Positions 1 to 60,721 of a stretch of 60,721 nucleotides of DNA are shown piece by piece. The DNA is taken from NCBI GenBank assembly GCA_026389265.1, contig JAPLIE010000067.1:1-60721 (forward strand). The letters run 5' to 3'. Each line of letters starts with the position of its first letter. The stretch's first letter is position 1. Source of the stretch: Cyanobacteriota bacterium. Its GTDB lineage: Bacteria > Cyanobacteriota > Cyanobacteriia > PCC-6307 > Cyanobiaceae. A program made the position numbers and the translations under genes. The notes beneath the pieces are model-generated. The model worked only from the letters and a program-made list of their open reading frames with translations. It was not told the origin of the DNA and searched no databases.

Positions 1-21
1 GACCGCCATCCCATTGCACGG

Positions 22-49
22 CAAAAAGCAGTGACAGCAGTGCTTTTTG
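22..49. terminator. Possible bidirectional terminator hairpin
   Basis: CAAAAAGCA (22-30) and TGCTTTTTG (41-49) are perfect inverse complements around a 10-nt loop, with an A run on one side and a T run on the other. This could end transcription in either direction. The stem has few G:C pairs, so it is only a candidate. It lies just outside the tRNA-Pro fragment, on the side that would be element DNA if that fragment is an attachment site. Confidence 0.35.
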
Positions 50-99
50 GCCCAGACTCCAGTCCTGGCAATCGATCCCTCAAACCCTAAAAAGAGAGT

Positions 100-152
100 T
101 TTGGGAGCACTAGGTCGCAGGTTCGAATCCTGTCGCCCCGATTGACTTTTCA
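100..152 (+). other. tRNA-Pro(UGG) 3' fragment, att-like core
   Basis: The sequence begins in a proline anticodon loop (TTTGGGA) and runs through the T arm (GGTTCGAATCC) to the acceptor 3' strand CGCCCCG plus A. It then continues 12 bp past the tRNA end. No matching 5' half (D arm, CGGGGCG acceptor strand, AGTGC anticodon stem) lies upstream, so it is not a working tRNA gene. Starting at the anticodon loop is the usual crossover zone for tRNA-targeting tyrosine recombinases. The same 53 bp occur inverted and without a mismatch at 7861-7913. Confidence 0.85.
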
Positions 153-340
153 GGGATTGGCCTAGGGAGATGGGAGAGATTTGGGGAGAGATTCCCTCTC
201 CCGTCCTCGCCCGGTGGTCTCTCCCGCCCGAAGTGGGAGAGGGTCTCTCCCCTTTACCCTCGGGTTGGAGTCCTCAACACAGCTCCATCGACTTACGGGC
301 TCCAGGATGGAGGTGCTGATCCTCCAAGGGCTCTGAGGCC

Positions 341-728
341 GTGTCCAGCCGTCTGATCGTCTCCGACAACCGTGACGACCCGGGGCAACCCGCTGGTGCT
401 CGGCGGTGAGGCCATCGATGCCGCAGCGCAGGACCCAATGGCGATCGGCAAGCTGATGGTCGACCAGGCCTGGGCGGAGGGAGGCGATCCCACCGGTGGA
501 GGCCTGTACTACGAGCGGAACAGCAACCAGCACCGACGGCTGCAGGCCTTTGAGACGGGCAGCGAGGACTTCATGACCGGTGGCTGGGTGCGGGTGCTCG
601 CCAGCGCCGAGCAGGTGCGCAAGGAGCGGGCCGGCATGGAGCAGGCCGCCAAGGCAGGCCTGGTGAAGATCCACGGCACCCACCGGGGCGTGCTGCTGGT
701 GGAGTTCCTCGACGTTCCCTGGGGCTGA
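341..728 (+). pseudogene. Frameshifted paralogue of the 9445-9831 gene
   Basis: Function unknown. From 372 (GTG) to the TGA at 726-728 the product is 118 aa and aligns almost end to end with the 128-aa protein at 9445, sharing for example GKLMVDQAWAEG, DPTGGGLYYERNS and VEFLDVPWG. The homologous reading begins earlier, at GTG 341 (SSRLIVSDNRDDPG), but a run of four Gs at 382-385, where the relative has three, throws that start out of frame. Either the gene is broken or translation now starts at 372 and lacks about ten residues. The short conserved pair in two related elements suggests an element function. No known domain was recognised. Confidence 0.7.
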
Positions 729-1132
729 GCAGACGCCGCAGGGCTCCGGTCGGCAGCAGCCGTCCTTCAGCGTGCCACGGCTGTGCCGTGGCGTGCATCG
801 GCCAGCCGCCGCCGCCCTCCGCTCCGGGGCCGGTGTTGGGGTGGCGGGCTCAGCCACTCTCCCGCGGCTGCGGTGGCCGGGCGGCTGGCAGCCGTCGGGG
901 TGCTGGTGTGAGGCCCAAGATTTCCTCGCGCGACTGCGCGGGTATCGATCGATTTGGAGCGAATCTCGCTGCATTGGCTATCAAGCTGCTTGGCCCGCCA
1001 GGGGTGGTTGCGGTTTGGGCAGATCGCCTGCCCCGCAGCGATTCCGCCGCCCCATAGTGTGTTTGTACTGCTAAAATAAAGACTGCGCCAAAGGCCACGA
1101 GCCCATCGCCTGCGGCAACGAAATCCCCGGAC
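729..1132 (+). repeat. Non-coding part of a diverged repeat shared with 9832-10260
   Basis: No gene is seen in this stretch. It matches 9832-10260 in patches: a stem CCACGGC/GCCGTGG just after the stop codon, the block CTCGCGCGACTGCGCGG (915-945), the promoter-like TTTGTACTGCTAAAATAA (about 1063-1079), and the block GCCCATCGCCTGCGGCAACG (about 1101-1120). The match fades after about 1132, where the truncated helicase begins on the opposite strand. Confidence 0.65.
1069..1077 (+). promoter_or_regulatory. Candidate extended -10 element
   Basis: TGCTAAAAT fits an extended -10 (TGN plus TAAAAT). It is conserved with its surroundings in the sister repeat at 10191-10199, where it points at the SLOG gene. 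Here the downstream gene is gone and it points into the helicase fragment. No convincing -35 is visible. Confidence 0.35.
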
Positions 1133-1195
1133 AACTTGCCCCGTTCGTTTGCTCTGTAGCCCATGAGCTTTTGGGCATAGGAGTAATCCTGGTTG

Positions 1196-2839
1196 TTGTG
1201 GACGGGTATAGGCCGTAGCTGCCGGCAAGTCAACCTTGAATTCAGCCAACTCAAGCCCAGCTTTCTGCAACTCCTGCTTCAGCTTGACCTCGGCCCAGAG
1301 CAGTTCCTGGTGACTTTCCTCCTCGGCTCCATGGCTTTGGTTGAGCAGCTGGGAAAAGGAATTCAGCTGGTCACGCAGCTGATTGAATTCACCTAGAGCT
1401 GCATCCCGCCGAGGAGGCTGGGGTCGAGGCAGCAGAAGTCTTTCTCCCAACTCGTCATAGACTTCTCGCTTATTGGTCTTATCAGAAGCAATCCTTAGGC
1501 AATAGGGTTTGAGCCCAGCCTCTGACAGACGGGTGTAGACCACATCGAGAGCAACCTTCTTTTCGGCCACAAAGAGCACCCTTTTGCCGGCGTAGAGGGC
1601 ATTGGCAATGATGTTTGTAATGGTCTGGCTTTTACCAGTACCAGGAGGCCCCTCTATCACCATAGAACGTCCACTCATCACATCGGCAATGCTTGCGAAT
1701 TGGCTCGCATCCGCTTGGGTTATCAAGATCGGAACCTTTTCGGCAATTGACGGTTGATCCACATGGACGTCCTCTGCCACAATCCCTGACTCACTACCTT
1801 GCTCATTATCCGACAGTTCAGCAGCCATTAATTTCTTAACTAGCGCTGATGACTGGACGATCTGGGGATCAAGATCCTCATAGAGACCTAGACCACTAAA
1901 ATTCAGTAGGGCAAGTTTCAGGTTGGGGCGTACTGCCCAGCCATCCACCTCGGCAACGGCTTCAGCGACCTGATCAAAGTAAGCCTTAAGGTTTCCACCG
2001 TCTTCAGTCAGGTTCGGTAGTGGGAAATCAATCAAAAAGTCACGCCGCAAGCGTTCCTTCAAGGTGACGTTGCCCACAGGAGCATCTTCTGTTCCCCGTA
2101 AGGAATAGCTCTTGGCTCCTCCACGGGTTGAGAATTTGATCAGCTCGACGGGTAACAGGATTAAAGGTGCATAGAACGTCTTGTTCTTCTCGGACCACTC
2201 CAAACAACCAAATGCTAGGTAGAGGATGTTGTTTCCTGTTTCTTCAATTGAACTGCGTGCGCTCTTCCGCATGCTCTCTGCCAAGCGGTCCAAGCGTTGT
2301 GCCAAAAGCAACACTTGCAACGTGCCATTTTTACTAGGAGGCTTCTTGTCTGAAAAGGATAAGTCGTAACTGGGGTTAATCCCTTGCGTTTCCGCCCATT
2401 TTGCTAGGTTTTTCGTTGCGCTGCTTTTGCCTCTCTGCTCGAACTCTTCTCTTACCTTTGAGCGCAACCGATCTTCCGCCTGGGCTAAGGCTGGACTAAA
2501 TTTCTTGTCATCTGAACTATCTGCATGAATCTGCTGATAGAGGGGATCCTGTTCTCGAGCCCGAACAAGAGCTGCTTTGAATTCTTCCCCTTCAAGCTTT
2601 TTCTCCTCCTCTTCGGGAGGATCGGGAAGCGGCTTGAGTTCGAGTGTGTAGCCGGAGCATAGGTTGTTAAGAATAGCCTGAGGGTCACTAGCAACAAAGC
2701 GCATCAGCCTTGCCGTTCTCTTGCTCGCGAGAGAAAGATTGAGAAGATTGTTCCTGGATGTCAGATCCAGAAGTTTGTTGCGAAACCCCTCAAGGGTGGG
2801 CAGAAGATAGCTGTTAACATCCTTTGATGCTCTCGCCAT
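1196..2839 (-). pseudogene. 3'-truncated DUF4011-type superfamily I helicase
   Basis: From ATG 2839 the protein opens with the DUF4011 signature (FRNKLLDLTSRNNLLNLSL, residues about 18-36) and later has a Walker A GPPGTGKS at about residues 397-404 followed by an ITNIIANAL helix. This is the N-terminal half of the long DUF4011 helicases found in bacterial defence islands. Those proteins normally run well past 1,000 residues with helicase motifs II-VI and often a nuclease. Here recognisable sequence stops near 1196 after about 548 residues. The frame then runs into the repeat described at 729-1132 and ends at 767 in unrelated, low-complexity sequence. The ORF upstream of 2839 (to 2890) looks non-coding. 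The coding stretch is AT-richer than its surroundings, consistent with transfer. Confidence 0.8.
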
Positions 2840-3407
2840 CTGCCGCTGCTCCCCGCCCTTTGGGTTGACTGTACTTTGAGCATAGCACATTCATTAGATT
2901 AATTGCCTTATTCGCGGGGGGCGCTATTGCATGTTCTTTCGTTGCTTGCTATTGAGATAGATCCTGTGCACGAAGGAAGGCTTGCTTTACCGGTAGGTAT
3001 TTTTGATTGGTAGCCAGGCAGTTTGAGCGATTGAGAGGTGTCAGCGACCTCTGGTCTTCGGCTCAATGTTGGCGTATCGTTCGCCTTTTGAGAGCGTCGT
3101 CAGCCCCCAGGATCCTGTCTCCCACGGTTGCGACAGGCCCCTGCTGACCAAGCCCTCGAATAGCCGCCCGACATGTTCGCAACAGGAATGACGAGGAGGT
3201 CCACCAGGCAGGTGGGCGCAAGATCGTTGCCTCTGTCTGTTGGTAGCCGTTCAGGACGCCGCCGCCGGCCCTTCCCATGTTGCGGCACTCGCGCAAGGGT
3301 TCCACGAGCTGGCCACCACAGGGGTTCGGTAGCCGGGTGGACCTGATTGCAAATGATCCTGGCCAGCCCTTGCGCGGCGCCGCCTCTGGGTCGGGTCCTC
3401 CGCCGTT
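2840..3407. other. No gene recognised
   Basis: The first 200 bp are AT-rich and form the upstream region of the helicase fragment. The rest is GC-rich with open frames in several phases, including a long minus-strand frame at 3063-3779, but nothing in their composition or sequence stands out as a protein. Confidence 0.5.
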
Positions 3408-3728
3408 ATGGCCATGGCCCAAGTCCAGGTTCTCCACGATGTGCTCCAGAGCGGGATCCGCTGGCGCGTCACCCTCCATGCCTGCCCCGATCAGGGCTCC
3501 CTGGTGCGCTTTGAGAAAAGCGGCAAGGGCGGGCGGCTGTTGCATCAGGAATCTGCCCAGTGGAATCGGCTGGCTGGTGGCTTCCTGCTTCCCCGCGAGC
3601 GGGTAGCGGGCGGGATGGTGCCGAAATACTTGGTGGAGCGCATCGAGGCCATCCTGCGCGGATCGTCCCTGCCGGCCAGGCGCTCTGAGCGGGAGCAGGT
3701 GCGGGGGAGGTTGGTGCGGGCCCGGTAG
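3408..3728 (+). CDS. Small unknown protein, 106 aa
   Basis: ATG 3408 (a second ATG follows two codons later) opens a soluble, basic protein with a plausible middle (WRVTLHACPDQGSLVRFEKS) and an Arg-rich tail. I do not recognise a domain. It lies between the helicase fragment and the hairpin-led 65-aa gene, on the same strand as the latter, in the remnant element. It is preferred to the longer minus-strand frame at 3063-3779, whose product is Pro/Arg/Gly-rich in the way antisense frames of GC-rich genes are. No clear ribosome-binding site. Confidence 0.4.
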   Translation: MAMAQVQVLHDVLQSGIRWRVTLHACPDQGSLVRFEKSGKGGRLLHQESAQWNRLAGGFLLPRERVAGGMVPKYLVERIEAILRGSSLPARRSEREQVRGRLVRAR

Positions 3729-3820
3729 TGGTTTGCCGAGGGGGGCACGCCGTCCCCCTCTTGCTCTCGACCTTGCCACCGGCCCCTCGTGGACAGGCTC
3801 CGCCCAGGCCTCTCCATGGT

Positions 3821-3879
3821 GCGGGGCGGCCTCAAGGATCGGGCCAGGCCCGCTGCGCGGGTCCTTGACCCCGCCCCGC
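3821..3879 (+). other. Structured leader hairpin A
   Basis: Arms at 3821-3838 (GCGGGGCGGCCTCAAGGA) and 3862-3879 pair over 18 positions with two adjoining mismatches in the middle. The inner loop can fold further (GGGCC with GGCCC). The ATG of the 65-aa gene is 31 nt after the hairpin. The relative at 24407 has the same arms and the same two mismatches, with a C:G pair replaced by T:A, which is a compensatory change. Confidence 0.7.
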
Positions 3880-3910
3880 CCTGCTTTCGGGTCCTGCGCT
3901 GCGCCCCTTC

Positions 3911-4108
3911 ATGGCCCATTCGCACCAGTCCCGCCGCTCCTATCTCCAGTCGCTTGGCTCTCAGGTCCTGGTCGATCTGAGCGATTGCTGCTGCTTCCGC
4001 TCCCTGCCTCGGCTGGGGGAGGTGGTGGATCAGATCCTCTTTGAGCGGCAGCTGGTTCAGCCGCCGCTGCCGCTGGATCCCGAGGTCTTGGAGATGCTGC
4101 CCTATTGA
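3911..4108 (+). CDS. Small protein, 65 aa, paralogue of the 24493 gene
   Basis: The product aligns with the 65-aa protein at 24493 over its whole length. The strongest match is the C-terminal half (RLGEVVDQILFERQ against RLAELADQILTERQ, then LDPEVLEMLPY against LDPKILALLPY). Both end in LPY and both follow the same kind of leader hairpin. No domain is recognised; the second half should form an amphipathic helix. Conservation of length, ending and leader in two diverged elements argues that it is a real gene. Start: ATG 3911, matched by the relative. Confidence 0.7.
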   Translation: MAHSHQSRRSYLQSLGSQVLVDLSDCCCFRSLPRLGEVVDQILFERQLVQPPLPLDPEVLEMLPY

Positions 4109-4487
4109 GGGTGGCGGGGGCTGCGGCCCCTAACCACACAAGGACTCATGGCGGCTACTGAGCTCCAGCAGCTTCGGTGCGGAGCAGACGCCACCCGCCG
4201 CCGCGAAACTGGCGAAGGCTGCAAGGGCCCTTACTAATTCCCCGGAGGCCGCCGCGTCCTCGTCGTTGCCCACCAAGCGATGCCGATGGTCTGGCCACCT
4301 TGCCGATCGCAGCTCCCGGGCTGTCTGCCTGGCCTCTTGGGGGTGGGGGGTGGCGATGCTGAAGCAGAGCGGCATGGATCCCGAGAAAATATCCAACTTG
4401 GTCGAGGCCGGATGAGAATCGTACCGCTTCAATCTGCACTGCCTCTAATGACATTGACTAAACACCACCCGCATGGGCTTGATTCAC
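4109..4487. other. No gene recognised
   Basis: Overlapping open frames run on both strands, but none has a start or a sequence I would defend. The stretch separates the remnant small gene from the AT-richer GIY-YIG gene. Confidence 0.5.
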
Positions 4488-5915
4488 TTAACGAGCTAAG
4501 TCTCTCGTTTTTTGAAGAATTGGATTGCCTGGTGAAACAAAATTTTCACGGGGGACGAAAGAGGGGATGATTATTTTCATACTTTGAGGAGTCTCGATCA
4601 CAGTCGCGTTATCTTTTGTTTTAAATGAGGCATTGATCCGATCGCCGGAGGGTGATATTGGATGAATCTCGACCGATCCGCTAGACAAAAAGATATAAGT
4701 ACTCCTGTCGCCATCGGCCCATGTCACGTCATACGTGGTTATGCCATTAGGGTTTTCTTTTGATGCAAGTATGCAATCCATCGAAACAGCTTTTGCATCA
4801 GATGCTTCCTCCAGCACGCAGCTTCTCGTTTCCGGAGGGCTCGGCTTTGAAGGTGGTAGGCCCTTCAGTTGATTGTCTAATGCCTGAGGCTTATCACTGC
4901 CCGAAACCGGATCCTGGATGGAAGGCTCTGCTGGTAGATCGAGTTCTAACTTCCTGCTCTTGGGTGGTTCATTTTTCGCGGCCTCAAGCGTAAACTCAGT
5001 TTTTGTCTTGCTTGAAAGAAAAGAGGTTAGCTTGGATGCATCATTAACATCTGCAATCCTGGCGACCTGAAGTTTGCCACTCGAATTGATAAATGCATCA
5101 GAGCAGAAGTCACGAGTTACGATTGTCCTTAGATCTTCCGTGCCTGGGCCTACTACTAACCACGTACCATTGGTATCGCTACATGTTGCTTTGGGCTCGG
5201 CAACTTCTTTTTTGGGTTCAACAGCAGGCTTTGCCACTTGTGGCGACAAAGTAGGCTCACTATAATTATCCGGAGTCGGCGAGTAACCGACATCTGCATT
5301 GGGCTGTTTGGTATTGGCCGAGACTAAAGCCAAAAGTGCCACCCCTAGTGCTAAGGCTACAAGGCATCCCTTACCACTGCTCGGGGTATAAGTGGGATCA
5401 CGATCAGCCCATTCGATTTGGGTTTGATCATCTTGTTTTGGCCAATAGCCTGGCTCCTTCCTTGCCTCTTCGGTCTTAGTTCTGACAACCGTCTGTATGC
5501 TCGATTCGAGCTGAGCCTCGATTTGCTGTCTTACGGCCAATGCGCTTTTTTGCTCTGTGTACCAATTTCCATTACTGCTTTTGCGTCTTCGATAATAATG
5601 GCCATCCTGTGCCTGCCTCCAGTTGCCGATGATAAAATTTGATCTAGATGATGTGGTCTGCTTGGCCAGCCACTCCATCTTGGGAATGGCTTCTGATGAA
5701 GTAATGCGAAACCATTCAGACTGAGGCATTCGCTTGTGCGCAAACATTGCATGTAGAGCTCGCTCCCATTTTGCAGCATTCTTGCAAGAAACGACACTGA
5801 TCTGTGTGGTTACTGAGCCAACCTTTAACTCCTTCTTTCGGCGCTCCCAGTTGGTTGTCATGCCAATCTTATGAAGGCCTGACCCCTTGTCCTGTATCAA
5901 GTAGACACACTCCAT
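4488..5915 (-). CDS. GIY-YIG (T5orf172/MUG113-type) domain membrane protein
   Basis: 475 aa from ATG 5915. Residues 1-85 look like the T5orf172/MUG113 branch of the GIY-YIG nuclease fold: VYLIQDKG, then HKIGMTTNWERRKKEL, then ALHAMFAHKR and EWF. After a charged stretch comes one clear membrane segment (about 184-201, CLVALALGVALLALVSAN), then a long Pro/Lys-rich linker and a C-terminal half of about 260 residues with several Cys that I do not recognise. The layout suggests a cytoplasmic GIY-YIG domain anchored to the membrane, with the tail on the far side. Substrate unknown. Codon use is clearly AT-richer than neighbouring genes and no operon partner is present, which suggests separate acquisition. 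The family also contains non-nuclease members, so catalysis is not assured. Confidence 0.75.
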   Translation of the reverse strand: MECVYLIQDKGSGLHKIGMTTNWERRKKELKVGSVTTQISVVSCKNAAKWERALHAMFAHKRMPQSEWFRITSSEAIPKMEWLAKQTTSSRSNFIIGNWRQAQDGHYYRRRKSSNGNWYTEQKSALAVRQQIEAQLESSIQTVVRTKTEEARKEPGYWPKQDDQTQIEWADRDPTYTPSSGKGCLVALALGVALLALVSANTKQPNADVGYSPTPDNYSEPTLSPQVAKPAVEPKKEVAEPKATCSDTNGTWLVVGPGTEDLRTIVTRDFCSDAFINSSGKLQVARIADVNDASKLTSFLSSKTKTEFTLEAAKNEPPKSRKLELDLPAEPSIQDPVSGSDKPQALDNQLKGLPPSKPSPPETRSCVLEEASDAKAVSMDCILASKENPNGITTYDVTWADGDRSTYIFLSSGSVEIHPISPSGDRINASFKTKDNATVIETPQSMKIIIPSFVPRENFVSPGNPILQKTRDLAR

Positions 5916-6133
5916 TGATGATTCCTTTTGATTCAGTCCGAAAACGATATCGGCATTCTACTATTTTACTACAGGCTTTGGTTTCCAATCTGCGCAGTGC
6001 TTTAGGTTAGGTAGTCCAAGTCTGCCCATTGGCCTGGGGCGATCCCCGATGCAATGGGTGTCAGAGTCTTCCTGGCACACCCCGCCTGCCAACGATCAAC
6101 TCTCCTTCTCACATACCCACATCAACTACCTGG

Positions 6134-6379
6134 TTAATGACGCGTTCTTCGCACCACCTGGAACAGTTCCTCCAGCACATCCTTCACGTCATTGGCCTCT
6201 TCGGGGAAGCTTGACAAGCGCAGAGCCCTGGCGGTCATCTCGGTTTCGATCTCTGCCAGGCATTGGCGCAGGTGCGTGAAGGCCTCTGCCACAACGATCT
6301 TGGTCTGCAGTGCCATCTGGGTTGACTCCAACTGCAACCAGCATTCCCATAGGCGGAGAACGCTCGCCTCAAACCCCAC
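6134..6379 (-). CDS. Small helical protein, 81 aa, coupled to the fibre gene
   Basis: From GTG 6379 the product is almost wholly helical (for example LQLESTQMALQTKIVVAEAF, then an acidic helix and EELFQVVRRTRH). The start overlaps the last codons of the upstream fibre-like gene (stop at 6369), as in translational coupling. The frame upstream of 6379 is low complexity, so the later start is preferred. A coiled-coil or chaperone-like role beside a fibre gene is possible but is a guess. No counterpart follows the paralogous fibre gene at 15878. Confidence 0.5.
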   Translation of the reverse strand: MGFEASVLRLWECWLQLESTQMALQTKIVVAEAFTHLRQCLAEIETEMTARALRLSSFPEEANDVKDVLEELFQVVRRTRH

Positions 6380-7484
6380 GTGGCCAGAGCAGTCCCTTGG
6401 TGGGCCTGGCGGGGGTGCCGCTGCCATCTCCCCCGTCTCCACCACCGCTGGAGCTGTTGAGCAACGGCCCCTGCTGTGGGTGCTGTTTGGTACAGGCGGC
6501 ACTCATCGGCGGGAAGTGGCGGATGAAGTCCGCCGTGCCGGTGATCAATTGGCAGCTCACTGGCGGGAGGCCGCTGATGAAGTGGAGCTCATTGCAATCC
6601 CGCCAGTGGCTCAGGGCCAGGGGTGAGCTCCAGGGGCTGACCTGGCTGTGGCTGGTGCCGCTGGGCAACCAGAGCCAGATGTCGTGGGCGAGGGAGCGCT
6701 GGCCCAGCTGCAGCATCACCCCATCGGAGCGGGTGACCTTGCCGAAATGGGTGCTGGCGCCGCGGATCGTGGTGGCGCCGATGAACAACGGCGCCGGCAG
6801 CTGGATCAGCGGCGGCGGGGTATCGAGCAGCCCCTGGAGATCGAGCACCAGGTCGTAGTGACCGATGGCGATGCCGCTGCGCAGCTGGTGGCCGTTGCTG
6901 TGGAGGCTGGCGCTGAGGGAGGGGGGAAGGCTGCCAAAGCGATTGCCGCTGTAGCCATGCAGCGCCACTGTCTCGTAGGGCTGCCGGCTGGTGCGGGGGA
7001 AGATGGCCAGTGAGCACCAACCCGGGGTGCCAGGGCTCTTGTAGAGGGCATGGCAGCAGTCGCGGTGGAGCTCGTCGTTGCCGCCGGGGGTCTTGCGGGC
7101 CCAGCAGATATACTCTCGGCCGGGTGTGGTGTCCTGGGCGATCAGCAGGATCGCGCCGATCGAGGTGGCGCCAGCGATCGTGCTGTCGATGTAGGCAAGC
7201 CCGGCGCTGTTGGCCACGGAGTTGCTGTAGGCGCCGTAGCCGCCGTTGCTGGTGTTGTTGGAGAAGGTGCTGGCCTTGGCGGAGCCGAACTGCCCAGAGC
7301 TGTAGGTCTGCGTATCGCCCTGGAGGGTGACACCGCTGGCGGTGGGACTCTCGACGTGAAACCAGAGGTGGGCGGGCTCGATCGGGTGGCCGAGCTGCCA
7401 GGTGTAACCCCAGCGGGTGGCGGTAGGATCGGCGTGGGAGCGGATGACGGAGAGGGGGGTATCGGCAGGGGGTTCTTTGCTCAC
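6369..7484 (-). pseudogene. Fibre-like protein, 5'-truncated copy of the 15878-17074 gene
   Basis: 371 aa. It shares with the 398-aa protein at 15878 the stretch PLSVIRSHAD...GYTWQLGHP (against PLSLIKDHSA...GYVWRLGHP), the core SNGGYG, TTPGRE, and a Gly-rich tail ending GLLWPRGV. The relative has about 55 more residues before this homology. Here the reading frame begins at a GTG inside a perfect 17-bp palindrome (7469-7504), so the original N terminus was probably lost when that sequence arrived. Likely role in the parent element: particle surface or tail-fibre-like protein. Whether the shortened frame is expressed is unknown. Confidence 0.65.
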
Positions 7485-7504
7485 TCAAGTGAGCAAAGAA
7501 CCCC
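7469..7504. repeat. Perfect palindrome, 17-bp arms, 2-nt centre
   Basis: GGGGTTCTTTGCTCACT (7469-7485) is followed by CA and then its exact inverse complement (7488-7504). There is no T run after either arm, so it is not a standard terminator. The half-site GTGAGCAAA echoes nearby tGAGCAAA and TTTGCTCAC words (7807-7840). It sits exactly where homology of the fibre-like gene ends, so it may mark a rearrangement or transposition joint. Confidence 0.85.
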
Positions 7505-7860
7505 TGGGTTTCCGATCTGCGCTCTGCTTTGGGTGGCGTCGCGACTGAAGGCTCTGCCTGCTCGGCCTCGATCTCTAGGCCCGTGGGATTTGCCCTCATA
7601 CCGGCCCACCGGTCGGAGGCGCTCCCCAACCAGCCGGGACGGCTGTTGCCATGCCCGACGCCCCAGAATCCCTCTGTGGGACTGGCGCCTGGGCCAATCG
7701 CTTGCTGCTAGCCCACTGCCTGGCAGCCTCTCAAGGAGACCAAGCAGAGGGCTGGGCCTGAGCCAGGGCTGCTCATGGACGCGTCCCCATGGTCCAGGAG
7801 GTCGGCGAGCAAACCGGTGATTTGCTCACCTATTTGCTCACATGCCCCTCGGCCAATCGG
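7505..7860. other. No gene recognised
   Basis: There are short open frames only. Towards the end are repeated words of the TTTGCTCAC kind (7822-7840), related to the palindrome half-site. The region ends at the inverted tRNA-Pro fragment. Confidence 0.5.
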
Positions 7861-7913
7861 TGAAAAGTCAATCGGGGCGACAGGATTCGAACCTGCGACC
7901 TAGTGCTCCCAAA
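7861..7913 (-). other. tRNA-Pro(UGG) 3' fragment, inverted att-like core
   Basis: Read on the minus strand this is identical to 100-152: anticodon loop, T arm, acceptor 3' strand and 12 bp beyond. No 5' half of the tRNA lies at 7914 and above. The integrase reading frame opens 38 bp away (likely ATG 68 bp away), which is the normal layout for an element whose att site abuts its recombinase. The 3' flank of the tRNA faces left, towards the remnant. Confidence 0.85.
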
Positions 7914-7980
7914 CCAATAGACAAATCCTGATCACCACTGGCGAGACCCGTTGCAGCAAGGGACTTTGTCAGAGGCTGTC

Positions 7981-9291
7981 ATGGCCTGTCAGGACCAAAA
8001 CAGCCATTTTTCCGTACAATTGTACGAATCCTGGGCCGGGTGCTTTATGGCAGAAAGAGTCAGCCATAACCAGGCCTGGGTGAAGGGTTTTCGGGCCTCC
8101 GTTCGTACAAGTACGAGTGAGGGTTGGTGGGTGCGCGAGCACCGAGGCCGGATGCGTCTTGAGGTGAAGGCCCCCGACGGACGGATGACCTCCGTGGCCC
8201 TCCCCTTCGACTGGGTCAAGGGGCAGACCGGTGACGCGGTCGCAAGGGTGCGCTCGATCTATCGCTTTGCCTGCGACGGTCACACCCTCAAAGCAGCGGC
8301 AACCCTGGCCGCCGGAGAAGCGCCAGCGGCCCCGATCGACTGGCCCGCCGTTGCGGAGGGATTCCGGGTGCAGAAGCTGCAGCACGGCACGACCGTGAAA
8401 CCAGAGACCTGGGAAGCCCATTACCTCCCTGTTGTCTCAGCAGCCGTGGAGCTCCTCTCCAGCCGGAAGGCGCCGATGAACCCAGCTGATCTGATGGATC
8501 AGTGCATTCGCTCCTGGCCCCCTGGCAGCCGGACGCGCCAGATCCGTGCTCAGTCGCTGGCTCAGTTCCTGCGGTATGGCGTGCATCGCGCAGGGGTGCC
8601 TGTTCTCTGGGCCCCTCCGACCAATCTCAGGCAGCACGTCGGCATCAAATCCAGAGAGGCAGCATCTGCCAGTCAGAAGGGTGATCCCTTCACAGACCAG
8701 CAGATCCTGAACCTGATCGCAGCACTACCCCAGGATGTAGCCGGACTTCGCTGGGCCAATGCCATCCGTCTGATGGCGGAGCTGGGACTAAGGCCAATCG
8801 AACTGCTGCACCTGACGATCCGAACAGATTCATCCACTCGAAAGCCCTACTGGTGGTGCACTTACCGCAAGCGAAGTGGTGGAGGTTCGACAGATTCACG
8901 CCGACTATTCCCTCTACCTCTGATTGCCGAAGATGGTGAGGCCATCAATTGGAACCTATTGAAACAGTGGCAGGCCAAGTTGATCGAACTGCCGCCACTG
9001 AGCGGTGGGAACAGTCCTGCTGATTGCATCAAGACCTATCTGAACCGACAGCCGGCTTGGCGATCCCTACGAGAAGCGATGGCTGCTAACGTCCAGCGCG
9101 CTGTGCCCTACAGCTTCAGGCACAGCTACAGCCTGCGCGGGCACCAACGCGGAATCGATGCCGGCAGCATGGCCCAGGCCATGGGACACAGCCTTGAGGT
9201 GCACTGCCGCTCCTATCCCTGGGCCAGTGTGGCAGGGACGATTGCGGCGTTCGATCGGGCCAACACGATCTTGCGGGCAGAGGCGAGCTGA
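7981..9291 (+). CDS. int: Tyrosine recombinase (integrase) of the tRNA-Pro element
   Basis: The protein would cut and join DNA at the tRNA-Pro site for integration and excision. The C-terminal half has the catalytic layout: Arg in ELGLRPIELL, box II as YSFRHSYSLRG, then MGHSLEVH and a final CRSYPWA that supplies the nucleophilic Tyr. Box II reads YxxR where the classic family has HxxR, as in other phage-type cyanobacterial integrases. The N-terminal part should hold arm-binding and core-binding domains. The frame is open from TTG 7951; ATG 7981 is the likelier start, and ATG 8047 is also possible. It lies right beside the att-like fragment and transcribes away from it. Confidence 0.9.
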   Translation: MACQDQNSHFSVQLYESWAGCFMAERVSHNQAWVKGFRASVRTSTSEGWWVREHRGRMRLEVKAPDGRMTSVALPFDWVKGQTGDAVARVRSIYRFACDGHTLKAAATLAAGEAPAAPIDWPAVAEGFRVQKLQHGTTVKPETWEAHYLPVVSAAVELLSSRKAPMNPADLMDQCIRSWPPGSRTRQIRAQSLAQFLRYGVHRAGVPVLWAPPTNLRQHVGIKSREAASASQKGDPFTDQQILNLIAALPQDVAGLRWANAIRLMAELGLRPIELLHLTIRTDSSTRKPYWWCTYRKRSGGGSTDSRRLFPLPLIAEDGEAINWNLLKQWQAKLIELPPLSGGNSPADCIKTYLNRQPAWRSLREAMAANVQRAVPYSFRHSYSLRGHQRGIDAGSMAQAMGHSLEVHCRSYPWASVAGTIAAFDRANTILRAEAS

Positions 9292-9444
9292 GCGAGCTCG
9301 GGCATCAGGTGCTTCTTTGACCGTGGAAGTCAGCGCAAGGACAGTGAAAGTGGCAGTCCTTCCGTCTCAAGCGTTGCTGCGGTTCGCGTAGACACGGAGC
9401 GATTCACCAGCCATGCATCAGCCATCCCCAGCATTCGTAGTGCC

Positions 9445-9831
9445 ATGAGCAAGCGCCTGATCGTTTCCGACAACCGGGAGGACCCGGGCAACCCACTTGT
9501 GCTCGATGGAGAAGCAATCGATGAGGCGGCCCAGGATCCGCTGGCGATTGGCAAGCTGATGGTCGATCAGGCTTGGGCAGAGGGCATCGACCCAACCGGT
9601 GGGGGCCTCTACTACGAACGCAACAGCCATCGCCATCGCCGACTGCAGCCATTCGAGACAGGCAGCGAGGGCTTCATGACTGGAGGCTGGGTGCGGGTCC
9701 TTGCCACCCCGGAACAGCTGCAGCGCGAGCGCGTTGGGATGGAAGCTGCCGCGGCACGGGGGCTGGTGAAACTGCACGGCAGCCACCGGGGCGTGCAGCT
9801 GGTCGAATTTCTGGATGTGCCCTGGGGCTGA
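9445..9831 (+). CDS. Conserved small element protein, 128 aa
   Basis: Function unknown. The ATG start is the intact version of the one lost by frameshift in the relative at 341. Conserved stretches are LIVSDNR, GKLMVDQAWAEG, DPTGGGLYYERNS, GFMTGGWVRVLA and VEFLDVPWG. The product is soluble, with alternating short strands and helices, and no known domain is recognised. It stands alone between integrase and the early module on the same strand. Its presence next to the att side in both elements suggests a role tied to the element itself rather than cargo. Confidence 0.75.
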   Translation: MSKRLIVSDNREDPGNPLVLDGEAIDEAAQDPLAIGKLMVDQAWAEGIDPTGGGLYYERNSHRHRRLQPFETGSEGFMTGGWVRVLATPEQLQRERVGMEAAAARGLVKLHGSHRGVQLVEFLDVPWG

Positions 9832-10190
9832 GCAGGCGCCTCCGGAAGCTGCGGTCGGCAGCGGCCGTCCTGAACTTGCCACGGCTGCGCCGTGGCTGAC
9901 GTCAGACAGCCGCCGCCGCCCTCCGCGAGGGTTGTGGTGGGGGCAAGGGCCCGGTGATTCTCCCGCGGCTGCGGTGCCGCCACTTACGCGGTCGGCAGGT
10001 GATAGTCAGGGGTGCCGATGGCTAGGGGTTGCCTCGCGCGACTGCGCGGCTGTCCATCAGGCCTGAGCCCCAGGCCGGTCGGAAAGATGGCCAGCTGGCT
10101 GTCACCGAATCCAGGCCTGTGAGAATGAGCCAGAACCCCTCAGATCCAAGCAATCGCAGTGGCTCTGCAGTGCCTGAAGTGCTTTTGTAC

Positions 10191-10199
10191 TGCTAAAAT
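10191..10199 (+). promoter_or_regulatory. Candidate extended -10 before the SLOG gene
   Basis: TGCTAAAAT lies about 130 nt upstream of ATG 10328 and is kept in the sister repeat (1069-1077) together with the flanking TTTGTAC. It would give a long leader containing the conserved GCCCATCGCCTGCGGCAACG block. No good -35 is visible. Confidence 0.4.
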
Positions 10200-10327
10200 A
10201 AGGGTCACGCCAAAGGCCCCGAGCCCATCGCCTGCGGCAACGTTATCCCCTGATCTCGCCATCACCGCCGCCTATGTCTGAGCGACCGTGATGCCCCGAT
10301 CAGTTGTCACCCACGGCAACTGATTCC

Positions 10328-10825
10328 ATGGCTGTTTGTACATCATCCAGGCCCGTTATTGGCGCCGGTCGTTCCCTTGTGATCGCGGCCGGCGGCGGCC
10401 GTGATCTGGCCTGGCCCCATCAGCGCGTTGCCGCTGAGCTGCTGGCCCGCAGCGGCGGCCGGCTTGTCCATCTGCTGCTCCACGGCGGGGCCCGAGGAGC
10501 CGATGCCGCCATTGCCCGCGCGGCGCATCAGCTGGGCTGGTCGGCGCTGGTCATGCCCGCCGAATGGCGGCGCCATGGCCGGGCCGCCGGGCCGATCCGC
10601 AACCGGGAGCTCCTCGAGCTGGCGGTGGCCAGGGCCGAGGCCCACACCTCCCCTGGTGTCTCCACCTCCGTGCTGGTGGTGGCCTTCCCCGGTGGGTCCG
10701 GCACGGCCTCGCTGGTGAGAGAAGCCCGCCGCATGTCCTCCCGTTCCCCGGTGCCAATCGCCGTGGTGGAGGTCAGCCCATCCGCCGCTCGCTGGGCCGA
10801 TCCCGCTGCTGCTTCTTGCCCCTGA
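10328..10825 (+). CDS. SLOG-fold (DUF2493/YspA-like) protein
   Basis: 165 aa from ATG 10328. The frame opens at TTG 10304, but the added residues look random. A Rossmann-like pattern is seen: VIAAGGGRDLAW near the start, HGGARGADAAIARAA in the middle, then EWRRHGRAAGPIRNRELL and VVAFPGGSGTASLVREA. These are the nucleotide-pocket motifs of the YspA/DUF2493 branch of the SLOG superfamily, whose members are thought to bind nucleotides or nucleotide-derived signals and are frequent in phages and conflict systems. The ligand here is unknown. It is first in an apparent plus-strand early module (SLOG, Gp157-like, small gene, Rad52-like). Confidence 0.7.
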   Translation: MAVCTSSRPVIGAGRSLVIAAGGGRDLAWPHQRVAAELLARSGGRLVHLLLHGGARGADAAIARAAHQLGWSALVMPAEWRRHGRAAGPIRNRELLELAVARAEAHTSPGVSTSVLVVAFPGGSGTASLVREARRMSSRSPVPIAVVEVSPSAARWADPAAASCP

Positions 10826-10874
10826 AACCTTCCGCGCCTGTTGGCGCATCCGTTCCCATTCCTTTCTCACCGTC

Positions 10875-11507
10875 ATGCCTGTTCTCACCTCCATCGCCGT
10901 CGCTCCCGCCATTGCCCCAGCAGCGTCTGCTCCAGAGTCCTCTGGTCCGGCCTGCTCCCTGCAGCGCTCAGGTTCCCTGTGGCAGCTGGGCATCGAGGCC
11001 CAGGAGCTCACCACCGCCATCGGCCAGCTGGCCGAACAGCTGGAGGCCGATGAGCCCGAGCAGCGCAGCAGCGCCCTCGCTGAGCTGGAGGCCGCCCTGC
11101 TGGCCGAGGAGGGCAACAAGGCGGCCCTGGCCGCCAAGGCCGATGCCACCTGCTGGGTGATCGAGCATCTGCGCGGCCAGGCCGCCTACCGCCAGCAGCA
11201 GGCCAAGCGCCTTACGGAACTCTCCCGGTCCGATGCAGGCCGGGCCGACGCCCTGGAGGAATCACTCGTTCTGGTGCTCACCCGGCTGCAGCCACAGGCC
11301 ACACGGTTCTCCTTCCCCAATCACGAGCTCACAAGCCGCAGATCCCAGGCCGTCGAGATCGACGACGAGCAGGCCCTAGCTCCCGAGTGGCTGACGGTAA
11401 AAACCACCACTCAGCCGGATAAGGCCGCCATCAAGCAGGCCCTCAAGGCCGGCCACCAGATCCCCGGCGTCCAGCTCCTCTCCCACCGCAGCTGGCGCAT
11501 CACCTGA
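10875..11507 (+). CDS. Siphovirus Gp157-like protein
   Basis: 210 aa from ATG 10875. Residues about 30-130 are a long helical, likely coiled-coil region. The C-terminal 50 residues have the usual Gp157 ending: VEIDDEQALAPEWLTVK, then KQALKAGHQIPGVQLLSHRSWRI. In phages this family is annotated as a host-nuclease-inhibitor or recombination-accessory protein and commonly sits with single-strand annealing proteins, as here with the Rad52-like gene 330 bp downstream. The biochemical role is inferred from family and context only. Confidence 0.8.
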   Translation: MPVLTSIAVAPAIAPAASAPESSGPACSLQRSGSLWQLGIEAQELTTAIGQLAEQLEADEPEQRSSALAELEAALLAEEGNKAALAAKADATCWVIEHLRGQAAYRQQQAKRLTELSRSDAGRADALEESLVLVLTRLQPQATRFSFPNHELTSRRSQAVEIDDEQALAPEWLTVKTTTQPDKAAIKQALKAGHQIPGVQLLSHRSWRIT

Positions 11508-11585
11508 GGGGTGCAGAGCCGCCCTCGATAGGGGTCCGCTGCTGGGGCGGGCCCAGGCCATCACCTCCACCCACCACGAGAAGCC

Positions 11586-11798
11586 ATGGATCTCTCCACC
11601 TACGGCAGCACAACCGCCAACACCACACCCACCAGCCCACGGCCCAGGGGCCACATCTGGTCCACCCGCCTGGCCAGCTGGGTGGTGCCCATCACCCGCA
11701 AACCAGGCCGACGGCCTTCGCCCGATCACATCCACTGCAGCGAACCGCCCTGCTGGGTGCTGATCGAGCTGCTGCCGCCTGAAACCTCCGGCCACTGA
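11586..11798 (+). CDS. Small unknown protein, 70 aa
   Basis: ATG 11586 fills the gap between the Gp157-like and Rad52-like genes on the same strand. The C-terminal part (WVVPITRKPGRRPSPDHIHC, then CWVLIELLPPE) looks like a compact strand-rich domain. No family is recognised. Supported mainly by position and strand. Confidence 0.4.
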   Translation: MDLSTYGSTTANTTPTSPRPRGHIWSTRLASWVVPITRKPGRRPSPDHIHCSEPPCWVLIELLPPETSGH

Positions 11799-11833
11799 TC
11801 CCGAACCCTGTTCCCACCCATCCCCTCGATGCC

Positions 11834-12748
11834 ATGACCTGCACGTTCTCCGCCGAGCAGATCCAGTCCCTCTCCGCCCCCCTCGATCGCGGCAAGGTCA
11901 AGCAGCGCGAACAGGGCCGCGCCAAGGTGAGCTACCTGGAGGGCTGGCAGGTGATCGCAGAAGCCAACCGGATCTTTGGGTTCGACGGCTGGCAGCGCGA
12001 GACGGTTGCTCTGCAGTGCGTCTCCCAGGCGGAACGTCGTATCGGCCGTGAGCCGAGCAAGCCCTCCGATCCACCGCAACGCGACGGCTGGGGCGTCACC
12101 TACACAGCCCGGGTGCGGGTGGTCGTCAGCGGGATCGTGCGCGAGGGCAGCGGTGCCGGCCACGGCATCGATGTCGATCTGGGCCAGGCCCATGAATCCG
12201 CCCTCAAGGAGGCCGAGACCGATGCCATGAAACGGGCGCTGATGACCTTCGGGAACCCGTTCGGTCTGGCGCTCTATGACAAGCAGCAGCGAGAGGTCAC
12301 CTCAAGCGTCACCGGGGGCCCCTCACGGGGGGAGATCACCGAGCGCCCCTCTCGGGGCGACATGCCGCCCCACTCCCCCAACGGGATCGCACCCAATGCC
12401 GCCGCCGGAAACGGCTCGCTGCGGCGCTCACCGGCTGGCAACGGTCACCGTCCCAGCAGCCACCCACCCGCAGGCCAGCACTCCGACGCTGCAGCGGCTG
12501 ATGGCCGCCAGGAGGCCCAAGTAGATCCGGCCTTGCTGCCCCTCGATGGCACCACCATCCGCCGGATTCACGCCACCATCCGCAGCCTTCCCCAGCCCCA
12601 GCTGGAGGGGTTCACCAAGGCCTTCCGCAAGCGGTTTCAGGTGCCAGCGGAGGCCACCTCCATCGCGGATCGGATTTGCCAGAAGCAACACCACGACTGG
12701 ATCGAGGCGTTCCTGGTGCAGCACCAGACGGCAGCGGTGGCCAGCTGA
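11834..12748 (+). CDS. Rad52/Rad22-like single-strand annealing protein
   Basis: The protein would anneal complementary single strands during element replication, recombination or circularisation. Residues about 10-160 carry the Rad52 core: SYLEGWQVIAEANRIFGFDG, W and R soon after, TYTARVRVVV, the Gly-rich turn, and KEAETDAMKRALMTFGNPFG. Then comes a Pro/Gly/Ser-rich low-complexity linker (about 165-235) and a C-terminal helical domain of about 65 residues. Phage Rad52 relatives have this core plus a variable tail. It closes the plus-strand early module; the LysR-like gene ends 5 bp away on the other strand. Start ATG 11834. Confidence 0.85.
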   Translation: MTCTFSAEQIQSLSAPLDRGKVKQREQGRAKVSYLEGWQVIAEANRIFGFDGWQRETVALQCVSQAERRIGREPSKPSDPPQRDGWGVTYTARVRVVVSGIVREGSGAGHGIDVDLGQAHESALKEAETDAMKRALMTFGNPFGLALYDKQQREVTSSVTGGPSRGEITERPSRGDMPPHSPNGIAPNAAAGNGSLRRSPAGNGHRPSSHPPAGQHSDAAAADGRQEAQVDPALLPLDGTTIRRIHATIRSLPQPQLEGFTKAFRKRFQVPAEATSIADRICQKQHHDWIEAFLVQHQTAAVAS

Positions 12749-12753
12749 GCCGA

Positions 12754-13509
12754 TCACTCCTCGTCCAGTAATGGCGGCCCACTAATGCCCGTCCCGGCAC
12801 CCGCAAGGCCTGGGGCCGCTGCGATCCGCTCCCGCAGCCATGCGGCCATGGCCAGCACAGCCGCTTGGCTGGCGAGCTCCTGGGGCACCAGCAGCCAGAG
12901 GCGCTCCACGAGCGGCTCCCATGGCCACACCGCCGTCAGCGCCGCCTCCCGCCAGGGGCTGGTCTGCAGCAGCGACGGCGGCACCGGCAGCAGCCCATCA
13001 CCCCGCAGCAACGCCGCCAACCAATCGCTGGCAGCAACGGCATCAAGCGGGGTGATGGCCGCCAGCTGCTGCTCCTGCAGGGCGTGATGGAGCGCCGGTG
13101 CAGCCGCCAATGGCGGTGCCAGGAACCGGAAGCTCCGGGGCGGTGGCGCAGCGGCGGAATCGGGGCCGCTCAACCGGCAGGCGAGGAGCAGCCCCCAGCG
13201 GCCCAGGGGCAGCCAGGCCATCCCCTCCACCGGAGCCGGGCAGACGCTCGCCAGCAGCACCGCCTCCAGCTCGCCAGCACGGAGCAGCTCACCCCACTGG
13301 CTCAGGCTCCGCCACAGCAGCGGAGTCGGCCCCGGAGGGGCGAGGGCATCGAGCAAGTGCTGATGGAACGGGCCAGTGGACACACGCAGGCCGGTGGCAG
13401 GGCGGAGAGGAGGTGGAATCGGAGCAGGCAGCGGATCTCGCGCTGGTCGGCGGGTGGCGGAATGCTCCTGCCACCACGGCCGTAATCGGCCTTTGGTACT
13501 GACCGCCAC
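12754..13509 (-). CDS. Possible LysR-type effector-domain protein without HTH
   Basis: The clear part begins around GLRVSTGPFHQHLLDAL and runs on in a pattern like the periplasmic-binding-fold effector domain of LysR regulators (LRVSTG, ELLRAGELEAVLLA, two alternating lobes, WPWEPLVERLWLLVP near the end). No winged-helix N terminus is seen. The frame is open to 13728, but that part would overlap the divergent kinase-WYL gene, so GTG 13509 is a tentative start; an ATG-less or longer version is possible. Transcribed away from the kinase-WYL gene with about 100 bp between, it could be co-regulated with it. The assignment is weak. Confidence 0.4.
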   Translation of the reverse strand: MAVSTKGRLRPWWQEHSATRRPARDPLPAPIPPPLRPATGLRVSTGPFHQHLLDALAPPGPTPLLWRSLSQWGELLRAGELEAVLLASVCPAPVEGMAWLPLGRWGLLLACRLSGPDSAAAPPPRSFRFLAPPLAAAPALHHALQEQQLAAITPLDAVAASDWLAALLRGDGLLPVPPSLLQTSPWREAALTAVWPWEPLVERLWLLVPQELASQAAVLAMAAWLRERIAAAPGLAGAGTGISGPPLLDEE

Positions 13510-13612
13510 CAGCAGGGCAAGGAGCGCTACCGAATCGTGATGAATGTAGCAGGAATGGCACCGCCACTTGCTGCCCAATGGAGCTGGGGATGTGCCCTTT
13601 GATCCAACGCCC

Positions 13613-15862
13613 ATGACTCCCTCCACCGCATCGACGACGGCCTCGCAACGACGCCGCAGCTCGGATCCGCCGGCTCGGCCGCTGCGCTGCCACCTGCTGA
13701 TCGGCCCGCCGGCCAGCGGCAAGTCCACCCTCGCCCGCCAGCTGGCAGCGCTGCTGAGCGGGACTGAGGAGCCTCCCCCCTGTTACATCAGCAGCCGCGA
13801 CATTCGCGCCGAAATCTTTGGAGATCGCGGTGTCTTTGGCCCCTGGGATGACATCGCTGCGGTGATGCACCAACGCATCCAGGAGGCTGTCGGCTCAGGC
13901 GCTCCGGTGATCGTGGAAGCCACCTTCTCGCGCCGGGCCTGGCGGCTGGCGATTACGCAAAGGTTGGAACTGCCGGTGCCGGTGGAGTGGATCGGCTGGT
14001 GGCTGCGCACACCGCGCGAGCTCTGCCAGCAATGGAACCGGCGCCGTGATCACAGCGTTCCCGAGCAGGTAATCGACAACCATGTCTCGCTGCTGGCTCA
14101 GGCCCCCTTCTCGCACAGCCGCTCGGAAGGATTCGCGGCGGTGGTCTGCGTCGAACCCCATCACCATGAGCAACTGGAGCCCCACCTGCAGGTGGTTCTG
14201 GGGAAGTTGGAGCGACGGATCAGCGCCGCCCGCAACCGGGACGCCCGGCTGATCCCCCATGGCTACTCGCGCCTGCTGGAGTGCGAGCGGCTGCTCCATC
14301 TGATCCAACTGCTCAGCCGCCAGCCGGAACTGACCGCGACCAACGTCCAGACCTCCCCCGAGGAATCTGCAGGCCTGGCCGAGCGGGCCGCGGCCCTGCT
14401 TGCCCGGACCCATGGGCCCTGTTATGCGGATGTGAGCGCGATCGCCGCCGACCTGGACTGGTTGCGGCAACAGGGGTTCACCACGACCTGGCGCGTCAAC
14501 TCCGAGCAGGGGAAACCCGCGCCGATGCGGGCGGTGGAGCCGCCGCCCTGGCCGGCGAAACAGCCTCTCTCCACGGGCGGCTGGTCAGCACTGGGCGATC
14601 GCGAGGCCTTTTGCCGTGCGCTCACCCTGCTGCGCCACATCCTTCACCACCCCTTTGATCGACAGGAGGGGGTGGCGATCGACCACCACCTCGCCGCAAG
14701 GCTCAAGACCCTCAGCGGCGGCCGTCACTGCTGGACCCCCCGCCAGTTGCACCAGAGCATCACCACCGTGCTCACGCCCTATGGCTTTCGTGATGCGGCA
14801 GGCAGTGGCCGCCACGGCTACGCCCTCGGGGCCTCGCTGCTGCCCTTGCCGCTGCAGGTGGAGATCCATGGGCTGCTGCAGGCCAATGCCGATCGACTCG
14901 GTGATCCCAGCGTGCAGGCCATCGCCCGGGAGCTGGGAAGGCGGTTGCAACGCAGTGGCATCGTCATCGAGGCGGTGCCGCCGGTGCGGGCTTACTTCAA
15001 CCGTTCCTTGCTGGCGGGCGATCAGCGCAGAAGCGGCACCCTGCTCAACACCGAGCAGGCCGAGCAGCTGCGCGGCGCCATTCAGCAGCACCAGCGAGTG
15101 GTGTTCACCACCATCGCCGCCTCCCATGCAGGACTGGAGGAGATCCGGGTGTGGCCGTTGCAGTTGATCTTCCACACCAGTGCCTGGTATCTGCTGTTTG
15201 AGCACGACCACATCGGCCAGACAGAGGGGTTGCTGGCCTGCCGCCGGATCGATCAGCTGGGGCTGCGCCGAATCGAAACCGGCAGCTGCCGCAGCCAGCC
15301 GTCCCATGCGGCGGCGCTGCTGCGCGGCGAAACCTTGCAGCACTGCTGCGGCAGCCTTGAGTTCGGTGATGCCCTCCAGGCGCAGCAAGCGGTTTGCGGG
15401 ACGCCATCGGAGCAGCGCAGCAAGGCGATGGGCACCTTGCAGCTGAGCTGTGATGCCACCGCCTTTGCCCTGCTCCGTGAGGAGGTGCGGCGCTTCCCGG
15501 CGGCGGCGGTGCGCCTGTCGCGCCCCCTGCCCGGCGATGGAGTGCTCAGCCCGCTGGGCGAGCAGGCAGCGCTGCATCCGTGCAGCCGCTCCAGCCACCC
15601 CTACCCGGTGGAGATCGACCTACCACTCTGGACGCTCGAGCGTGACTCGGACCTGCGTCGCTGGCTGTATGCCCTGGGCGGCGGGGTTCGGATCGAGTCG
15701 CCGCTGACTCTCCAGCGAGAGCACCGGTACTGGCTCCAGTCCGCCCTGGCGGCGTACCCCAGGAGAAGGGAAATCAAGAAACAGCGGGTGCCGAAGCGGC
15801 TGCGGCAGACCGCAGGGGCGACGGGCAGAAGAGGAACGCTGCTGGAGAAGGCTGAGTCCTGA
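13613..15862 (+). CDS. P-loop kinase fused to a WYL-domain regulator
   Basis: 749 aa from ATG 13613. Residues 31-38 are a Walker A (GPPASGKS), followed by SSRDIRAEIFGD and VIVEATFSRRAWR: the AAA_33 or zeta-toxin/polynucleotide-kinase type of small-molecule or nucleic-acid kinase. A long middle part contains helical, winged-helix-like segments. Around residues 505-545 a WYL domain is seen (EIRVWPLQLIF, then AWYLLFEHD and CRRIDQL). WYL domains sense nucleic-acid or nucleotide ligands and are common in regulators of defence islands. The fusion suggests a sensor that phosphorylates or binds a nucleotide end and controls the element. It is divergent from the LysR-like gene; the capsid operon ends against its 3' end. 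Confidence 0.75.
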   Translation: MTPSTASTTASQRRRSSDPPARPLRCHLLIGPPASGKSTLARQLAALLSGTEEPPPCYISSRDIRAEIFGDRGVFGPWDDIAAVMHQRIQEAVGSGAPVIVEATFSRRAWRLAITQRLELPVPVEWIGWWLRTPRELCQQWNRRRDHSVPEQVIDNHVSLLAQAPFSHSRSEGFAAVVCVEPHHHEQLEPHLQVVLGKLERRISAARNRDARLIPHGYSRLLECERLLHLIQLLSRQPELTATNVQTSPEESAGLAERAAALLARTHGPCYADVSAIAADLDWLRQQGFTTTWRVNSEQGKPAPMRAVEPPPWPAKQPLSTGGWSALGDREAFCRALTLLRHILHHPFDRQEGVAIDHHLAARLKTLSGGRHCWTPRQLHQSITTVLTPYGFRDAAGSGRHGYALGASLLPLPLQVEIHGLLQANADRLGDPSVQAIARELGRRLQRSGIVIEAVPPVRAYFNRSLLAGDQRRSGTLLNTEQAEQLRGAIQQHQRVVFTTIAASHAGLEEIRVWPLQLIFHTSAWYLLFEHDHIGQTEGLLACRRIDQLGLRRIETGSCRSQPSHAAALLRGETLQHCCGSLEFGDALQAQQAVCGTPSEQRSKAMGTLQLSCDATAFALLREEVRRFPAAAVRLSRPLPGDGVLSPLGEQAALHPCSRSSHPYPVEIDLPLWTLERDSDLRRWLYALGGGVRIESPLTLQREHRYWLQSALAAYPRRREIKKQRVPKRLRQTAGATGRRGTLLEKAES

Positions 15863-15877
15863 GGGCAGGGCCGCCCC

Positions 15878-17074
15878 TCACACCCCCCTCGGCCACAGCA
15901 CGCCGGTGCTCGGCCGGCCGCTGCCGCCACCACTCCCCCCGCCCCCTTGGAGCTGTTTGGCATAGAAGGGGTGCTGCCGCACGCCTGCAGCGCCGAGTGC
16001 TGCCGTTGACCAGTCGATCAGGAAATCCGGCCCGACGGCTGGTCCCATCGCCACCGGGCCTGGGGTGAACAGCGGGCAGAAGCTCAGCCGATCCGGGATC
16101 GTGCTCCAGGGCAAGGAGCCGACCGTGTCCCAGCCCGCCCGTGGCTGCGTACCTGGTGGGTTCAGGTACCAGAGGTCAGTGGCGCCGCTGTAGGCCGCCG
16201 CCAGCTGGTAGAAGGTGCCGGCTCCACCGGGGTTGCTCACCCGGCCCAGGCGGCGCGGGTCCGAGAGCTGGTTGCTGCCCAACCAGAAGCAGTCCGGCAG
16301 CGCGATGCGTGGCTGGAGGATCCCCGGCGCGAAAACACCGCTGGTGGTGTTCGCATACAACCCGCAACCGCGGATCAGCTGCTGATCGTTGCCAGTGGGC
16401 GGCAGGGGAATGATTGAGGCCGCCACCAGGGTGTTGTTGCTCCAGGTGTAGCTGTTCTGCGAATAAAACATGCCGGTGTAGGAGTTGGAGCGATTGAGAA
16501 CCACACTCCAACCGCTCACCGCCGGCGAGCGAAATAACAGCAGGGTGTGATTCTGCGTGTTGATGTCGGTCCCGATCGGCGCAATCGTGTAGCAGAAGAA
16601 CTCACGGCCCGGCGTCGTATCGGCCTGAATCAGCAGAAAGCCAGCCAGATCCCAGGACGGTGTGCCATCGGAGGCGTAATGCGACAGGCCGGCATTGACG
16701 CTGAAGAGGGTCGCCGAGAAGCTGCCGTAGCCGCCGTTGCTGCTGTCGTTGGTGTAGGCGCTCTCGAGGCCCAGTTGCAGGCGGGCGGAGCTGCTGCTGG
16801 AGTTGTAGCCCTGAACCTTGGAGCTGTTGGAGAAGCTGAGCAGCACCGGCGTCTGGGGATGGCCTAGCCGCCAGACGTAGCCGTAGGTGATGGAGCCTGT
16901 CGCGGCGCTGTGATCCTTGATGAGCGACAGCGGCACCAGGGCATTGGCCGGTGTGGCATTCACCTCCGCCGAGAAGGCCGTGAAGGCTTCCGCGAGCTTG
17001 AGGCCCGGATCAGTGGGCAGCTTGCTGGTCCAGTTCCAGAGCGGCCATTGCAGGGCGGAGCAGGTGAGTGGCAT
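15878..17074 (-). CDS. Fibre-like structural protein, 398 aa
   Basis: Last gene of the capsid operon. ATG 17074 lies 4 nt past the stop of the upstream gene; the longer frame to 17167 overlaps that gene and looks non-coding. The paralogue in the remnant (6369) shares GYVWRLGHP-type and SNGGYG motifs, TTPGREFF and the Gly-rich end finishing VLWPRGV. The protein is rich in Ser, Asn, Gly and aromatic residues with no membrane segment, as in tail or receptor-binding proteins. It also resembles the preceding 289-aa protein (GREFFCY against GQEFFCF), so the two may be tandem duplicates. Role inferred from context. Confidence 0.65.
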   Translation of the reverse strand: MPLTCSALQWPLWNWTSKLPTDPGLKLAEAFTAFSAEVNATPANALVPLSLIKDHSAATGSITYGYVWRLGHPQTPVLLSFSNSSKVQGYNSSSSSARLQLGLESAYTNDSSNGGYGSFSATLFSVNAGLSHYASDGTPSWDLAGFLLIQADTTPGREFFCYTIAPIGTDINTQNHTLLLFRSPAVSGWSVVLNRSNSYTGMFYSQNSYTWSNNTLVAASIIPLPPTGNDQQLIRGCGLYANTTSGVFAPGILQPRIALPDCFWLGSNQLSDPRRLGRVSNPGGAGTFYQLAAAYSGATDLWYLNPPGTQPRAGWDTVGSLPWSTIPDRLSFCPLFTPGPVAMGPAVGPDFLIDWSTAALGAAGVRQHPFYAKQLQGGGGSGGGSGRPSTGVLWPRGV

Positions 17075-17078
17075 CGGT

Positions 17079-17948
17079 TCAGGTGGTTGGGTCCTTGAGC
17101 TGCACCACCAGGCGGGCGCCGCCGAGCTGAAGCCACTCGCTGCCATCGGCAGGCTTGATGTAGCCAAAGCTCGTGAAGGTGCGGTTGTAGAGCGCCAGGT
17201 CCGCCGGCAACGCCACCGGGTCCCACCACTGCACCGGCGGCAGTGGCTGCTGGTAGAAGACCGTCGGTGTGATCGGCACCCATTGGGCCGGGCGCACCAG
17301 CATCAGTGGCGTCGCTGATGAGAAGAAGTCAGCGCGGAAGACGGTGGAGAGCAGCACCTGGGGCCGCGCCTGGTTCCAGGCCACCGTGGCGATCACACCG
17401 GCCATGTCGGTGAGCGAGAGGTGCCACTGGCCTGAGACCACGTCCTTGGCGATCAGCAGCGCCACCGCCTGACGGTTGGAGAAGGAGTGCTGAGAGAAGG
17501 CAAAGCAGAAGAACTCCTGGCCTGCCGCCAGGGAGGAGGCCACCACCGCCCCCAGCGGCAGCGGTTGAGATCCAAGGGTGATCAGGGAACTCGTGGTGCC
17601 AACCCCGCCGGTGAGGCTGCCGTGGCCACCGAGGGCCGAGCCTGGCGAGAAGCCTGCTGCCAGGCCGGCGTGGGTGGTCACAGCGCCCGTGGTCAGATTT
17701 GCCACCCACTGGCTGATCAGCTCCACCGGCTGGCCGCCGCTGAGCGCCGCCAGGCGTGCCTTGATCGTCCAGCCGCAAAAGCCCGGCGCCCCGTCGGGGC
17801 CGGTGAGCAGGCTCAGCAGTTGGGTCGGGTTCTGTCCGTTGGCAGCCGTGATCCAGGCCATCAGCAGGGCATCGACCTCGCCAAACAGGCCCGGTAGCGC
17901 AAAGCCCTGGTCCCCCCGGCGGCTGAGATCGGTGATCGTCGCCGCCAT
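17079..17948 (-). CDS. Probable structural protein, 289 aa
   Basis: ATG 17948 overlaps the stop of the upstream gene (TGATG arrangement), and the next start follows after 4 nt, so it is tightly packed in the operon. The product has GGHGS, GQEFFCFAF and a strand-rich body, similar in layout to the following protein. Its C terminus contains YIKPADGSEWLQLGGARLVV. No named family is recognised. Its place between a collagen-like fibre and another fibre-like gene suggests a virion surface or adsorption component. Confidence 0.55.
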   Translation of the reverse strand: MAATITDLSRRGDQGFALPGLFGEVDALLMAWITAANGQNPTQLLSLLTGPDGAPGFCGWTIKARLAALSGGQPVELISQWVANLTTGAVTTHAGLAAGFSPGSALGGHGSLTGGVGTTSSLITLGSQPLPLGAVVASSLAAGQEFFCFAFSQHSFSNRQAVALLIAKDVVSGQWHLSLTDMAGVIATVAWNQARPQVLLSTVFRADFFSSATPLMLVRPAQWVPITPTVFYQQPLPPVQWWDPVALPADLALYNRTFTSFGYIKPADGSEWLQLGGARLVVQLKDPTT

Positions 17949-18373
17949 CAGCCCCCCACCGAATCGTTGAGCACCAGGGCCAGCACGCCCAAGCTGGCCG
18001 TGTGGGCGCCGCTCACCTCGGTGCGCAACCGCGCCCAGAGCCGCTGCTGTAAGGGGGTCTCGCCGTTGCTGTAGCTGCTGCCGGGCGCAAGTTTGAGCAG
18101 CGGTGTTTCAGCCGAGAAGCGCAGATCGAGCAACACACCGGCCGAGAGCGGTGGGTCCTCCTCGATCGGCCTGGCCGCATCGGCTACCCGCGCCGCCGTG
18201 GAGTCGTAGAAGCTCACCCAGGCCGCCACCGAGCAGCTCACCTCCAGAAAAAGGCCGTCGACACCAAGGGCCGCAAAGCTCAGATCCACCACCGACGGAC
18301 CATTCAGCGGGCCAGTGGTCTGCTGCTCAAGGGCCCGCCGGGGCGTGTCAATCCTCGGAACCCAGCTGGGCAT
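17948..18373 (-). CDS. Small structural-type protein, 141 aa
   Basis: It overlaps its neighbours by one base on each side (TGATG), showing translational coupling. The sequence is strand-rich (VVDLSFAALGVDGLFLEV, then WVSFYDS and VLLDLRFS) with a late helix. Its pattern is similar to the 141-aa protein at 22947 (FERTRVSAEIVRLSV, then FFFARATL), so they may be distant paralogues. Function unknown; it could be a fibre base, chaperone or decoration protein. Confidence 0.55.
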   Translation of the reverse strand: MPSWVPRIDTPRRALEQQTTGPLNGPSVVDLSFAALGVDGLFLEVSCSVAAWVSFYDSTAARVADAARPIEEDPPLSAGVLLDLRFSAETPLLKLAPGSSYSNGETPLQQRLWARLRTEVSGAHTASLGVLALVLNDSVGG

Positions 18374-19635
18374 CAGGGGATCACCTGGATCTTGCGGATC
18401 GCCCGCACCGTCTGGGGAAACGTCTTGCCCAGCGGTTCCCAGTTGCCATAGAACCAGTCCTGCACCTGGTGGGTGGTGGCCGAGTCCTGGGTGGAGGTGC
18501 CCATCCCACCTGCAAAGAACTCCTGGGCACCGCCGATCGCAAATAACGGGAAGGCGGTCTGAGCTGGAGACGAGAAGGTGTAGTTGGCGCTGGCCGGCAC
18601 CGCATAGGGGTTGGCGCCGTGGGTGGTCACGTTGCCCTCACTGCCGTCCGGCTTGAAGCGCCGGTAGAGGATCTCCAGCTCGAACAGCGCCGGGATGTAC
18701 CAATCCGAGAAGGTCGCGATCGAGAGCCCCCGCGCCCATTGCGTCGCCGGGTGGGCGGCGTCGTTGGCGGCGTTGCTGTTCGCCCAGCCATCGAAGGTGC
18801 TCGATGCCCCGGTCGTTGCTGTGTTGCTGGTCTTGCAGGCCCGGCTGCTCTGGCCGCTGGCCTTGGGGGAAATGATCAGGGCGTGGGTGGCCACGCCGTT
18901 CATGCTCTGGGAGATCAGCCCGCCGTAATAGCCACCCTCGTAGGCGGCACCGATCGCCGGCAGGCTGGCTACAGGAGTGCCGCTGGCCGCGACGTTCAGC
19001 TTGTAGACGTCGCCGTTGCTTTGATCGAGGTAGAGGTCCCCCGTGACCTGGCCGGGGATCGAGGCCGGCGGTGGGCCGCTGCCCACAAACCAGCCCGTGC
19101 CACGCACGCCCTGGGCTCCAGCACCGCCGGTGGCACCAATCGGGCCTTGAATCCCCTGCGGTCCGGCAGCGCCGGTGCTGCCGGCCGGTCCGGTTGGTCC
19201 GGTGGGGCCAGCTGGGCCCACGGCGCCGGTCGGTCCAGCAGGGCCCGCGGGGCCTGAGATCGGCCCGGCGTTCACCCAGTTGCTGCCGGCTGCGTTCCAG
19301 CTGTAGAGGCTGTCGTTCTCGTCCTGGACGATGTAGGCGTCCCCCTGCTGGCGGTTGCTGGTGGGCAACGCCGAGAAGGTGGCAACACTGCCCTTGAGGT
19401 TGATGCCGGTGCCGGCGGTGCCCTGGGGTCCAGCCGGCCCCTGGGGTCCTGCCGCCCCGGTGCTGCCGGCTGGGCCGGTGGTTCCCGCTGGCCCCTGGCT
19501 GCCGGCCGGGCCGGCTGGGCCCTGCGGCCCGCTGTTGCCTTGTGGGCCGGTCGGTCCGGTGCCGCCAGCAGGACCTGTGGGTCCAGGCACACCCTGCGGT
19601 CCACGGATCGAGCCGGTGTTCGCCCAGAAGGTCAT
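18373..19635 (-). CDS. Collagen-like tail-fibre protein, 420 aa
   Basis: Residues about 12-80 and 130-175 are Gly-X-Y triplets (GPTGPAG and similar), interrupted by a folded insert (about 82-130) with the GDAYIV pattern. A GDLYLD module follows (WFVGSGPPP, then [15 protein letters not shown]), and a C-terminal domain of about 200 residues with Trp/Tyr-rich motifs like the DUF1566/Lcl type ([14 protein letters not shown]). The last part is typical of phage receptor-binding tips. ATG 19635 has 26 nt between it and a TGGCAATAG motif. Collagen repeats give trimeric rods; the tip probably contacts the host or another cell. Confidence 0.8.
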
Positions 19636-19660
19636 CGACTCAGCAGGCCGTTCTCACGTC

Positions 19661-19669
19661 CTATTGCCA
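19661..19669 (-). promoter_or_regulatory. TGGCAATAG motif, copy 1
   Basis: Read on the minus strand TGGCAATAG lies 25 nt before the start of the collagen-like fibre gene, in one of the few real gaps of this operon. Two more copies lie at 21159-21167 and 24355-24363. It could be a -10-type element. Confidence 0.5.
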
Positions 19670-19686
19670 CATCGGGGCCCTGACCC

Positions 19687-19932
19687 TCAGGCCAGCATCC
19701 AGGCAGTGCCACTCCAGAAGCGAATCGGCCTCAGGATCCAGGCGCTGCCGGTCCAGACCTTGGCGGTGATCGGCTGGAAGCCCCGATCGATGCCGAGGTA
19801 GGTCATCACGGCGCCGGGGCTGGCTGTCCTCACCCCGAAGAACTCCTCGGTGACGATCCGCCCCGCCGGTCCCTGGTCCCAGTTGTCCTGGCCGCCGTCG
19901 AACGGCCCGATCGGGTCCTGGCGTCTGCGCAT
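19687..19932 (-). CDS. Small tail-fibre-like protein, 81 aa
   Basis: ATG 19932 lies 3 nt past the stop of the upstream gene. The C-terminal half has a repeated Trp pattern ([21 protein letters not shown]), the short strand repeat often seen in phage fibre or fibre-accessory proteins. No signal or membrane segment. Preferred over the overlapping frame 19661-19939, whose product is Arg/Pro-rich antisense-type sequence. Confidence 0.6.
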
Positions 19933-19935
19933 CGC

Positions 19936-20754
19936 TCAACCCACCGCCAGCTTGAGCAGGCCCCGCACCGCGCCGGTGGTGGTGGTCGAGCAGAACATCA
20001 GCAGCGCCAGGCAGGCGTCATTAGGCACCACCGGCAGACCCAGGCCAGCCCAATCACGGATCTCGCTCTTGTTGGCCACCATCGTCGTGGTGCCGGTCAA
20101 AAAGCGAGTGGCCGTCACCCCGAAAGCCCCGGCTGTGCCGGTGGTGGCGCTCAGCAGGACACTGTTGACCTGCTTGATCCCCGTCTTGCCCGCAGCAGGC
20201 AGGATCGGGTACAGACCCGAGGCGCGGCTGGTGGCAACCAGGGCGATCACCACATCCCCTGTGGTGTCATCGGCATAGGTCACGTTCACCGTGGCGTTCA
20301 CGCCCGTGACGCCGGTGTCCGTGTACCACTCGAGCCACCAGCAGAGCTCAGAGAGATCCACCGGCCCGATCCGATCGGCGGAAACGCCGGTGAGGGTGAG
20401 GGGCAGGTTGGTGGTCTGCACCGTCGGCGAGGCCACGGTGCCCGAGAGGCCGCCCTGGTGGCAGAGCCGGTCGTGGACGCTGAGGTTGGTGGCGCTGTTG
20501 GCCGTCACCAGATCCAGCCAGGCCAGGTAGTTCGCCGCAGGCGGTGTCTGGTTCGTGAGCGGCAACGCTCCGGTCGTGGCCCGGCTGCAGACCGCCGCCG
20601 TGGTCGGAACGGCGCCCTGGCCCGGCTGACCCGTCGCCCGCCAGAGCGAGTAGAAGCGCCCGGCCACGGCGTTGGTGAGGCTCGCCTTGTCGATCAGCGC
20701 ATTGCGCGAGAGCGTCAGGGCTGCAATCAGCTGGTCGCGGCTCGTGATCGCCAT
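19936..20754 (-). CDS. Probable structural protein, 272 aa
   Basis: The start is ATG 20754, sharing its A with the stop of the collagen-like gene upstream (TGATG). The longer frame to 20898 overlaps that gene and is not used. The product begins with a helix ([20 protein letters not shown]) and continues as a Thr/Ala-rich strand protein with no recognised family. The N-terminal helix followed by a beta body fits a virion protein with an attachment helix. Position in the operon is the main evidence for role. Confidence 0.6.
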   Translation of the reverse strand: MAITSRDQLIAALTLSRNALIDKASLTNAVAGRFYSLWRATGQPGQGAVPTTAAVCSRATTGALPLTNQTPPAANYLAWLDLVTANSATNLSVHDRLCHQGGLSGTVASPTVQTTNLPLTLTGVSADRIGPVDLSELCWWLEWYTDTGVTGVNATVNVTYADDTTGDVVIALVATSRASGLYPILPAAGKTGIKQVNSVLLSATTGTAGAFGVTATRFLTGTTTMVANKSEIRDWAGLGLPVVPNDACLALLMFCSTTTTGAVRGLLKLAVG

Positions 20755-21134
20755 CAGTTCGTGTCCACCCAGAGGTCGTTGACCTGGGGGCTGGCCGGTG
20801 CCGTTGGTCCCACGGTCAGCCTTGAGGCGTTGAGCTTGAGGTTGAGCGCTTCCTGCAGGTCGGCTTGCGTGCTCAAGCTGCCGGTGATGCCACCCCACAC
20901 GCTCGGCCCGGCTGGGCCAGCTGGCCCCTGGCTACCGGTGGCTCCAACTGGACCTGTCGCCCCCGTCGGACCCGTTGCTCCGGTGGGCCCAGCGGGTCCG
21001 GTGCTGCCGGCGGTGCCGGGCACGCCTTGGGGGCCCTGGACGCCGGCTGGGCCCTGGCTACCCGCCGGGCCAGCAGCTCCCGCTGGTCCTTCCGGCCCCC
21101 GCAGCGACAGCCCGAGGGCGCCCCAAGACGTCAT
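20754..21134 (-). CDS. Short collagen-like fibre protein, 126 aa
   Basis: Residues about 12-78 are Gly-X-Y triplets; the last 48 residues contain a helix ([16 protein letters not shown]) and a short NDLWVDTN ending that resembles a cut-down GDLYLD module. ATG 21134 follows a 57-bp gap holding a TGGCAATAG motif. It is probably a trimeric rod paired with the longer collagen-like fibre. Repeat number in such genes varies easily by slippage. Confidence 0.75.
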
Positions 21135-21158
21135 CCACTCCCCAGCGGTTCACCCCAG

Positions 21159-21167
21159 CTATTGCCA
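21159..21167 (-). promoter_or_regulatory. TGGCAATAG motif, copy 2
   Basis: This copy lies 24 nt before the short collagen-like gene, in the 57-bp gap after the 258-aa gene. Flanks shared with copy 1 are GTGGCAATAG and a following Gs-and-T stretch. Confidence 0.5.
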
Positions 21168-21190
21168 CCGGCGCTGGCCGGGGCTTGGCC

Positions 21191-21967
21191 TCAGACGATC
21201 AGCTCGAACACCTGGCCGTTCGTCCGGTTGAGGTACAGATCGCCCGGTGCCGGCGGCGGGTTGAGCCCCTCGCTCGGTGGTGGCCCATCGCCCGCATACC
21301 AGCGGGTGCCGCGGCTGGCCGCACCAGAGCCGTTCATCACCACCAGCGACGGCTTGCCATCCACCGGCGATGGCAGCAGCGCCAAGCCGCCCTGGGGGTG
21401 CAGGCGCAGCCGCCACACCTCGGCGCGGCTGCCGTTGTAGGCCAGCCCATCGAGGCCGTCGCTCGGCACCAGCGGCTCCACCCCGGCCAGGCTGCTCGCT
21501 CCACCAGTTGGGGAGCTCGGGATCATGTTCGGCGGCAGGGGGCAGCCCAACAGCGCCACCGGCAACGTGGCGATGTTCATCCCCATCGTCACCGTCACGC
21601 TCAGGTCCAGCCGCTGCCCGTAGACGTGCCGCACCTTGGGCACATCGGGTCGGTAGGGCGTCCAGGGCACGGTTTCGCTTGTGCCATCACCCCAGTCCAC
21701 CTGAAAATCCTGGGCCGGCAGCCCCAGCGGGTTCACCGCCAGCTCGATCGGCGCGGAACCGAGCGGATCATTCCAGCGGCTCGGCGCCGGCATCCAGAAC
21801 AGCTCCAGCGGCAGGGCCGGCACCGGCCCCAGCCGGAAGCTCAGCTCCAGCCAGCGCGGTGCTTCATGGACCAGCACCCATTCCTCGCCGCCCGGGCAGC
21901 CCACCGGCGGGATGATCCGCACCCGCCCGTTGGTGGGATCAGAGCCAGTGGGCAGCGGGTAAGGCAT
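21191..21967 (-). CDS. Structural-type protein with PKD-like and GDLYL modules, 258 aa
   Basis: ATG 21967. Residues about 80-130 have a PKD-like pattern (FQVDWGDGTSETVPW, then VRHVYG). The C terminus carries WYAGDGPPP...GDLYLNRTNGQVFEL, the same module found inside the collagen-like protein at 18373. The N-terminal third is a strand-rich unknown. The sharing of one terminal module by two proteins of this operon suggests exchange of fibre parts. Likely a fibre or surface adhesin of the particle. Confidence 0.65.
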   Translation of the reverse strand: MPYPLPTGSDPTNGRVRIIPPVGCPGGEEWVLVHEAPRWLELSFRLGPVPALPLELFWMPAPSRWNDPLGSAPIELAVNPLGLPAQDFQVDWGDGTSETVPWTPYRPDVPKVRHVYGQRLDLSVTVTMGMNIATLPVALLGCPLPPNMIPSSPTGGASSLAGVEPLVPSDGLDGLAYNGSRAEVWRLRLHPQGGLALLPSPVDGKPSLVVMNGSGAASRGTRWYAGDGPPPSEGLNPPPAPGDLYLNRTNGQVFELIV

Positions 21968-21982
21968 GGGGGTGCTGCGGGA

Positions 21983-22942
21983 TCAGCGCAGCAGATCCAG
22001 CGGCAGGGCCGGCTCCTGGTCATCTGCCAGAGGCTCATCAAGCTCAGCGATCGGGGCCGCGCTCACCGGACCCTTGGCTTCCAGCAGCTCGGCCTCGGCC
22101 ACCAGCTCCGCCTTGGTCATTCCCGGATCCAGCGCCACGCCGTAGTGACGCTCCACCTCGGCGATGATCTGCGCCTTGGTCATTGCGGCGTAATCGGGCA
22201 GGTTCTCAGCAGTCGCCGCCAGGGTCGACTCAGGACTGGACGGCGCAGGCCTCTCGTGGAGCATGATCGGGAACCAAGGTCCCGTCCCCACCGAGTTGGC
22301 CACGGCGATCAAGCAGTCCTCAGCGGCCAGGACCTTGCCGGTGGTCAGGGAGAACACCAGCTCCGTCAGGCTGGACACCTTGACCGCAGAAGCCGTGGCG
22401 AGCGAGGGAGGCTGAACCACCACCGTGCTCCCGGGCTCAAAGTTCGAGCCAACCAGTTGCACCTCCTGACCCGGTGCCTCCACTCCGATCGTGTAGGGAC
22501 CACCTTTCACCGCCGTGATCACACCCAGCCCCTCGCTGGGATCAATCGGTGGTTCACCGTCCTCCCCATCGGCACCCGGAAGGCTGGGAGCGTGCGCCTG
22601 CCAGCCCAGGGCCTGCCAACCGTCCATGTGACAGGGGAAGCAGTAGCGGGTCTCACTGCCACGGGTGATCCGGATCATCCCCTCGGGGGGGACATCCAGC
22701 CTCGGCATCGCATCGGTGAGTGGCATCGACATCGTCGGATCAGAGGGGCGGACGCGATCAGAGGGTTCATCGGGCAACGGATCAAGCGGCGGCGCCGTCG
22801 GCACCGTCGGATCCGAGCCCTGCGTCAGTGGTTGAGGCGGCGCCCAGGGGGAGCCGGGCACCGTGGGGCGCACGACGGGATTGGCGAGCGCCGTCGCTTC
22901 GATCACGGAGCCATTGAGGTCGCCGGGGACGGGGTCGTTCAT
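21983..22942 (-). CDS. Probable structural protein with IPT-like and helical tail domains, 319 aa
   Basis: The start is ATG 22942, 4 nt after the upstream stop; the frame to 22975 overlaps that gene. A Pro-rich N-terminal third is followed by an IPT/Ig-like segment (about 155-240: VQLVGSNFEPGSTVVVQ, then LVFSLTTG and LIAVANSVG). The C-terminal stretch has two short repeats of the AMTKAQIIAEVERHYG / GMTKAELVAEAE type, resembling small SAP/HeH-like helical motifs seen in capsid-associated phage proteins. Near the capsid gene this could be a head-fibre or decoration protein. Confidence 0.55.
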   Translation of the reverse strand: MNDPVPGDLNGSVIEATALANPVVRPTVPGSPWAPPQPLTQGSDPTVPTAPPLDPLPDEPSDRVRPSDPTMSMPLTDAMPRLDVPPEGMIRITRGSETRYCFPCHMDGWQALGWQAHAPSLPGADGEDGEPPIDPSEGLGVITAVKGGPYTIGVEAPGQEVQLVGSNFEPGSTVVVQPPSLATASAVKVSSLTELVFSLTTGKVLAAEDCLIAVANSVGTGPWFPIMLHERPAPSSPESTLAATAENLPDYAAMTKAQIIAEVERHYGVALDPGMTKAELVAEAELLEAKGPVSAAPIAELDEPLADDQEPALPLDLLR

Positions 22943-22946
22943 CGGC

Positions 22947-23372
22947 TCAACCGTGGGTGAGGCTGACGTGGGCACCCGCCGGCGTCGATGGCGTCAGGGT
23001 CGCCCGCGCAAAGAAGAAGCAGGGATCGACCACGTTGGCCAGATCACCGGCGGCGGGCACCAAGGCATCGCCGCTGATCGTCGCCTCGATCTGGCCGCCA
23101 GCGGCGGGAACCGCCACGGTGGCGGCCGTCACCCAGGTGCCGGTGGTGCCGTCCTTGAGCAGCGGCGCCACCTGCAACACCGCCGTCACCGCAGCAGCGG
23201 CACCGGGATGGGAGAACAGCAGGGTGAAGTGCTCGACGGTGTCGAGCGGAACGCTCAGGCGCACGATCTCAGCGCTGACGCGGGTGCGCTCAAACGGGTC
23301 GGTGGCGCTGTAGTTGATCCAGCCCACCAGCGTGGTGACGGCATCGATGAGCTTGTTGCCAGAAGCGGTCAT
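22947..23372 (-). CDS. Small protein next to capsid, 141 aa
   Basis: ATG 23372, 48 bp after the capsid gene. The product begins with a helix (KLIDAVTTLVGWINY) and continues as strands (SAEIVRLSVPLDTVEHFTLLF, then CFFFARATL). It is in the position where phages often place a decoration, head-completion or adaptor protein. No family is recognised. Similar size and strand pattern to the 141-aa protein at 17948. Confidence 0.55.
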   Translation of the reverse strand: MTASGNKLIDAVTTLVGWINYSATDPFERTRVSAEIVRLSVPLDTVEHFTLLFSHPGAAAAVTAVLQVAPLLKDGTTGTWVTAATVAVPAAGGQIEATISGDALVPAAGDLANVVDPCFFFARATLTPSTPAGAHVSLTHG

Positions 23373-23420
23373 GGTCGTGTCCTCAGGGGAATCAGATCGA
23401 GCGGTGTGGCCTTCAGGGCC

Positions 23421-24320
23421 TCAGGTCAGAGCGGGGCCGATGTTGTAAAGCCGCCCGATCGCCTTCTGATCGCAGACGGCAAAGCCCACGTACCAATCGA
23501 CGCGGGTGCGGAACACAGGGGCGTCCTGCACTTCCCCGAAGTCCCGCACCGAGATGCCGTAGCGCCCCTCGAACGGTCCCTGCAGGCCGGTCATCTGCTC
23601 ATCGCCAAAGGCGCAGCAGTAGATCGAGGTGGTGCCGCCCGCTTCCCCGAAGCCGAGCACCTCGTTGCCGTTGGCGTCCTCCTCCAGGCAGAGGATCTCG
23701 GTGTCCTCGAACCAGTGGCGGCCGTCGATCACCTGATAGAGGTCACCCCCAGCGGCGCGGCAGGCGGAGCTGATCTGACGCCGACCCGCCTTGCTGGTGA
23801 GCAGCACCTTCTCGCTGCCATAGGCATTGACGGAGTCCACCAGGGCCTCCAGCCGGGTCAGCTTGACGCTGCCGGAGGTGTTGTCGACGGTCTGGGGACC
23901 ACCGGGGGTGAGCCGCTTGCTGAGGCCATTGAAGGCACGCGGGTCGAAGGCGGCATCGCCGTTGATCACGGCCGCCTCGAGGGTGAGCCGCATCGAGCGC
24001 ACCTTCTGCTCGGTCTGGCTGGCCCTGGCCTCCGGGCCGTTGAGGTCCACGATCGAGCGGTCCACATCGAGATCACCACCAAACAGGTGGACGAACTCGG
24101 TGTCGTTCTCGACGGCGCCGTAATCACGCCGATAGCCCTCGTTGACGGCACGGAAGCCGACGCGGGGCATTTTCTTCTCGACAGCGAACTTGAGAGCACC
24201 GCCAAGCAGGTTGCGGAAGGGCAGGCGGCTGATCAGTTGACCCTCGGTGAAGGTCTTGATCACGGCCAGGCGCTCAACCCGCGTCTCGTGTTTGGCAGCC
24301 TCGATCAGGGAGAGGCCCAT
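23421..24320 (-). CDS. Phage-type major capsid protein (HK97 fold likely)
   Basis: 299 aa from ATG 24320; the frame to 24368 adds 16 unlikely residues. Signature parts are an N-terminal helix (LSLIEAAKHETR), VIKTFTEGQLISRLPFRNL, the stretch LEAAVINGDAAFDPRAFNGL, a later YCCAFGDEQMTGLQ, and the ending FRTRVDWYVGFAVCDQKAIGRLYNI. This ending and the insertion after NGD are typical of major capsid proteins of siphovirus type that lack a long delta domain. It would build the shell. No portal, protease or terminase lies nearby, so packaging must rely on another phage or be lost. First gene of the minus-strand operon, behind a TGGCAATAG motif. Confidence 0.8.
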   Translation of the reverse strand: MGLSLIEAAKHETRVERLAVIKTFTEGQLISRLPFRNLLGGALKFAVEKKMPRVGFRAVNEGYRRDYGAVENDTEFVHLFGGDLDVDRSIVDLNGPEARASQTEQKVRSMRLTLEAAVINGDAAFDPRAFNGLSKRLTPGGPQTVDNTSGSVKLTRLEALVDSVNAYGSEKVLLTSKAGRRQISSACRAAGGDLYQVIDGRHWFEDTEILCLEEDANGNEVLGFGEAGGTTSIYCCAFGDEQMTGLQGPFEGRYGISVRDFGEVQDAPVFRTRVDWYVGFAVCDQKAIGRLYNIGPALT

Positions 24321-24354
24321 GCTTGCTCCGGGTGTACCCAGCAACGTCACCCAT

Positions 24355-24363
24355 CTATTGCCA
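24355..24363 (-). promoter_or_regulatory. TGGCAATAG motif, copy 3
   Basis: This copy lies 34 nt before the capsid start codon and is oriented towards it. It is the likeliest site to start transcription of the whole capsid operon if the motif is a promoter element. Confidence 0.5.
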
Positions 24364-24406
24364 GCCACAGAAAGGGTTGGGGGGGCTGGTCAGGCCCCGT
24401 CATGGT

Positions 24407-24463
24407 GCGGGGTGGCCTCAAGGGCTGACGCAAGCGGCGATGCCGCCCTTGACCCCACCCCGC
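24407..24463 (+). other. Structured leader hairpin B
   Basis: Arms 24407-24425 and 24445-24463 pair over 19 positions with the same two central mismatches as hairpin A. The loop CTGACGCAAGCGGCGATGC contains the word GCTGACGCAAGC also seen in hairpin D. ATG 24493 follows 29 nt later. Confidence 0.7.
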
Positions 24464-24492
24464 CCGGCTTTGGGGTCCTTCTCCAGCTCCCC

Positions 24493-24690
24493 ATGGCTTC
24501 CGCCTTCCGCCGCGCTGCACTGGAGCGCCACAGCTCTGAGTCGCTCGATCGCATCAGCACCATCTGCCACTCGGCCTGGGTGCCGCTCTCACGGCTTGCA
24601 GAGCTGGCCGATCAGATCCTCACGGAGCGTCAAGAGGCGTTGCCGGAGCGGGCTCTTGATCCAAAGATCCTGGCGCTGCTGCCCTATTGA
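24493..24690 (+). CDS. Small protein, 65 aa, paralogue of the 3911 gene
   Basis: The start ATG 24493 is fixed by alignment with the relative and by the leader hairpin. The C-terminal half RLAELADQILTERQ...LDPKILALLPY is the conserved part. No domain is recognised. It is transcribed divergently from the capsid operon, about 170 bp apart, and is followed directly by a strong terminator, so it is a one-gene unit. Possible roles include a small regulator or an inhibitor; nothing in the sequence decides this. Confidence 0.75.
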   Translation: MASAFRRAALERHSSESLDRISTICHSAWVPLSRLAELADQILTERQEALPERALDPKILALLPY

Positions 24691-24700
24691 GCGCAGCTCA

Positions 24701-24724
24701 AGCCCGGCTACGGCCGGGCTTTTT
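24701..24724 (+). terminator. Rho-independent terminator
   Basis: AGCCCGGC (24701-24708), loop TACG, GCCGGGCT (24713-24720) and TTTT. A perfect 8-bp GC-rich stem 10 nt after the stop of the 65-aa gene. Confidence 0.9.
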
Positions 24725-24783
24725 GAGGACGATGCCGGGACAAACCATCCAGAGACAGACTTGCCGTAAATCAAACCGATTCG

Positions 24784-25020
24784 ATGCGCGCGGTCGCCAA
24801 GCTGTTTCTGAGCCACCGCAGCCAGGCCGTGCGGATTCCGGCCCAACTGCGGTTTCCCGACTCCGTCCAGAAGGTGGAGGTCCGTGCCTGCGGTCAGAAG
24901 CGGATCATCGCTCCGCTCGGCCACAGCTGGGACAGCTTCTTCCAGGGTGGTCCCACAGTGCCCGACGACTGCCTGGGGGAGCGGGCGTCCCAGCAGCAGG
25001 GCGAACGCGAGTCGTTCTGA
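24784..25020 (+). CDS. vapB: VapB-type antitoxin, toxin partner broken
   Basis: 78 aa. The N-terminal half is an AbrB/MazE swapped-hairpin type DNA-binding domain (AKLFLSHRSQAVRIPAQLRFP), and the C-terminal half (GHSWDSFFQG, then FLGERA-like helix) matches the toxin-binding tail of VapB. VapB normally silences the PIN-domain RNase VapC encoded just downstream and represses its own promoter. Here only a few vapC codons remain, so it is an orphan. Start ATG 24784, 60 bp after the terminator. Confidence 0.75.
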   Translation: MRAVAKLFLSHRSQAVRIPAQLRFPDSVQKVEVRACGQKRIIAPLGHSWDSFFQGGPTVPDDCLGERASQQQGERESF

Positions 25021-25084
25021 TCCGGCGAAGAGGCGTTGTCTGCCGGACACCAACATCGGCATCGATGGGTTCAAGCGGCGGCCA
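25021..25084 (+). pseudogene. vapC: 5' remnant of vapC (PIN-domain toxin)
   Basis: In the frame covering 25020-25084 the product reads RRCLPDTNIGIDGFKRRPS, the N-terminal beta strand and first catalytic Asp region (DTN) of a VapC PIN domain. Homology ends exactly where the opposing mazF-like gene stops (25085). The remaining ~110 residues of a normal VapC are absent, so the gene was cut by arrival of the mazF/RHH pair. Confidence 0.65.
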
Positions 25085-25429
25085 TCAAGGGAGTTCCAGC
25101 CACCCCCGCAGGGCCAGATCCAGCTCGATCAGCAACTGGGGCTCCAGTTGCCCCACCACCTTGCCGAGGGAGTTGGTCGGCACCGTGAACAGCTTGTCGA
25201 CCATCAACTGGGACGGCTTCTGCAGGCCATTGCGTTGCGTTGGCTGCACGGGAAGCCGGACCAGGGGCGCCTCCACCAGGGTGCTGGTGAGCGGACAAAG
25301 GGTGACGCTGGGATGGGCCTGCAACCAGCGATCGGCCTGCACCACCACCGCTGGTCTGGGTTTGCCGGAGTAAACACCCGGGCTGGCCACAGTCACCACA
25401 GTGCCGCGGCGGAGCTCAGCCAGGCTCAT
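25085..25429 (-). CDS. MazF/PemK-family toxin
   Basis: 114 aa. Signature: LRRGTVVTVASPGVYSGKPRPAVVVQAD at the start (Gly-Lys-Pro-Arg-Pro core), then TLCPLTSTL, RLPVQP and the KPSQLMVDKLFTVP stretch. MazF enzymes are sequence-specific endoribonucleases. The start ATG 25429 overlaps the stop of the upstream antitoxin by 4 nt. Its 3' end abuts the vapC remnant. Confidence 0.85.
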   Translation of the reverse strand: MSLAELRRGTVVTVASPGVYSGKPRPAVVVQADRWLQAHPSVTLCPLTSTLVEAPLVRLPVQPTQRNGLQKPSQLMVDKLFTVPTNSLGKVVGQLEPQLLIELDLALRGWLELP

Positions 25430-25653
25430 GCGGTCCAGTCGCCCCAGTCGGGCAGCTGTTCGCTCCAGTGCTGTTGCGGTTCCAGCTCGGCCAGCAGTAG
25501 CGACTGACGGCGAGCTTCCTCGCCATCGCCATGGCGCAGCAGGTATTGGGTGATGGCGTCGCGCACGCAGGCGCTGCGGCTCTTGCCGAGCTGCCGGGCG
25601 AGCTGATCGAGCTGCCGCTCGAGTTCCGGCTCCACCCGCACCCCGATCGCCAT
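25426..25653 (-). CDS. Ribbon-helix-helix antitoxin for the MazF-like toxin
   Basis: 75 aa. The N-terminal ribbon (IGVRVEPELERQLDQLARQL) and the following helix (KSRSACVRDAITQYL) make a CopG/RHH DNA-binding dimer. The acidic, Trp-rich tail (EQLPDWGDWTA) should wrap the toxin. Overlap with the toxin start and the order antitoxin then toxin fit a self-repressed TA operon. Confidence 0.85.
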   Translation of the reverse strand: MAIGVRVEPELERQLDQLARQLGKSRSACVRDAITQYLLRHGDGEEARRQSLLLAELEPQQHWSEQLPDWGDWTA

Positions 25654-25717
25654 GATCCCCAGCTGTTTAACGATTCGTCCTACAGCTTAAGGGGGATGGC
25701 GGTTCTGGCGCTCCAGC

Positions 25718-25960
25718 TCACCAGGCCGGCTGCCCATGCAAGTCCGCCACCGGTGTGGCCAACCCATCGAGGATCGACTCACGCATCCCCGGGATCGAAA
25801 CCAGGTGCAGGGTCTCCTGGATGGCGTTCCAGTCGGCCTCCGAAAGCAGCACGGCATTGCCGCGTTTTCCGGTGATCTGCACCGGCTCGTGCGAGTCGCC
25901 GACCTCGTCGATCAGGGCATACAGGCGCTTGCGGGCTTCTGTCGCGGAAATGCTGGCCAT
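25718..25960 (-). CDS. YefM/Phd-family antitoxin without visible toxin
   Basis: 80 aa. MASISATEARKRLYALIDEV is the Phd/YefM N terminus; QITGKRGNAVLLSEADWNAIQETL is the usual middle; the tail VSIPGMRESILDGL matches YefM. A YoeB-type toxin would be expected directly downstream (below 25718), but only 64 bp separate it from the next gene and no YoeB start is seen. It may work as an orphan regulator or as an antidote against a toxin on another replicon. Confidence 0.8.
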   Translation of the reverse strand: MASISATEARKRLYALIDEVGDSHEPVQITGKRGNAVLLSEADWNAIQETLHLVSIPGMRESILDGLATPVADLHGQPAW

Positions 25961-26043
25961 CGCGGCAGTGCGTCAGGCACGTACGTCAAAGCGTACCGCT
26001 GGCGGTCCTGGCAATGGGTTGGATCCGAGACCCCCTTGCCGCC

Positions 26044-26769
26044 ATGGCCACGCCGATGACCCCGGAGCGGTTCCAGGACCGCTGGGAAGCGTTCAAGGGT
26101 GAACCCCAGCAGGTGTCCGGCATCTGGGGGCTTTACCGCTCGATCGCCGAACTGGAAGGCAGTGGCGACATCCTCGATGAGCATGCGAGCTGGGCGCTCA
26201 AGTTCAGCGAGAAGCCAGCAGCGCTGCCGCCGCCGGCGAGGGGCAATCCGCTGGCGTTGCCGTTCTTCGATCAGACCAACGACGGCCCCGAGGGCTGGCG
26301 CCATTGCCAGAGCTCCAGCATTGCCATGAACCTCGCCTTCCTGCAGGTTCCCGGCATCCGCGACGACCTCGACTACCTGCGGGTCGTGGAGCGCTACGGC
26401 GACACCACCAGCCAGGCGGCACACGCCAAGGCCCTCGCCGAGCTGAACGCACCGGGGCGTTTCAGTACCAACTGCACGGTGGAGCGGGCCAAGGCCGAGA
26501 TCGACAAGGGCTACGGCCTGGCGATCGGCATCCTGCACAAGGGTCCGGTGTCAGCACCCAGCGGCGGCGGGCATTACATCGCGGTGCGGGGCTACGACAG
26601 CAACGGCTGGCTGGTGCATGACCCCTACGGTGATCTCGATCTGATCCGCGGCACCTGGGCCAAAGAAGGCGGCGGGGCTGGGAAGGGCCTGCACTACTCG
26701 TTCAAGAACACCAACCCCCGCTGGCTGCCGGAGGGTGCCGCCTCGGGCTGGGCCTGGTTGTTCTCGTGA
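26044..26769 (+). CDS. C39-family cysteine peptidase
   Basis: 241 aa from ATG 26044 (ATG 26014 is also in frame). Papain-like C39 pattern: Cys88 in WRHCQSSSIAMNLAFL, His177 in GGHYIAVRGYD, Asp193 in VHDPYG. Such domains cleave peptides, and in phages they serve as cell-wall endopeptidases or processing enzymes. No signal peptide, so if it acts on the wall it needs a pore. The next gene, 3 nt downstream, encodes a small membrane protein that could be that pore. Alternatively it processes a capsid or fibre protein. Confidence 0.7.
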   Translation: MATPMTPERFQDRWEAFKGEPQQVSGIWGLYRSIAELEGSGDILDEHASWALKFSEKPAALPPPARGNPLALPFFDQTNDGPEGWRHCQSSSIAMNLAFLQVPGIRDDLDYLRVVERYGDTTSQAAHAKALAELNAPGRFSTNCTVERAKAEIDKGYGLAIGILHKGPVSAPSGGGHYIAVRGYDSNGWLVHDPYGDLDLIRGTWAKEGGGAGKGLHYSFKNTNPRWLPEGAASGWAWLFS

Positions 26770-26772
26770 GCC

Positions 26773-27087
26773 GTGCCAGGCAACGACCCGAGCGGTGCCG
26801 GCAGTGGCTCGGGTCAGCGACCAGCCTCTGCGAGGAAGCGCGGTTCGAAACCGCCCTTCGATCGGGAGCGGTTCATCTTCAAGTTGCTGGCGGTCGTGAT
26901 CATCACGCAGCTCAGCTTGTACACCGTGGCGACCGGAGTCTGCGGAAACGTGGCCTACTCCCAGCGCCAGAAGGTGGTCGAGGTTTGCCCCCGCGTGCTG
27001 GATCAGGTGACCTCAGCCTTTGATGCCACGTTGAAACTGCTCATCGCCCTACTGGGCGGGGCGGCACTGACCCAGAACGGACGCTGA
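26773..27087 (+). CDS. Small membrane protein, holin-like
   Basis: 104 aa from GTG 26773. A hydrophilic N-terminal 30 residues, one strong membrane helix (about 36-58, FKLLAVVIITQLSLYTVATG), a loop with two Cys, and a second helix at the C terminus (TLKLLIALLGGAALTQ). Immediately after the C39 peptidase, this layout fits a holin or a membrane partner of the peptidase. The family is not recognised, so the role rests on topology and position. Confidence 0.5.
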   Translation: MPGNDPSGAGSGSGQRPASARKRGSKPPFDRERFIFKLLAVVIITQLSLYTVATGVCGNVAYSQRQKVVEVCPRVLDQVTSAFDATLKLLIALLGGAALTQNGR

Positions 27088-27114
27088 GAAGGACCCAGCG
27101 ATCCGGCCGGCAGA

Positions 27115-27417
27115 TCAATCGACCAGCGCATCGTCTCCCTCCTGGTGTGGCCGGGTGAACTGCCCACGGCTGTTCCGCACCGGCGGCACCGGCATGCGGC
27201 CAGGGGCAGGGCTGCCAGCACGGCTGTCCATGAAGTACGTCGCTGCCGACTGGCCGGCCAACGCGATGGCGGGCAAGGCCAGCGCCCAGCGGTGCTCACA
27301 GAGCTGAACGTCAGACGTGCGGACCTCGCAGGCGGCAACGAAGGCGCCCAAGGCCAGGATCTCGGCACCGACCAGGGCAAGGATCGGCGCTGTGTTGCTC
27401 GCAGGAGCAGAAGCCAT
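27115..27417 (-). CDS. Small membrane protein, 100 aa
   Basis: From ATG 27417: helix 1 (ILALVGAEILALGAFVAA), a loop with Cys, helix 2 (WALALPAIALAGQSAATYF), then a basic, Pro-rich cytoplasmic-type tail. The longer frame to 27930 is antisense to the sigma gene and is not used. It converges with the holin-like gene and has no recognised family. Confidence 0.55.
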   Translation of the reverse strand: MASAPASNTAPILALVGAEILALGAFVAACEVRTSDVQLCEHRWALALPAIALAGQSAATYFMDSRAGSPAPGRMPVPPVRNSRGQFTRPHQEGDDALVD

Positions 27418-27578
27418 CAGAGGGGCGGCACGAAGGGCGGGCAATGCCCCTGCTCCCTGTTGCCACGACTGACCGGCATCGGTCCGATCGGGAGGCGGCT
27501 GGCCTGCTGCTTGGCCTTGCTCAGCTTGGCCTTCTCCTCCGTCGAGGCCTGGGGTCGCGCGTCCTACGCGATCAGGCC

Positions 27579-28133
27579 ATGGCCCGCACCCCATCCCAGG
27601 CCGATGCCCTCTTCCAGCAGTTCCTGCCCCTTGCTGAATCCATTGCCCGCAGCCTGGCGTCCAGCAGCCGTGTGATCGAGCTGGAGGATGCCCGGCAAGT
27701 GGCCCAGATGCAGCTGTGGCTCTCCTGTCACCAGGTCGATGAGCCCACATCAGCCCCGGCCTACTTGCGGCGCTGCATCCAGGGCGCCCTGCTCCACCAC
27801 CTCCGCGATCACGGCCGCCTGGTCCGCGTCTCGAGGCGGGAGCACGAGAAAGGCGGTCACCCCTGGAGCCACCAGAGCCTGCATGCCCCGATGCCCAGCG
27901 GTGATCTCTGGATCGATCAGCTGGAGGCACCCGAGCAGCCGGGCCAGCCCGGTGGCGAGGGCATCGAGGCCCTGCTCGATCGGCTCCCGGCGGCCCAGGC
28001 GGCCATCATCCGCCTCTCGGTGCTGGAGGGCCAGAGTCTCCGCCAGATCGGTCAGAAGCTGGGCATCAGTGCCATGTCGGTGCATCGGCGCCGGCAGGCA
28101 GGCCTGGCCGCCCTCAGGGCCGAGCTGGCCTGA
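27579..28133 (+). CDS. Sigma-70-family RNA polymerase sigma factor
   Basis: 184 aa from ATG 27579; the frame from 27444 adds Arg/Leu-rich residues that look non-coding. Region 2 is at about residues 8-75 (FQQFLPLAESIARSLA, then EDARQVAQMQLWLSC and YLRRCIQGALLHHLRDH). Region 4 is at about 130-182 (LDRLPAAQAAIIRLSVLEG, QSLRQIGQKLGISAMSVHRR). Size and lack of regions 1 and 3 resemble compact phage or ECF-like factors. It could direct polymerase to the element's late genes; the TGGCAATAG motifs in the capsid operon are possible targets. Confidence 0.8.
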   Translation: MARTPSQADALFQQFLPLAESIARSLASSSRVIELEDARQVAQMQLWLSCHQVDEPTSAPAYLRRCIQGALLHHLRDHGRLVRVSRREHEKGGHPWSHQSLHAPMPSGDLWIDQLEAPEQPGQPGGEGIEALLDRLPAAQAAIIRLSVLEGQSLRQIGQKLGISAMSVHRRRQAGLAALRAELA

Positions 28134-28186
28134 GGGCCCAACAGCGTGGCTGCCCCTTGGGGGCTGGCGGTGGGATCGCGCATCAT

Positions 28187-28246
28187 CCGCCGGGGCAAGG
28201 GCTGCGCAAGCGGCTCGTGCCTCGCCGCCCTTGCCAGAACCGGCGG
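28187..28246 (+). other. Structured leader hairpin C
   Basis: The outer stem CCGCCGG (28187-28193) pairs with 28240-28246, and the inner stem GGCAAGGGC (28194-28202) with GCCCTTGCC (28227-28235), leaving a 4-nt bulge. The loop begins TGCGCAAGCGGC, related to hairpins B and D. ATG 28288 follows 41 nt later. Confidence 0.65.
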
Positions 28247-28287
28247 TGCTGCTGGCGTCCCATCGCTGCGCCACGGCGCCAGGTCCC

Positions 28288-28584
28288 ATGTCCCTCTGGC
28301 TCGATTCCCTCACCCGCCAGGATCCCATCGCCCTCGTCCACTCCAGCTACCTGGCGCTCACCCGGCTGCTGCGCAGCCACCGGGGCAAGCCGATCCGCCG
28401 TCTCTGGATCGATCACCCTTATGGAGAAGAGGAGATCACCCTGCTGGAGGAAGAGTTGATCCCCGCGATGGAGCAGTTCCTGGCCCGCATCCAAGAGATC
28501 GATGCTGCGCTGGAGGCCGCCCATGAAGCGGAGATCGAGCGGGTCCAATCCGCCAGGGCAACAGAGCCACTGGCTGCGGCCTGA
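28288..28584 (+). CDS. Small helical protein, 98 aa
   Basis: ATG 28288 follows hairpin C. The product has an N-terminal helix (LIALVHSSYLALTRLLRSHR-type), a basic turn (KPIRRLWIDHPYGEEE) and a long acidic amphipathic helix (about 50-90). No domain is recognised. It follows the sigma gene by 154 bp on the same strand. A partner or anti-sigma function is possible but unsupported. Confidence 0.6.
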   Translation: MSLWLDSLTRQDPIALVHSSYLALTRLLRSHRGKPIRRLWIDHPYGEEEITLLEEELIPAMEQFLARIQEIDAALEAAHEAEIERVQSARATEPLAAA

Positions 28585-28660
28585 GCTCGTCTGGAGCCGG
28601 TCAGCGCCGGCCCCTTTGGGGCTCTGCCCCTCGGGGCTTGGCCCCCTCAGGCCCCGCCTG

Positions 28661-28801
28661 TCACCAGGGCTTGCCCTTGTCCAGGTAGGCCTCCACTTCC
28701 GCTTTGCGGATCACCCGCGACTCGCGCTGGTTGCTGATCTGCAGCAGGCCGCCACTGATCCTGGCCGTCACGCGCCAGGAGCCTGCTGGGTCTGACGGCA
28801 T
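28661..28801 (-). CDS. Very small protein, 46 aa
   Basis: From ATG 28801 the peptide has a strand-helix form ending in VIRKAEVEAYLDKGKPW, reminiscent of the helix and tail of small excisionase-like or MerR-like DNA-binding modules. ATG 28855 is an alternative start. There is no supporting neighbour on this strand. Confidence 0.4.
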   Translation of the reverse strand: MPSDPAGSWRVTARISGGLLQISNQRESRVIRKAEVEAYLDKGKPW

Positions 28802-28937
28802 GGGCTTCTCACCCAACGCCGAGCCGTTGGCAGAGCCACGGATGGCAGGAGGCATCAGCGCAGCCCCAAGACGTCAACATCCCTTGCCAGCGCAGGCCCT
28901 GGCCTGGCAATGGAGCCTGAACGCAAGGAGCACAGCC

Positions 28938-29183
28938 ATGCCCGCCACCATGATCAGCGCCAGATCGATGAAGGCCCCGGCTCAGATCGCCCGGGTTCAC
29001 GCCAAGCCCCGCACCGGCATCTGGCCACAGCAGGTCGTCGGCGCACCAGGCGTTGCCTTCACCGTCGCCATGGCCCCCTCGCGGGGCAGCTTCGATCGGC
29101 AGATGACCAAGACCACGCTCTACCGATCGTCACGGGTGCAGCGCACCGGTGGCTGGACCAGCGGGGATCTGCTGCGGGACTGA
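28938..29183 (+). CDS. Small basic protein, 81 aa
   Basis: ATG 28938 is preceded by a good AAGGAG site at about 28925-28930. The product is basic with a central GIWPQQVVGAPGVAFTVAM, then SFDRQMTKTTLYRSSR. No family is recognised. The strong ribosome-binding site and position between hairpin-led genes support a real gene. Confidence 0.55.
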   Translation: MPATMISARSMKAPAQIARVHAKPRTGIWPQQVVGAPGVAFTVAMAPSRGSFDRQMTKTTLYRSSRVQRTGGWTSGDLLRD

Positions 29184-29216
29184 CTCCCCTGGGGATGGGT
29201 CGCGCGGGATTCCTCA

Positions 29217-29295
29217 TGGTCGCCCCACGGGCAAGGGCTGACGCAAGCCGCTCGGCGGCAGGCGCCGTCGCCGCCCTTGCCTTCGCGGGGCACCA
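29217..29295 (+). other. Structured leader hairpin D
   Basis: The outer stem TGGT with ACCA and CCCC with GGGG (29217-29226 with 29287-29295) and the inner stem GGCAAGGGC (29230-29238) with GCCCTTGCC (29273-29281). The loop starts TGACGCAAGC as in hairpin B and can fold again. ATG 29322 of ardC follows 26 nt later. Confidence 0.65.
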
Positions 29296-29321
29296 CTCGG
29301 GCGTCCCGCGCTTTGCCGTTC

Positions 29322-30269
29322 ATGGCCGCGTCCCAGTCCCGCTCACGCAAAACCTATGAAGGCCCTACGGCTGAGGAGAAGATCGTCGCCTCGTTGATCG
29401 AGCTGATGGAGGCCGGATCAGCCCCCTGGCGGCGGCCCTGGGATGGCACCGGTGGCGGCCACCACGTCAATCTGCTCTCAGGCCATCGCTACCGCGGTGC
29501 CAATCCGATCCTGCTCACCCTGGGCATGCACATCAGGGGTTCAGCCCTGCCGTTCTGGTGCGGCTTTGCCGAGGCCAAGAAGCTCCGCATCTTCCCCCGC
29601 AAGGGCAGCAAGGCGGTTCACATCCTGCGGCCCCAGCTGCACAGCCGCGAGGAGTCCGGCGATGGCGGTGAAGTCACCCTGCGCAGCTGGGCCAGCTACC
29701 GGCCGGTGGCGGTCTTCAATGCCGCCGATCTCGAGGGTGAGGCACTTCCCGCTCTGATCGAAGCCCGCAAGGCGGCCGAAAGCGTGGAGGCCAAGCCGGA
29801 GCCCGAGCGCTTGGAGGCGGCGGAAGCCGTGCTGGGTGCCTGGCCGGTGCCGGTCAGCTTCGGAGGGGATCGGGCCTGCTATCTCCCAGCCATCGATCGG
29901 ATCCAGCTGCCCGATCGTGCCAGCTTCCACTCACCCGCCGCGTTCTGCGCCACCTGGGCCCATGAGCAGATCCACTCCACCGGCCATGAATTCAGGCTCA
30001 AGCGTGATCTGGGCGGTGCCTTCGGGAAGCCGCGCTATGCCCGCGAAGAGCTGGTCGCTGAATTAGGCGCGGTGCTGCTGGGTGATCGGCTGGAGATCGG
30101 CAGCGAGATCGAAAGCCATGCTGCCTATCTCGGCCACTGGATCGAGCTGCTCAAGGAATCGCCCAAGGTGCTGTTCCAGGTGCTCAGCGAAGCCCGGCAG
30201 GCGGCGGATTTGATCTGTCCGGAGAGGCCGGGGCAGCTGGAGCCCCAGGGTGATGGGCTCGCCACCTGA
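29322..30269 (+). CDS. ArdC-type antirestriction protein
   Basis: 315 aa from ATG 29322. The N-terminal half is the ArdC single-strand DNA-binding domain (IVASLIELMEAGSAPWRRPWD, YRGANPILLTLGM, WCGFAEAKKLRIFPRKGSKA). The C-terminal half is a zincin-like metallopeptidase with His214-Glu-Gln-Ile-His218 in WAHEQIHSTGH and a following EELVAELGAVLL helix that supplies the third ligand. ArdC proteins protect incoming mobile DNA from restriction. It sits 420 bp before a BREX operon, so the element carries both a shield and a defence. Led by hairpin D. Confidence 0.85.
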   Translation: MAASQSRSRKTYEGPTAEEKIVASLIELMEAGSAPWRRPWDGTGGGHHVNLLSGHRYRGANPILLTLGMHIRGSALPFWCGFAEAKKLRIFPRKGSKAVHILRPQLHSREESGDGGEVTLRSWASYRPVAVFNAADLEGEALPALIEARKAAESVEAKPEPERLEAAEAVLGAWPVPVSFGGDRACYLPAIDRIQLPDRASFHSPAAFCATWAHEQIHSTGHEFRLKRDLGGAFGKPRYAREELVAELGAVLLGDRLEIGSEIESHAAYLGHWIELLKESPKVLFQVLSEARQAADLICPERPGQLEPQGDGLAT

Positions 30270-30288
30270 GGGGTCTCGAGCAGCGTCG

Positions 30289-30534
30289 TCATGCCGCCTG
30301 CGCTTGGCGGCGGTTCAGGGCAAAGGCCACGCCACCGAGGGCCGCCAGGCCCAGGGCGCCACTGACGGCCAGGAACACCAGCGTCTGCAGGGCCAGCAGG
30401 AACAATCCCAACGCTGAGGCGGCCTTGATCTGGATCCTGGCCTTTATCAGGCAGGTGAGTAGCAGCAGCACCGTGGCCTGCAGCCCGGCGATCTTGGCGG
30501 CCGTGAGAGGGCAGAAGGGGCTCAGCAGCAACAT
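30289..30534 (-). CDS. Small membrane protein, 81 aa
   Basis: From ATG 30534: two or three hydrophobic segments (IAGLQATVLLLLTCLI; LGLFLLALQTLVFLAV; LGLAALGGVAFAL) and a short basic tail. It converges with ardC, 19 bp apart. No recognised family; topology only. Confidence 0.5.
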   Translation of the reverse strand: MLLLSPFCPLTAAKIAGLQATVLLLLTCLIKARIQIKAASALGLFLLALQTLVFLAVSGALGLAALGGVAFALNRRQAQAA

Positions 30535-30691
30535 GGGAGAACTGCAGTGGACCAATCCTGGCGAGGGTGCCGCCCCGTCGTGCCCGCCGCTGGTGGGTTT
30601 GTGAACCCTGCACCAAGGCATTTCAGGTGACGGCAGCTGAGGAGCGGAGGCAGCAGAATCAGGGCCAGCTCGCCACCTCAGCCCGTCCGTA

Positions 30692-31330
30692 GTGAGCTTC
30701 CTAGAGCTGGACAACCCGGTTGATCAAGAAACCGGGCGTTCCACAGTCGCTTCCGCGACCCCAAACTCGGCCCTGGATCAGGCACTGACGGCCCAGATCG
30801 TGGTCGCCTGGGCTGGAGAGGGTGGAGAGGAGCCCCGGCTGGCCTGGTGGCGCACCGATCTGATTTCCGAGTTCGGCGGGGAGGACCTGTTTCGTCGACT
30901 CCTGCCTCAGACCTGGGAATGGGCACTGCTGCAGGCCGTGCGCGAGGCAGCGCGCCGAAAGGATGAGGAGCTGCGGCGGCAGTCCAGTGATGCCGACCGC
31001 CTGGTCTCTCTCTATCGCTTCGGTTTCGAGTTGGACGAGCGGATCGAGGAGCAGCTTCAGGCACATAAGCGCAGCGGCCGCAAACCCCATGAGGCCCTGC
31101 CTGATCTGTTCCATGGCATGGGCGGGGAGCAGGGGGGGCATTGGAGCCAGGAGGCTTTCCTCCAGTGGGTTGAAGGCCATGGCACTGCAGAGGTGACCAC
31201 CACCCCATCCGGACGGCTGATCAAGGGACCACTGCCCGTGAGCCTTGATCAAAAGGTCCACCGGCTTGTGGCGGCGTTGGCTCCCTTTGGGGAGGGCTAT
31301 CCCTTGCCGCACTTCCGGGGGGAATCATGA
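30692..31330 (+). CDS. brxE: BREX type 6 protein BrxE
   Basis: 212 aa from GTG 30692. Matches the small BrxE class that opens BREX type 6 operons: IVVAWAGEGG, WWRTDLISEFGGEDLFRRLL, PQTWEWALLQAVREAARRKD, then DRLVSLYRFGFELDERIEEQL. Its biochemical role is not known. It overlaps brxA by 4 nt, placing it first in the operon. No clear promoter is visible in the 150 bp upstream. Confidence 0.8.
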   Translation: MSFLELDNPVDQETGRSTVASATPNSALDQALTAQIVVAWAGEGGEEPRLAWWRTDLISEFGGEDLFRRLLPQTWEWALLQAVREAARRKDEELRRQSSDADRLVSLYRFGFELDERIEEQLQAHKRSGRKPHEALPDLFHGMGGEQGGHWSQEAFLQWVEGHGTAEVTTTPSGRLIKGPLPVSLDQKVHRLVAALAPFGEGYPLPHFRGES

Positions 31331-32109
31331 GCCGTCCCCACGAGGAGACGCGTCTCCATACCCGGCTGCTCAAATGCACGCTGGAGCTTGAGAACTCCAG
31401 GATCTACTGGGGGCTGGCGGGGAGTGGAGTTGCCCTGACAGCGGAGCAGGCCTTCGAGGAGGGCTGGTTCGGCCATCGCAGCCTGAGCCGCCTACGGGAG
31501 TTGCTGGGTGATCTGCGTGTCCGTTTTGATGCCTTCCCCAGCGCCCTGCAGGTTCTGCATGGCTGGAAGGAAATGGCGCCCGACACCCAGCGACTGATCT
31601 GCCACTGGCACCTACAGCTGGCGGACCCCCTCTACCGCCACTTCACCGGTTCCTACCGGTTTGATCAGCTCAACCACGGCCACCGGACACTCTCCAAGCA
31701 GCAGGTGGTGCGCTGGCTCTGGGAACAGACGGGCGAGCGCTGGGCGATAAGCACCCGCCTGCAGATCGCCAGCAAACTCTTGTCTTCCGCCTTCGCCGCT
31801 GGCTTGATCGGCTCACGCAGGGACCCGAGGCCAATCACCTTCCCACGGGTGCCTGAGGAAGCCCTGAGCTACCTGCTGTATCTCCTGCGTGAGGTGGAAA
31901 TCAGCGGCACCCTGCTCGACAACCCTTATCTGGTCTCAGTGGGATTGGTGGGAGACTTCCTCGACGACCGGTTGCGGGGATTACCCGGCCTCGCCTTCGG
32001 CCGTCAGGGTGAACTGGTGGATATGGGTTGGCGCCATAGCGATCTCACCACCTGGGCTGACAAGAACGGTGTGTCTCTATCGCCGGTTGAGGAGGCAGTG
32101 GCCTCATGA
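31327..32109 (+). CDS. brxA: BREX protein BrxA (DUF1819)
   Basis: 260 aa. DUF1819 pattern: LLKCTLELENSRIYW, AFEEGWFGHRSLSRL, WHLQLADPLYRHFTGSY, then a second winged-helix-like part with VVRWLWEQTGERWA and KLLSSAFAAGLIG. In studied BREX systems BrxA is a small DNA-binding helical protein needed for phage exclusion. The start ATG overlaps brxE by 4 nt, and the stop overlaps brxB by 4 nt (ATGA). Confidence 0.9.
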   Translation: MSRPHEETRLHTRLLKCTLELENSRIYWGLAGSGVALTAEQAFEEGWFGHRSLSRLRELLGDLRVRFDAFPSALQVLHGWKEMAPDTQRLICHWHLQLADPLYRHFTGSYRFDQLNHGHRTLSKQQVVRWLWEQTGERWAISTRLQIASKLLSSAFAAGLIGSRRDPRPITFPRVPEEALSYLLYLLREVEISGTLLDNPYLVSVGLVGDFLDDRLRGLPGLAFGRQGELVDMGWRHSDLTTWADKNGVSLSPVEEAVAS

Positions 32110-32747
32110 CCAGCACGCTGCCCCTGTTCAGCAAGGTCAACACGGCGATCGATGCTCTGCGTCACGACCTGATCGACCACAAGGATGGCCCGCGCATCAG
32201 CACGATGCGCAATTACCGCTTTGCCATCGTTCAGTACGACCCGAGCGATGAGTTCGAAATGCGAGCCAAGGCTCAGAGCTTGGTGGCCGAATTGACGGCA
32301 AACGGATGGGTGGTGCTCACGATCGATCTCCAGAAACTGTTGATCGATCGGATCAAGGCCCAGGGAGCGGAGTGGGTGGACCGCGTAATCCAGATGGAAG
32401 AGCGCATGGGCCGCATCCAGCTCGACCGTGGCCTGAACTACCTCACCGACAAGCTGCTGCCGCTCGTGGAAGGACCAAAAGGCCTTGCCGCTGACTGCCG
32501 CCGCCTGATCAAGGACTTCACCGAAAAGAATCCCGACCAGGCGGACAGGACCCTGGTGCTGATCGGCAGGGCTGGGGGGCTCTATCCCTTCTTCCGCTCC
32601 TCCGCTTTGCTGAGACACCTCGATGGCCAGACTGGCAATGTCCCTGTGGTTCTGCTGTACCCAGGCTCCAGACAGGGCAGTACATCGCTGTCGTTCATGG
32701 GCGTTCTGAACTCCGACAGCGATTACCGCCCGAGGATCTACCCATGA
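32106..32747 (+). CDS. brxB: BREX protein BrxB (DUF1788)
   Basis: 213 aa. DUF1788 pattern: MRNYRFAIVQYDPSDEFEMR, VAELTANGWVVLTIDL, and the C-terminal LIGRAGGLYPFFRSSALL, VPVVLLYPGSRQG, LSFMGVLNSDSDYRPRIYP. A predicted ATPase-like fold often lacking a full P-loop; the role in the BREX complex is unresolved. Coupled by 4-nt overlaps on both sides. Confidence 0.9.
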   Translation: MTSTLPLFSKVNTAIDALRHDLIDHKDGPRISTMRNYRFAIVQYDPSDEFEMRAKAQSLVAELTANGWVVLTIDLQKLLIDRIKAQGAEWVDRVIQMEERMGRIQLDRGLNYLTDKLLPLVEGPKGLAADCRRLIKDFTEKNPDQADRTLVLIGRAGGLYPFFRSSALLRHLDGQTGNVPVVLLYPGSRQGSTSLSFMGVLNSDSDYRPRIYP

Positions 32748-35700
32748 GCGACGCAACCCTCCAAAGCCTTTTTCGCTCCGTTGTCACCCGGGATATCTCC
32801 CCGGTGGTGTATTTCCACGAGCAGAGCCCGGAGAAGGTGGAGAAGGAGGTCTCCGAGTACATCGTCACCGGTGGATGGCCAGATGACGATCCGAGGCATC
32901 AACGGGTTCCCAACGGCATTCACGAGCAATACGTTCACCTGCTGCATGGCATCCTGCGTGAGCTGGAGAAGAAAGAAGGTCCCGAACTCCCGACGAGCTG
33001 GATTTCAGGCTTCTACGGATCGGGCAAATCCAGCTTTGCCAAGTTGCTCGGGTTGGCGTTGGATGGCCTTGAGCTCCCAAGCGGGAAATCCCTGGCTGAG
33101 GCCTGGCTGAGCCGCGACAGCTCACCCAAGGCTCCAGAGCTGAAGGCGGCCTGGGCGGTACTGAGACAGAAGATCGAGCCGATCGCGGTGGTCTTCGACA
33201 TCGGCAGCGTGGCTCGCGACAACGAGCATCTGCATGCAACGGCCCTGCGGGAAGTTCAGAAGCGTCTCGGCTACTGCTCCACCGAACCCCTGGTGGCCGA
33301 CTTCGAACTGAAGCTCGAACGCGATGGGATGTGGAAGGCATTCGAGCAGAAAGCCGAAGAACTGCTAGGTAAACCCTGGAGGCAACTCAAGGACCGGCAG
33401 TTCGCCGAAGAAGACTTTTCCCTGGTGCTCTCAGGGCTGTTCCCCGAGCACTATAACGACCCGATGGCCTGGATCACCAGCCGGGCTGGAACCCATCAAC
33501 GCGCCGAATCACCGGAAGAGGCGGTCAAGGCGATGGGCGACATGATCAAGCACCGCCAACCAAACGCCACCCTGTTCCTTGTGGTGGACGAGGTCTCGCA
33601 GTACGTCTTGAACAATCGCGACCGAACCGACCGGCTGCGTGCCTTCGCGTCGGCACTGGGGGCTTCGTTGCGTGGCAAGGCCTGGCTGCTTGCTCTGGGG
33701 CAGCAGAAGCTCGATGAAGCGGCGGGCGACACCTTTCTCTCGTGGGCAAAGGATCGCTTTCCGCCCCAGCTGCGCGTTCACCTCGCCCCCACCAACATCC
33801 GCGATGTGGTGCACCGGCGGCTTCTGGAAAAGACGCCCGATGGCGCTGCCCAGCTACGTGAGCTGTTCGCCCGCTACCGCGCCGACCTCAAGCTCTATGC
33901 CTACGGCTGCGAGGAGACCACGGAAGAGGAGTTCGTGGATGTCTATCCCTTGCTGCCAGGACAGATCGAACTGATCCTGCAGATCACCACGGTGTTGCGC
34001 ACACGCTCCAGTCGCGCTCAGGGTGATGACCAGGCGATTCGAGGCCTCCTTCAACTGCTGGGGGAACTGTTCCGCAGCCAGAACCTGGCCGAGCAGCCGA
34101 TCGGCACCCTGGTGAGCCTGGACATGATCTACGAGGTCCAGAACACAGCGCTCGATGCGGACACCCAGCAATCGATGGCCCGGATCCTGGCCCATTGCAC
34201 CGGGGAGAACAGTGCGCTGATGCTGCGGGCGGCCAAGGCAGTGGCGCTGCTGGAGCTGATCCAGGACACGATCCCCACCGATGACACCTTGGTGGCGCGA
34301 TGCCTGGCCAACCGCATCGATGCAGGCAACCAACTGCCTGCTGTGAGTGAGGCATTGGAGACCTTGCGGCGCAGCAACTTGCTGGGCTATTCGGAGAAGC
34401 AGGGCTACAAGATCCAGTCGACCGCTGGAGAAGAGTGGAGCAGGGAGCGCGATGAGATTCACACCCCCCGCTCCGAGATCAGCCGGCAAATACAGGAAGG
34501 CCTCAAGGCGCTGATGGCCGAGGCGAAGCTCCCCCGTCTCAAGGGGCGGGACTTCCGTTGGGCCGCACGCTTTTCTGATGGACGGCAGGTGGATGACGCT
34601 TCCTTGCTCGATCCTCGCGAGGATGCCTCGATCACGATCGATTTCCGCTTCCTCACCCAAGAAGAGCGGGTGGAGGCGGTGTGGGTGCGGCGCAGCGGCG
34701 ATGACCCTGCCTTGCGGCAACGCTTGATCTGGATCGCCGGCAACAACGAATCCCTTGAGGAAGTGGCCCGCAACCTCCACCACTCGGAGGTGATGGTCGG
34801 CAAGTACATTCCGCGCCGCGAATCGCTCAATGCCGCACGGCAGCGATTGCTGCTCGATGAGCAGGGACGAGTCGACGACCTGCAGCGAGCTCTACGTTCC
34901 GCCATTGCCGAGGCCTGGCTAGACGGCAGCCTGTTCTTTCAAGGGCGACCGCTCAAGCCGCGGGACCAGGGCACGACGTTCACAGCCGCCCTTCTCGCAG
35001 CAGGCACCTTGGCCCTGCCGCAGCTGTATCAGCATTTCGATCCCTCCCGGGTGCAGCCCGCCGAGCTGAAGCAACTCCTGCAGCCCGAGCTGAGCGGTCC
35101 CTCCCCTAAGTTCATGGCGAATGGGGATGGGATCGGCATCCTTGAGCTCGATGGCAGCCGCTACGTGCCGGCCTGCTCCGGCCTGATCCCTCAGCGGGTG
35201 CTCAGTGCCATCGAGAACGACAGCGGCTTGTCGGGTGCTGAGCTGCTCCGGCAGTTGGGGTCTCCGCCCTACGGCTATGCACCCGACCTGGTGATGGCAT
35301 GCGTGGCAGGTCTGCTGCGTGGTGGAAAGGTGCGCATCCAACCGGAAACCGGCGGCGAGATCACCGCTGTCCGTGATGCCGGTGTCCAGGATCTGTTCGA
35401 GCTCGTACGGGCCTTCAAGCGCGCCCGGCTCCTGAAAGCGGATGGGGATGACGTGGGCCCCCAGGCCAGAGCACGCATCTGCAAGTTCTTCGATGACGTC
35501 TTGCGCAAGCCTCTGGAACGGGAAGACGGCGCAATCGCTGACGCTGTGGCCGACCTGTTCCCCAAGGTGGCCAAGACGCTTCGGGAGGTGCAAACCAGCC
35601 TTGATCGGCTGCCGATCGACTACAAGGAGCCTGAAGCCCTCACCAAGCTGGGGGAGGCCCTGGAGCGGTGCACCGCGAACACCCGCCGGACCAAACCCAC

Positions 35701-36382
35701 GGTGCTGGCCGTGAAACGGCAACTGGATGTTCTGCGAGATGGGGTGCTGTTGATGCAGCGTTACCACTCCGACCTGCAGGACACCACCATCGCCGCACTG
35801 CGCCATGCCCATGAGGTGGTGACTTATCAGGCGGCGCAGGTCGAGGCTCTGGGCGTCTCAGCGTCGAATGTGGAGGCGGCGGCGACTCGGGTGCGGGAGC
35901 ATCTCGCTGGGCAGGAGCCCTGGCAGGCGCTCTCCACCCTCGACGACGACCTGACGGAGATCAGCAACGCCTACCGCATCGAGCGCCAGCGGCTGATCGA
36001 GGCACAGGAGCTGCAGGTAGAAGCCTGCCGGCAGAAAGTGAGGGGGTGCTCTGGCTACAGCACCCTCACGAACGATCAGGCCCACAAGGTGTTGAAGCCC
36101 CTGACGAACTGCGCGACCGCAACGGATCAGGATGCTGTGGCCCCGACGCTGGTGGACCTGAAGGATCCCTTCGTGATCCAACTGCAACGGGCCGAGAAAC
36201 AGGCCATTGATGCCCTGGATGGAATCCTGAGTGAGCAGGGAGGCCCGGTGATCCGCCAGGTGGATCTCAAACTCCAGAACCGCGAGCTGCGCACCAGGGA
36301 AGACGTGCAGGCCCTGGTGGCCGAGATCGAGCAGCGACTGCTCCAGCAGATCGAAGACGGCGCTCAGATCCGGCTGATCTAG
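32744..36382 (+). CDS. brxC: BREX P-loop ATPase BrxC (PglY class)
   Basis: 1,212 aa, normal for the family. Walker A GFYGSGKS at residues 89-96, with the Walker B LFLVVDEVSQ at 277-286. A DUF499-like body follows (DRFPPQLRVHLAPTNIRDVVHRR, EFVDVYPLLPGQIELIL), and a long helical C-terminal third (from about residue 950) that should form coiled coils. BrxC is the large AAA-type ATPase central to BREX modification and exclusion complexes. It overlaps brxB by 4 nt and is separated from pglX by 15 nt with a GGGAGG site. Confidence 0.9.
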   Translation: MSDATLQSLFRSVVTRDISPVVYFHEQSPEKVEKEVSEYIVTGGWPDDDPRHQRVPNGIHEQYVHLLHGILRELEKKEGPELPTSWISGFYGSGKSSFAKLLGLALDGLELPSGKSLAEAWLSRDSSPKAPELKAAWAVLRQKIEPIAVVFDIGSVARDNEHLHATALREVQKRLGYCSTEPLVADFELKLERDGMWKAFEQKAEELLGKPWRQLKDRQFAEEDFSLVLSGLFPEHYNDPMAWITSRAGTHQRAESPEEAVKAMGDMIKHRQPNATLFLVVDEVSQYVLNNRDRTDRLRAFASALGASLRGKAWLLALGQQKLDEAAGDTFLSWAKDRFPPQLRVHLAPTNIRDVVHRRLLEKTPDGAAQLRELFARYRADLKLYAYGCEETTEEEFVDVYPLLPGQIELILQITTVLRTRSSRAQGDDQAIRGLLQLLGELFRSQNLAEQPIGTLVSLDMIYEVQNTALDADTQQSMARILAHCTGENSALMLRAAKAVALLELIQDTIPTDDTLVARCLANRIDAGNQLPAVSEALETLRRSNLLGYSEKQGYKIQSTAGEEWSRERDEIHTPRSEISRQIQEGLKALMAEAKLPRLKGRDFRWAARFSDGRQVDDASLLDPREDASITIDFRFLTQEERVEAVWVRRSGDDPALRQRLIWIAGNNESLEEVARNLHHSEVMVGKYIPRRESLNAARQRLLLDEQGRVDDLQRALRSAIAEAWLDGSLFFQGRPLKPRDQGTTFTAALLAAGTLALPQLYQHFDPSRVQPAELKQLLQPELSGPSPKFMANGDGIGILELDGSRYVPACSGLIPQRVLSAIENDSGLSGAELLRQLGSPPYGYAPDLVMACVAGLLRGGKVRIQPETGGEITAVRDAGVQDLFELVRAFKRARLLKADGDDVGPQARARICKFFDDVLRKPLEREDGAIADAVADLFPKVAKTLREVQTSLDRLPIDYKEPEALTKLGEALERCTANTRRTKPTVLAVKRQLDVLRDGVLLMQRYHSDLQDTTIAALRHAHEVVTYQAAQVEALGVSASNVEAAATRVREHLAGQEPWQALSTLDDDLTEISNAYRIERQRLIEAQELQVEACRQKVRGCSGYSTLTNDQAHKVLKPLTNCATATDQDAVAPTLVDLKDPFVIQLQRAEKQAIDALDGILSEQGGPVIRQVDLKLQNRELRTREDVQALVAEIEQRLLQQIEDGAQIRLI

Positions 36383-36397
36383 GGAGGATCCAATGCC

Positions 36398-39300
36398 ATG
36401 CCAATGACGCCCGAGGCCAAGCAGGCCCTCTCGAAGACCATCCGTGGGCCGAAAGGCACGCCTTCAGGCTCTGAGAACCAGGGCCTGCGCCAGCGACTGC
36501 TGGCTGACCTGCACGACGCCACCGAATCGACCTACCGGCTGTCTGTGAAGCGCGCCCAGGATTCAGGTCTGGATGAGGCGGGCCTGCGCAAGCGCAAGCG
36601 TCTGGAGGCCTGGATCGATGAGCAGTGGCGCGCCGAGGGAGGGGTATCTGGAAGACGCAGCAAGGAGGACTTCCGGCGGGAGGCCGAGCAACAGGCCGCC
36701 TACACGTTGCTGAACCGGCTCGTGATTCTGCGCCTGATGGAAGCAACAGGGGATCAAGGAACACCAATCCGAACGAGCGAAGTGGTGAGCAGCGCCTGGG
36801 AAAGCCGGGCCTACAAGGATCTGCGCGAACTGGCACCGGCTCTGGTGAGGGGCGATGCCACAGAAGGGTATGCCTTTCTGCTGCAACTGGTTTTCGAGGA
36901 GCTGGCCACGGATTTACCCGGCCTTTTTGGCTCTGCCGGCATTGCCGACCTGATCCCGATTCCGCCCTCAACGCTGCGCTATGCGATCGAGGCTCTCGCC
37001 AAGCCTGAGCTGGAGAGCTGCTGGAGCGACGACATGACCCTGGGCTGGGTGTATCAGTACTGGAATGACCCAGAGCGCGAACGGCTCGACGACAAAATCA
37101 ATGACGGTGGAAAGATCGAGCCGTATGAGATTGCTAGCAAAACGCAGATGTTCACCGAGCGCTACATGGTGGACTGGATACTGCAAAACAGCCTGGGGCT
37201 GATGTGGTTCACGCTTTGCAAGAAGCAGGGCTGGATCCCGGAGATGCAGTCCAACGGCACCCTGCAACGGCTGGAACAACGAAGGGTGGAGTGGCGAGCC
37301 AAACGTGCCTCTGGAGAAGTGAGCCTCACGGCGTTGATGCCGCTGGAAACGGAAGAGGAAAAGCGCTGGGCGTACTTCCTCCCGGATCAGGTGATCCCGG
37401 ATGAGGCAGTGGATCTAGCCCCCGGTTCGATCCGGGAGTGGAAGATCCTGGATCCGGCAGTGGGCTCCGGTCACTTCCTGGTGGTGGCTTTGGGACTCTT
37501 GCTGGCGTTGTTTCAGGAGGAGGCCAGACATCGTTGCGAACAACACGATCCCATGTGGAGCGATCAAGCGATCGTGGAGCACATCCTTGCCCACACTCTC
37601 CACGGCATCGATATTGATCCTCGGGCAGTACAGATAGCAGCCGCCTCGCTGTGGTTGAAGGCCAAGATAATCTCGCCCGAGGTACAACCGGCACAGCTGA
37701 ATCTGGTGGCCCCCAACCTTCGGCTGGCTGACCTGCCGCAGTATGACCCTGCCCTGGTAGAGCTCCAGGACGATATTCAAGCAGAGACGGGAATCTCTAA
37801 GGACTTCACCAGGCAGATCCTACAAGCCCTGCGCGGAGCCGATTACCTCGGCAGCTTGCTGAAAATCGACGCAGCCGTGGAGGGCGCCATCGCGCAGCAG
37901 GAACGGCGACTCAAAGAACTCAGAACCAAAGCGCTTCAGATCCAACCGGATCTTTTCGGGGGTGCGCCACCGGTGCAGGAGGAGATGGATTTCTCAGCAG
38001 TCGATGCACGCGCCGATCTGCAGGAGTTACTGGAACAATTCCTGACCCGTCACTCAAGCGCCAACGACCTTGGCCTACGGCTTCATGGCGAGCAGCTGGC
38101 GGCTGGTGTTCGTTTCGTGCGGATGTTGAAGGAGGGAGAATACGACTTAATAGTCGCAAATCCACCATACCAAGATAGCGGCAAAATGACTCTAACCAGT
38201 TATGTTGAGCGCAACTACACCCTTGGAAAGGCCAACCTTTATGCAGCGTTTATGCTGCGCGGACTTGAGCTGGTAAAGCCGAGTGGGTTGTCTGCAATGT
38301 TGACGATGAGAAGCTGGATGTTTCTCAGGCAGTATGCTGAGTTGAGAGAGGACTTGCTGAACAGCTTTGCTCTTAATTCAATTCTTGATCTGTCCTCGGG
38401 AGCTTTTGAAGAGATCTCCGCGGCCCAGGTTATCGTCTCTGTCGCAGCGAGCATATTTATTCGCTTAGCAGATATACTGTCGCCTGCGATTGCCCTCAAG
38501 GTTTTCGACGACGAAACTGTAACATCGACTGGAGAAACACATCGCAAGCGAGCAGCCACCCTCGCCCAAGAAGGCTTCTATAACTTTAACGCAGTTGACC
38601 TGAAGGTGGTGCCAGAGTGGCCGATAGTTTATTGGTGGGACAACAGGCTTTTAGCTGCATATCAGAGTGCTTCTGTGTTTGGGAAAATTGCGCCTTGCAA
38701 GGCTGCCCAGTCCACTGGAGATAACACAAGATTCACGCGTTGCATTTGGGAGATTTCTAGACAGAAATCAATTCTCAATTCTCATTCTAAAAGCAAGTGG
38801 TGTCCATTGGTAAAGGGCGCAGCCGGGGCCGAATGGATAGACCCGGTTGCCTACGTCGTGCATTGGGGCCCTCACGGATTACCTATTAAAGCCTATAAAT
38901 GCAATCAATCAGGAGTTGACACATGTGGGCTCGCAAACGAGGACTATTACCTTGCGGAAATTGGCATCGCATTCAATGCCATTGGCTCAACCTTTTCCGC
39001 AAGAGTACACAGAATTAAAAGTGTATTCGAGTCGGCAGGCAGCTCAGTCTTTCCAGCGAATCTGGAAAATGCTGTTTGCGCCATGAATAGCATGATGAGT
39101 AGAGAAATTCTTGCCTCACTAAATCCTACTGTTAACTTTCAGGCCGGGGACGTAAACCGACTTCCACTTTTCACGATAAGCAAGTCGGATCAGATATTCC
39201 AGAAAGTAGCTACCAGTTTTACGAGACACGAATCACACCGTGAGCCTTCCTTGGAGTTTAGGAAGCCTGGGAGTTCTTCTTGGTCACAAGCTCAGCGTTG

Positions 39301-40753
39301 GGCGCAGCATGCCGTCGATCGCCCGGGAGAATCCCCCCTTCCCGATTACATCGAAGAACTCGATCCCGAGCCTCCCACTGATCACGTAAGCTTTGCTCTT
39401 GGCGTCGCCCTCGGCCGCTTCGCCCCGGTGGATGAGTACGGACAAGCCACCACCAGCAACCCCGCTGGGATCCTTGATCCCACCACATCCGATCTTTCCC
39501 ACGCCCTCCCTGCAGGCATCCTGTTCCTCGATGGCTCACTTGCTGAGGCCGACAACCGCGACGGCCTCGGCTACCCGGCCTCGCAGCCGCTGCACAAGGC
39601 CTGGGCCAGCTACGGCCCCGCCATTGCCACCAACCGCAACCTGCGCGACTGGTTGCGGCTCGACTTCTTCAAGGATGTGCACAAGGGCATGTATGAGAAC
39701 CGGCCCATCCATTGGCCGTTGTCGTCAGCCTCCAAAACCTTCGTGGCCTGGGTGAACATCCACCGCATGGATAGCAAGACCCTGACCTTGCTTCTCGCGG
39801 ATCACCTCAACGATGGAAGTCTCAAGCGCATTGACGGGGAACTCAAAGACTTAAGAGCAGCTCGCGAGGGTGCCGATAGAAAGGCTGCCCGGCAGGCCGA
39901 GGTCCGCATAGGCAAGCTCATCCAGTGGCGCGAAGAGCTGGTCGCCTTCATCGACCAAGTACAGCAATGCGCCGAACAGGGCCCCCCACCGCCCGATGCC
40001 AGGTGCACCCAGCGCGAAGTGGATGCGGCCTACGACCCCGACCTCGATGACGGCGTGATGATCAATTCCGCCGCCCTGTGGCCGCTGCTGGAGCCCCAGT
40101 GGAAGGATCCCAAGAAGTGGTGGAAGGAGCTGGCCATTGCCGCTGGCCGTAAGGACTACGACTGGGCCCATCTCGCCATGCGCTACTGGCCCACCCGTGT
40201 GGATCAGAAATGCCAGAACGACCCTTCCCTCGGTGTGGCCCATGGCTGCTTTTGGCGCAACCACCCGGCTCGTGCCTGGGCCTGGGAGCTGCGTCTGCAG
40301 GACGAGATCAGCCCTGATTTCAGAATCGAGGAGGCGCCCTATCGACCCGGAGGCCGTGATCTCGGCGATGCCGGCGATGGCCCACACCGTGTTGTCTGGC
40401 TCGCCGATCACCCAGAGGAAGCACTTGCAGCTGTGGAAAAAGAAGCCATCCGCCGGATGGGCCGTGGCAACTCCCGCAAGCTCGTGGCCGAGATGACGAT
40501 CCTGGAGCCTGGCCTCTGGAGTGCCCTGCCAAGGCAGGTGTGGGACATGGAACTCCGGCTTGCTGAACGCCAGGGCTCTGAGTTCCGCCTGATCGCCCCC
40601 GATGAAGCCGCGGCACGTGAGCAATTGCTCGCGGCCCACCCCCACCTGGCCGCCGATCGACGGGCCTTCCTGCAGGGCTTCGCTCCCCAAGGGGAATTGG
40701 TGGTGGTCCTGGAAGACGAGGAAAGTCAGGAGGAGCTGGACGAAATTGAGTGA
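36398..40753 (+). CDS. pglX: BREX adenine-N6 DNA methyltransferase PglX
   Basis: 1,451 aa. SAM-binding motif DPAVGSGHFLVVALGLLL (from residue 352) and catalytic NPPY at 588-591. The target-recognition part follows NPPY, then come a long C-terminal region with Trp-rich and charged helices. PglX marks host DNA at a non-palindromic site and is also needed for exclusion of unmodified phage. The stretch about 38150-39260 (residues about 585-955) is AT-richer (about 45-50% GC in the lines counted, against about 60% at the ends), marking a probable specificity swap. No frameshift is seen. The start has three close ATGs; 36398 is used. Confidence 0.92.
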   Translation: MPMTPEAKQALSKTIRGPKGTPSGSENQGLRQRLLADLHDATESTYRLSVKRAQDSGLDEAGLRKRKRLEAWIDEQWRAEGGVSGRRSKEDFRREAEQQAAYTLLNRLVILRLMEATGDQGTPIRTSEVVSSAWESRAYKDLRELAPALVRGDATEGYAFLLQLVFEELATDLPGLFGSAGIADLIPIPPSTLRYAIEALAKPELESCWSDDMTLGWVYQYWNDPERERLDDKINDGGKIEPYEIASKTQMFTERYMVDWILQNSLGLMWFTLCKKQGWIPEMQSNGTLQRLEQRRVEWRAKRASGEVSLTALMPLETEEEKRWAYFLPDQVIPDEAVDLAPGSIREWKILDPAVGSGHFLVVALGLLLALFQEEARHRCEQHDPMWSDQAIVEHILAHTLHGIDIDPRAVQIAAASLWLKAKIISPEVQPAQLNLVAPNLRLADLPQYDPALVELQDDIQAETGISKDFTRQILQALRGADYLGSLLKIDAAVEGAIAQQERRLKELRTKALQIQPDLFGGAPPVQEEMDFSAVDARADLQELLEQFLTRHSSANDLGLRLHGEQLAAGVRFVRMLKEGEYDLIVANPPYQDSGKMTLTSYVERNYTLGKANLYAAFMLRGLELVKPSGLSAMLTMRSWMFLRQYAELREDLLNSFALNSILDLSSGAFEEISAAQVIVSVAASIFIRLADILSPAIALKVFDDETVTSTGETHRKRAATLAQEGFYNFNAVDLKVVPEWPIVYWWDNRLLAAYQSASVFGKIAPCKAAQSTGDNTRFTRCIWEISRQKSILNSHSKSKWCPLVKGAAGAEWIDPVAYVVHWGPHGLPIKAYKCNQSGVDTCGLANEDYYLAEIGIAFNAIGSTFSARVHRIKSVFESAGSSVFPANLENAVCAMNSMMSREILASLNPTVNFQAGDVNRLPLFTISKSDQIFQKVATSFTRHESHREPSLEFRKPGSSSWSQAQRWAQHAVDRPGESPLPDYIEELDPEPPTDHVSFALGVALGRFAPVDEYGQATTSNPAGILDPTTSDLSHALPAGILFLDGSLAEADNRDGLGYPASQPLHKAWASYGPAIATNRNLRDWLRLDFFKDVHKGMYENRPIHWPLSSASKTFVAWVNIHRMDSKTLTLLLADHLNDGSLKRIDGELKDLRAAREGADRKAARQAEVRIGKLIQWREELVAFIDQVQQCAEQGPPPPDARCTQREVDAAYDPDLDDGVMINSAALWPLLEPQWKDPKKWWKELAIAAGRKDYDWAHLAMRYWPTRVDQKCQNDPSLGVAHGCFWRNHPARAWAWELRLQDEISPDFRIEEAPYRPGGRDLGDAGDGPHRVVWLADHPEEALAAVEKEAIRRMGRGNSRKLVAEMTILEPGLWSALPRQVWDMELRLAERQGSEFRLIAPDEAAAREQLLAAHPHLAADRRAFLQGFAPQGELVVVLEDEESQEELDEIE

Positions 40754-40877
40754 GCAGCGATCGAGAAACCCGCCAGCTCCCACCCTCCGGCCCTGCTTTG
40801 AGCCATTTTCCGCTCAATACCTGCGTTAATGACCGAAAATCGGCCATGCTGGAGGGCAGATTGCGCTGCGAGCAGCC
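40754..40877 (+). promoter_or_regulatory. 124-bp gap before the nested AAA gene
   Basis: This is the only sizeable gap inside the BREX operon. It contains a short dyad around GACCGAAAATCGGCC (about 40831-40845). It could hold a promoter for the AAA/RloB pair or mark the insertion joint. No standard -35/-10 pair is clear. Confidence 0.35.
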
Positions 40878-42137
40878 GTGCTTGTTGAGTTCCGCGTCGA
40901 AAACCACCGCTCCATCCGGGAGGAGCAGGTGCTCACCATGGAGGCGGGTCGAGTCGGCACAGCCGACGACCCCCGCCCTCGAAGCGTGGATGGATACCGC
41001 GAGCCCTTACTGCCCGTGGCTGCTGTATACGGAGCGAATGCCAGCGGAAAGAGCAACCTACTTGATGCGTTGGGTTACATGCAGATTGCGGTCCTGCACT
41101 CCCATCGAGTGTGGGAACCGGAAGGTGGAGTACCTCGTTATCCCTTTACTTGGGATGGATATAGAACCCAGCCTTCATCCTTTGAGCTGACTTTTATTAT
41201 TGACGCCATCCGCTACGAGTATGGCTTTGTTGTGGATGACACGCAAGTTCTGGAGGAATGGCTGTATGCTTGGCCCAAGGGATACAAATCAGTCTGGTTT
41301 GAACGAGAACTTGATGGCGATTTGCATCAGTATAAGTTTGGCGATGGCCTTAAAGGCGACAAGCGACTGATCGAAGAGGTCACACGCCCAAATGCACTCT
41401 TCCTATCTGTTGCCACCCAGCACAACAATGCTCAGCTGACCCGGATCTATGAATGGTTCTGGGACTTGCGCACAATCAACCTTAAATCAAAAAAGCATTT
41501 CATTTCCCATCCCACGGGTGATCGCTGGCTTTCGGCGGCCTTCCGAGCGCAAGGATCAACTGCCGAAGAAGACAAGCAGGGCCAATCCCAGCTTCAATCA
41601 CTTTTTCATCTACTTCAGGCCGCCGATGTCGGCATCTTGAGTATGAAGCCTGATCCTTCTGATTCCAACAAGCTTCTTGTTCAACATCGGATTTCAGCAG
41701 AAGATGAATGGCTGCCATTTTCAGAGGAGTCGGATGGGACAAAAGTTCTTTTCTGGCGAGCACCACTTCTTCTTGATGCTCTTCAATCGGGTGGGCTAAT
41801 CATTGTCGACGAATTAGAGGCCAGTCTTCATCCACTTCTTGCTTTGCGACTGGTTGAATTATTCAACGATCCTCGTGCCAATTCGAATAATGCTCAGCTG
41901 CTCTTCTCAACCCATGACACCAACCTGTTAAATGGCCTTGCATCTGAAGCGCCATTGCGACGTGATCAGATTTGGCTGACCGAGAAAAACGTGGATGGTG
42001 CCACACAGATCCTGCCATTAACTGACTACAAGCCACGCAAGGCGGAAAACCTTGAGCGAGGCTATCTGATGGGACGATACGGGGCAATTCCCTTTCTTGG
42101 CGAGCTAGCTGCTGCCAATTGGAACGAGGTGATATAG
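40878..42137 (+). CDS. AAA ATPase of an AbiL-like pair (AbiLi/RloA type)
   Basis: 419 aa from GTG 40878. The N-terminal ABC/SMC-like opening MLVEFRVENHRSIREEQ, Walker A GANASGKS at 52-59, Walker B with Asp311-Glu312 (IIVDELEASLHP) and the His switch in FSTHD. This is the AAA_15/AAA_21 ATPase class paired with RloB proteins in AbiL-type abortive-infection modules. ATP hydrolysis probably controls the partner. Ten nt separate it from the RloB gene. Codon use is AT-richer than in the flanking BREX genes, so the pair was likely inserted as a unit. Confidence 0.8.
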   Translation: MLVEFRVENHRSIREEQVLTMEAGRVGTADDPRPRSVDGYREPLLPVAAVYGANASGKSNLLDALGYMQIAVLHSHRVWEPEGGVPRYPFTWDGYRTQPSSFELTFIIDAIRYEYGFVVDDTQVLEEWLYAWPKGYKSVWFERELDGDLHQYKFGDGLKGDKRLIEEVTRPNALFLSVATQHNNAQLTRIYEWFWDLRTINLKSKKHFISHPTGDRWLSAAFRAQGSTAEEDKQGQSQLQSLFHLLQAADVGILSMKPDPSDSNKLLVQHRISAEDEWLPFSEESDGTKVLFWRAPLLLDALQSGGLIIVDELEASLHPLLALRLVELFNDPRANSNNAQLLFSTHDTNLLNGLASEAPLRRDQIWLTEKNVDGATQILPLTDYKPRKAENLERGYLMGRYGAIPFLGELAAANWNEVI

Positions 42138-42147
42138 GTCCAACCTT

Positions 42148-42831
42148 ATGCCCAGCAATCGTCGTGGCCGTATGAAGCAAGAAGCTAGACGTAAGCCGTT
42201 TCGCTCTCCGAAGCGGCGCCTGCTTGTAGTCTGCGAAGGTGAGAATACTGAACCTCAATACATCAGAGGGCTTGAGCGATTTTTACGTGATGCAACCCTG
42301 AGTATCGAGATCCCCCCAGAGCGTGGTGATCCCAAGAAATTGGTCGAAGTCGCAAAAGAGTTCAACAGTGATTCCGTTAAGGATGCTCGGCGAAGTGGAG
42401 ATGACAACTTGCGTTTCGATGAAGTATGGTGCGTATTTGATCGTGATGACCATGAGCGATTTGATGCAGCCTGTCAAATGGCAAGGGACAATCTGATTAG
42501 CCTGGCTGTATCCAATCCAAGTTTTGAACTTTGGCTTCTATTACATTTTCAGGACAATCCTGGACCGCAGCATCGAGACAGAATCAAGGAGATGCTTGCC
42601 AAGAAATTGCCAGGTTACGACAAGACCATTGATTTCAGCAAGTATTTGGAGGGATTGAATGTCGCGGCTGTACGTGCGAAACGAATCGATGACATGGCGC
42701 TTCAAGACGGTGAAGCACTCTTCTCCAACCCTTCTACCTCGGTCTACCTCCTGCTCGGTTCAATGGCCAAGGAGTTGAAGGAAGACGAGCGACTGAAGGA
42801 TTGGGATTGGCTGGGTGATCTTGATCAATGA
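42148..42831 (+). CDS. RloB-domain protein (AbiLii type)
   Basis: 227 aa. A basic N terminus is followed by a TOPRIM-like layout: Glu30 in LLVVCEGENTEPQY, then the acidic cluster Asp98-Arg-Asp100-Asp101 in VWCVFDRDDH, and SNPSFELWLLLHF. RloB proteins are thought to be nuclease effectors controlled by the ATPase partner. The stop overlaps the start of pglZ by 4 nt, so this guest gene is translationally tied to BREX. Confidence 0.82.
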   Translation: MPSNRRGRMKQEARRKPFRSPKRRLLVVCEGENTEPQYIRGLERFLRDATLSIEIPPERGDPKKLVEVAKEFNSDSVKDARRSGDDNLRFDEVWCVFDRDDHERFDAACQMARDNLISLAVSNPSFELWLLLHFQDNPGPQHRDRIKEMLAKKLPGYDKTIDFSKYLEGLNVAAVRAKRIDDMALQDGEALFSNPSTSVYLLLGSMAKELKEDERLKDWDWLGDLDQ

Positions 42832-45727
42832 CCACTCTGCCCCCCATCTCTGCCGCTCTGGAAGCGGAAGTGCGCCAGAGGGTGCGTCAGCACGGGGTCG
42901 TTGTCTGGCTGGATCGGGACAGCACCTATTCCGAGTTTGTGGATCAGCTCAAAGATTTATCTTCTGAAGGCCTGCTTCCTTATGCAGTCCGGGCGTTTCG
43001 GGGCAGTCACCTTGCCCTGCTGTTGGAGCTGGATGGAATGGCCGCCGGTGCAGATGCACCGCCGTTGCTGATTCATCTGCCGGGTTTCACCGAAGAGTCC
43101 GTGAAATCCACTCCCATCTTTTCCTTCTACAAGGCAGGCATTCGGTTCCGGAAGGGGCTCGACACGCTCATCACCGAGGCCTCTGCTGGCCATGTGCCAC
43201 CCGACCGGATCCAGGCATTCCTGGAGGCAGGCGATCTCAGCCTGGAAGCCGCGGATCAATGGCTGAGCAGTCAGCTTTCAGGCAGCAAGGACGATCTGGA
43301 AACCCTCCTTGCTGCCATGGCGCCAGCGGCACTGCTGGACGATTTGCTCACGGGTGGGCCGATTACTGCTCAGATCAAAACGTCCGCCGACTCCGCAAAA
43401 CTCCTTGGCGTGATGGCTGCCGCCTGCGGACTACCAGCGGGATGGCAGCAGCACACCCTTGACCCGTCTTCCCCAAGCCAGAGCAGCGACGACCTCAGCT
43501 TCCTCATCACCAGCTGGGTGCTGTGTGTCGAGTACGTCCATGACCTCAAACGGCCACCAGTCAGCTCGATGCTGCAGAACGCTCCCGGTCTCCCAGCCGG
43601 CGTGATCGAAACCTGCCGTCAGCTGGCCACCCATCTGCGTGAGCGACACACCGCCTTTTACGAACGCACCGCCGATTCCACCGAAGCACTGATGGGCGAT
43701 GAGGTGCAAGCCGCCCGGGCGGAAGACCTCGGCAAGATCGACACCTTCCGCTTCGAGGAGGACAAGGTTCTTCAGGCGGCCCTGGAGGCCCTGGGAGCGC
43801 AGCAGTTCGATCAGGCGGCCACGTGGGCGGCGCAGCGACTGCCCCGCGGAAATGGCAAAGCAATCACAGCGAGAAACACCTTCTGGCTGGAGCGTGATCC
43901 CTCCCGGGAGTCCACCTGGCAGCTGATCGCCGCTGCCGCTCACCTCGGCCAAGCGCTGCAGGCCGTAGGGTCCCTCTCGGCCGCCCACAGCCTGGAGGAG
44001 GCAACGGCGGCCTATCAGGAGCGAGGTGCCCGAGTAGATCAGGCCCACCGCCAGCTGGAACAGAGGCGCCTTGTCCTCCTCTACCCATCCCTGCCCCAAT
44101 TCGACCGTCTGCGCCGGCAGCTGGATGGCTTGCGTTTGCTCTGGCGGCAGTGGGCGGATGAATGGGCCGTCGCTTTCAACCGCCTATGCCGGTCGCACGG
44201 CTTCCTGCCGGGGCCAGGCCTCCAGCAACGCAACCTTTTCGATGAGGTGGTTCGGCCCTTCACAACCGAACGGGGCACAACGGCTCTGTTCATGGTGGAT
44301 GCCCTGCGCTACGAAATGGCCGCCCAGCTCTTCGATGAACTCGCATCAACACCGGCCTCTACGGTGCAACTCAAGGCGCGGTTGGCCGAACTCCCCACTG
44401 TCACCGAAGTGGGGATGAACGTGTTGGCGCCTGTGTGCAGCCACGGCAAGCTCAGCCCCGCTCTGTCATCGCCGGATGGGGGGATCATCCAGGGCTTTGG
44501 TACAGGTGAGTACCGCGTCTTTGATCCCAAGACCCGCCAGCGGGCCATGCAGGAACGCGTCGGTGGCGCCACCTGCCCCAAGCTGACCCTGGCGGAGGTG
44601 ACCAACAGCAGCAGCAGCTCCCTGAAGCGCTCGATCGCCCAGGCCAAGTTGGTGATTGTCCACAGCCAGGAGATCGATGATGCCGGCGAAAAAGGGGTGG
44701 GCCTCCATGTCTTTGATCAAGTGCTGCAGGGTCTTCGCGCCGCCTGGCACCTGCTCCGTGAAGCCGGAGTGAAACGCTTCGTGATTACCGCCGATCACGG
44801 CTTTCTACTCAATGAAGGGCCGGCACCGGCTGCCCTGAGCCACGGCCGCAAGATCGACCCGCATCGCCGTCATGTCTTCAGTTCGGTCGCCGCAGACCAC
44901 AACGGTGAAGTGCGGGTCCCGCTGGTCGACCTTGGCTATCAGGGTGTCGATGCCCAGTTGATGCTTCCCGAGACGACGGCTGTTTTCGACACGGGGCAGA
45001 AATCGATGCGGTTCGTGCACGGCGGCAACAGCCTGCAGGAACGGGTTATCCCGGTGCTCACCCTCGTGCACCAGGCCCTGGCGGGGAGCAGCACACAGCA
45101 CTTCACCCTGCAGGTCACCGCTCTGGATGATGTTGGCGACATGCACTGTCTGGGGATCCAGGCCACCGCCGATGCCCAGCTGGCCCTTGAGTTCAGCAGC
45201 ACCCGCCGGCTCGAGCTGGCGCTCCACGCCCCTGATCATCCTGATCTCCAGGTGGAGATCTGCCAGGTTCGTGGAGCGGCCAGCCACAGCGGTGGAACGA
45301 TCCAAGCAACCGTTGGCGAATCCTTTGAACTGTTCTTCCGCCTCTCCGGTGCGGTGGATGAGCGGGTTCGCGTGGAGGTGTTCCACCCCAGCGCCCTTGC
45401 CGACGTCAGCCCCTGCATTCCTATTGGACGCTTTGCTGTGAGCGCAGTGACGGCCGCAGCCGTTGCCGCCACCCGACACTCTCCTGCCGTCGGCAGCGAT
45501 CTCCCCTGGCTCTCGGACCTCTCCGACAACGACGGCATCCGCAGGCTGTTCGCCCATCTCGCTGCCCACGGGGCCATCACCGAGACAGAAGCTGCTGCCA
45601 TGCTCGGCGGACCTCGAGCGGTACGCCGTTTTGCCGGCCAATTCGACGCCCTGGCCCAGAAGGCTCCCTTTGACATCAGGATCGACGTGGTGGGCGGCGT
45701 GAAGCGCTATGTGAGGGAGCAAGGCTG

Positions 45728-45728
<1 letters not shown>
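42828..45728 (+). CDS. pglZ: BREX phosphatase-superfamily protein PglZ
   Basis: 966 aa. The opening VVVWLDRDSTYSEFVDQL is typical of BREX PglZ N termini. The alkaline-phosphatase-superfamily core has metal-ligand Asp491 in LFMVDALRYEMA and the Asp656-His-Gly set in FVITADHGFLLNEG. PglZ is essential for BREX and is thought to regulate or process nucleic-acid or protein phosphates, or act as a nuclease. It shares 4 nt with the RloB gene and one base with brxD (TGATG). Confidence 0.92.
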
Positions 45729-47066
<1,338 letters not shown>

Positions 47067-47077
<11 letters not shown>

Positions 47078-49238
47078 GGAGAGACAGCCGGTGAGCGTCT
47101 TTTCCAGCTTCGCGCCGCGGCTCCAGGAAGCGATCGTGGCTCGACTGGGCTGGTCCAGTCTTCGCCCTGTTCAGGAGCAAGCAGGTGTTGCGCTCCTCGC
47201 CGGCGCCAATGCCGTGGTGCTGGCACCCACAGCTGGAGGCAAGACCGAAGCCTCCATGTTCCCCACCCTCTCGCAAATGGTGGAACACCCTCCCGATGGC
47301 GTTGGCGCCCTCTACATCGCTCCGATCAAGGCCCTGCTCAACAACCAAGCCGATCGCCTGGGCCTCTACACCGAGATGGTGGGACTCCGGCGCTTCGTCT
47401 GGCACGGCGACACCGACGACGCAGCCCGCAAACGCTTCCTGAAGGAACCGGCCGAGTTGCTGATGACCACCCCCGAATCGCTGGAGGTGATGCTCGTCTC
47501 CCAGCGGGTGGACGAAGCCAAGCTGTTCGGGGATCTGCGCATCGTGGTGATCGACGAAGTGCATGCCATCGCCGGCTCCGACCGGGGCGCCCATCTGATG
47601 AGCGTCTTGGAGCGCATCGCCCGCGTTTCCCGCCACGACATCCAACGGGTAGGACTCAGCGCCACGGTGGGGAACCCTGAGGCGATTCTCCAATGGCTGC
47701 AAGGCAGCTCGAAGCGCCCTGGTCAGGTCGTCGATCCCCCCAAGCCGGAGAGCCGTAAGCAACTGCTGGTGGTTCACCGTCCCGAACTGCAGCTGCTCGC
47801 ACGCGATGCAGCACGGATGGCTGAGGGCCAGAAGAGTCTGTTTTTCTGCCAGTCCCGGGCCACCACCGAAAAGGTGGCGGAGACCATGCGGCGCGCAGGC
47901 ACGACAGTGTTTGTGCACCACAGCGCCGTCTCCCGTGAGGAACGGCTGCTGGCCGAGGAAACCTTCAACCGGGGAACGGCCGATGGTGGCGGGGCTTGCA
48001 TTGTCTGCACCTCCACCCTCGAGCTCGGTATCGACGTGGGCGATCTGGACCGGGTTCTCCAAGCCGATGCCCCCGACACCGTTAGCTCCTTCCTGCAACG
48101 CATGGGCCGCACCGGCCGCCGAGAAGGGCAGGCGGCCAACACCTCCTTCTTCTGTGAGTCCACCGAAAGCGTGCTGCAGGCCATCGCCCTGATCGAGCTG
48201 GCCAAGGCCGGCTGGGTGGAATCGGTACCGATTCAGGAGCGCTGCTGGTCGGTCCTGATCCACCAGCTGCTCACCATGGCCCTGGCTGCAGGTGGGATCA
48301 CAGCCGAGGACGCCTGGACCCACCTCAGCCGGGTGCCCGACTTCCGAGGCATCAATCGCGAGGAGTTCGATCGGCTGATCCGCTGGTTGCTCAGCGACGG
48401 CGGGCTACGGCTGGCCTCGGGTCAGTTGGTGTTGGGCCCCAAGGCCGAGAAACGCTTTGGCCGCAAGAACTTCATGGAGCTCTTTGCGGTGTTTACAAGC
48501 CCCACCAGCTACACGGTGGCCACCACAACTGGTCAACCCCTGGGTTCCCTGAACCAGGAATTTGTCGACCGGCTGGTGGATGGGGTGAGCAGCTTCCTGC
48601 TCGGGGGCCGCGGTTGGGTCGTGATGCGGATCCAGCACGACGATCGCCGCGTGTTCGTCGAACCTGCCCCCCGGGGCAAGCAACCGACCTGGGGTGGTTA
48701 CATCCCCCAGTTCCTCGGGAAGGAGGTGTGCCAGAAGATGCGGGAAGTGCTGCTGGAGGGCCAGGCGTTCCCCTACCTCGATGCCATTGCTGCCGAGGCC
48801 CTGGTTGAGCGCCGGGAAGCGATGCGACCGCTGTTCTCCAAACGGCACGCCGGCATCGAGGTGAAGGATGGTGAGCTGCGCTGGTGGACCTTCGCGGGGG
48901 GGAAGATCAACGCCACCCTCCGCTATGGCCTCGAGGCTGTCGGCGGGGACTGGAAGATCACCACCGACAACTTTCTAGTGAAAGCCAAAGGGGAAGGCAT
49001 CACAGAAGAGCGGTTCAGTGATGCCTTAGATCGGCTCCAGGGACCAGAAATCTGGGATGACGACAAGCTGTGGAGAGATGTCGCTGAGTCACTACCGAAC
49101 TACAGGCTGACCAAATTTCAGCCGTTGATGCCCGATTGGGTACAGCAGGAGGTGGTATCTAGCTATCTTCTCGCCCGATCAGAGGCTCAGGTCTGGACCC
49201 TGCAGGAACAGAATCAGCCAAGCCATCGATCGAGATGA
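47067..49238 (+). CDS. brxHI: BREX Lhr-like superfamily II helicase BrxHI
   Basis: 723 aa from ATG 47067; GTG 47091, 13 nt after the brxD stop and behind GAGGAGAGA, is an equally good start. Motif I APTAGGKT (53-60), motif II DEVH (163-166), SAT in GLSATVGN, and motif VI QRMGRTGRREGQ. The C-terminal third resembles the Lhr winged-helix and beta-sheet extension. It closes the canonical BREX 6 set. It probably unwinds or translocates DNA during phage recognition. Confidence 0.92.
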
Positions 49239-49354
49239 CCGCCACCGTCTTCCAGAAGTTCCACGAACTCATGAGGCCGATCCCCAAGGTTTTGCTGGGC
49301 TGGCTTCACAAGCCAACTCAAGGCAAAAGTGGGTTCATCACCATGATGGAATAA
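49235..49354 (+). CDS. Small open frame coupled to brxHI, 39 aa
   Basis: The ATG lies in the overlap ATGA with the brxHI stop, and the frame ends at TAA 49352-49354, three bases before the next start. The peptide has a helix (TVFQKFHELMRPIPKVLLGWL) and a short tail. Exact packing between two genes suggests it is translated, but it could also be a linker or a remnant of a longer gene. Confidence 0.4.
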   Translation: MTATVFQKFHELMRPIPKVLLGWLHKPTQGKSGFITMME

Positions 49355-49357
49355 CCA

Positions 49358-50155
49358 ATGAGTGACTTCGGCTCTTCACGGCAGTTTCGTGGTATTCATA
49401 TCTGCGAAGGTGTGTCCCTACGAATCAGCGAGATTTCATTCACGTTTGATGGCGCAGGCAATCTACTTGAGCAATCCGGGGGCGATCCAAGCACGCTGCC
49501 TGAAATTTGGTTCTACTGGCTGCAGATCGCCATGGAACATCTTGCCGAATCAAACAAGGCACATGAAGAGGCTGTCAAGGCCTTTGATGGCGATAAAACT
49601 GATGATGGAAGCAAATGGTTGATACGAGAGCTCACCTCTGGAATGCAGTGTATTAGCGCTGCAGCAATCGCTATCGATTCCCTTGACTCCTTGACCCGCG
49701 GCCATATCAAGATTCCAAAAGAATTGAGGGAAACTTGGCGCAAGAACAGACTGTCACAGGCTAAGCAAATCTTCGAAGTTCTTAGACGAGCTTTTTTGAT
49801 TGAGAAGAAGAATCTCAGAACTCTACGCGGTGGCCTTATTCAGCTGTTTAAGTGGCGTGGATGGTCGGTGCATCCTCCAGCAGATTTTAGTGCCCCAGTG
49901 CTCTATGATGAGCTTAATATTGGCGTAGACTGGAGATTCGTTGCTTTTAGGGCAGAGAATGCTGGCAGGAGTTTGAACTTTGCCCTGACCTGCATCGTAG
50001 GCTTGCTGCAAAAGCCGAAGCCCAAATACGCGACCTTGGTCGAGCACTGCGACAGAATTTGGCCCCTCCTTGAAAGGCTCGTAAGGGATTGGGAAAGTAG
50101 ACACGGAGACCTGAACATACTTTTGCCTCGTGCTACGATTAATGATCAAGTTTGA
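49358..50155 (+). CDS. Unknown protein at the 3' end of the BREX operon, 265 aa
   Basis: ATG 49358. The N-terminal 45 residues are strand-like (VSLRISEISFTFDGAGNLLE); the rest is largely helical with conserved-looking PEIWFYWLQIAMEHLAE and QLFKWRGWSVHPP. No family is recognised. AT-richer than BREX and similar in composition to the AAA/RloB pair. Co-direction and tight spacing after brxHI suggest an operon extension, perhaps another defence accessory. Confidence 0.6.
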   Translation: MSDFGSSRQFRGIHICEGVSLRISEISFTFDGAGNLLEQSGGDPSTLPEIWFYWLQIAMEHLAESNKAHEEAVKAFDGDKTDDGSKWLIRELTSGMQCISAAAIAIDSLDSLTRGHIKIPKELRETWRKNRLSQAKQIFEVLRRAFLIEKKNLRTLRGGLIQLFKWRGWSVHPPADFSAPVLYDELNIGVDWRFVAFRAENAGRSLNFALTCIVGLLQKPKPKYATLVEHCDRIWPLLERLVRDWESRHGDLNILLPRATINDQV

Positions 50156-50795
50156 GACGGCCGGAGGAAACGGCGATCCCTAGTTACACTGTCATTTTTG
50201 ATTGAGCACCAGCCGCCTGAAAAGGTGCTCTAGCCTACATAATCGCCCATTCTCGGTTGGCCTGGATGATTGCCTCCACAAGGGGCCTAGCGTATGGAAC
50301 AGGCCAGATCACCTAGGTGCCGATCGTGATATCAAAAATTGGTGCGCTCAGGCTTTTTGTTTATCGGTCGCGTTCTCTGCACTTCGAACAGAGGTCCCAG
50401 CGAAACCACATCCAGTTGACCCTGCTCCGCCACCTGCAGTCCCGGTGGATTGGGCTGCTCAGGCCCGAACAGGTCAAGCTTTGGAGCCTCAGGCCCCAAG
50501 GGCAACGGGTCCTGTCGGTAACGATGGCGTGGCATGGAGGTAGCGCATCGAAGCGGCCTCCAGCATGGAACAACCGAGCGGCCTCGCTGTGGCCGATCTC
50601 CTTCCGGCAGACCAGGGCTCAGCCTCTGAGCAACTCCCGCATGAACTGATCGCCCAAGGCCACGGCCGTGGCCAAGTTCTCCGCCTCGCTCAGCCAAGAC
50701 CTGCTGGTGGGCTTAAAGCTGTGGTCGCACCAGGCGATCGCGAAGATACCTCCAGCGGCCTGACTCGCCCCGAAGCGATTCCCCACCCCCTCCCC
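50156..50795. other. No intact gene; possible decayed coding on the minus strand
   Basis: A hairpin GAGCACC (50204-50210) with GGTGCTC (50224-50230) follows the last BREX-linked gene but lacks a T run. Between about 50619 and 50750 the minus strand reads AIAWCDHSFKPTSRSWL, then EAENLATAVALGD, which looks like genuine protein, yet the frame has no good start or continuation. It is probably the worn end of a gene. Confidence 0.4.
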
Positions 50796-50984
50796 ATGCC
50801 GTTCAAACTGGAGAAACTGGGCCGCTTTTTGCTCCGGGGGCTTCGCATTGGCGCCAGCACTATCGCGATCGTGGAGTTGCTGCGCAGCGACTGGAACGGT
50901 GGCATCAGTGCCTCTCTGGCCTGGTTGGTCTTTCTTCAGGTGGAGAGGCAGCTTCCGCCTGCAGTGGATGATTCCGAGACCTGA
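50796..50984 (+). CDS. Very small protein, 62 aa
   Basis: ATG 50796 opens a basic amphipathic helix (MPFKLEKLGRFLLRGLRIGA), a moderately hydrophobic middle (STIAIVELL, SLAWLVFLQV) and an acidic end. It could be a small membrane-associated protein. No family is recognised; the upstream part of the frame (from 50565) looks like noise. Confidence 0.4.
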   Translation: MPFKLEKLGRFLLRGLRIGASTIAIVELLRSDWNGGISASLAWLVFLQVERQLPPAVDDSET

Positions 50985-51255
50985 CTGTTGCCGGCGGTCT
51001 GCACAGTTGACCGGGGCCTGGCCCTGATCCGGCATCTGCGGCGGCGGGCTACTGGAGTGTCTGTTCCCGTACCCCCTGGAACCCAGTGCGCGCAGGGACT
51101 CGCGGGTGACCCCTATCGCCGCCATTTCTAAGCGTTGCGTGCGTGAATTTGCGCTCAACCACATCAGGAAGGCACCCTGGTTGCTGACCTGGCAGGCGGA
51201 TGACGCTGGAATGATTCAGTTCTGGCAACACCTGCGTCATCAGCCGCTGATCGCC

Positions 51256-51858
51256 ATGGGTTTTCGCTTCCGCCGTTCCACCCGCCTGGGCCCCTTGCGT
51301 TTCAACTTCGGCAAGAGCGGACTCAGTTCGATTTCCCTGGGTGGTCGCGGTGCGTCGTTCAACATCCCAATTAGTCGCTCAGGCGCCCCCCGCACCACGG
51401 TGGGACTACCTGGCACGGGTCTGAGCTGGAGCGTCGAGCACAGTCCCGAGGCAGATCGACCAGCGGCAGAGCGCCTCCCCGCTGGCCCGGCGGAGGGGCT
51501 GCCCAACAGCCGCCACTTCCGGCCCGGCCAACTCGATGCCTTCAAACAGGGGTGCCTGGGCGTGCTTCAGGAGCAGCTGTTTGCGCCCGGCTCACAAGGC
51601 CAGCTGCTCTGGGAGCTGAACCTGGTCACTCGCCTGCTCGCCGATCCCTCGATCGGCAACCGGACCCAGGGCCTGCTGGCCGTGATCGAAACACCAGAGG
51701 CGATGGAGGGCTACCTGATGCGGGCCCAAAGCCAGGACGACGTCAAACGTCGGGCCCATCGTTGCGTCGAGGCAGCCCAGGAAGCGGCATGGCTGGTGAA
51801 TGCCCGGAGCTGGCTGAAGGCTGCGGATTTGCCGCTCCCTCCGCCCCCTCAGGCATAA
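51256..51858 (+). CDS. DUF4236-domain protein
   Basis: 200 aa from ATG 51256; the longer frame from 51106 lacks the usual start. The N terminus is the DUF4236 pattern (MGFRFRRSTRLGPLRFNFGK, SGLSSISLGGRG, TVGLPGTGLSW), a short beta domain of unknown role. A Pro/Ala-rich linker and a helical C-terminal domain follow (FKQGCLGVLQEQLF, LLWELNLVTRLLAD). Stands alone on the plus strand. Intergenic DNA from 51859 to 52165 holds nothing I recognise. Confidence 0.75.
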   Translation: MGFRFRRSTRLGPLRFNFGKSGLSSISLGGRGASFNIPISRSGAPRTTVGLPGTGLSWSVEHSPEADRPAAERLPAGPAEGLPNSRHFRPGQLDAFKQGCLGVLQEQLFAPGSQGQLLWELNLVTRLLADPSIGNRTQGLLAVIETPEAMEGYLMRAQSQDDVKRRAHRCVEAAQEAAWLVNARSWLKAADLPLPPPPQA

Positions 51859-52165
51859 ACCCCTATTGCCCTGGCCGGTACGCCATCCGATGGTTCTGGT
51901 ATCGGTTTCGGAGGCCCAACGATGGATAACACTCCCCCGGGTCAGGCGTCAGGAGCGCGCTGACGATCCGGCCCCTGCTCCAACACTCTCATCGGATCTC
52001 TGACTTCCCTGGCGTGTGACGCTGCTGTGTGTGTGCTCCGCCGCCGTCCATTGCACCGTTAACGGCCTCGTCTCAGGTGCCCCGGACCCAACGGGAAGTC
52101 CCACTGGAAACCTGGCCCCAGGTGCCAGCGTCAGCCACTCCGCCCCACCAACCAGAATCCTTCAG

Positions 52166-52193
52166 AGCCCGGTGGCCTCGTCACCGGGCTTTG
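52166..52193 (+). terminator. Terminator-like hairpin in front of the 52211 gene
   Basis: AGCCCGGTG (52166-52174), loop GCCTCGT, CACCGGGCT (52182-52190), then TTT. A perfect 9-bp stem. The next ATG is only 20 nt away, so it may end upstream transcription or act as a leader attenuator. Confidence 0.7.
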
Positions 52194-52210
52194 TCGTGCT
52201 CACCCTTGCC

Positions 52211-52672
52211 ATGCCTGACCTCGCCCGGACCCACCAGGCCCTCGCTGAGGACTACCGCTGGCATTTGCAGATCGCCGCCGGCAAGCTGCTCGCCCAGCCC
52301 AGCTGGTCGTTGGAGGCCACGGTGGCGTTGATCCACACCCAGAACCAGGGCATCACGTTCGGTCCGGTGAGGAGCCTTCCCCTATGGCTGGATCACCTCC
52401 CACCGGAGCTGGATGCCTTCGTGAGGCTGCAGGAGCAAGGGGTGAGCTTCGAGGAGGCCTATCAACGCTGCCTTGCGGAACAAGGTCAGGAGTTCTTCGC
52501 TGCGATCGAGGCCAGCAAAGCCAGTGGGGCGCTGGTCACCCACGACAACCTGGCCGAATTCGCGGCCCTCTCCCAGAAAGGCTTTGCCCGTGACCCCAGG
52601 GAACTGCTGGTGCTGGCCAAGTGGCCGGACAACGTCACCGGCTTTCTGCTGTCGTGTGAGCAGCTGAGCTGA
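52211..52672 (+). CDS. Unknown helical protein, 153 aa
   Basis: ATG 52211, right after the hairpin; the frame upstream (to 52016) looks random. The product is helical (TRQALAEDYRWHLQIAAGKL-like start, FVRLQEQGVSFEEAYQRC, NLAEFAALSQKGFA). No family is recognised. It converges with the broken AbrB gene. Confidence 0.55.
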   Translation: MPDLARTHQALAEDYRWHLQIAAGKLLAQPSWSLEATVALIHTQNQGITFGPVRSLPLWLDHLPPELDAFVRLQEQGVSFEEAYQRCLAEQGQEFFAAIEASKASGALVTHDNLAEFAALSQKGFARDPRELLVLAKWPDNVTGFLLSCEQLS

Positions 52673-52703
52673 AGACAACTCGAAGGGCCAACAGCTTGAA
52701 GGC

Positions 52704-53099
52704 TCACTCCTCCTCTTCCGTTGAGCCAGCTGGCACCAGGCGGATCTGCTTGCGACCCAGCTTGATCTCAAACTCATCACCGGGCTTGAGATCGAGCAGG
52801 GCGGTATAGGCCTTACCGATCAGGAGGTTGCCGTTGCCCTGGACGGTGGCCACGTAGCTCAAGCTGCGACCAGCCTTCCCTTTGGTTTTGCCGTTGCCAT
52901 CACCCAGGCTGACGCCCTACTGCTTCGCAGAAGCCTGCGGCTAGGCTTCCAGCAGTGCCTCATAGAACGCCGTGAAATTCAGGCGTTCGTTGCCGTCCTT
53001 CTTGGTGCTCACATAGCCGGCGGCTCGCACAAGATCGGACTTTGAGACATCACCCAGCTCCTTGACTTTGGCGAGCAGGTCAGATCCGATGAGGGCCAT
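52704..53099 (-). pseudogene. Cyanobacterial AbrB-family regulator interrupted by a 27-bp insertion
   Basis: From ATG 53099 the reading gives MALIGSDLLAKVKELGD, SKSDLVRAAGYVSTKKDG, NERLNFTAFYEALLEA and then TAG. Nine codons later there is a second TAG, after which the same frame resumes: GVSLGDGNGK, LSYVATVQGNGNLLIGKAY, TALLDLKPGDEFEIKLGR and the acidic end. This is a textbook cyAbrB (global nitrogen/carbon regulators unique to cyanobacteria, DNA-binding part in the second half), split in phase. Only a 52-residue N-terminal piece would be made unless TAG is read through. Cyanobacteria usually have more than one cyAbrB, so another copy may cover the loss. Confidence 0.9.
52917..52943 (-). repeat. 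27-bp imperfect palindromic insertion with two TAG codons
   Basis: The insert starts and ends with TAG on the minus strand and can fold (CTACTGC on one end against GCGGCTAG on the other, with CTTCGCAGAAG in the middle, which is itself an inverted repeat). Its length is a multiple of three, so the frame is kept. Size and shape recall REP-like miniature repeats. I see no second exact copy in the window. Confidence 0.65.
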
Positions 53100-53502
53100 G
53101 GTGATGAAGCATCAATCAGCTGGGCCCTAACGATCAGGCTGTTGGTGGCCAGAGCAAGAAGGTGCGGGTGTCCGTCCCTTCCCCTGAGGCTTTCGCAGGA
53201 TTCCTGTCACCGTTGCGGTCCAGATCTCTACGCCTGATGACATCACCGCCGGTACATCCCCGCGCCTGGTGCTCCGAAGCCCGCTCCCGGACGAACTCCG
53301 GCTCCGGAGGCAGGCCATCAACACCGGCTAAGCCAGACTGGCTGAACCATCCGACTGAACGGGCTCCTGGCTTGACGAGCGCTGACAAGGTGGAGCAACA
53401 GCAGCTCGGGCCGTTTCTCGCCCATGCGGCCCGCAGACGTGTTCCGCGGGCTTGGTTCATTTCTGCTGCTTCTGATCACCTGCTGTCATTGCGGCCAGGA
53501 CG
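53100..53502. other. No gene recognised
   Basis: Upstream region of the broken AbrB gene (minus strand) and of the HPP gene (plus strand). Short frames on both strands have no convincing sequence. No clear promoter boxes. Confidence 0.5.
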
Positions 53503-54078
53503 ATGGGAGTCATCGACATGAGCGGTGGCCGACTGCCGCTGGGCACCGGACGGCTGAGGCGGCTTGTGGTGCTCCAACGCCGTGAACGCCGCCGGGGGCG
53601 ACGCATTCAGCCGCGCTTCCATCTGAGCCAGATCGGCGTGACCTCCCTCGGTGGTCTCACGGCCGTAGGCCTGATGGCCATGCTCACGGCCTGGAGCGGC
53701 CAGGTGCTGATCGTGGCGCCGCTGGGAGCCTCCTGTGTGCTGCTCTTCGGCTACCCGCGCAGCCCCCTGGCCCAGCCTCGCAATGTGGTGCTCGGAAACG
53801 CCTTGGGAGCAAGCATCGGGATCGCTCTGGTCAGCCTGCTCGGCCAGGGCCCCCTGGTGCTGGCGCTGGCCGTGGCGCTCACGATCCTGCTGGGCCAGCA
53901 GCTGCGCTGCCTGCATCCCCCCGCCGGAGGCATGGCGTTTCTGGCGGCTCTTCTCGGAATGTCCTGGCATTTTCTGCTGTTCCCGGTGCTCAGCGGTTCG
54001 CTGCTGCTGGTGCTCCTGGCCTGGGCCTTCAGCCGCTGGGTGCCGGGAGCGATGCCCTACCCGCTGCATTGGCTCTGA
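53503..54078 (+). CDS. HPP-family integral membrane protein
   Basis: 191 aa from ATG 53503 (ATG 53518 also possible). A basic N-terminal 45 residues, then four membrane helices. HPP-family hallmarks: IVAPLGASCVLLFGYP, SPLAQPRNVVLGNALGA and the name motif LRCLHPPAGGMAF. HPP proteins are membrane proteins of uncertain function; cyanobacterial members have been linked to nitrite uptake. Single gene on the plus strand. Confidence 0.85.
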   Translation: MGVIDMSGGRLPLGTGRLRRLVVLQRRERRRGRRIQPRFHLSQIGVTSLGGLTAVGLMAMLTAWSGQVLIVAPLGASCVLLFGYPRSPLAQPRNVVLGNALGASIGIALVSLLGQGPLVLALAVALTILLGQQLRCLHPPAGGMAFLAALLGMSWHFLLFPVLSGSLLLVLLAWAFSRWVPGAMPYPLHWL

Positions 54079-54228
54079 TCACAAGGAGCCCAGGCAGTGG
54101 CTCGCCCAGGGCAGCACGGACTCCTGGCTCGATCACAGGGGAATCGCATACCGCTCAGCAGAAGCCAGAGGCGCCCCGTGTCGGGCGCCACCAAGCCTTT
54201 CACTTCATAGGGCTGATCGTTGCTTGGC

Positions 54229-55050
54229 TCAGTTCTGCCAGTACCAGATCAGACCCTGAAAGACGTAGTAGAGCCCAGCCGCCAGCAGAACCAAAGCGCT
54301 GAGACGGGTCAGCGTTTCGCCCCTTCTCAACAGTTGCCTTGTGGCGCTCATCAGGCCGACCCAAAGGCTGGTGGCGGCAATCACAACGGTGTAACCCAGG
54401 GCATAGCTCACCATCGTGATCACGGACAACAGGGTGGAGCCGGTACTGGCCGCGGCGGCGAGCACCGAAAACAACACCGGACTGGCGCAGGGGGAACTGA
54501 CCAGAGCGAAGCCCATCCCCACCAGGAATGGGCCACCGGCAGGCGGCAATTCGGGCAGACGGGGCAAGGTCAGAGGGAGCCATCCCCCCAAATTCAGGCC
54601 CATCACCAGGATGAGCAGTCCCACAGCCAGATGGACCGGGCCGCGGTGATCCACCACGATGGCGGAAGCGAACGAGGCGATCAGGCCGAACAGGCTCAAC
54701 ACCACGACGGTGCCGGCCACAAAGCCCCCCACCCTGACGATGGCCTGGAGCCGGCTGAGCGGCCCGAGGGTGCCGATGTAACTGAGGTTCAAGGGCAGCA
54801 TCGCCAGCACGCAGGGCGAAACGCTCGCGAGCACCCCACCACCGAACGCGACGAACGGAAGCAGAAGTGTCGGTCCTGCGGGACTGGCCTCGAATCGCTC
54901 GGCGTACGCCTGTGATGCTGACAGGATCGCCAGATCCAGCTGAGCGCTGATTCCCGGCAGCCACTGCACCACCAGCACCGCCAGCAGTGCCAGCACTCCC
55001 AGGAGCACCAGAAAGGCCAGTCCTTTCCTGCGCACGGCTGAGCTGATCAA
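54229..55050 (-). CDS. CcdA/DsbD-type membrane thiol transporter
   Basis: 273 aa. Six or seven membrane helices, with the paired reactive cysteines of the family in SVSPCVLAMLPLNLSY (helix 2 region) and SSPCASPVLFSVL (a later helix). These proteins carry reducing power across the membrane to thioredoxin-like partners for cytochrome c assembly or disulfide control. The upstream gene encodes such a partner and overlaps it by 4 nt. Confidence 0.85.
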   Translation of the reverse strand: MISSAVRRKGLAFLVLLGVLALLAVLVVQWLPGISAQLDLAILSASQAYAERFEASPAGPTLLLPFVAFGGGVLASVSPCVLAMLPLNLSYIGTLGPLSRLQAIVRVGGFVAGTVVVLSLFGLIASFASAIVVDHRGPVHLAVGLLILVMGLNLGGWLPLTLPRLPELPPAGGPFLVGMGFALVSSPCASPVLFSVLAAAASTGSTLLSVITMVSYALGYTVVIAATSLWVGLMSATRQLLRRGETLTRLSALVLLAAGLYYVFQGLIWYWQN

Positions 55051-55532
55051 GGCTTGAGCATCGACTGAACCTTTTTGATCGCCGCGCTGTAGGCGCCCTC
55101 GTCGGTGCTGGCCCGGAAGGTCTGCACCGCGGTGCCGGTGGCAGGGTCAATCACGGCCACCAGCGAGGTCTGGCTGCGGTTGGCCTCCAGGAAGGCGCCA
55201 AGGCCGAGGCCAGCGGCCCGTTCGCGCGACTTCTTCAATTGGACGGCATCGGAAACATCGAACGTCACGAAGGTGACCTTCCCGGCCTTCTGCTGTTTGA
55301 GTGAACTCAGGGTCGGCTCGATCGTGCGGCAGGCCGGGCACCAGCTGGCATAGATGTCGACCACAACGGGTTTGCCCTGCAGGGATGGGGCGAGGGCTGC
55401 GCCCTGTCGTTGGGCGACCCATTGGCTTGCGCCGATGGCTGCTGGTGTGGTGTCGGCCTGAACGGATCCAGACACGTTGAAGGGCTGAGGTGCACCGAGT
55501 GCGAGGAGCAGAGCGGCGAGGGGGAATGGCAT
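55047..55532 (-). CDS. Exported thioredoxin-like (TlpA-type) protein
   Basis: 161 aa with a signal peptide (MPFPLAALLLALGAPQP) and a thioredoxin fold: VVDIYASWCPACRTIEPTL with the CPAC redox pair, then FVTFDVSD and a late SLVAVIDPATGTAV strand. Cis-Pro is not certain. It is made with the CcdA-like protein, which likely keeps it reduced. ATG 55532. Confidence 0.85.
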   Translation of the reverse strand: MPFPLAALLLALGAPQPFNVSGSVQADTTPAAIGASQWVAQRQGAALAPSLQGKPVVVDIYASWCPACRTIEPTLSSLKQQKAGKVTFVTFDVSDAVQLKKSRERAAGLGLGAFLEANRSQTSLVAVIDPATGTAVQTFRASTDEGAYSAAIKKVQSMLKP

Positions 55533-55927
55533 CGCGGTAGCAAGGGCGAATGCTTTAAGTACCCAAACAGACTCCAGATGGATTGGTTCGATCCAAGATC
55601 GTGGCTCTGTTTGCGTCCCCCCCGGCCTGCTCCCCCACCGCTTTCCGTCAGCGGCCTATCCCACCTCCGAACACCAGCCCCGCTGGAGCGTCATGTCGTC
55701 GGTCCAACCCTGGCAGCGGCGGGTGAGGTGTTCCCCAAGGGCTAGGGCCGGTTGCAGGGCTTGGGCTCGCGCTGCCCTGGTCGTGGCCTCTGATTCATTA
55801 GTAGATCCGCCTGCCTGCTTCTCAGTACGGCAAGCCGATCCAGCCTCGGTGCTCCATCGGAAGACAGCCGGATCAGGTGTTCCGGATCAATTGGAGTCAG
55901 CTGGAAGAGCCTGATGGCACGCCGCAG
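55533..55927. other. No gene recognised
   Basis: Spacer between the thiol pair and the DUF302 gene. GC-rich, with a few AT patches near 55540-55600 that could be the promoter of the thioredoxin-like gene. No protein-like frame. Confidence 0.5.
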
Positions 55928-56320
55928 TCAGGCCGCAGCGGCCTTGATGATCGCCGTTGTGGAGGCTTCCACCGCTCGGGCAACCTCCCCCAGGGAGGGA
56001 TCGGCCGAGAGGCTGGCAAGCATCGCCTCGGGGCGGATCATGCCGATGCGGGTCGTGCCGGCTTCGGTGTAGACGGAGATCCTGCAGGGCAGAGCCATGT
56101 TGAGCGCCATCGTGGTGCTGAGCACTGCGGCGGCCTGCTGGGGGTTGCACACCTCGAAGATGCGGCACTGCTCCGGGAACGGCAGACCCTTGCTGCGCAG
56201 CGTGTGGCCCAGATCATGCACGGCCAGCACGCCGAAGCCATGCTCCTCCACCGCCTTCTGCAGGGCGGCGCTCGCCTCCTCGAAGGATTTCGGCGTGTCG
56301 ATGATGAAGAACGGATCCAT
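55928..56320 (-). CDS. DUF302 protein
   Basis: 130 aa from ATG 56320; the 13 residues upstream overlap the previous gene. DUF302 pattern: SFEEASAALQKAVEEHGFGV, VHDLGHTLRSKG, CRIFEVCNPQQAAAVL, ALNMALPCRISVY. Members bind small ligands or metals in a two-layer fold and occur in metal or thiol stress clusters. Follows the DUF305 gene by 8 nt in the same direction. Confidence 0.88.
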   Translation of the reverse strand: MDPFFIIDTPKSFEEASAALQKAVEEHGFGVLAVHDLGHTLRSKGLPFPEQCRIFEVCNPQQAAAVLSTTMALNMALPCRISVYTEAGTTRIGMIRPEAMLASLSADPSLGEVARAVEASTTAIIKAAAA

Positions 56321-56328
56321 CGGTGGCC

Positions 56329-57057
56329 TCAGGGTGTGCCGTACCAACTGCGATACCACTGGGACATCTGCTGGATTTCATCGCTCTGCACCCGCACCAT
56401 GGCCTGCTGCAACTGACGAAGCTCCGGGTGCTGCGAATTGGTCTGGGCCATCGAGGCCATCATCACGCCCATCTGGTGGTGGGGAATCATCTGCTCAATG
56501 AAGGCACGGTCGAAGTCAGGGGCTGCGCTCAGGGCAGAGAGGTTCGTGCCACCACCCATCTGTCCCATGCCCATGCCCATGCCCCCGCCCATGCCCATTC
56601 CTCCACCCATGCCCATGCCGTTCTGCCAACCCCAGCCTGTGCCCGGACCCCAGCTGGGCACATCTTTGCCAAACCACTGCCGGTACCAGGCGCGCATCTG
56701 GGCGTTCTCGCTGGTCTGACTGGCCTTGATGCTCTTGGCCAACTCCTTGATCTCGGGCCGCTTGGCGCGGGTGAGGGCGAGATCGGCCATCGCGATCGCC
56801 CCATCGTGGTGGGGGATCATCATCACGATGAACTGCTGATCCGAGTGGCCCATCCCCATCTGGCCCGGGCCACCCACGCCTCCTCGATACCCGGGCATGC
56901 CGGCACCGCCCCCGTAGCCGGGCATGCCTGCACCGCCCATACCCTGGGACAGGCACCGGGTGCCAGCCCAAAGGGAGACCGTGATGATGCCTCCCGTGGC
57001 CAGCAGCAGCAGGGCTGGCCGTCCGAAGATTCTTCGGCGTGGATCGATGTTGGCCAT
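56329..57057 (-). CDS. DUF305 tandem-domain protein, membrane-anchored
   Basis: 242 aa from ATG 57057. The N-terminal membrane or signal segment (PALLLLATGGIITVSLW) is followed by a Gly/Met-rich linker, DUF305 domain 1 (FIVMMIPHHDGAIAMADLAL), a second, strongly repetitive Gly/Met linker (GMGMGGG units, about 56550-56640), and domain 2 (FIEQMIPHHQMGVMMASM). The His pairs and many Met residues suit binding of copper or silver in the periplasm. It lies between merR and the DUF302 gene, probably one operon. Confidence 0.88.
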   Translation of the reverse strand: MANIDPRRRIFGRPALLLLATGGIITVSLWAGTRCLSQGMGGAGMPGYGGGAGMPGYRGGVGGPGQMGMGHSDQQFIVMMIPHHDGAIAMADLALTRAKRPEIKELAKSIKASQTSENAQMRAWYRQWFGKDVPSWGPGTGWGWQNGMGMGGGMGMGGGMGMGMGQMGGGTNLSALSAAPDFDRAFIEQMIPHHQMGVMMASMAQTNSQHPELRQLQQAMVRVQSDEIQQMSQWYRSWYGTP

Positions 57058-57165
57058 CCTTTCGACGCCGCTCGCGAACTGTCCATCTCCAAGGTGGCCA
57101 CGGGCTCGCGAGTGGATTGACAATCCAGCCGAATGTTCACGCGACCTCCGCCGGCCGGGGGCTGC

Positions 57166-57570
57166 TCAGACGTTGAGATTCGGGCAGATCACGGCCGTGT
57201 TCGGCGCTGGATCGCTTTGCCAGTTTTGCAGCAGGCTTTGCAGTTCCCTCCTGAACAGACGCAGCTCCCGCAGCCTTTCGTCCACCAGATCGATCTGCCG
57301 TTGGAGCTGCCGCTGGATGTCGCCGCAGGGGAGCTCCCCGGCATCGTGCACCGCCAGACACTCATGAATGTCATCAAGAGTCAGACCGAGGCTCTTGAGC
57401 CGCCGGATGAATTCCAGGCGCCGCAGGCTCTCCTCGCCGAAGAGGCGGTAACCGCCTTCGCTGCGGCCCACCGCCGGCAGCAGGCCGAGATCTTCGTAGT
57501 AGCGGAGGGTCTTGATCGGCAGACCACTGCGGCCGGCGAGGGCCCCGATCTTCATGCCAACGGCTGTCAT
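57166..57570 (-). CDS. MerR-family metal-responsive regulator
   Basis: 134 aa from ATG 57570 (ATG 57555 is an alternative). The winged-helix start is KIGALAGRSGLPIKTLRYYE, GGYRLFGEESLRRLEFI, then a dimerisation coiled coil (LQRQIDLVDERLRELRLFRR). Candidate metal ligands are Cys71 and Cys82 (ECLAVHDAGELPCGD) and Cys129 near the end. The MerR class distorts promoters with long spacers; such a promoter lies 5 bp from its start codon, facing the other way. Likely effector: Cu+ or another soft metal, inferred from the CopA gene downstream. Confidence 0.88.
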   Translation of the reverse strand: MTAVGMKIGALAGRSGLPIKTLRYYEDLGLLPAVGRSEGGYRLFGEESLRRLEFIRRLKSLGLTLDDIHECLAVHDAGELPCGDIQRQLQRQIDLVDERLRELRLFRRELQSLLQNWQSDPAPNTAVICPNLNV

Positions 57571-57574
57571 GGGC

Positions 57575-57606
57575 TTGACTCTCCTCCCGTGGGGAGACTC
57601 TAAACT
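57575..57606 (+). promoter_or_regulatory. MerR-type promoter with 20-bp spacer
   Basis: TTGACT (57575-57580), a 20-bp spacer and TAAACT (57601-57606). The spacer contains a dyad (CTCTCC with GGGGAGA), the expected MerR operator. Over-long spacing makes the promoter silent until MerR twists it. It points to the DUF3721 genes and, beyond them, copA. Confidence 0.8.
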
Positions 57607-57633
57607 GACCCAGGCCTGCTCCTCCATCACTCC

Positions 57634-57849
57634 GTGAACCGCATCGCTCTGGCTTTTCTGCTGTCGGCTGGCGCTTTGTCGAGCCCCGGCGTCGTTCGGG
57701 CCCAGGCCAACGACATGTTTCCCAGCCAGGCCGCTGCGGAAAAGCGAGCCAAAGAACTCAAGTGCAGCGGTGCCTTCGCGATGGGCAAGGAATGGATGCC
57801 CTGCAAGAACTTCGATGTCTATGAGAAGGCCGTCTCCAAGGAGAAGTGA
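57634..57849 (+). CDS. DUF3721 exported small protein 1
   Basis: 71 aa from GTG 57634, about 25 nt after the expected transcription start. A signal peptide (IALAFLLSAGALSSPGVVRAQA) precedes a short domain with AEKRAKELKCSGAFAMGKEW, MPCKNF. DUF3721 is a small cyanobacterial family; the two Cys and Met residues suit metal binding. First gene under the MerR promoter. Confidence 0.82.
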   Translation: MNRIALAFLLSAGALSSPGVVRAQANDMFPSQAAAEKRAKELKCSGAFAMGKEWMPCKNFDVYEKAVSKEK

Positions 57850-57891
57850 CCCCACCGCCCCCGTTTCTTTGACCTTCCCAGCGATCACCCG

Positions 57892-58146
57892 ATGAACCAG
57901 CGCCACTCCAGCCCACGTCTGCTAGGCCGCCGATGGGCCCTGCTGGCTGCCCTCTCAGCGGTGGCCTTCGCCCCGCTCCTCACCACTGCACCCGCTGCGG
58001 CCCACATGAAGGGCATGTTCAAGACCAAGCAGGAGGCGGAGCAACGCGCCGTCGAGCTCAAGTGCAAGGGCGCCTTTGCCATGGGCTCGCTGTGGATGCC
58101 CTGTGCCAATGAGCAGGCGCTCCACAAGGCCCTGCAGAACAACTGA
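57892..58146 (+). CDS. DUF3721 exported small protein 2
   Basis: 84 aa, tandem paralogue of the previous gene: AEQRAVELKCKGAFAMGSLW and MPCANEQ match position by position. A signal peptide with an Arg-rich start (RRWALLAALSAVAFAPLL, AAAH). Probably co-transcribed with its twin, 42 bp apart. Two copies point to dosage or to two metal forms. Confidence 0.82.
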   Translation: MNQRHSSPRLLGRRWALLAALSAVAFAPLLTTAPAAAHMKGMFKTKQEAEQRAVELKCKGAFAMGSLWMPCANEQALHKALQNN

Positions 58147-58170
58147 CCCCAAGCGCCGCCGGGGATCCCC

Positions 58171-58497
58171 ATGAGCCGCCGCCACCTGCGCCGCCGCATC
58201 CATCGAGCCCTGGTGCCGATCGCAGCGATCCCCCTGATCATCACCGCGCTGTCGGGCTCGATCTATGGACTGATGCTGGCGAACAACATCGATGCCTTCT
58301 GGCTGCTCAAGGTCCACACGGGCAACTTCGGGGTGCTCAACCTGCAGCCCTATTACTCGGCGATCATCGGAATTCTCACCTTGATCATTGCCATCTCCGG
58401 CGTCGGACTGCTGCTCGGCGGCCCCCGAAAGGGAGCAACATCACTGAGCTCAAAGGCAAAAGATCAAGAACCAGGATACGAAAATCACGGGACATAA
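58171..58497 (+). CDS. Small PepSY-TM-like membrane protein
   Basis: 108 aa. Two membrane helices (ALVPIAAIPLIITALSGSIYG and the AIIGILTLIIAISGVGLLLG stretch) around a LLKVHTGNFG loop, the layout of a single PepSY-associated TM unit. Such units occur in metal or reductase systems. Follows the DUF3721 pair by 24 bp. The C-terminal 20 residues are hydrophilic. Function unknown. Confidence 0.7.
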   Translation: MSRRHLRRRIHRALVPIAAIPLIITALSGSIYGLMLANNIDAFWLLKVHTGNFGVLNLQPYYSAIIGILTLIIAISGVGLLLGGPRKGATSLSSKAKDQEPGYENHGT

Positions 58498-58574
58498 CTC
58501 TCCATTTAACTGGACACCACTAGCTTGAAGGGATAGCCCCGCGCCAACGCCAGGCCCCTGATGTCAAACGCCCA

Positions 58575-60676
<2,102 letters not shown>

Positions 60677-60677
<1 letters not shown>

Positions 60678-60721
60678 TGTCCCATGTCTTGGCTGCCGAT
60701 CTGATCAACGCCGCACCCCTC
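60677..60721 (+). CDS. Start of a further gene, cut by the window end
   Basis: The ATG shares its A with the copA stop (TGATG) and opens 15 codons (SHVLAADLINAAPL) to the end of the window. Coupling to copA suggests a copper-related partner, but too little is visible to name it. Confidence 0.5.

What the first reader, a model, noticed from the sequence alone, without database searches (positions are those of the whole stretch)
23421..24320. Capsid gene in an integrase-led element with no terminase or portal
A clear major capsid protein heads an 11-gene operon of fibre-like proteins, yet portal, protease, terminase, tube and tape-measure genes are all missing in the 43 kb to the right of the integrase. 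This fits a satellite that remakes or replaces a helper's shell, as known for capsid-encoding tycheposons and other phage satellites, here with a defence island as cargo.
Basis: partly seen in the sequence, partly recalled or inferred. Interest (0 to 1): 0.75.

Follow-up and report, generated by a model that had tools for sequence, protein, structure and literature searches.

The report
Half of a tail-less capsid island
The capsid gene is real, but it is most likely one half of a large mobile island of freshwater picocyanobacteria that carries its own DNA-packaging genes further along, apparently makes phage-like heads without any recognisable tail, and ferries a BREX defence system as cargo.

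Summary
The capsid gene is real: minus strand, 23421-24320, 299 aa; Pfam GP7 4e-15, PHROG 212 1e-53, 40% identical to cyanophage P-SS2's head protein. No portal or terminase was found in the window. That gap is most likely caused by the contig end. The same genome holds TerL, portal, LysM protein, scaffold and a putative TerS on contig C147, which has no capsid gene. In sister genomes both modules sit on one contig and strand, TerL 17-77 kb upstream, and C147 and window blocks follow each other colinearly. So a packaging-less satellite is the less likely reading. Complete relatives integrate at tRNA genes with 44-47 bp att repeats (48.8, 83.7, 113.4 kb); one genome carries two identical head-to-tail 56,093-bp copies. 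They carry integrase, replication, packaging, scaffold, capsid, lysis and fibre genes; no tail-tube, baseplate or tape-measure gene was recognised, in an incomplete search. Capsid dN/dS is 0.013-0.051 among close loci, which speaks against relics. Of 400 sampled family genomes 61 have a capsid-gene match (51 full-length). Parts were published before as relic or 8.2-kb 'replication-defective' prophages. How the heads get a tail function is unsolved.

The parts
23421..24320 (-). major capsid protein (GP7 / PHROG 212 family)
   Evidence: purifying selection
22947..23372 (-). c1, conserved 141-aa beta-sandwich protein just after the capsid gene (possible head decoration, inferred)
   Evidence: 15 of 17 regions; AlphaFold pLDDT 72; only weak CBM22-like and fibre-like fold matches
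21983..22975 (-). c2, structural-operon protein (start codon uncertain)
   Evidence: same cluster in 17 of 21 regions
21191..21967 (-). fibre-operon protein FIB15
20754..21134 (-). collagen-repeat protein
   Evidence: Pfam Collagen 7.5e-14
19936..20754 (-). fibre-operon protein, no significant family hit
19687..19932 (-). small fibre-operon protein
18373..19635 (-). collagen-repeat fibre
   Evidence: Pfam Collagen 3.8e-13; PHROG 819 tail protein 4.5e-37
17948..18373 (-). fibre-operon protein FIB31
   Evidence: PHROG 9627 (unknown function) 1.2e-13 for 17948-18292
17079..17948 (-). fibre-operon protein FIB36
15878..17074 (-). fibre-operon protein FIB27
26014..26769 (+). endolysin (C39-like)
   Evidence: PHROG 10051 endolysin 2.9e-46; Pfam Peptidase_C39_2 4.2e-8
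26896..27087 (+). small protein beside the endolysin; called holin-like by position only
   Evidence: cluster in 11 of 17 regions; function inferred; a relative had no PHROG hit
27444..28133 (+). sigma-70 family factor
   Evidence: Pfam Sigma70_r4_2 9.5e-10 and r2 1e-8; PHROG 351
29322..30269 (+). anti-restriction protein (labelled ArdC here, from recall)
   Evidence: PHROG 7245 2.3e-67
30692..49238 (+). BREX cargo: BrxE, BrxA, BrxB, BrxC, PglX, AbiLi/AbiLii-like pair, PglZ, BrxD, BrxHI
   Evidence: PADLOC models
55928..60677 (.). metal-type cargo (P-type-ATPase-like gene and neighbours), shared with the C147 end and sister elements
   Evidence: gene clusters; DNA colinearity; function read from the sequence only, no profile run
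10379..12748 (+). block at the element end: GTP-binding-type protein, Mu Gam-like, DNA-repair/recombinase (labelled Rad52 from recall)
   Evidence: PHROG 289 5.5e-12, 253 8.8e-23, 26464 1.8e-15
7981..9291 (+). tyrosine integrase
   Evidence: Pfam Phage_integrase 1.2e-6
7871..7913 (+). 43-bp copy of the tRNA-Pro(TGG) att sequence; probable element boundary
   Evidence: same arrangement in G146:C12 (24-base core)
100..142 (-). second, inverted 43-bp att copy, probably of a neighbouring element

Best explanation
The window shows the capsid-fibre-lysis half, the BREX cargo and the integrase end of a large prophage-derived integrative island. Its packaging half (nuclease, putative TerS, TerL, sigma factor, portal, c13, LysM protein, scaffold) is on contig C147 of the same genome. 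Working model: the integrase excises the element at a tRNA-Pro site (att repeats shown; excision inferred). Element-borne sigma factors switch on late genes (inferred). Scaffold and capsid protein build heads on the portal, and TerS/TerL fill them (inferred from families). The endolysin opens the cell and the collagen/fibre proteins serve attachment (inferred). No canonical tail was recognised, so the head must be finished by a minimal tail of its own (c13 + LysM + fibres, about 0.45) or a helper phage's tail (about 0.35). Defence and metal genes sit in a hotspot between the two modules.
For: Own genome: one full capsid gene, one full TerL and one portal, both on C147 with scaffold and without a capsid gene. 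C147 and window blocks are colinear on single contigs of other genomes: G178:C4 and G123:C1 in element order; G178:C9, where a C147-end block and a window-start block are 350 bp apart; G008 and G063, same order, inverted, about 4.5 kb apart. Same-contig, same-strand modules in 97-99% capsid relatives. Att-bounded elements of 48.8, 83.7 and 113.4 kb; an identical tandem pair with period 56,093 bp, 0 mismatches in 55,412 compared bases. TerL matches in 50 of 61 genomes with a capsid match, TerL alone in 8, of 400 examined. Capsid dN/dS 0.013-0.051 against 7 close loci; no stops in the 18 of 25 loci compared. TerL, portal and scaffold families. No tail cluster recognised; no hit of two tape-measure families in 15 genomes.
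Against: The C147-window join is inferred; no overlap links the contig ends, and the last 4-6 kb of C147 and first 2.6-3.9 kb of the window side are not covered by the bridging blocks. In G008 and G063 the bridging blocks lie downstream of the capsid gene, so cargo is also shuffled. Capsid modules without nearby packaging genes exist: SynAce01 copy 1 has none in 115 kb upstream, though a broken portal-LysM-scaffold block lies at about 264-268 kb. G088 (99% complete) has a 99% capsid protein but only a TerL fragment and no portal. Element lengths vary 2.3-fold, awkward for one fixed capsid. The collagen proteins hit 'tail fiber' PHROGs and the LysM protein weakly hits 'baseplate hub' (7.9e-5), so some tail function may be present. 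The tail search was not exhaustive: 28 of 53 genes of the G140 element and 10 of 59 of the G239 unit.
Confidence: 0.75

Rival explanations
1. The window element is a capsid-only satellite without packaging genes; C147 belongs to a separate co-resident element that packages it in trans.
For: No TerL or portal in 36 kb upstream of the capsid gene in the window. SynAce01 copy 1, with similar metal and BREX cargo, has no TerL in 115 kb upstream, beside a complete copy. G178 has three capsid genes but two TerL and two portals.
Against: G000 has exactly one full capsid gene and one full TerL. Two 99% relatives and one 97% relative carry both modules on one contig and strand. Five contigs of other genomes carry C147 and window blocks in colinear order.
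Confidence: 0.12
2. A tailed temperate phage whose tail genes are merely too diverged to recognise, or a short-tailed phage using c13 and the LysM protein (overlaps with the best explanation).
For: It has lysis, sigma-factor, replication and fibre genes that a tail-stealing satellite would not obviously need (inference). c13 and the LysM protein follow the portal in the 15 of 17 regions that include it, with one LysM gene missed by the gene caller.
Against: No cluster present in 14 or more of the 17 regions exceeds about 570 aa, so there is no tape-measure candidate. Of P-SS2's proteins only scaffold, capsid, a lysozyme cluster and two further clusters are shared, none annotated as tail. No tail PHROG beyond fibres, the LysM-repeat hit and a scaffold coiled-coil hit at E 0.039.
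Confidence: 0.35
3. Decayed prophages: inert scattered pieces, as earlier papers concluded for RS9917 and SynAce01.
For: Real remnants exist: N-terminal capsid scrap with fibre and integrase pieces on C59 and a scaffold gene with a TerL scrap on C144; truncated and stop-bearing copies in other genomes.
Against: Very low dN/dS with intact reading frames; multi-copy genomes (up to 7 matches); an identical 56,093-bp tandem pair; the same gene order across genera.
Confidence: 0.1
4. A gene-transfer-agent-like use: heads package host or element DNA piecemeal for transduction.
For: Att-bounded length varies 48.8-113.4 kb within one capsid family, odd for whole-genome packaging.
Against: Integrase and att repeats are retained and elements are patchy (matches in 61 of 400 genomes), unlike stably inherited GTAs (the GTA comparison is recalled).
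Confidence: 0.1

Closest known systems
Cyanophage P-SS2 (NC_013021)
   Same: Capsid protein 40.5% identical; related scaffold and lysozyme cluster
   Different: P-SS2 has annotated tail and tape-measure genes; none were recognised in the island
Synechococcus RS9917 'relic prophage' islands (PMC2784084, passages seen)
   Same: Islands with P-SS2-like terminase, integrase, sigma factor, lysozyme and structural genes, beside tRNA genes
   Different: Reported as incomplete relics; here att-bounded copies, selection and wide spread are shown. RS9917 itself was not examined here
phiSynAce1 of Synechococcus CS-601/SynAce01 (PMC6337551, passages seen)
   Same: Its published coordinates (65,524-73,790) cover the TerL-portal block of an element found here
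   Different: Reported as an 8.2-kb replication-defective prophage; the att-bounded element is 83.7 kb and includes a capsid module about 50 kb away
Capsid-forming PICIs (definition from passages of PMC10690885 and PMC11389934)
   Same: Own capsid, portal and terminase, no recognised tail genes, integrase
   Different: 49-113 kb, large cargo hotspot, own lysis, fibre and primase/helicase genes; scaffold instead of a detected protease; no helper known
Streptomyces satellites MulchRoom/MiniFlayer (PMC10690885, passages seen)
   Same: Terminase, portal, capsid and scaffold; MulchRoom thought to use its helper's tail
   Different: Phage-like satellites with known helpers; different host phylum
Tycheposons (recalled; the Cell paper is not held)
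   Same: Picocyanobacterial tRNA-integrating cargo elements
   Different: Not tested for the tycheposon integrase clade; complete head and packaging set here

Membership tests
Capsid-forming PICI | Encodes its own major capsid protein, portal, TerS and TerL | tested here: met
   In complete relatives; in this genome split over C70 and C147. TerS is named by position; its one PHROG hit is weak (0.0026) and of unknown function
Capsid-forming PICI | Head maturation protease and HNH endonuclease | tested here: inconclusive
   No such hit among 28 of 53 genes of the G140 element and 10 of 59 of the G239 unit, apart from a weak 'prohead protease inhibitor' hit (0.0015) of a protein after the capsid gene; a scaffold is present instead
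Capsid-forming PICI | No tail genes of its own | tested here: inconclusive
   No tube, tape-measure or baseplate gene recognised, but fibre and LysM proteins are present
Capsid-forming PICI | Induced by, and tailed by, a helper phage | not testable with these tools
   Needs phage infection or induction experiments
Temperate tailed phage (Caudoviricetes prophage) | Integrase and att sites | tested here: met
Temperate tailed phage (Caudoviricetes prophage) | Head and packaging module | tested here: met
Temperate tailed phage (Caudoviricetes prophage) | Tail module | tested here: inconclusive
   None recognised in the genes scanned; no PF10145 or PF20155 match in 15 genomes; a diverged or minimal tail cannot be excluded
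Tycheposon | Tyrosine recombinase at a tRNA gene in picocyanobacteria (recalled definition) | tested here: met
Tycheposon | Integrase of the tycheposon clade | not tested
   Reference sequences and paper not held
Gene transfer agent | Stably inherited, without integrase or att (recalled definition) | tested here: not met
   Integrase and att repeats retained; patchy distribution

The most novel reading that the evidence does not exclude
A family of autonomous, tail-less (or radically minimal-tailed) DNA-carrying heads, encoded by 49-113 kb chromosomal islands of picocyanobacteria, that spread defence and metal genes between genera by fibre-studded particles without any conventional phage tail.
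Probability: 0.25. Interest if true: 0.88.

Novelty: new variant of a known kind. Interest (0 to 1): 0.6.

Why it matters
If right, pieces published as relic or defective prophages belong to one widespread, selected mobile family (capsid match in 61 of 400 sampled family genomes, 14 of 59 genera) that makes its own phage heads and moves BREX and metal cargo among freshwater picocyanobacteria. The split layout, with TerL and capsid gene up to 77 kb apart around a cargo hotspot, would explain why a prophage finder reported only a fragment in SynAce01. The missing tail gives a clear testable question: borrowed, minimal or absent.

Tried and rejected
A packaging-less derivative was my first reading (note, after one search showed no packaging block within 20 kb of the 80-99% capsid copies then fetched); it was dropped when TerL and portal appeared in the own genome and far upstream on relatives' contigs. 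An encapsulin or domesticated shell was considered and dropped because portal, terminase and scaffold accompany the capsid gene (inference). c13 as a head-tail connector could not be judged: AlphaFold pLDDT 42.5. The c1 model (pLDDT 72) gave no clear PDB match (best E 2.3e-3) and only weak fibre-like viral matches (best E 2.2e-4). The capsid scan of IMG/VR found two contigs; all 26 genes called on L155 match the G004 element at 99.6-100%, so they add no proof of particles. IMG/VR contigs with TerL at 89% identity or more (12 of 69 loci) show the same packaging order in the flanks held, apart from two short ones with little flank. No overlap joins C147 and C70. G190's capsid gene was missed by my simple gene caller, so 20 of 21 regions entered the capsid cluster. 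For the selection test I used 18 of the 25 loci; L018-L020 (full-length) and L030-L033 (partial) were left out. The labels INT, HEL, PRIM, HOLIN, ARDC and RAD52 in the region maps are mine. Links by cluster, such as the P-SS2 lysozyme, rest on BLAST and not on profiles.

Full report
WHAT WAS CLAIMED AND WHAT IS THERE. The capsid gene is genuine. It lies on the minus strand, 23421-24320 (299 aa), and matches Pfam GP7 (4.2e-15) and PHROG 212 over nearly its whole length (9.7e-54). tblastn hits 194 phage records, the best being Cyanophage P-SS2 (40.5% identity). Ten minus-strand ORFs follow; two carry collagen repeats. Integrase, endolysin and sigma factor, anti-restriction protein and a BREX operon with an AbiLi/AbiLii-like pair complete the picture. 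No terminase or portal was found in the window; 31 of its proteins were scanned. But the window is one whole contig, C70, of a 214-contig draft, so absence in the window says little.

THE PACKAGING GENES ARE IN THE SAME GENOME. Relatives of the capsid gene at 59-72% identity often have an upstream block in which I identified TerL (PHROG 38, 5.2e-74), portal (PHROG 145, 1.6e-18) and scaffold (PHROG 206, 3.7e-13), with a LysM protein (Pfam 1.6e-17), the small protein c13, and a TerS named by position. With TerL and portal as queries the own genome gave one full TerL (71% identity), a 53-residue TerL scrap on C144, and one portal (58%). TerL and portal are on C147, 29,921 bp, which reads, in order, nuclease, c24, c108, TerS, TerL, sigma factor, portal, c13, LysM, scaffold, then cargo, with no capsid gene. 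The only full capsid gene is in the window; a 45-residue remnant is on C59.

SAME ELEMENT OR TWO? In sister genomes both modules lie on one contig and one strand with packaging upstream. Examples are G178:C4 (capsid 99%, TerL 37 kb away), G204:C67 (99%, 41 kb), G004:C7 (33 kb), G258:C93 (17 kb), G123:C1 (77 kb) and G041:C1 (97%, portal-c13-LysM-scaffold 21 kb away). At DNA level three large blocks of C147 (reverse-complement positions 1-1894, 2133-4737, 8248-13612) match G178:C4 7262-19850 at 87-91%, and a window block (7621-9457, reverse-complement) follows at 25545-27358 (90.6%). G123:C1 has C147 17373-24031 followed by window 7842-8771. G178:C9 carries the C147 block 20592-23876 and, 350 bp on, the window block 3881-4784, which has no C147 match there. 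G008 and G063 carry both end blocks in matching order and orientation about 4.5 kb apart, though downstream of their capsid gene. I therefore read C147 and C70 as two parts of one element, with BREX and metal genes in the cargo hotspot between the modules. This join is inferred: the contig ends share no overlap and the outermost few kb are not bridged.

BOUNDARIES AND MOBILITY. Elements bounded by repeats of tRNA 3' ends: 44 bp of tRNA-Pro in SynAce01 (83.7 kb), 47 bp of tRNA-Gly in G140 (48.8 kb) and in G123 (113.4 kb); in 7 of the 10 tRNA-bearing regions tested no second copy was found in the stretch held. The window has 43 bp of the same tRNA-Pro sequence at 7871-7913, just outside the integrase, and an inverted copy at 100-142. 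G146:C12 ends in the same way, judged by the 24-base core. G239 carries two head-to-tail copies with period 56,093 bp and 0 mismatches over the 55,412 bases I could compare. This points to recent activity, although an assembly effect of a circular form cannot be excluded.

SPREAD AND SELECTION. A capsid match is found in 19 of 42 genus genomes, 61 of 400 family genomes (14 of 59 genera; 51 with a full-length match by my count of its rows, the other 10 being fragments, broken copies or, once, a distant 27% match) and 47 of 299 order genomes, every one listed in the same family (samples overlap). TerL matches, fragments included, occur in 58 of the 400. Both occur in 50 genomes, capsid only in 11, TerL only in 8. 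In some searches at most 5, 3 and 7 candidates per genome were scored, so counts are lower bounds. Portal was found in 16 of 18 genomes with an 80-99% capsid protein (misses G088 and G279; some matches are fragments). Against 7 close loci the capsid gene has dS 0.20-0.27 and dN/dS 0.013-0.051; against 11 more distant ones dN/dS 0.12-0.24; there are no stops in these 18 (of 25) loci. The fibre genes tested mostly change faster.

THE MISSING TAIL. In 17 regions (this genome's C70 and C147 counted apart) the clusters present in 14 or more are sigma factor, capsid, scaffold, c1, c7, LysM, c13, portal, TerL, TerS, c4, c24, nuclease and c30; none exceeds about 570 aa. All 14 were scanned in at least one copy. 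PHROG scans of 28 of 53 genes of the G140 element and 10 of 59 genes of the G239 unit show replication, regulation, packaging and defence genes. They show no tail tube, tape measure or baseplate, apart from a weak LysM-driven 'baseplate hub' hit (7.9e-5) and a coiled-coil tape-measure hit of the scaffold at E 0.039. In the window the collagen proteins hit tail-fibre PHROGs. PF10145 and PF20155 tape-measure families have no match in 15 element-bearing genomes, while 7 and 5 of 14 controls ring. Structure prediction did not settle c1 or c13.

HOW IT PROBABLY WORKS. Shown: gene content, order, att repeats, selection, tandem copy. Inferred: excision by the integrase, late expression by the element's sigma factors, head assembly by scaffold, portal and capsid protein, DNA filling by TerS/TerL, release by endolysin, and attachment by the fibre operon. 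Unknown: the tail function. Own lysis and fibre genes speak for a self-sufficient particle with a minimal tail (about 0.45); the complete head with no recognised tail speaks for a borrowed tail (about 0.35). Lengths from 48.8 to 113.4 kb with one capsid family are hard to square with strict whole-element packaging.

AGAINST MY READING. SynAce01 copy 1 has capsid, BREX and metal cargo but no TerL in the 115 kb upstream; a broken portal-LysM-scaffold block about 160 kb away on the other strand (about 264-268 kb) may be its lost half. G088 has a 99% capsid protein, only a TerL fragment and no portal. G178 has three capsid genes but two TerL and two portals. So capsid-only copies may occur, and C147 could belong to another copy (0.12).

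PRIOR WORK. Passages of PMC2784084 describe RS9917 islands with P-SS2-like terminase, integrase, sigma factor, lysozyme and structural genes as relic prophages. Passages of PMC6337551 report phiSynAce1, 8.2 kb, as replication-defective; its coordinates fall on the TerL-portal block of the 83.7-kb element. The tycheposon paper is not held. Passages on capsid-forming PICIs and on Mulch/Flayer satellites came from PMC11389934 and PMC10690885. PMC10187409 passages describe another integrase-defined picocyanobacterial element at tRNA-Phe/Cys, with no capsid genes mentioned in what I saw. Nine paper searches listed no description of this family as a tail-less capsid island.

VERDICT. What replaces it is at least as interesting: a widespread, selected island family with complete head and packaging genes and no recognised tail.

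Noticed in passing
G000 contig C59 (L007, minus strand about 8.8-12.6 kb): Remnant of a second element: integrase-like gene, fibre-gene pieces and the first 45 codons of a capsid gene
   Followed up: partly
G000 contig C144 (L113): A scaffold gene with element neighbours and a 53-residue TerL scrap, without portal or capsid gene
   Followed up: partly
window 100-142 and 7871-7913: Two inverted 43-bp tRNA-Pro att copies bracket 7.7 kb that includes another copy of the FIB27 fibre gene (6369-7484)
   Followed up: partly
window 25085-25960 (minus): Three small genes between endolysin and capsid gene that look like toxin-antitoxin genes by sequence (no profile run); variable among elements
   Followed up: no
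window 13592-15862: 756-aa protein with a P-loop (PHROG 505 polynucleotide kinase, 4e-7) shared by several elements beside the fibre operon
   Followed up: partly
window 767-2890 (minus): Large ORF with a P-loop of helicase type whose end looks frame-broken; possibly old defence cargo
   Followed up: no
SynAce01 chromosome 1-220 and 255-275 kb (L136-L142, L156-L159, L262): One complete 83.7-kb element next to a rearranged one; published phiSynAce1 covers only part of the packaging block
   Followed up: yes
G239 contig C18 85-197 kb (L256-L261, L273): Identical tandem duplication of a 56,093-bp element at tRNA-Gly
   Followed up: yes
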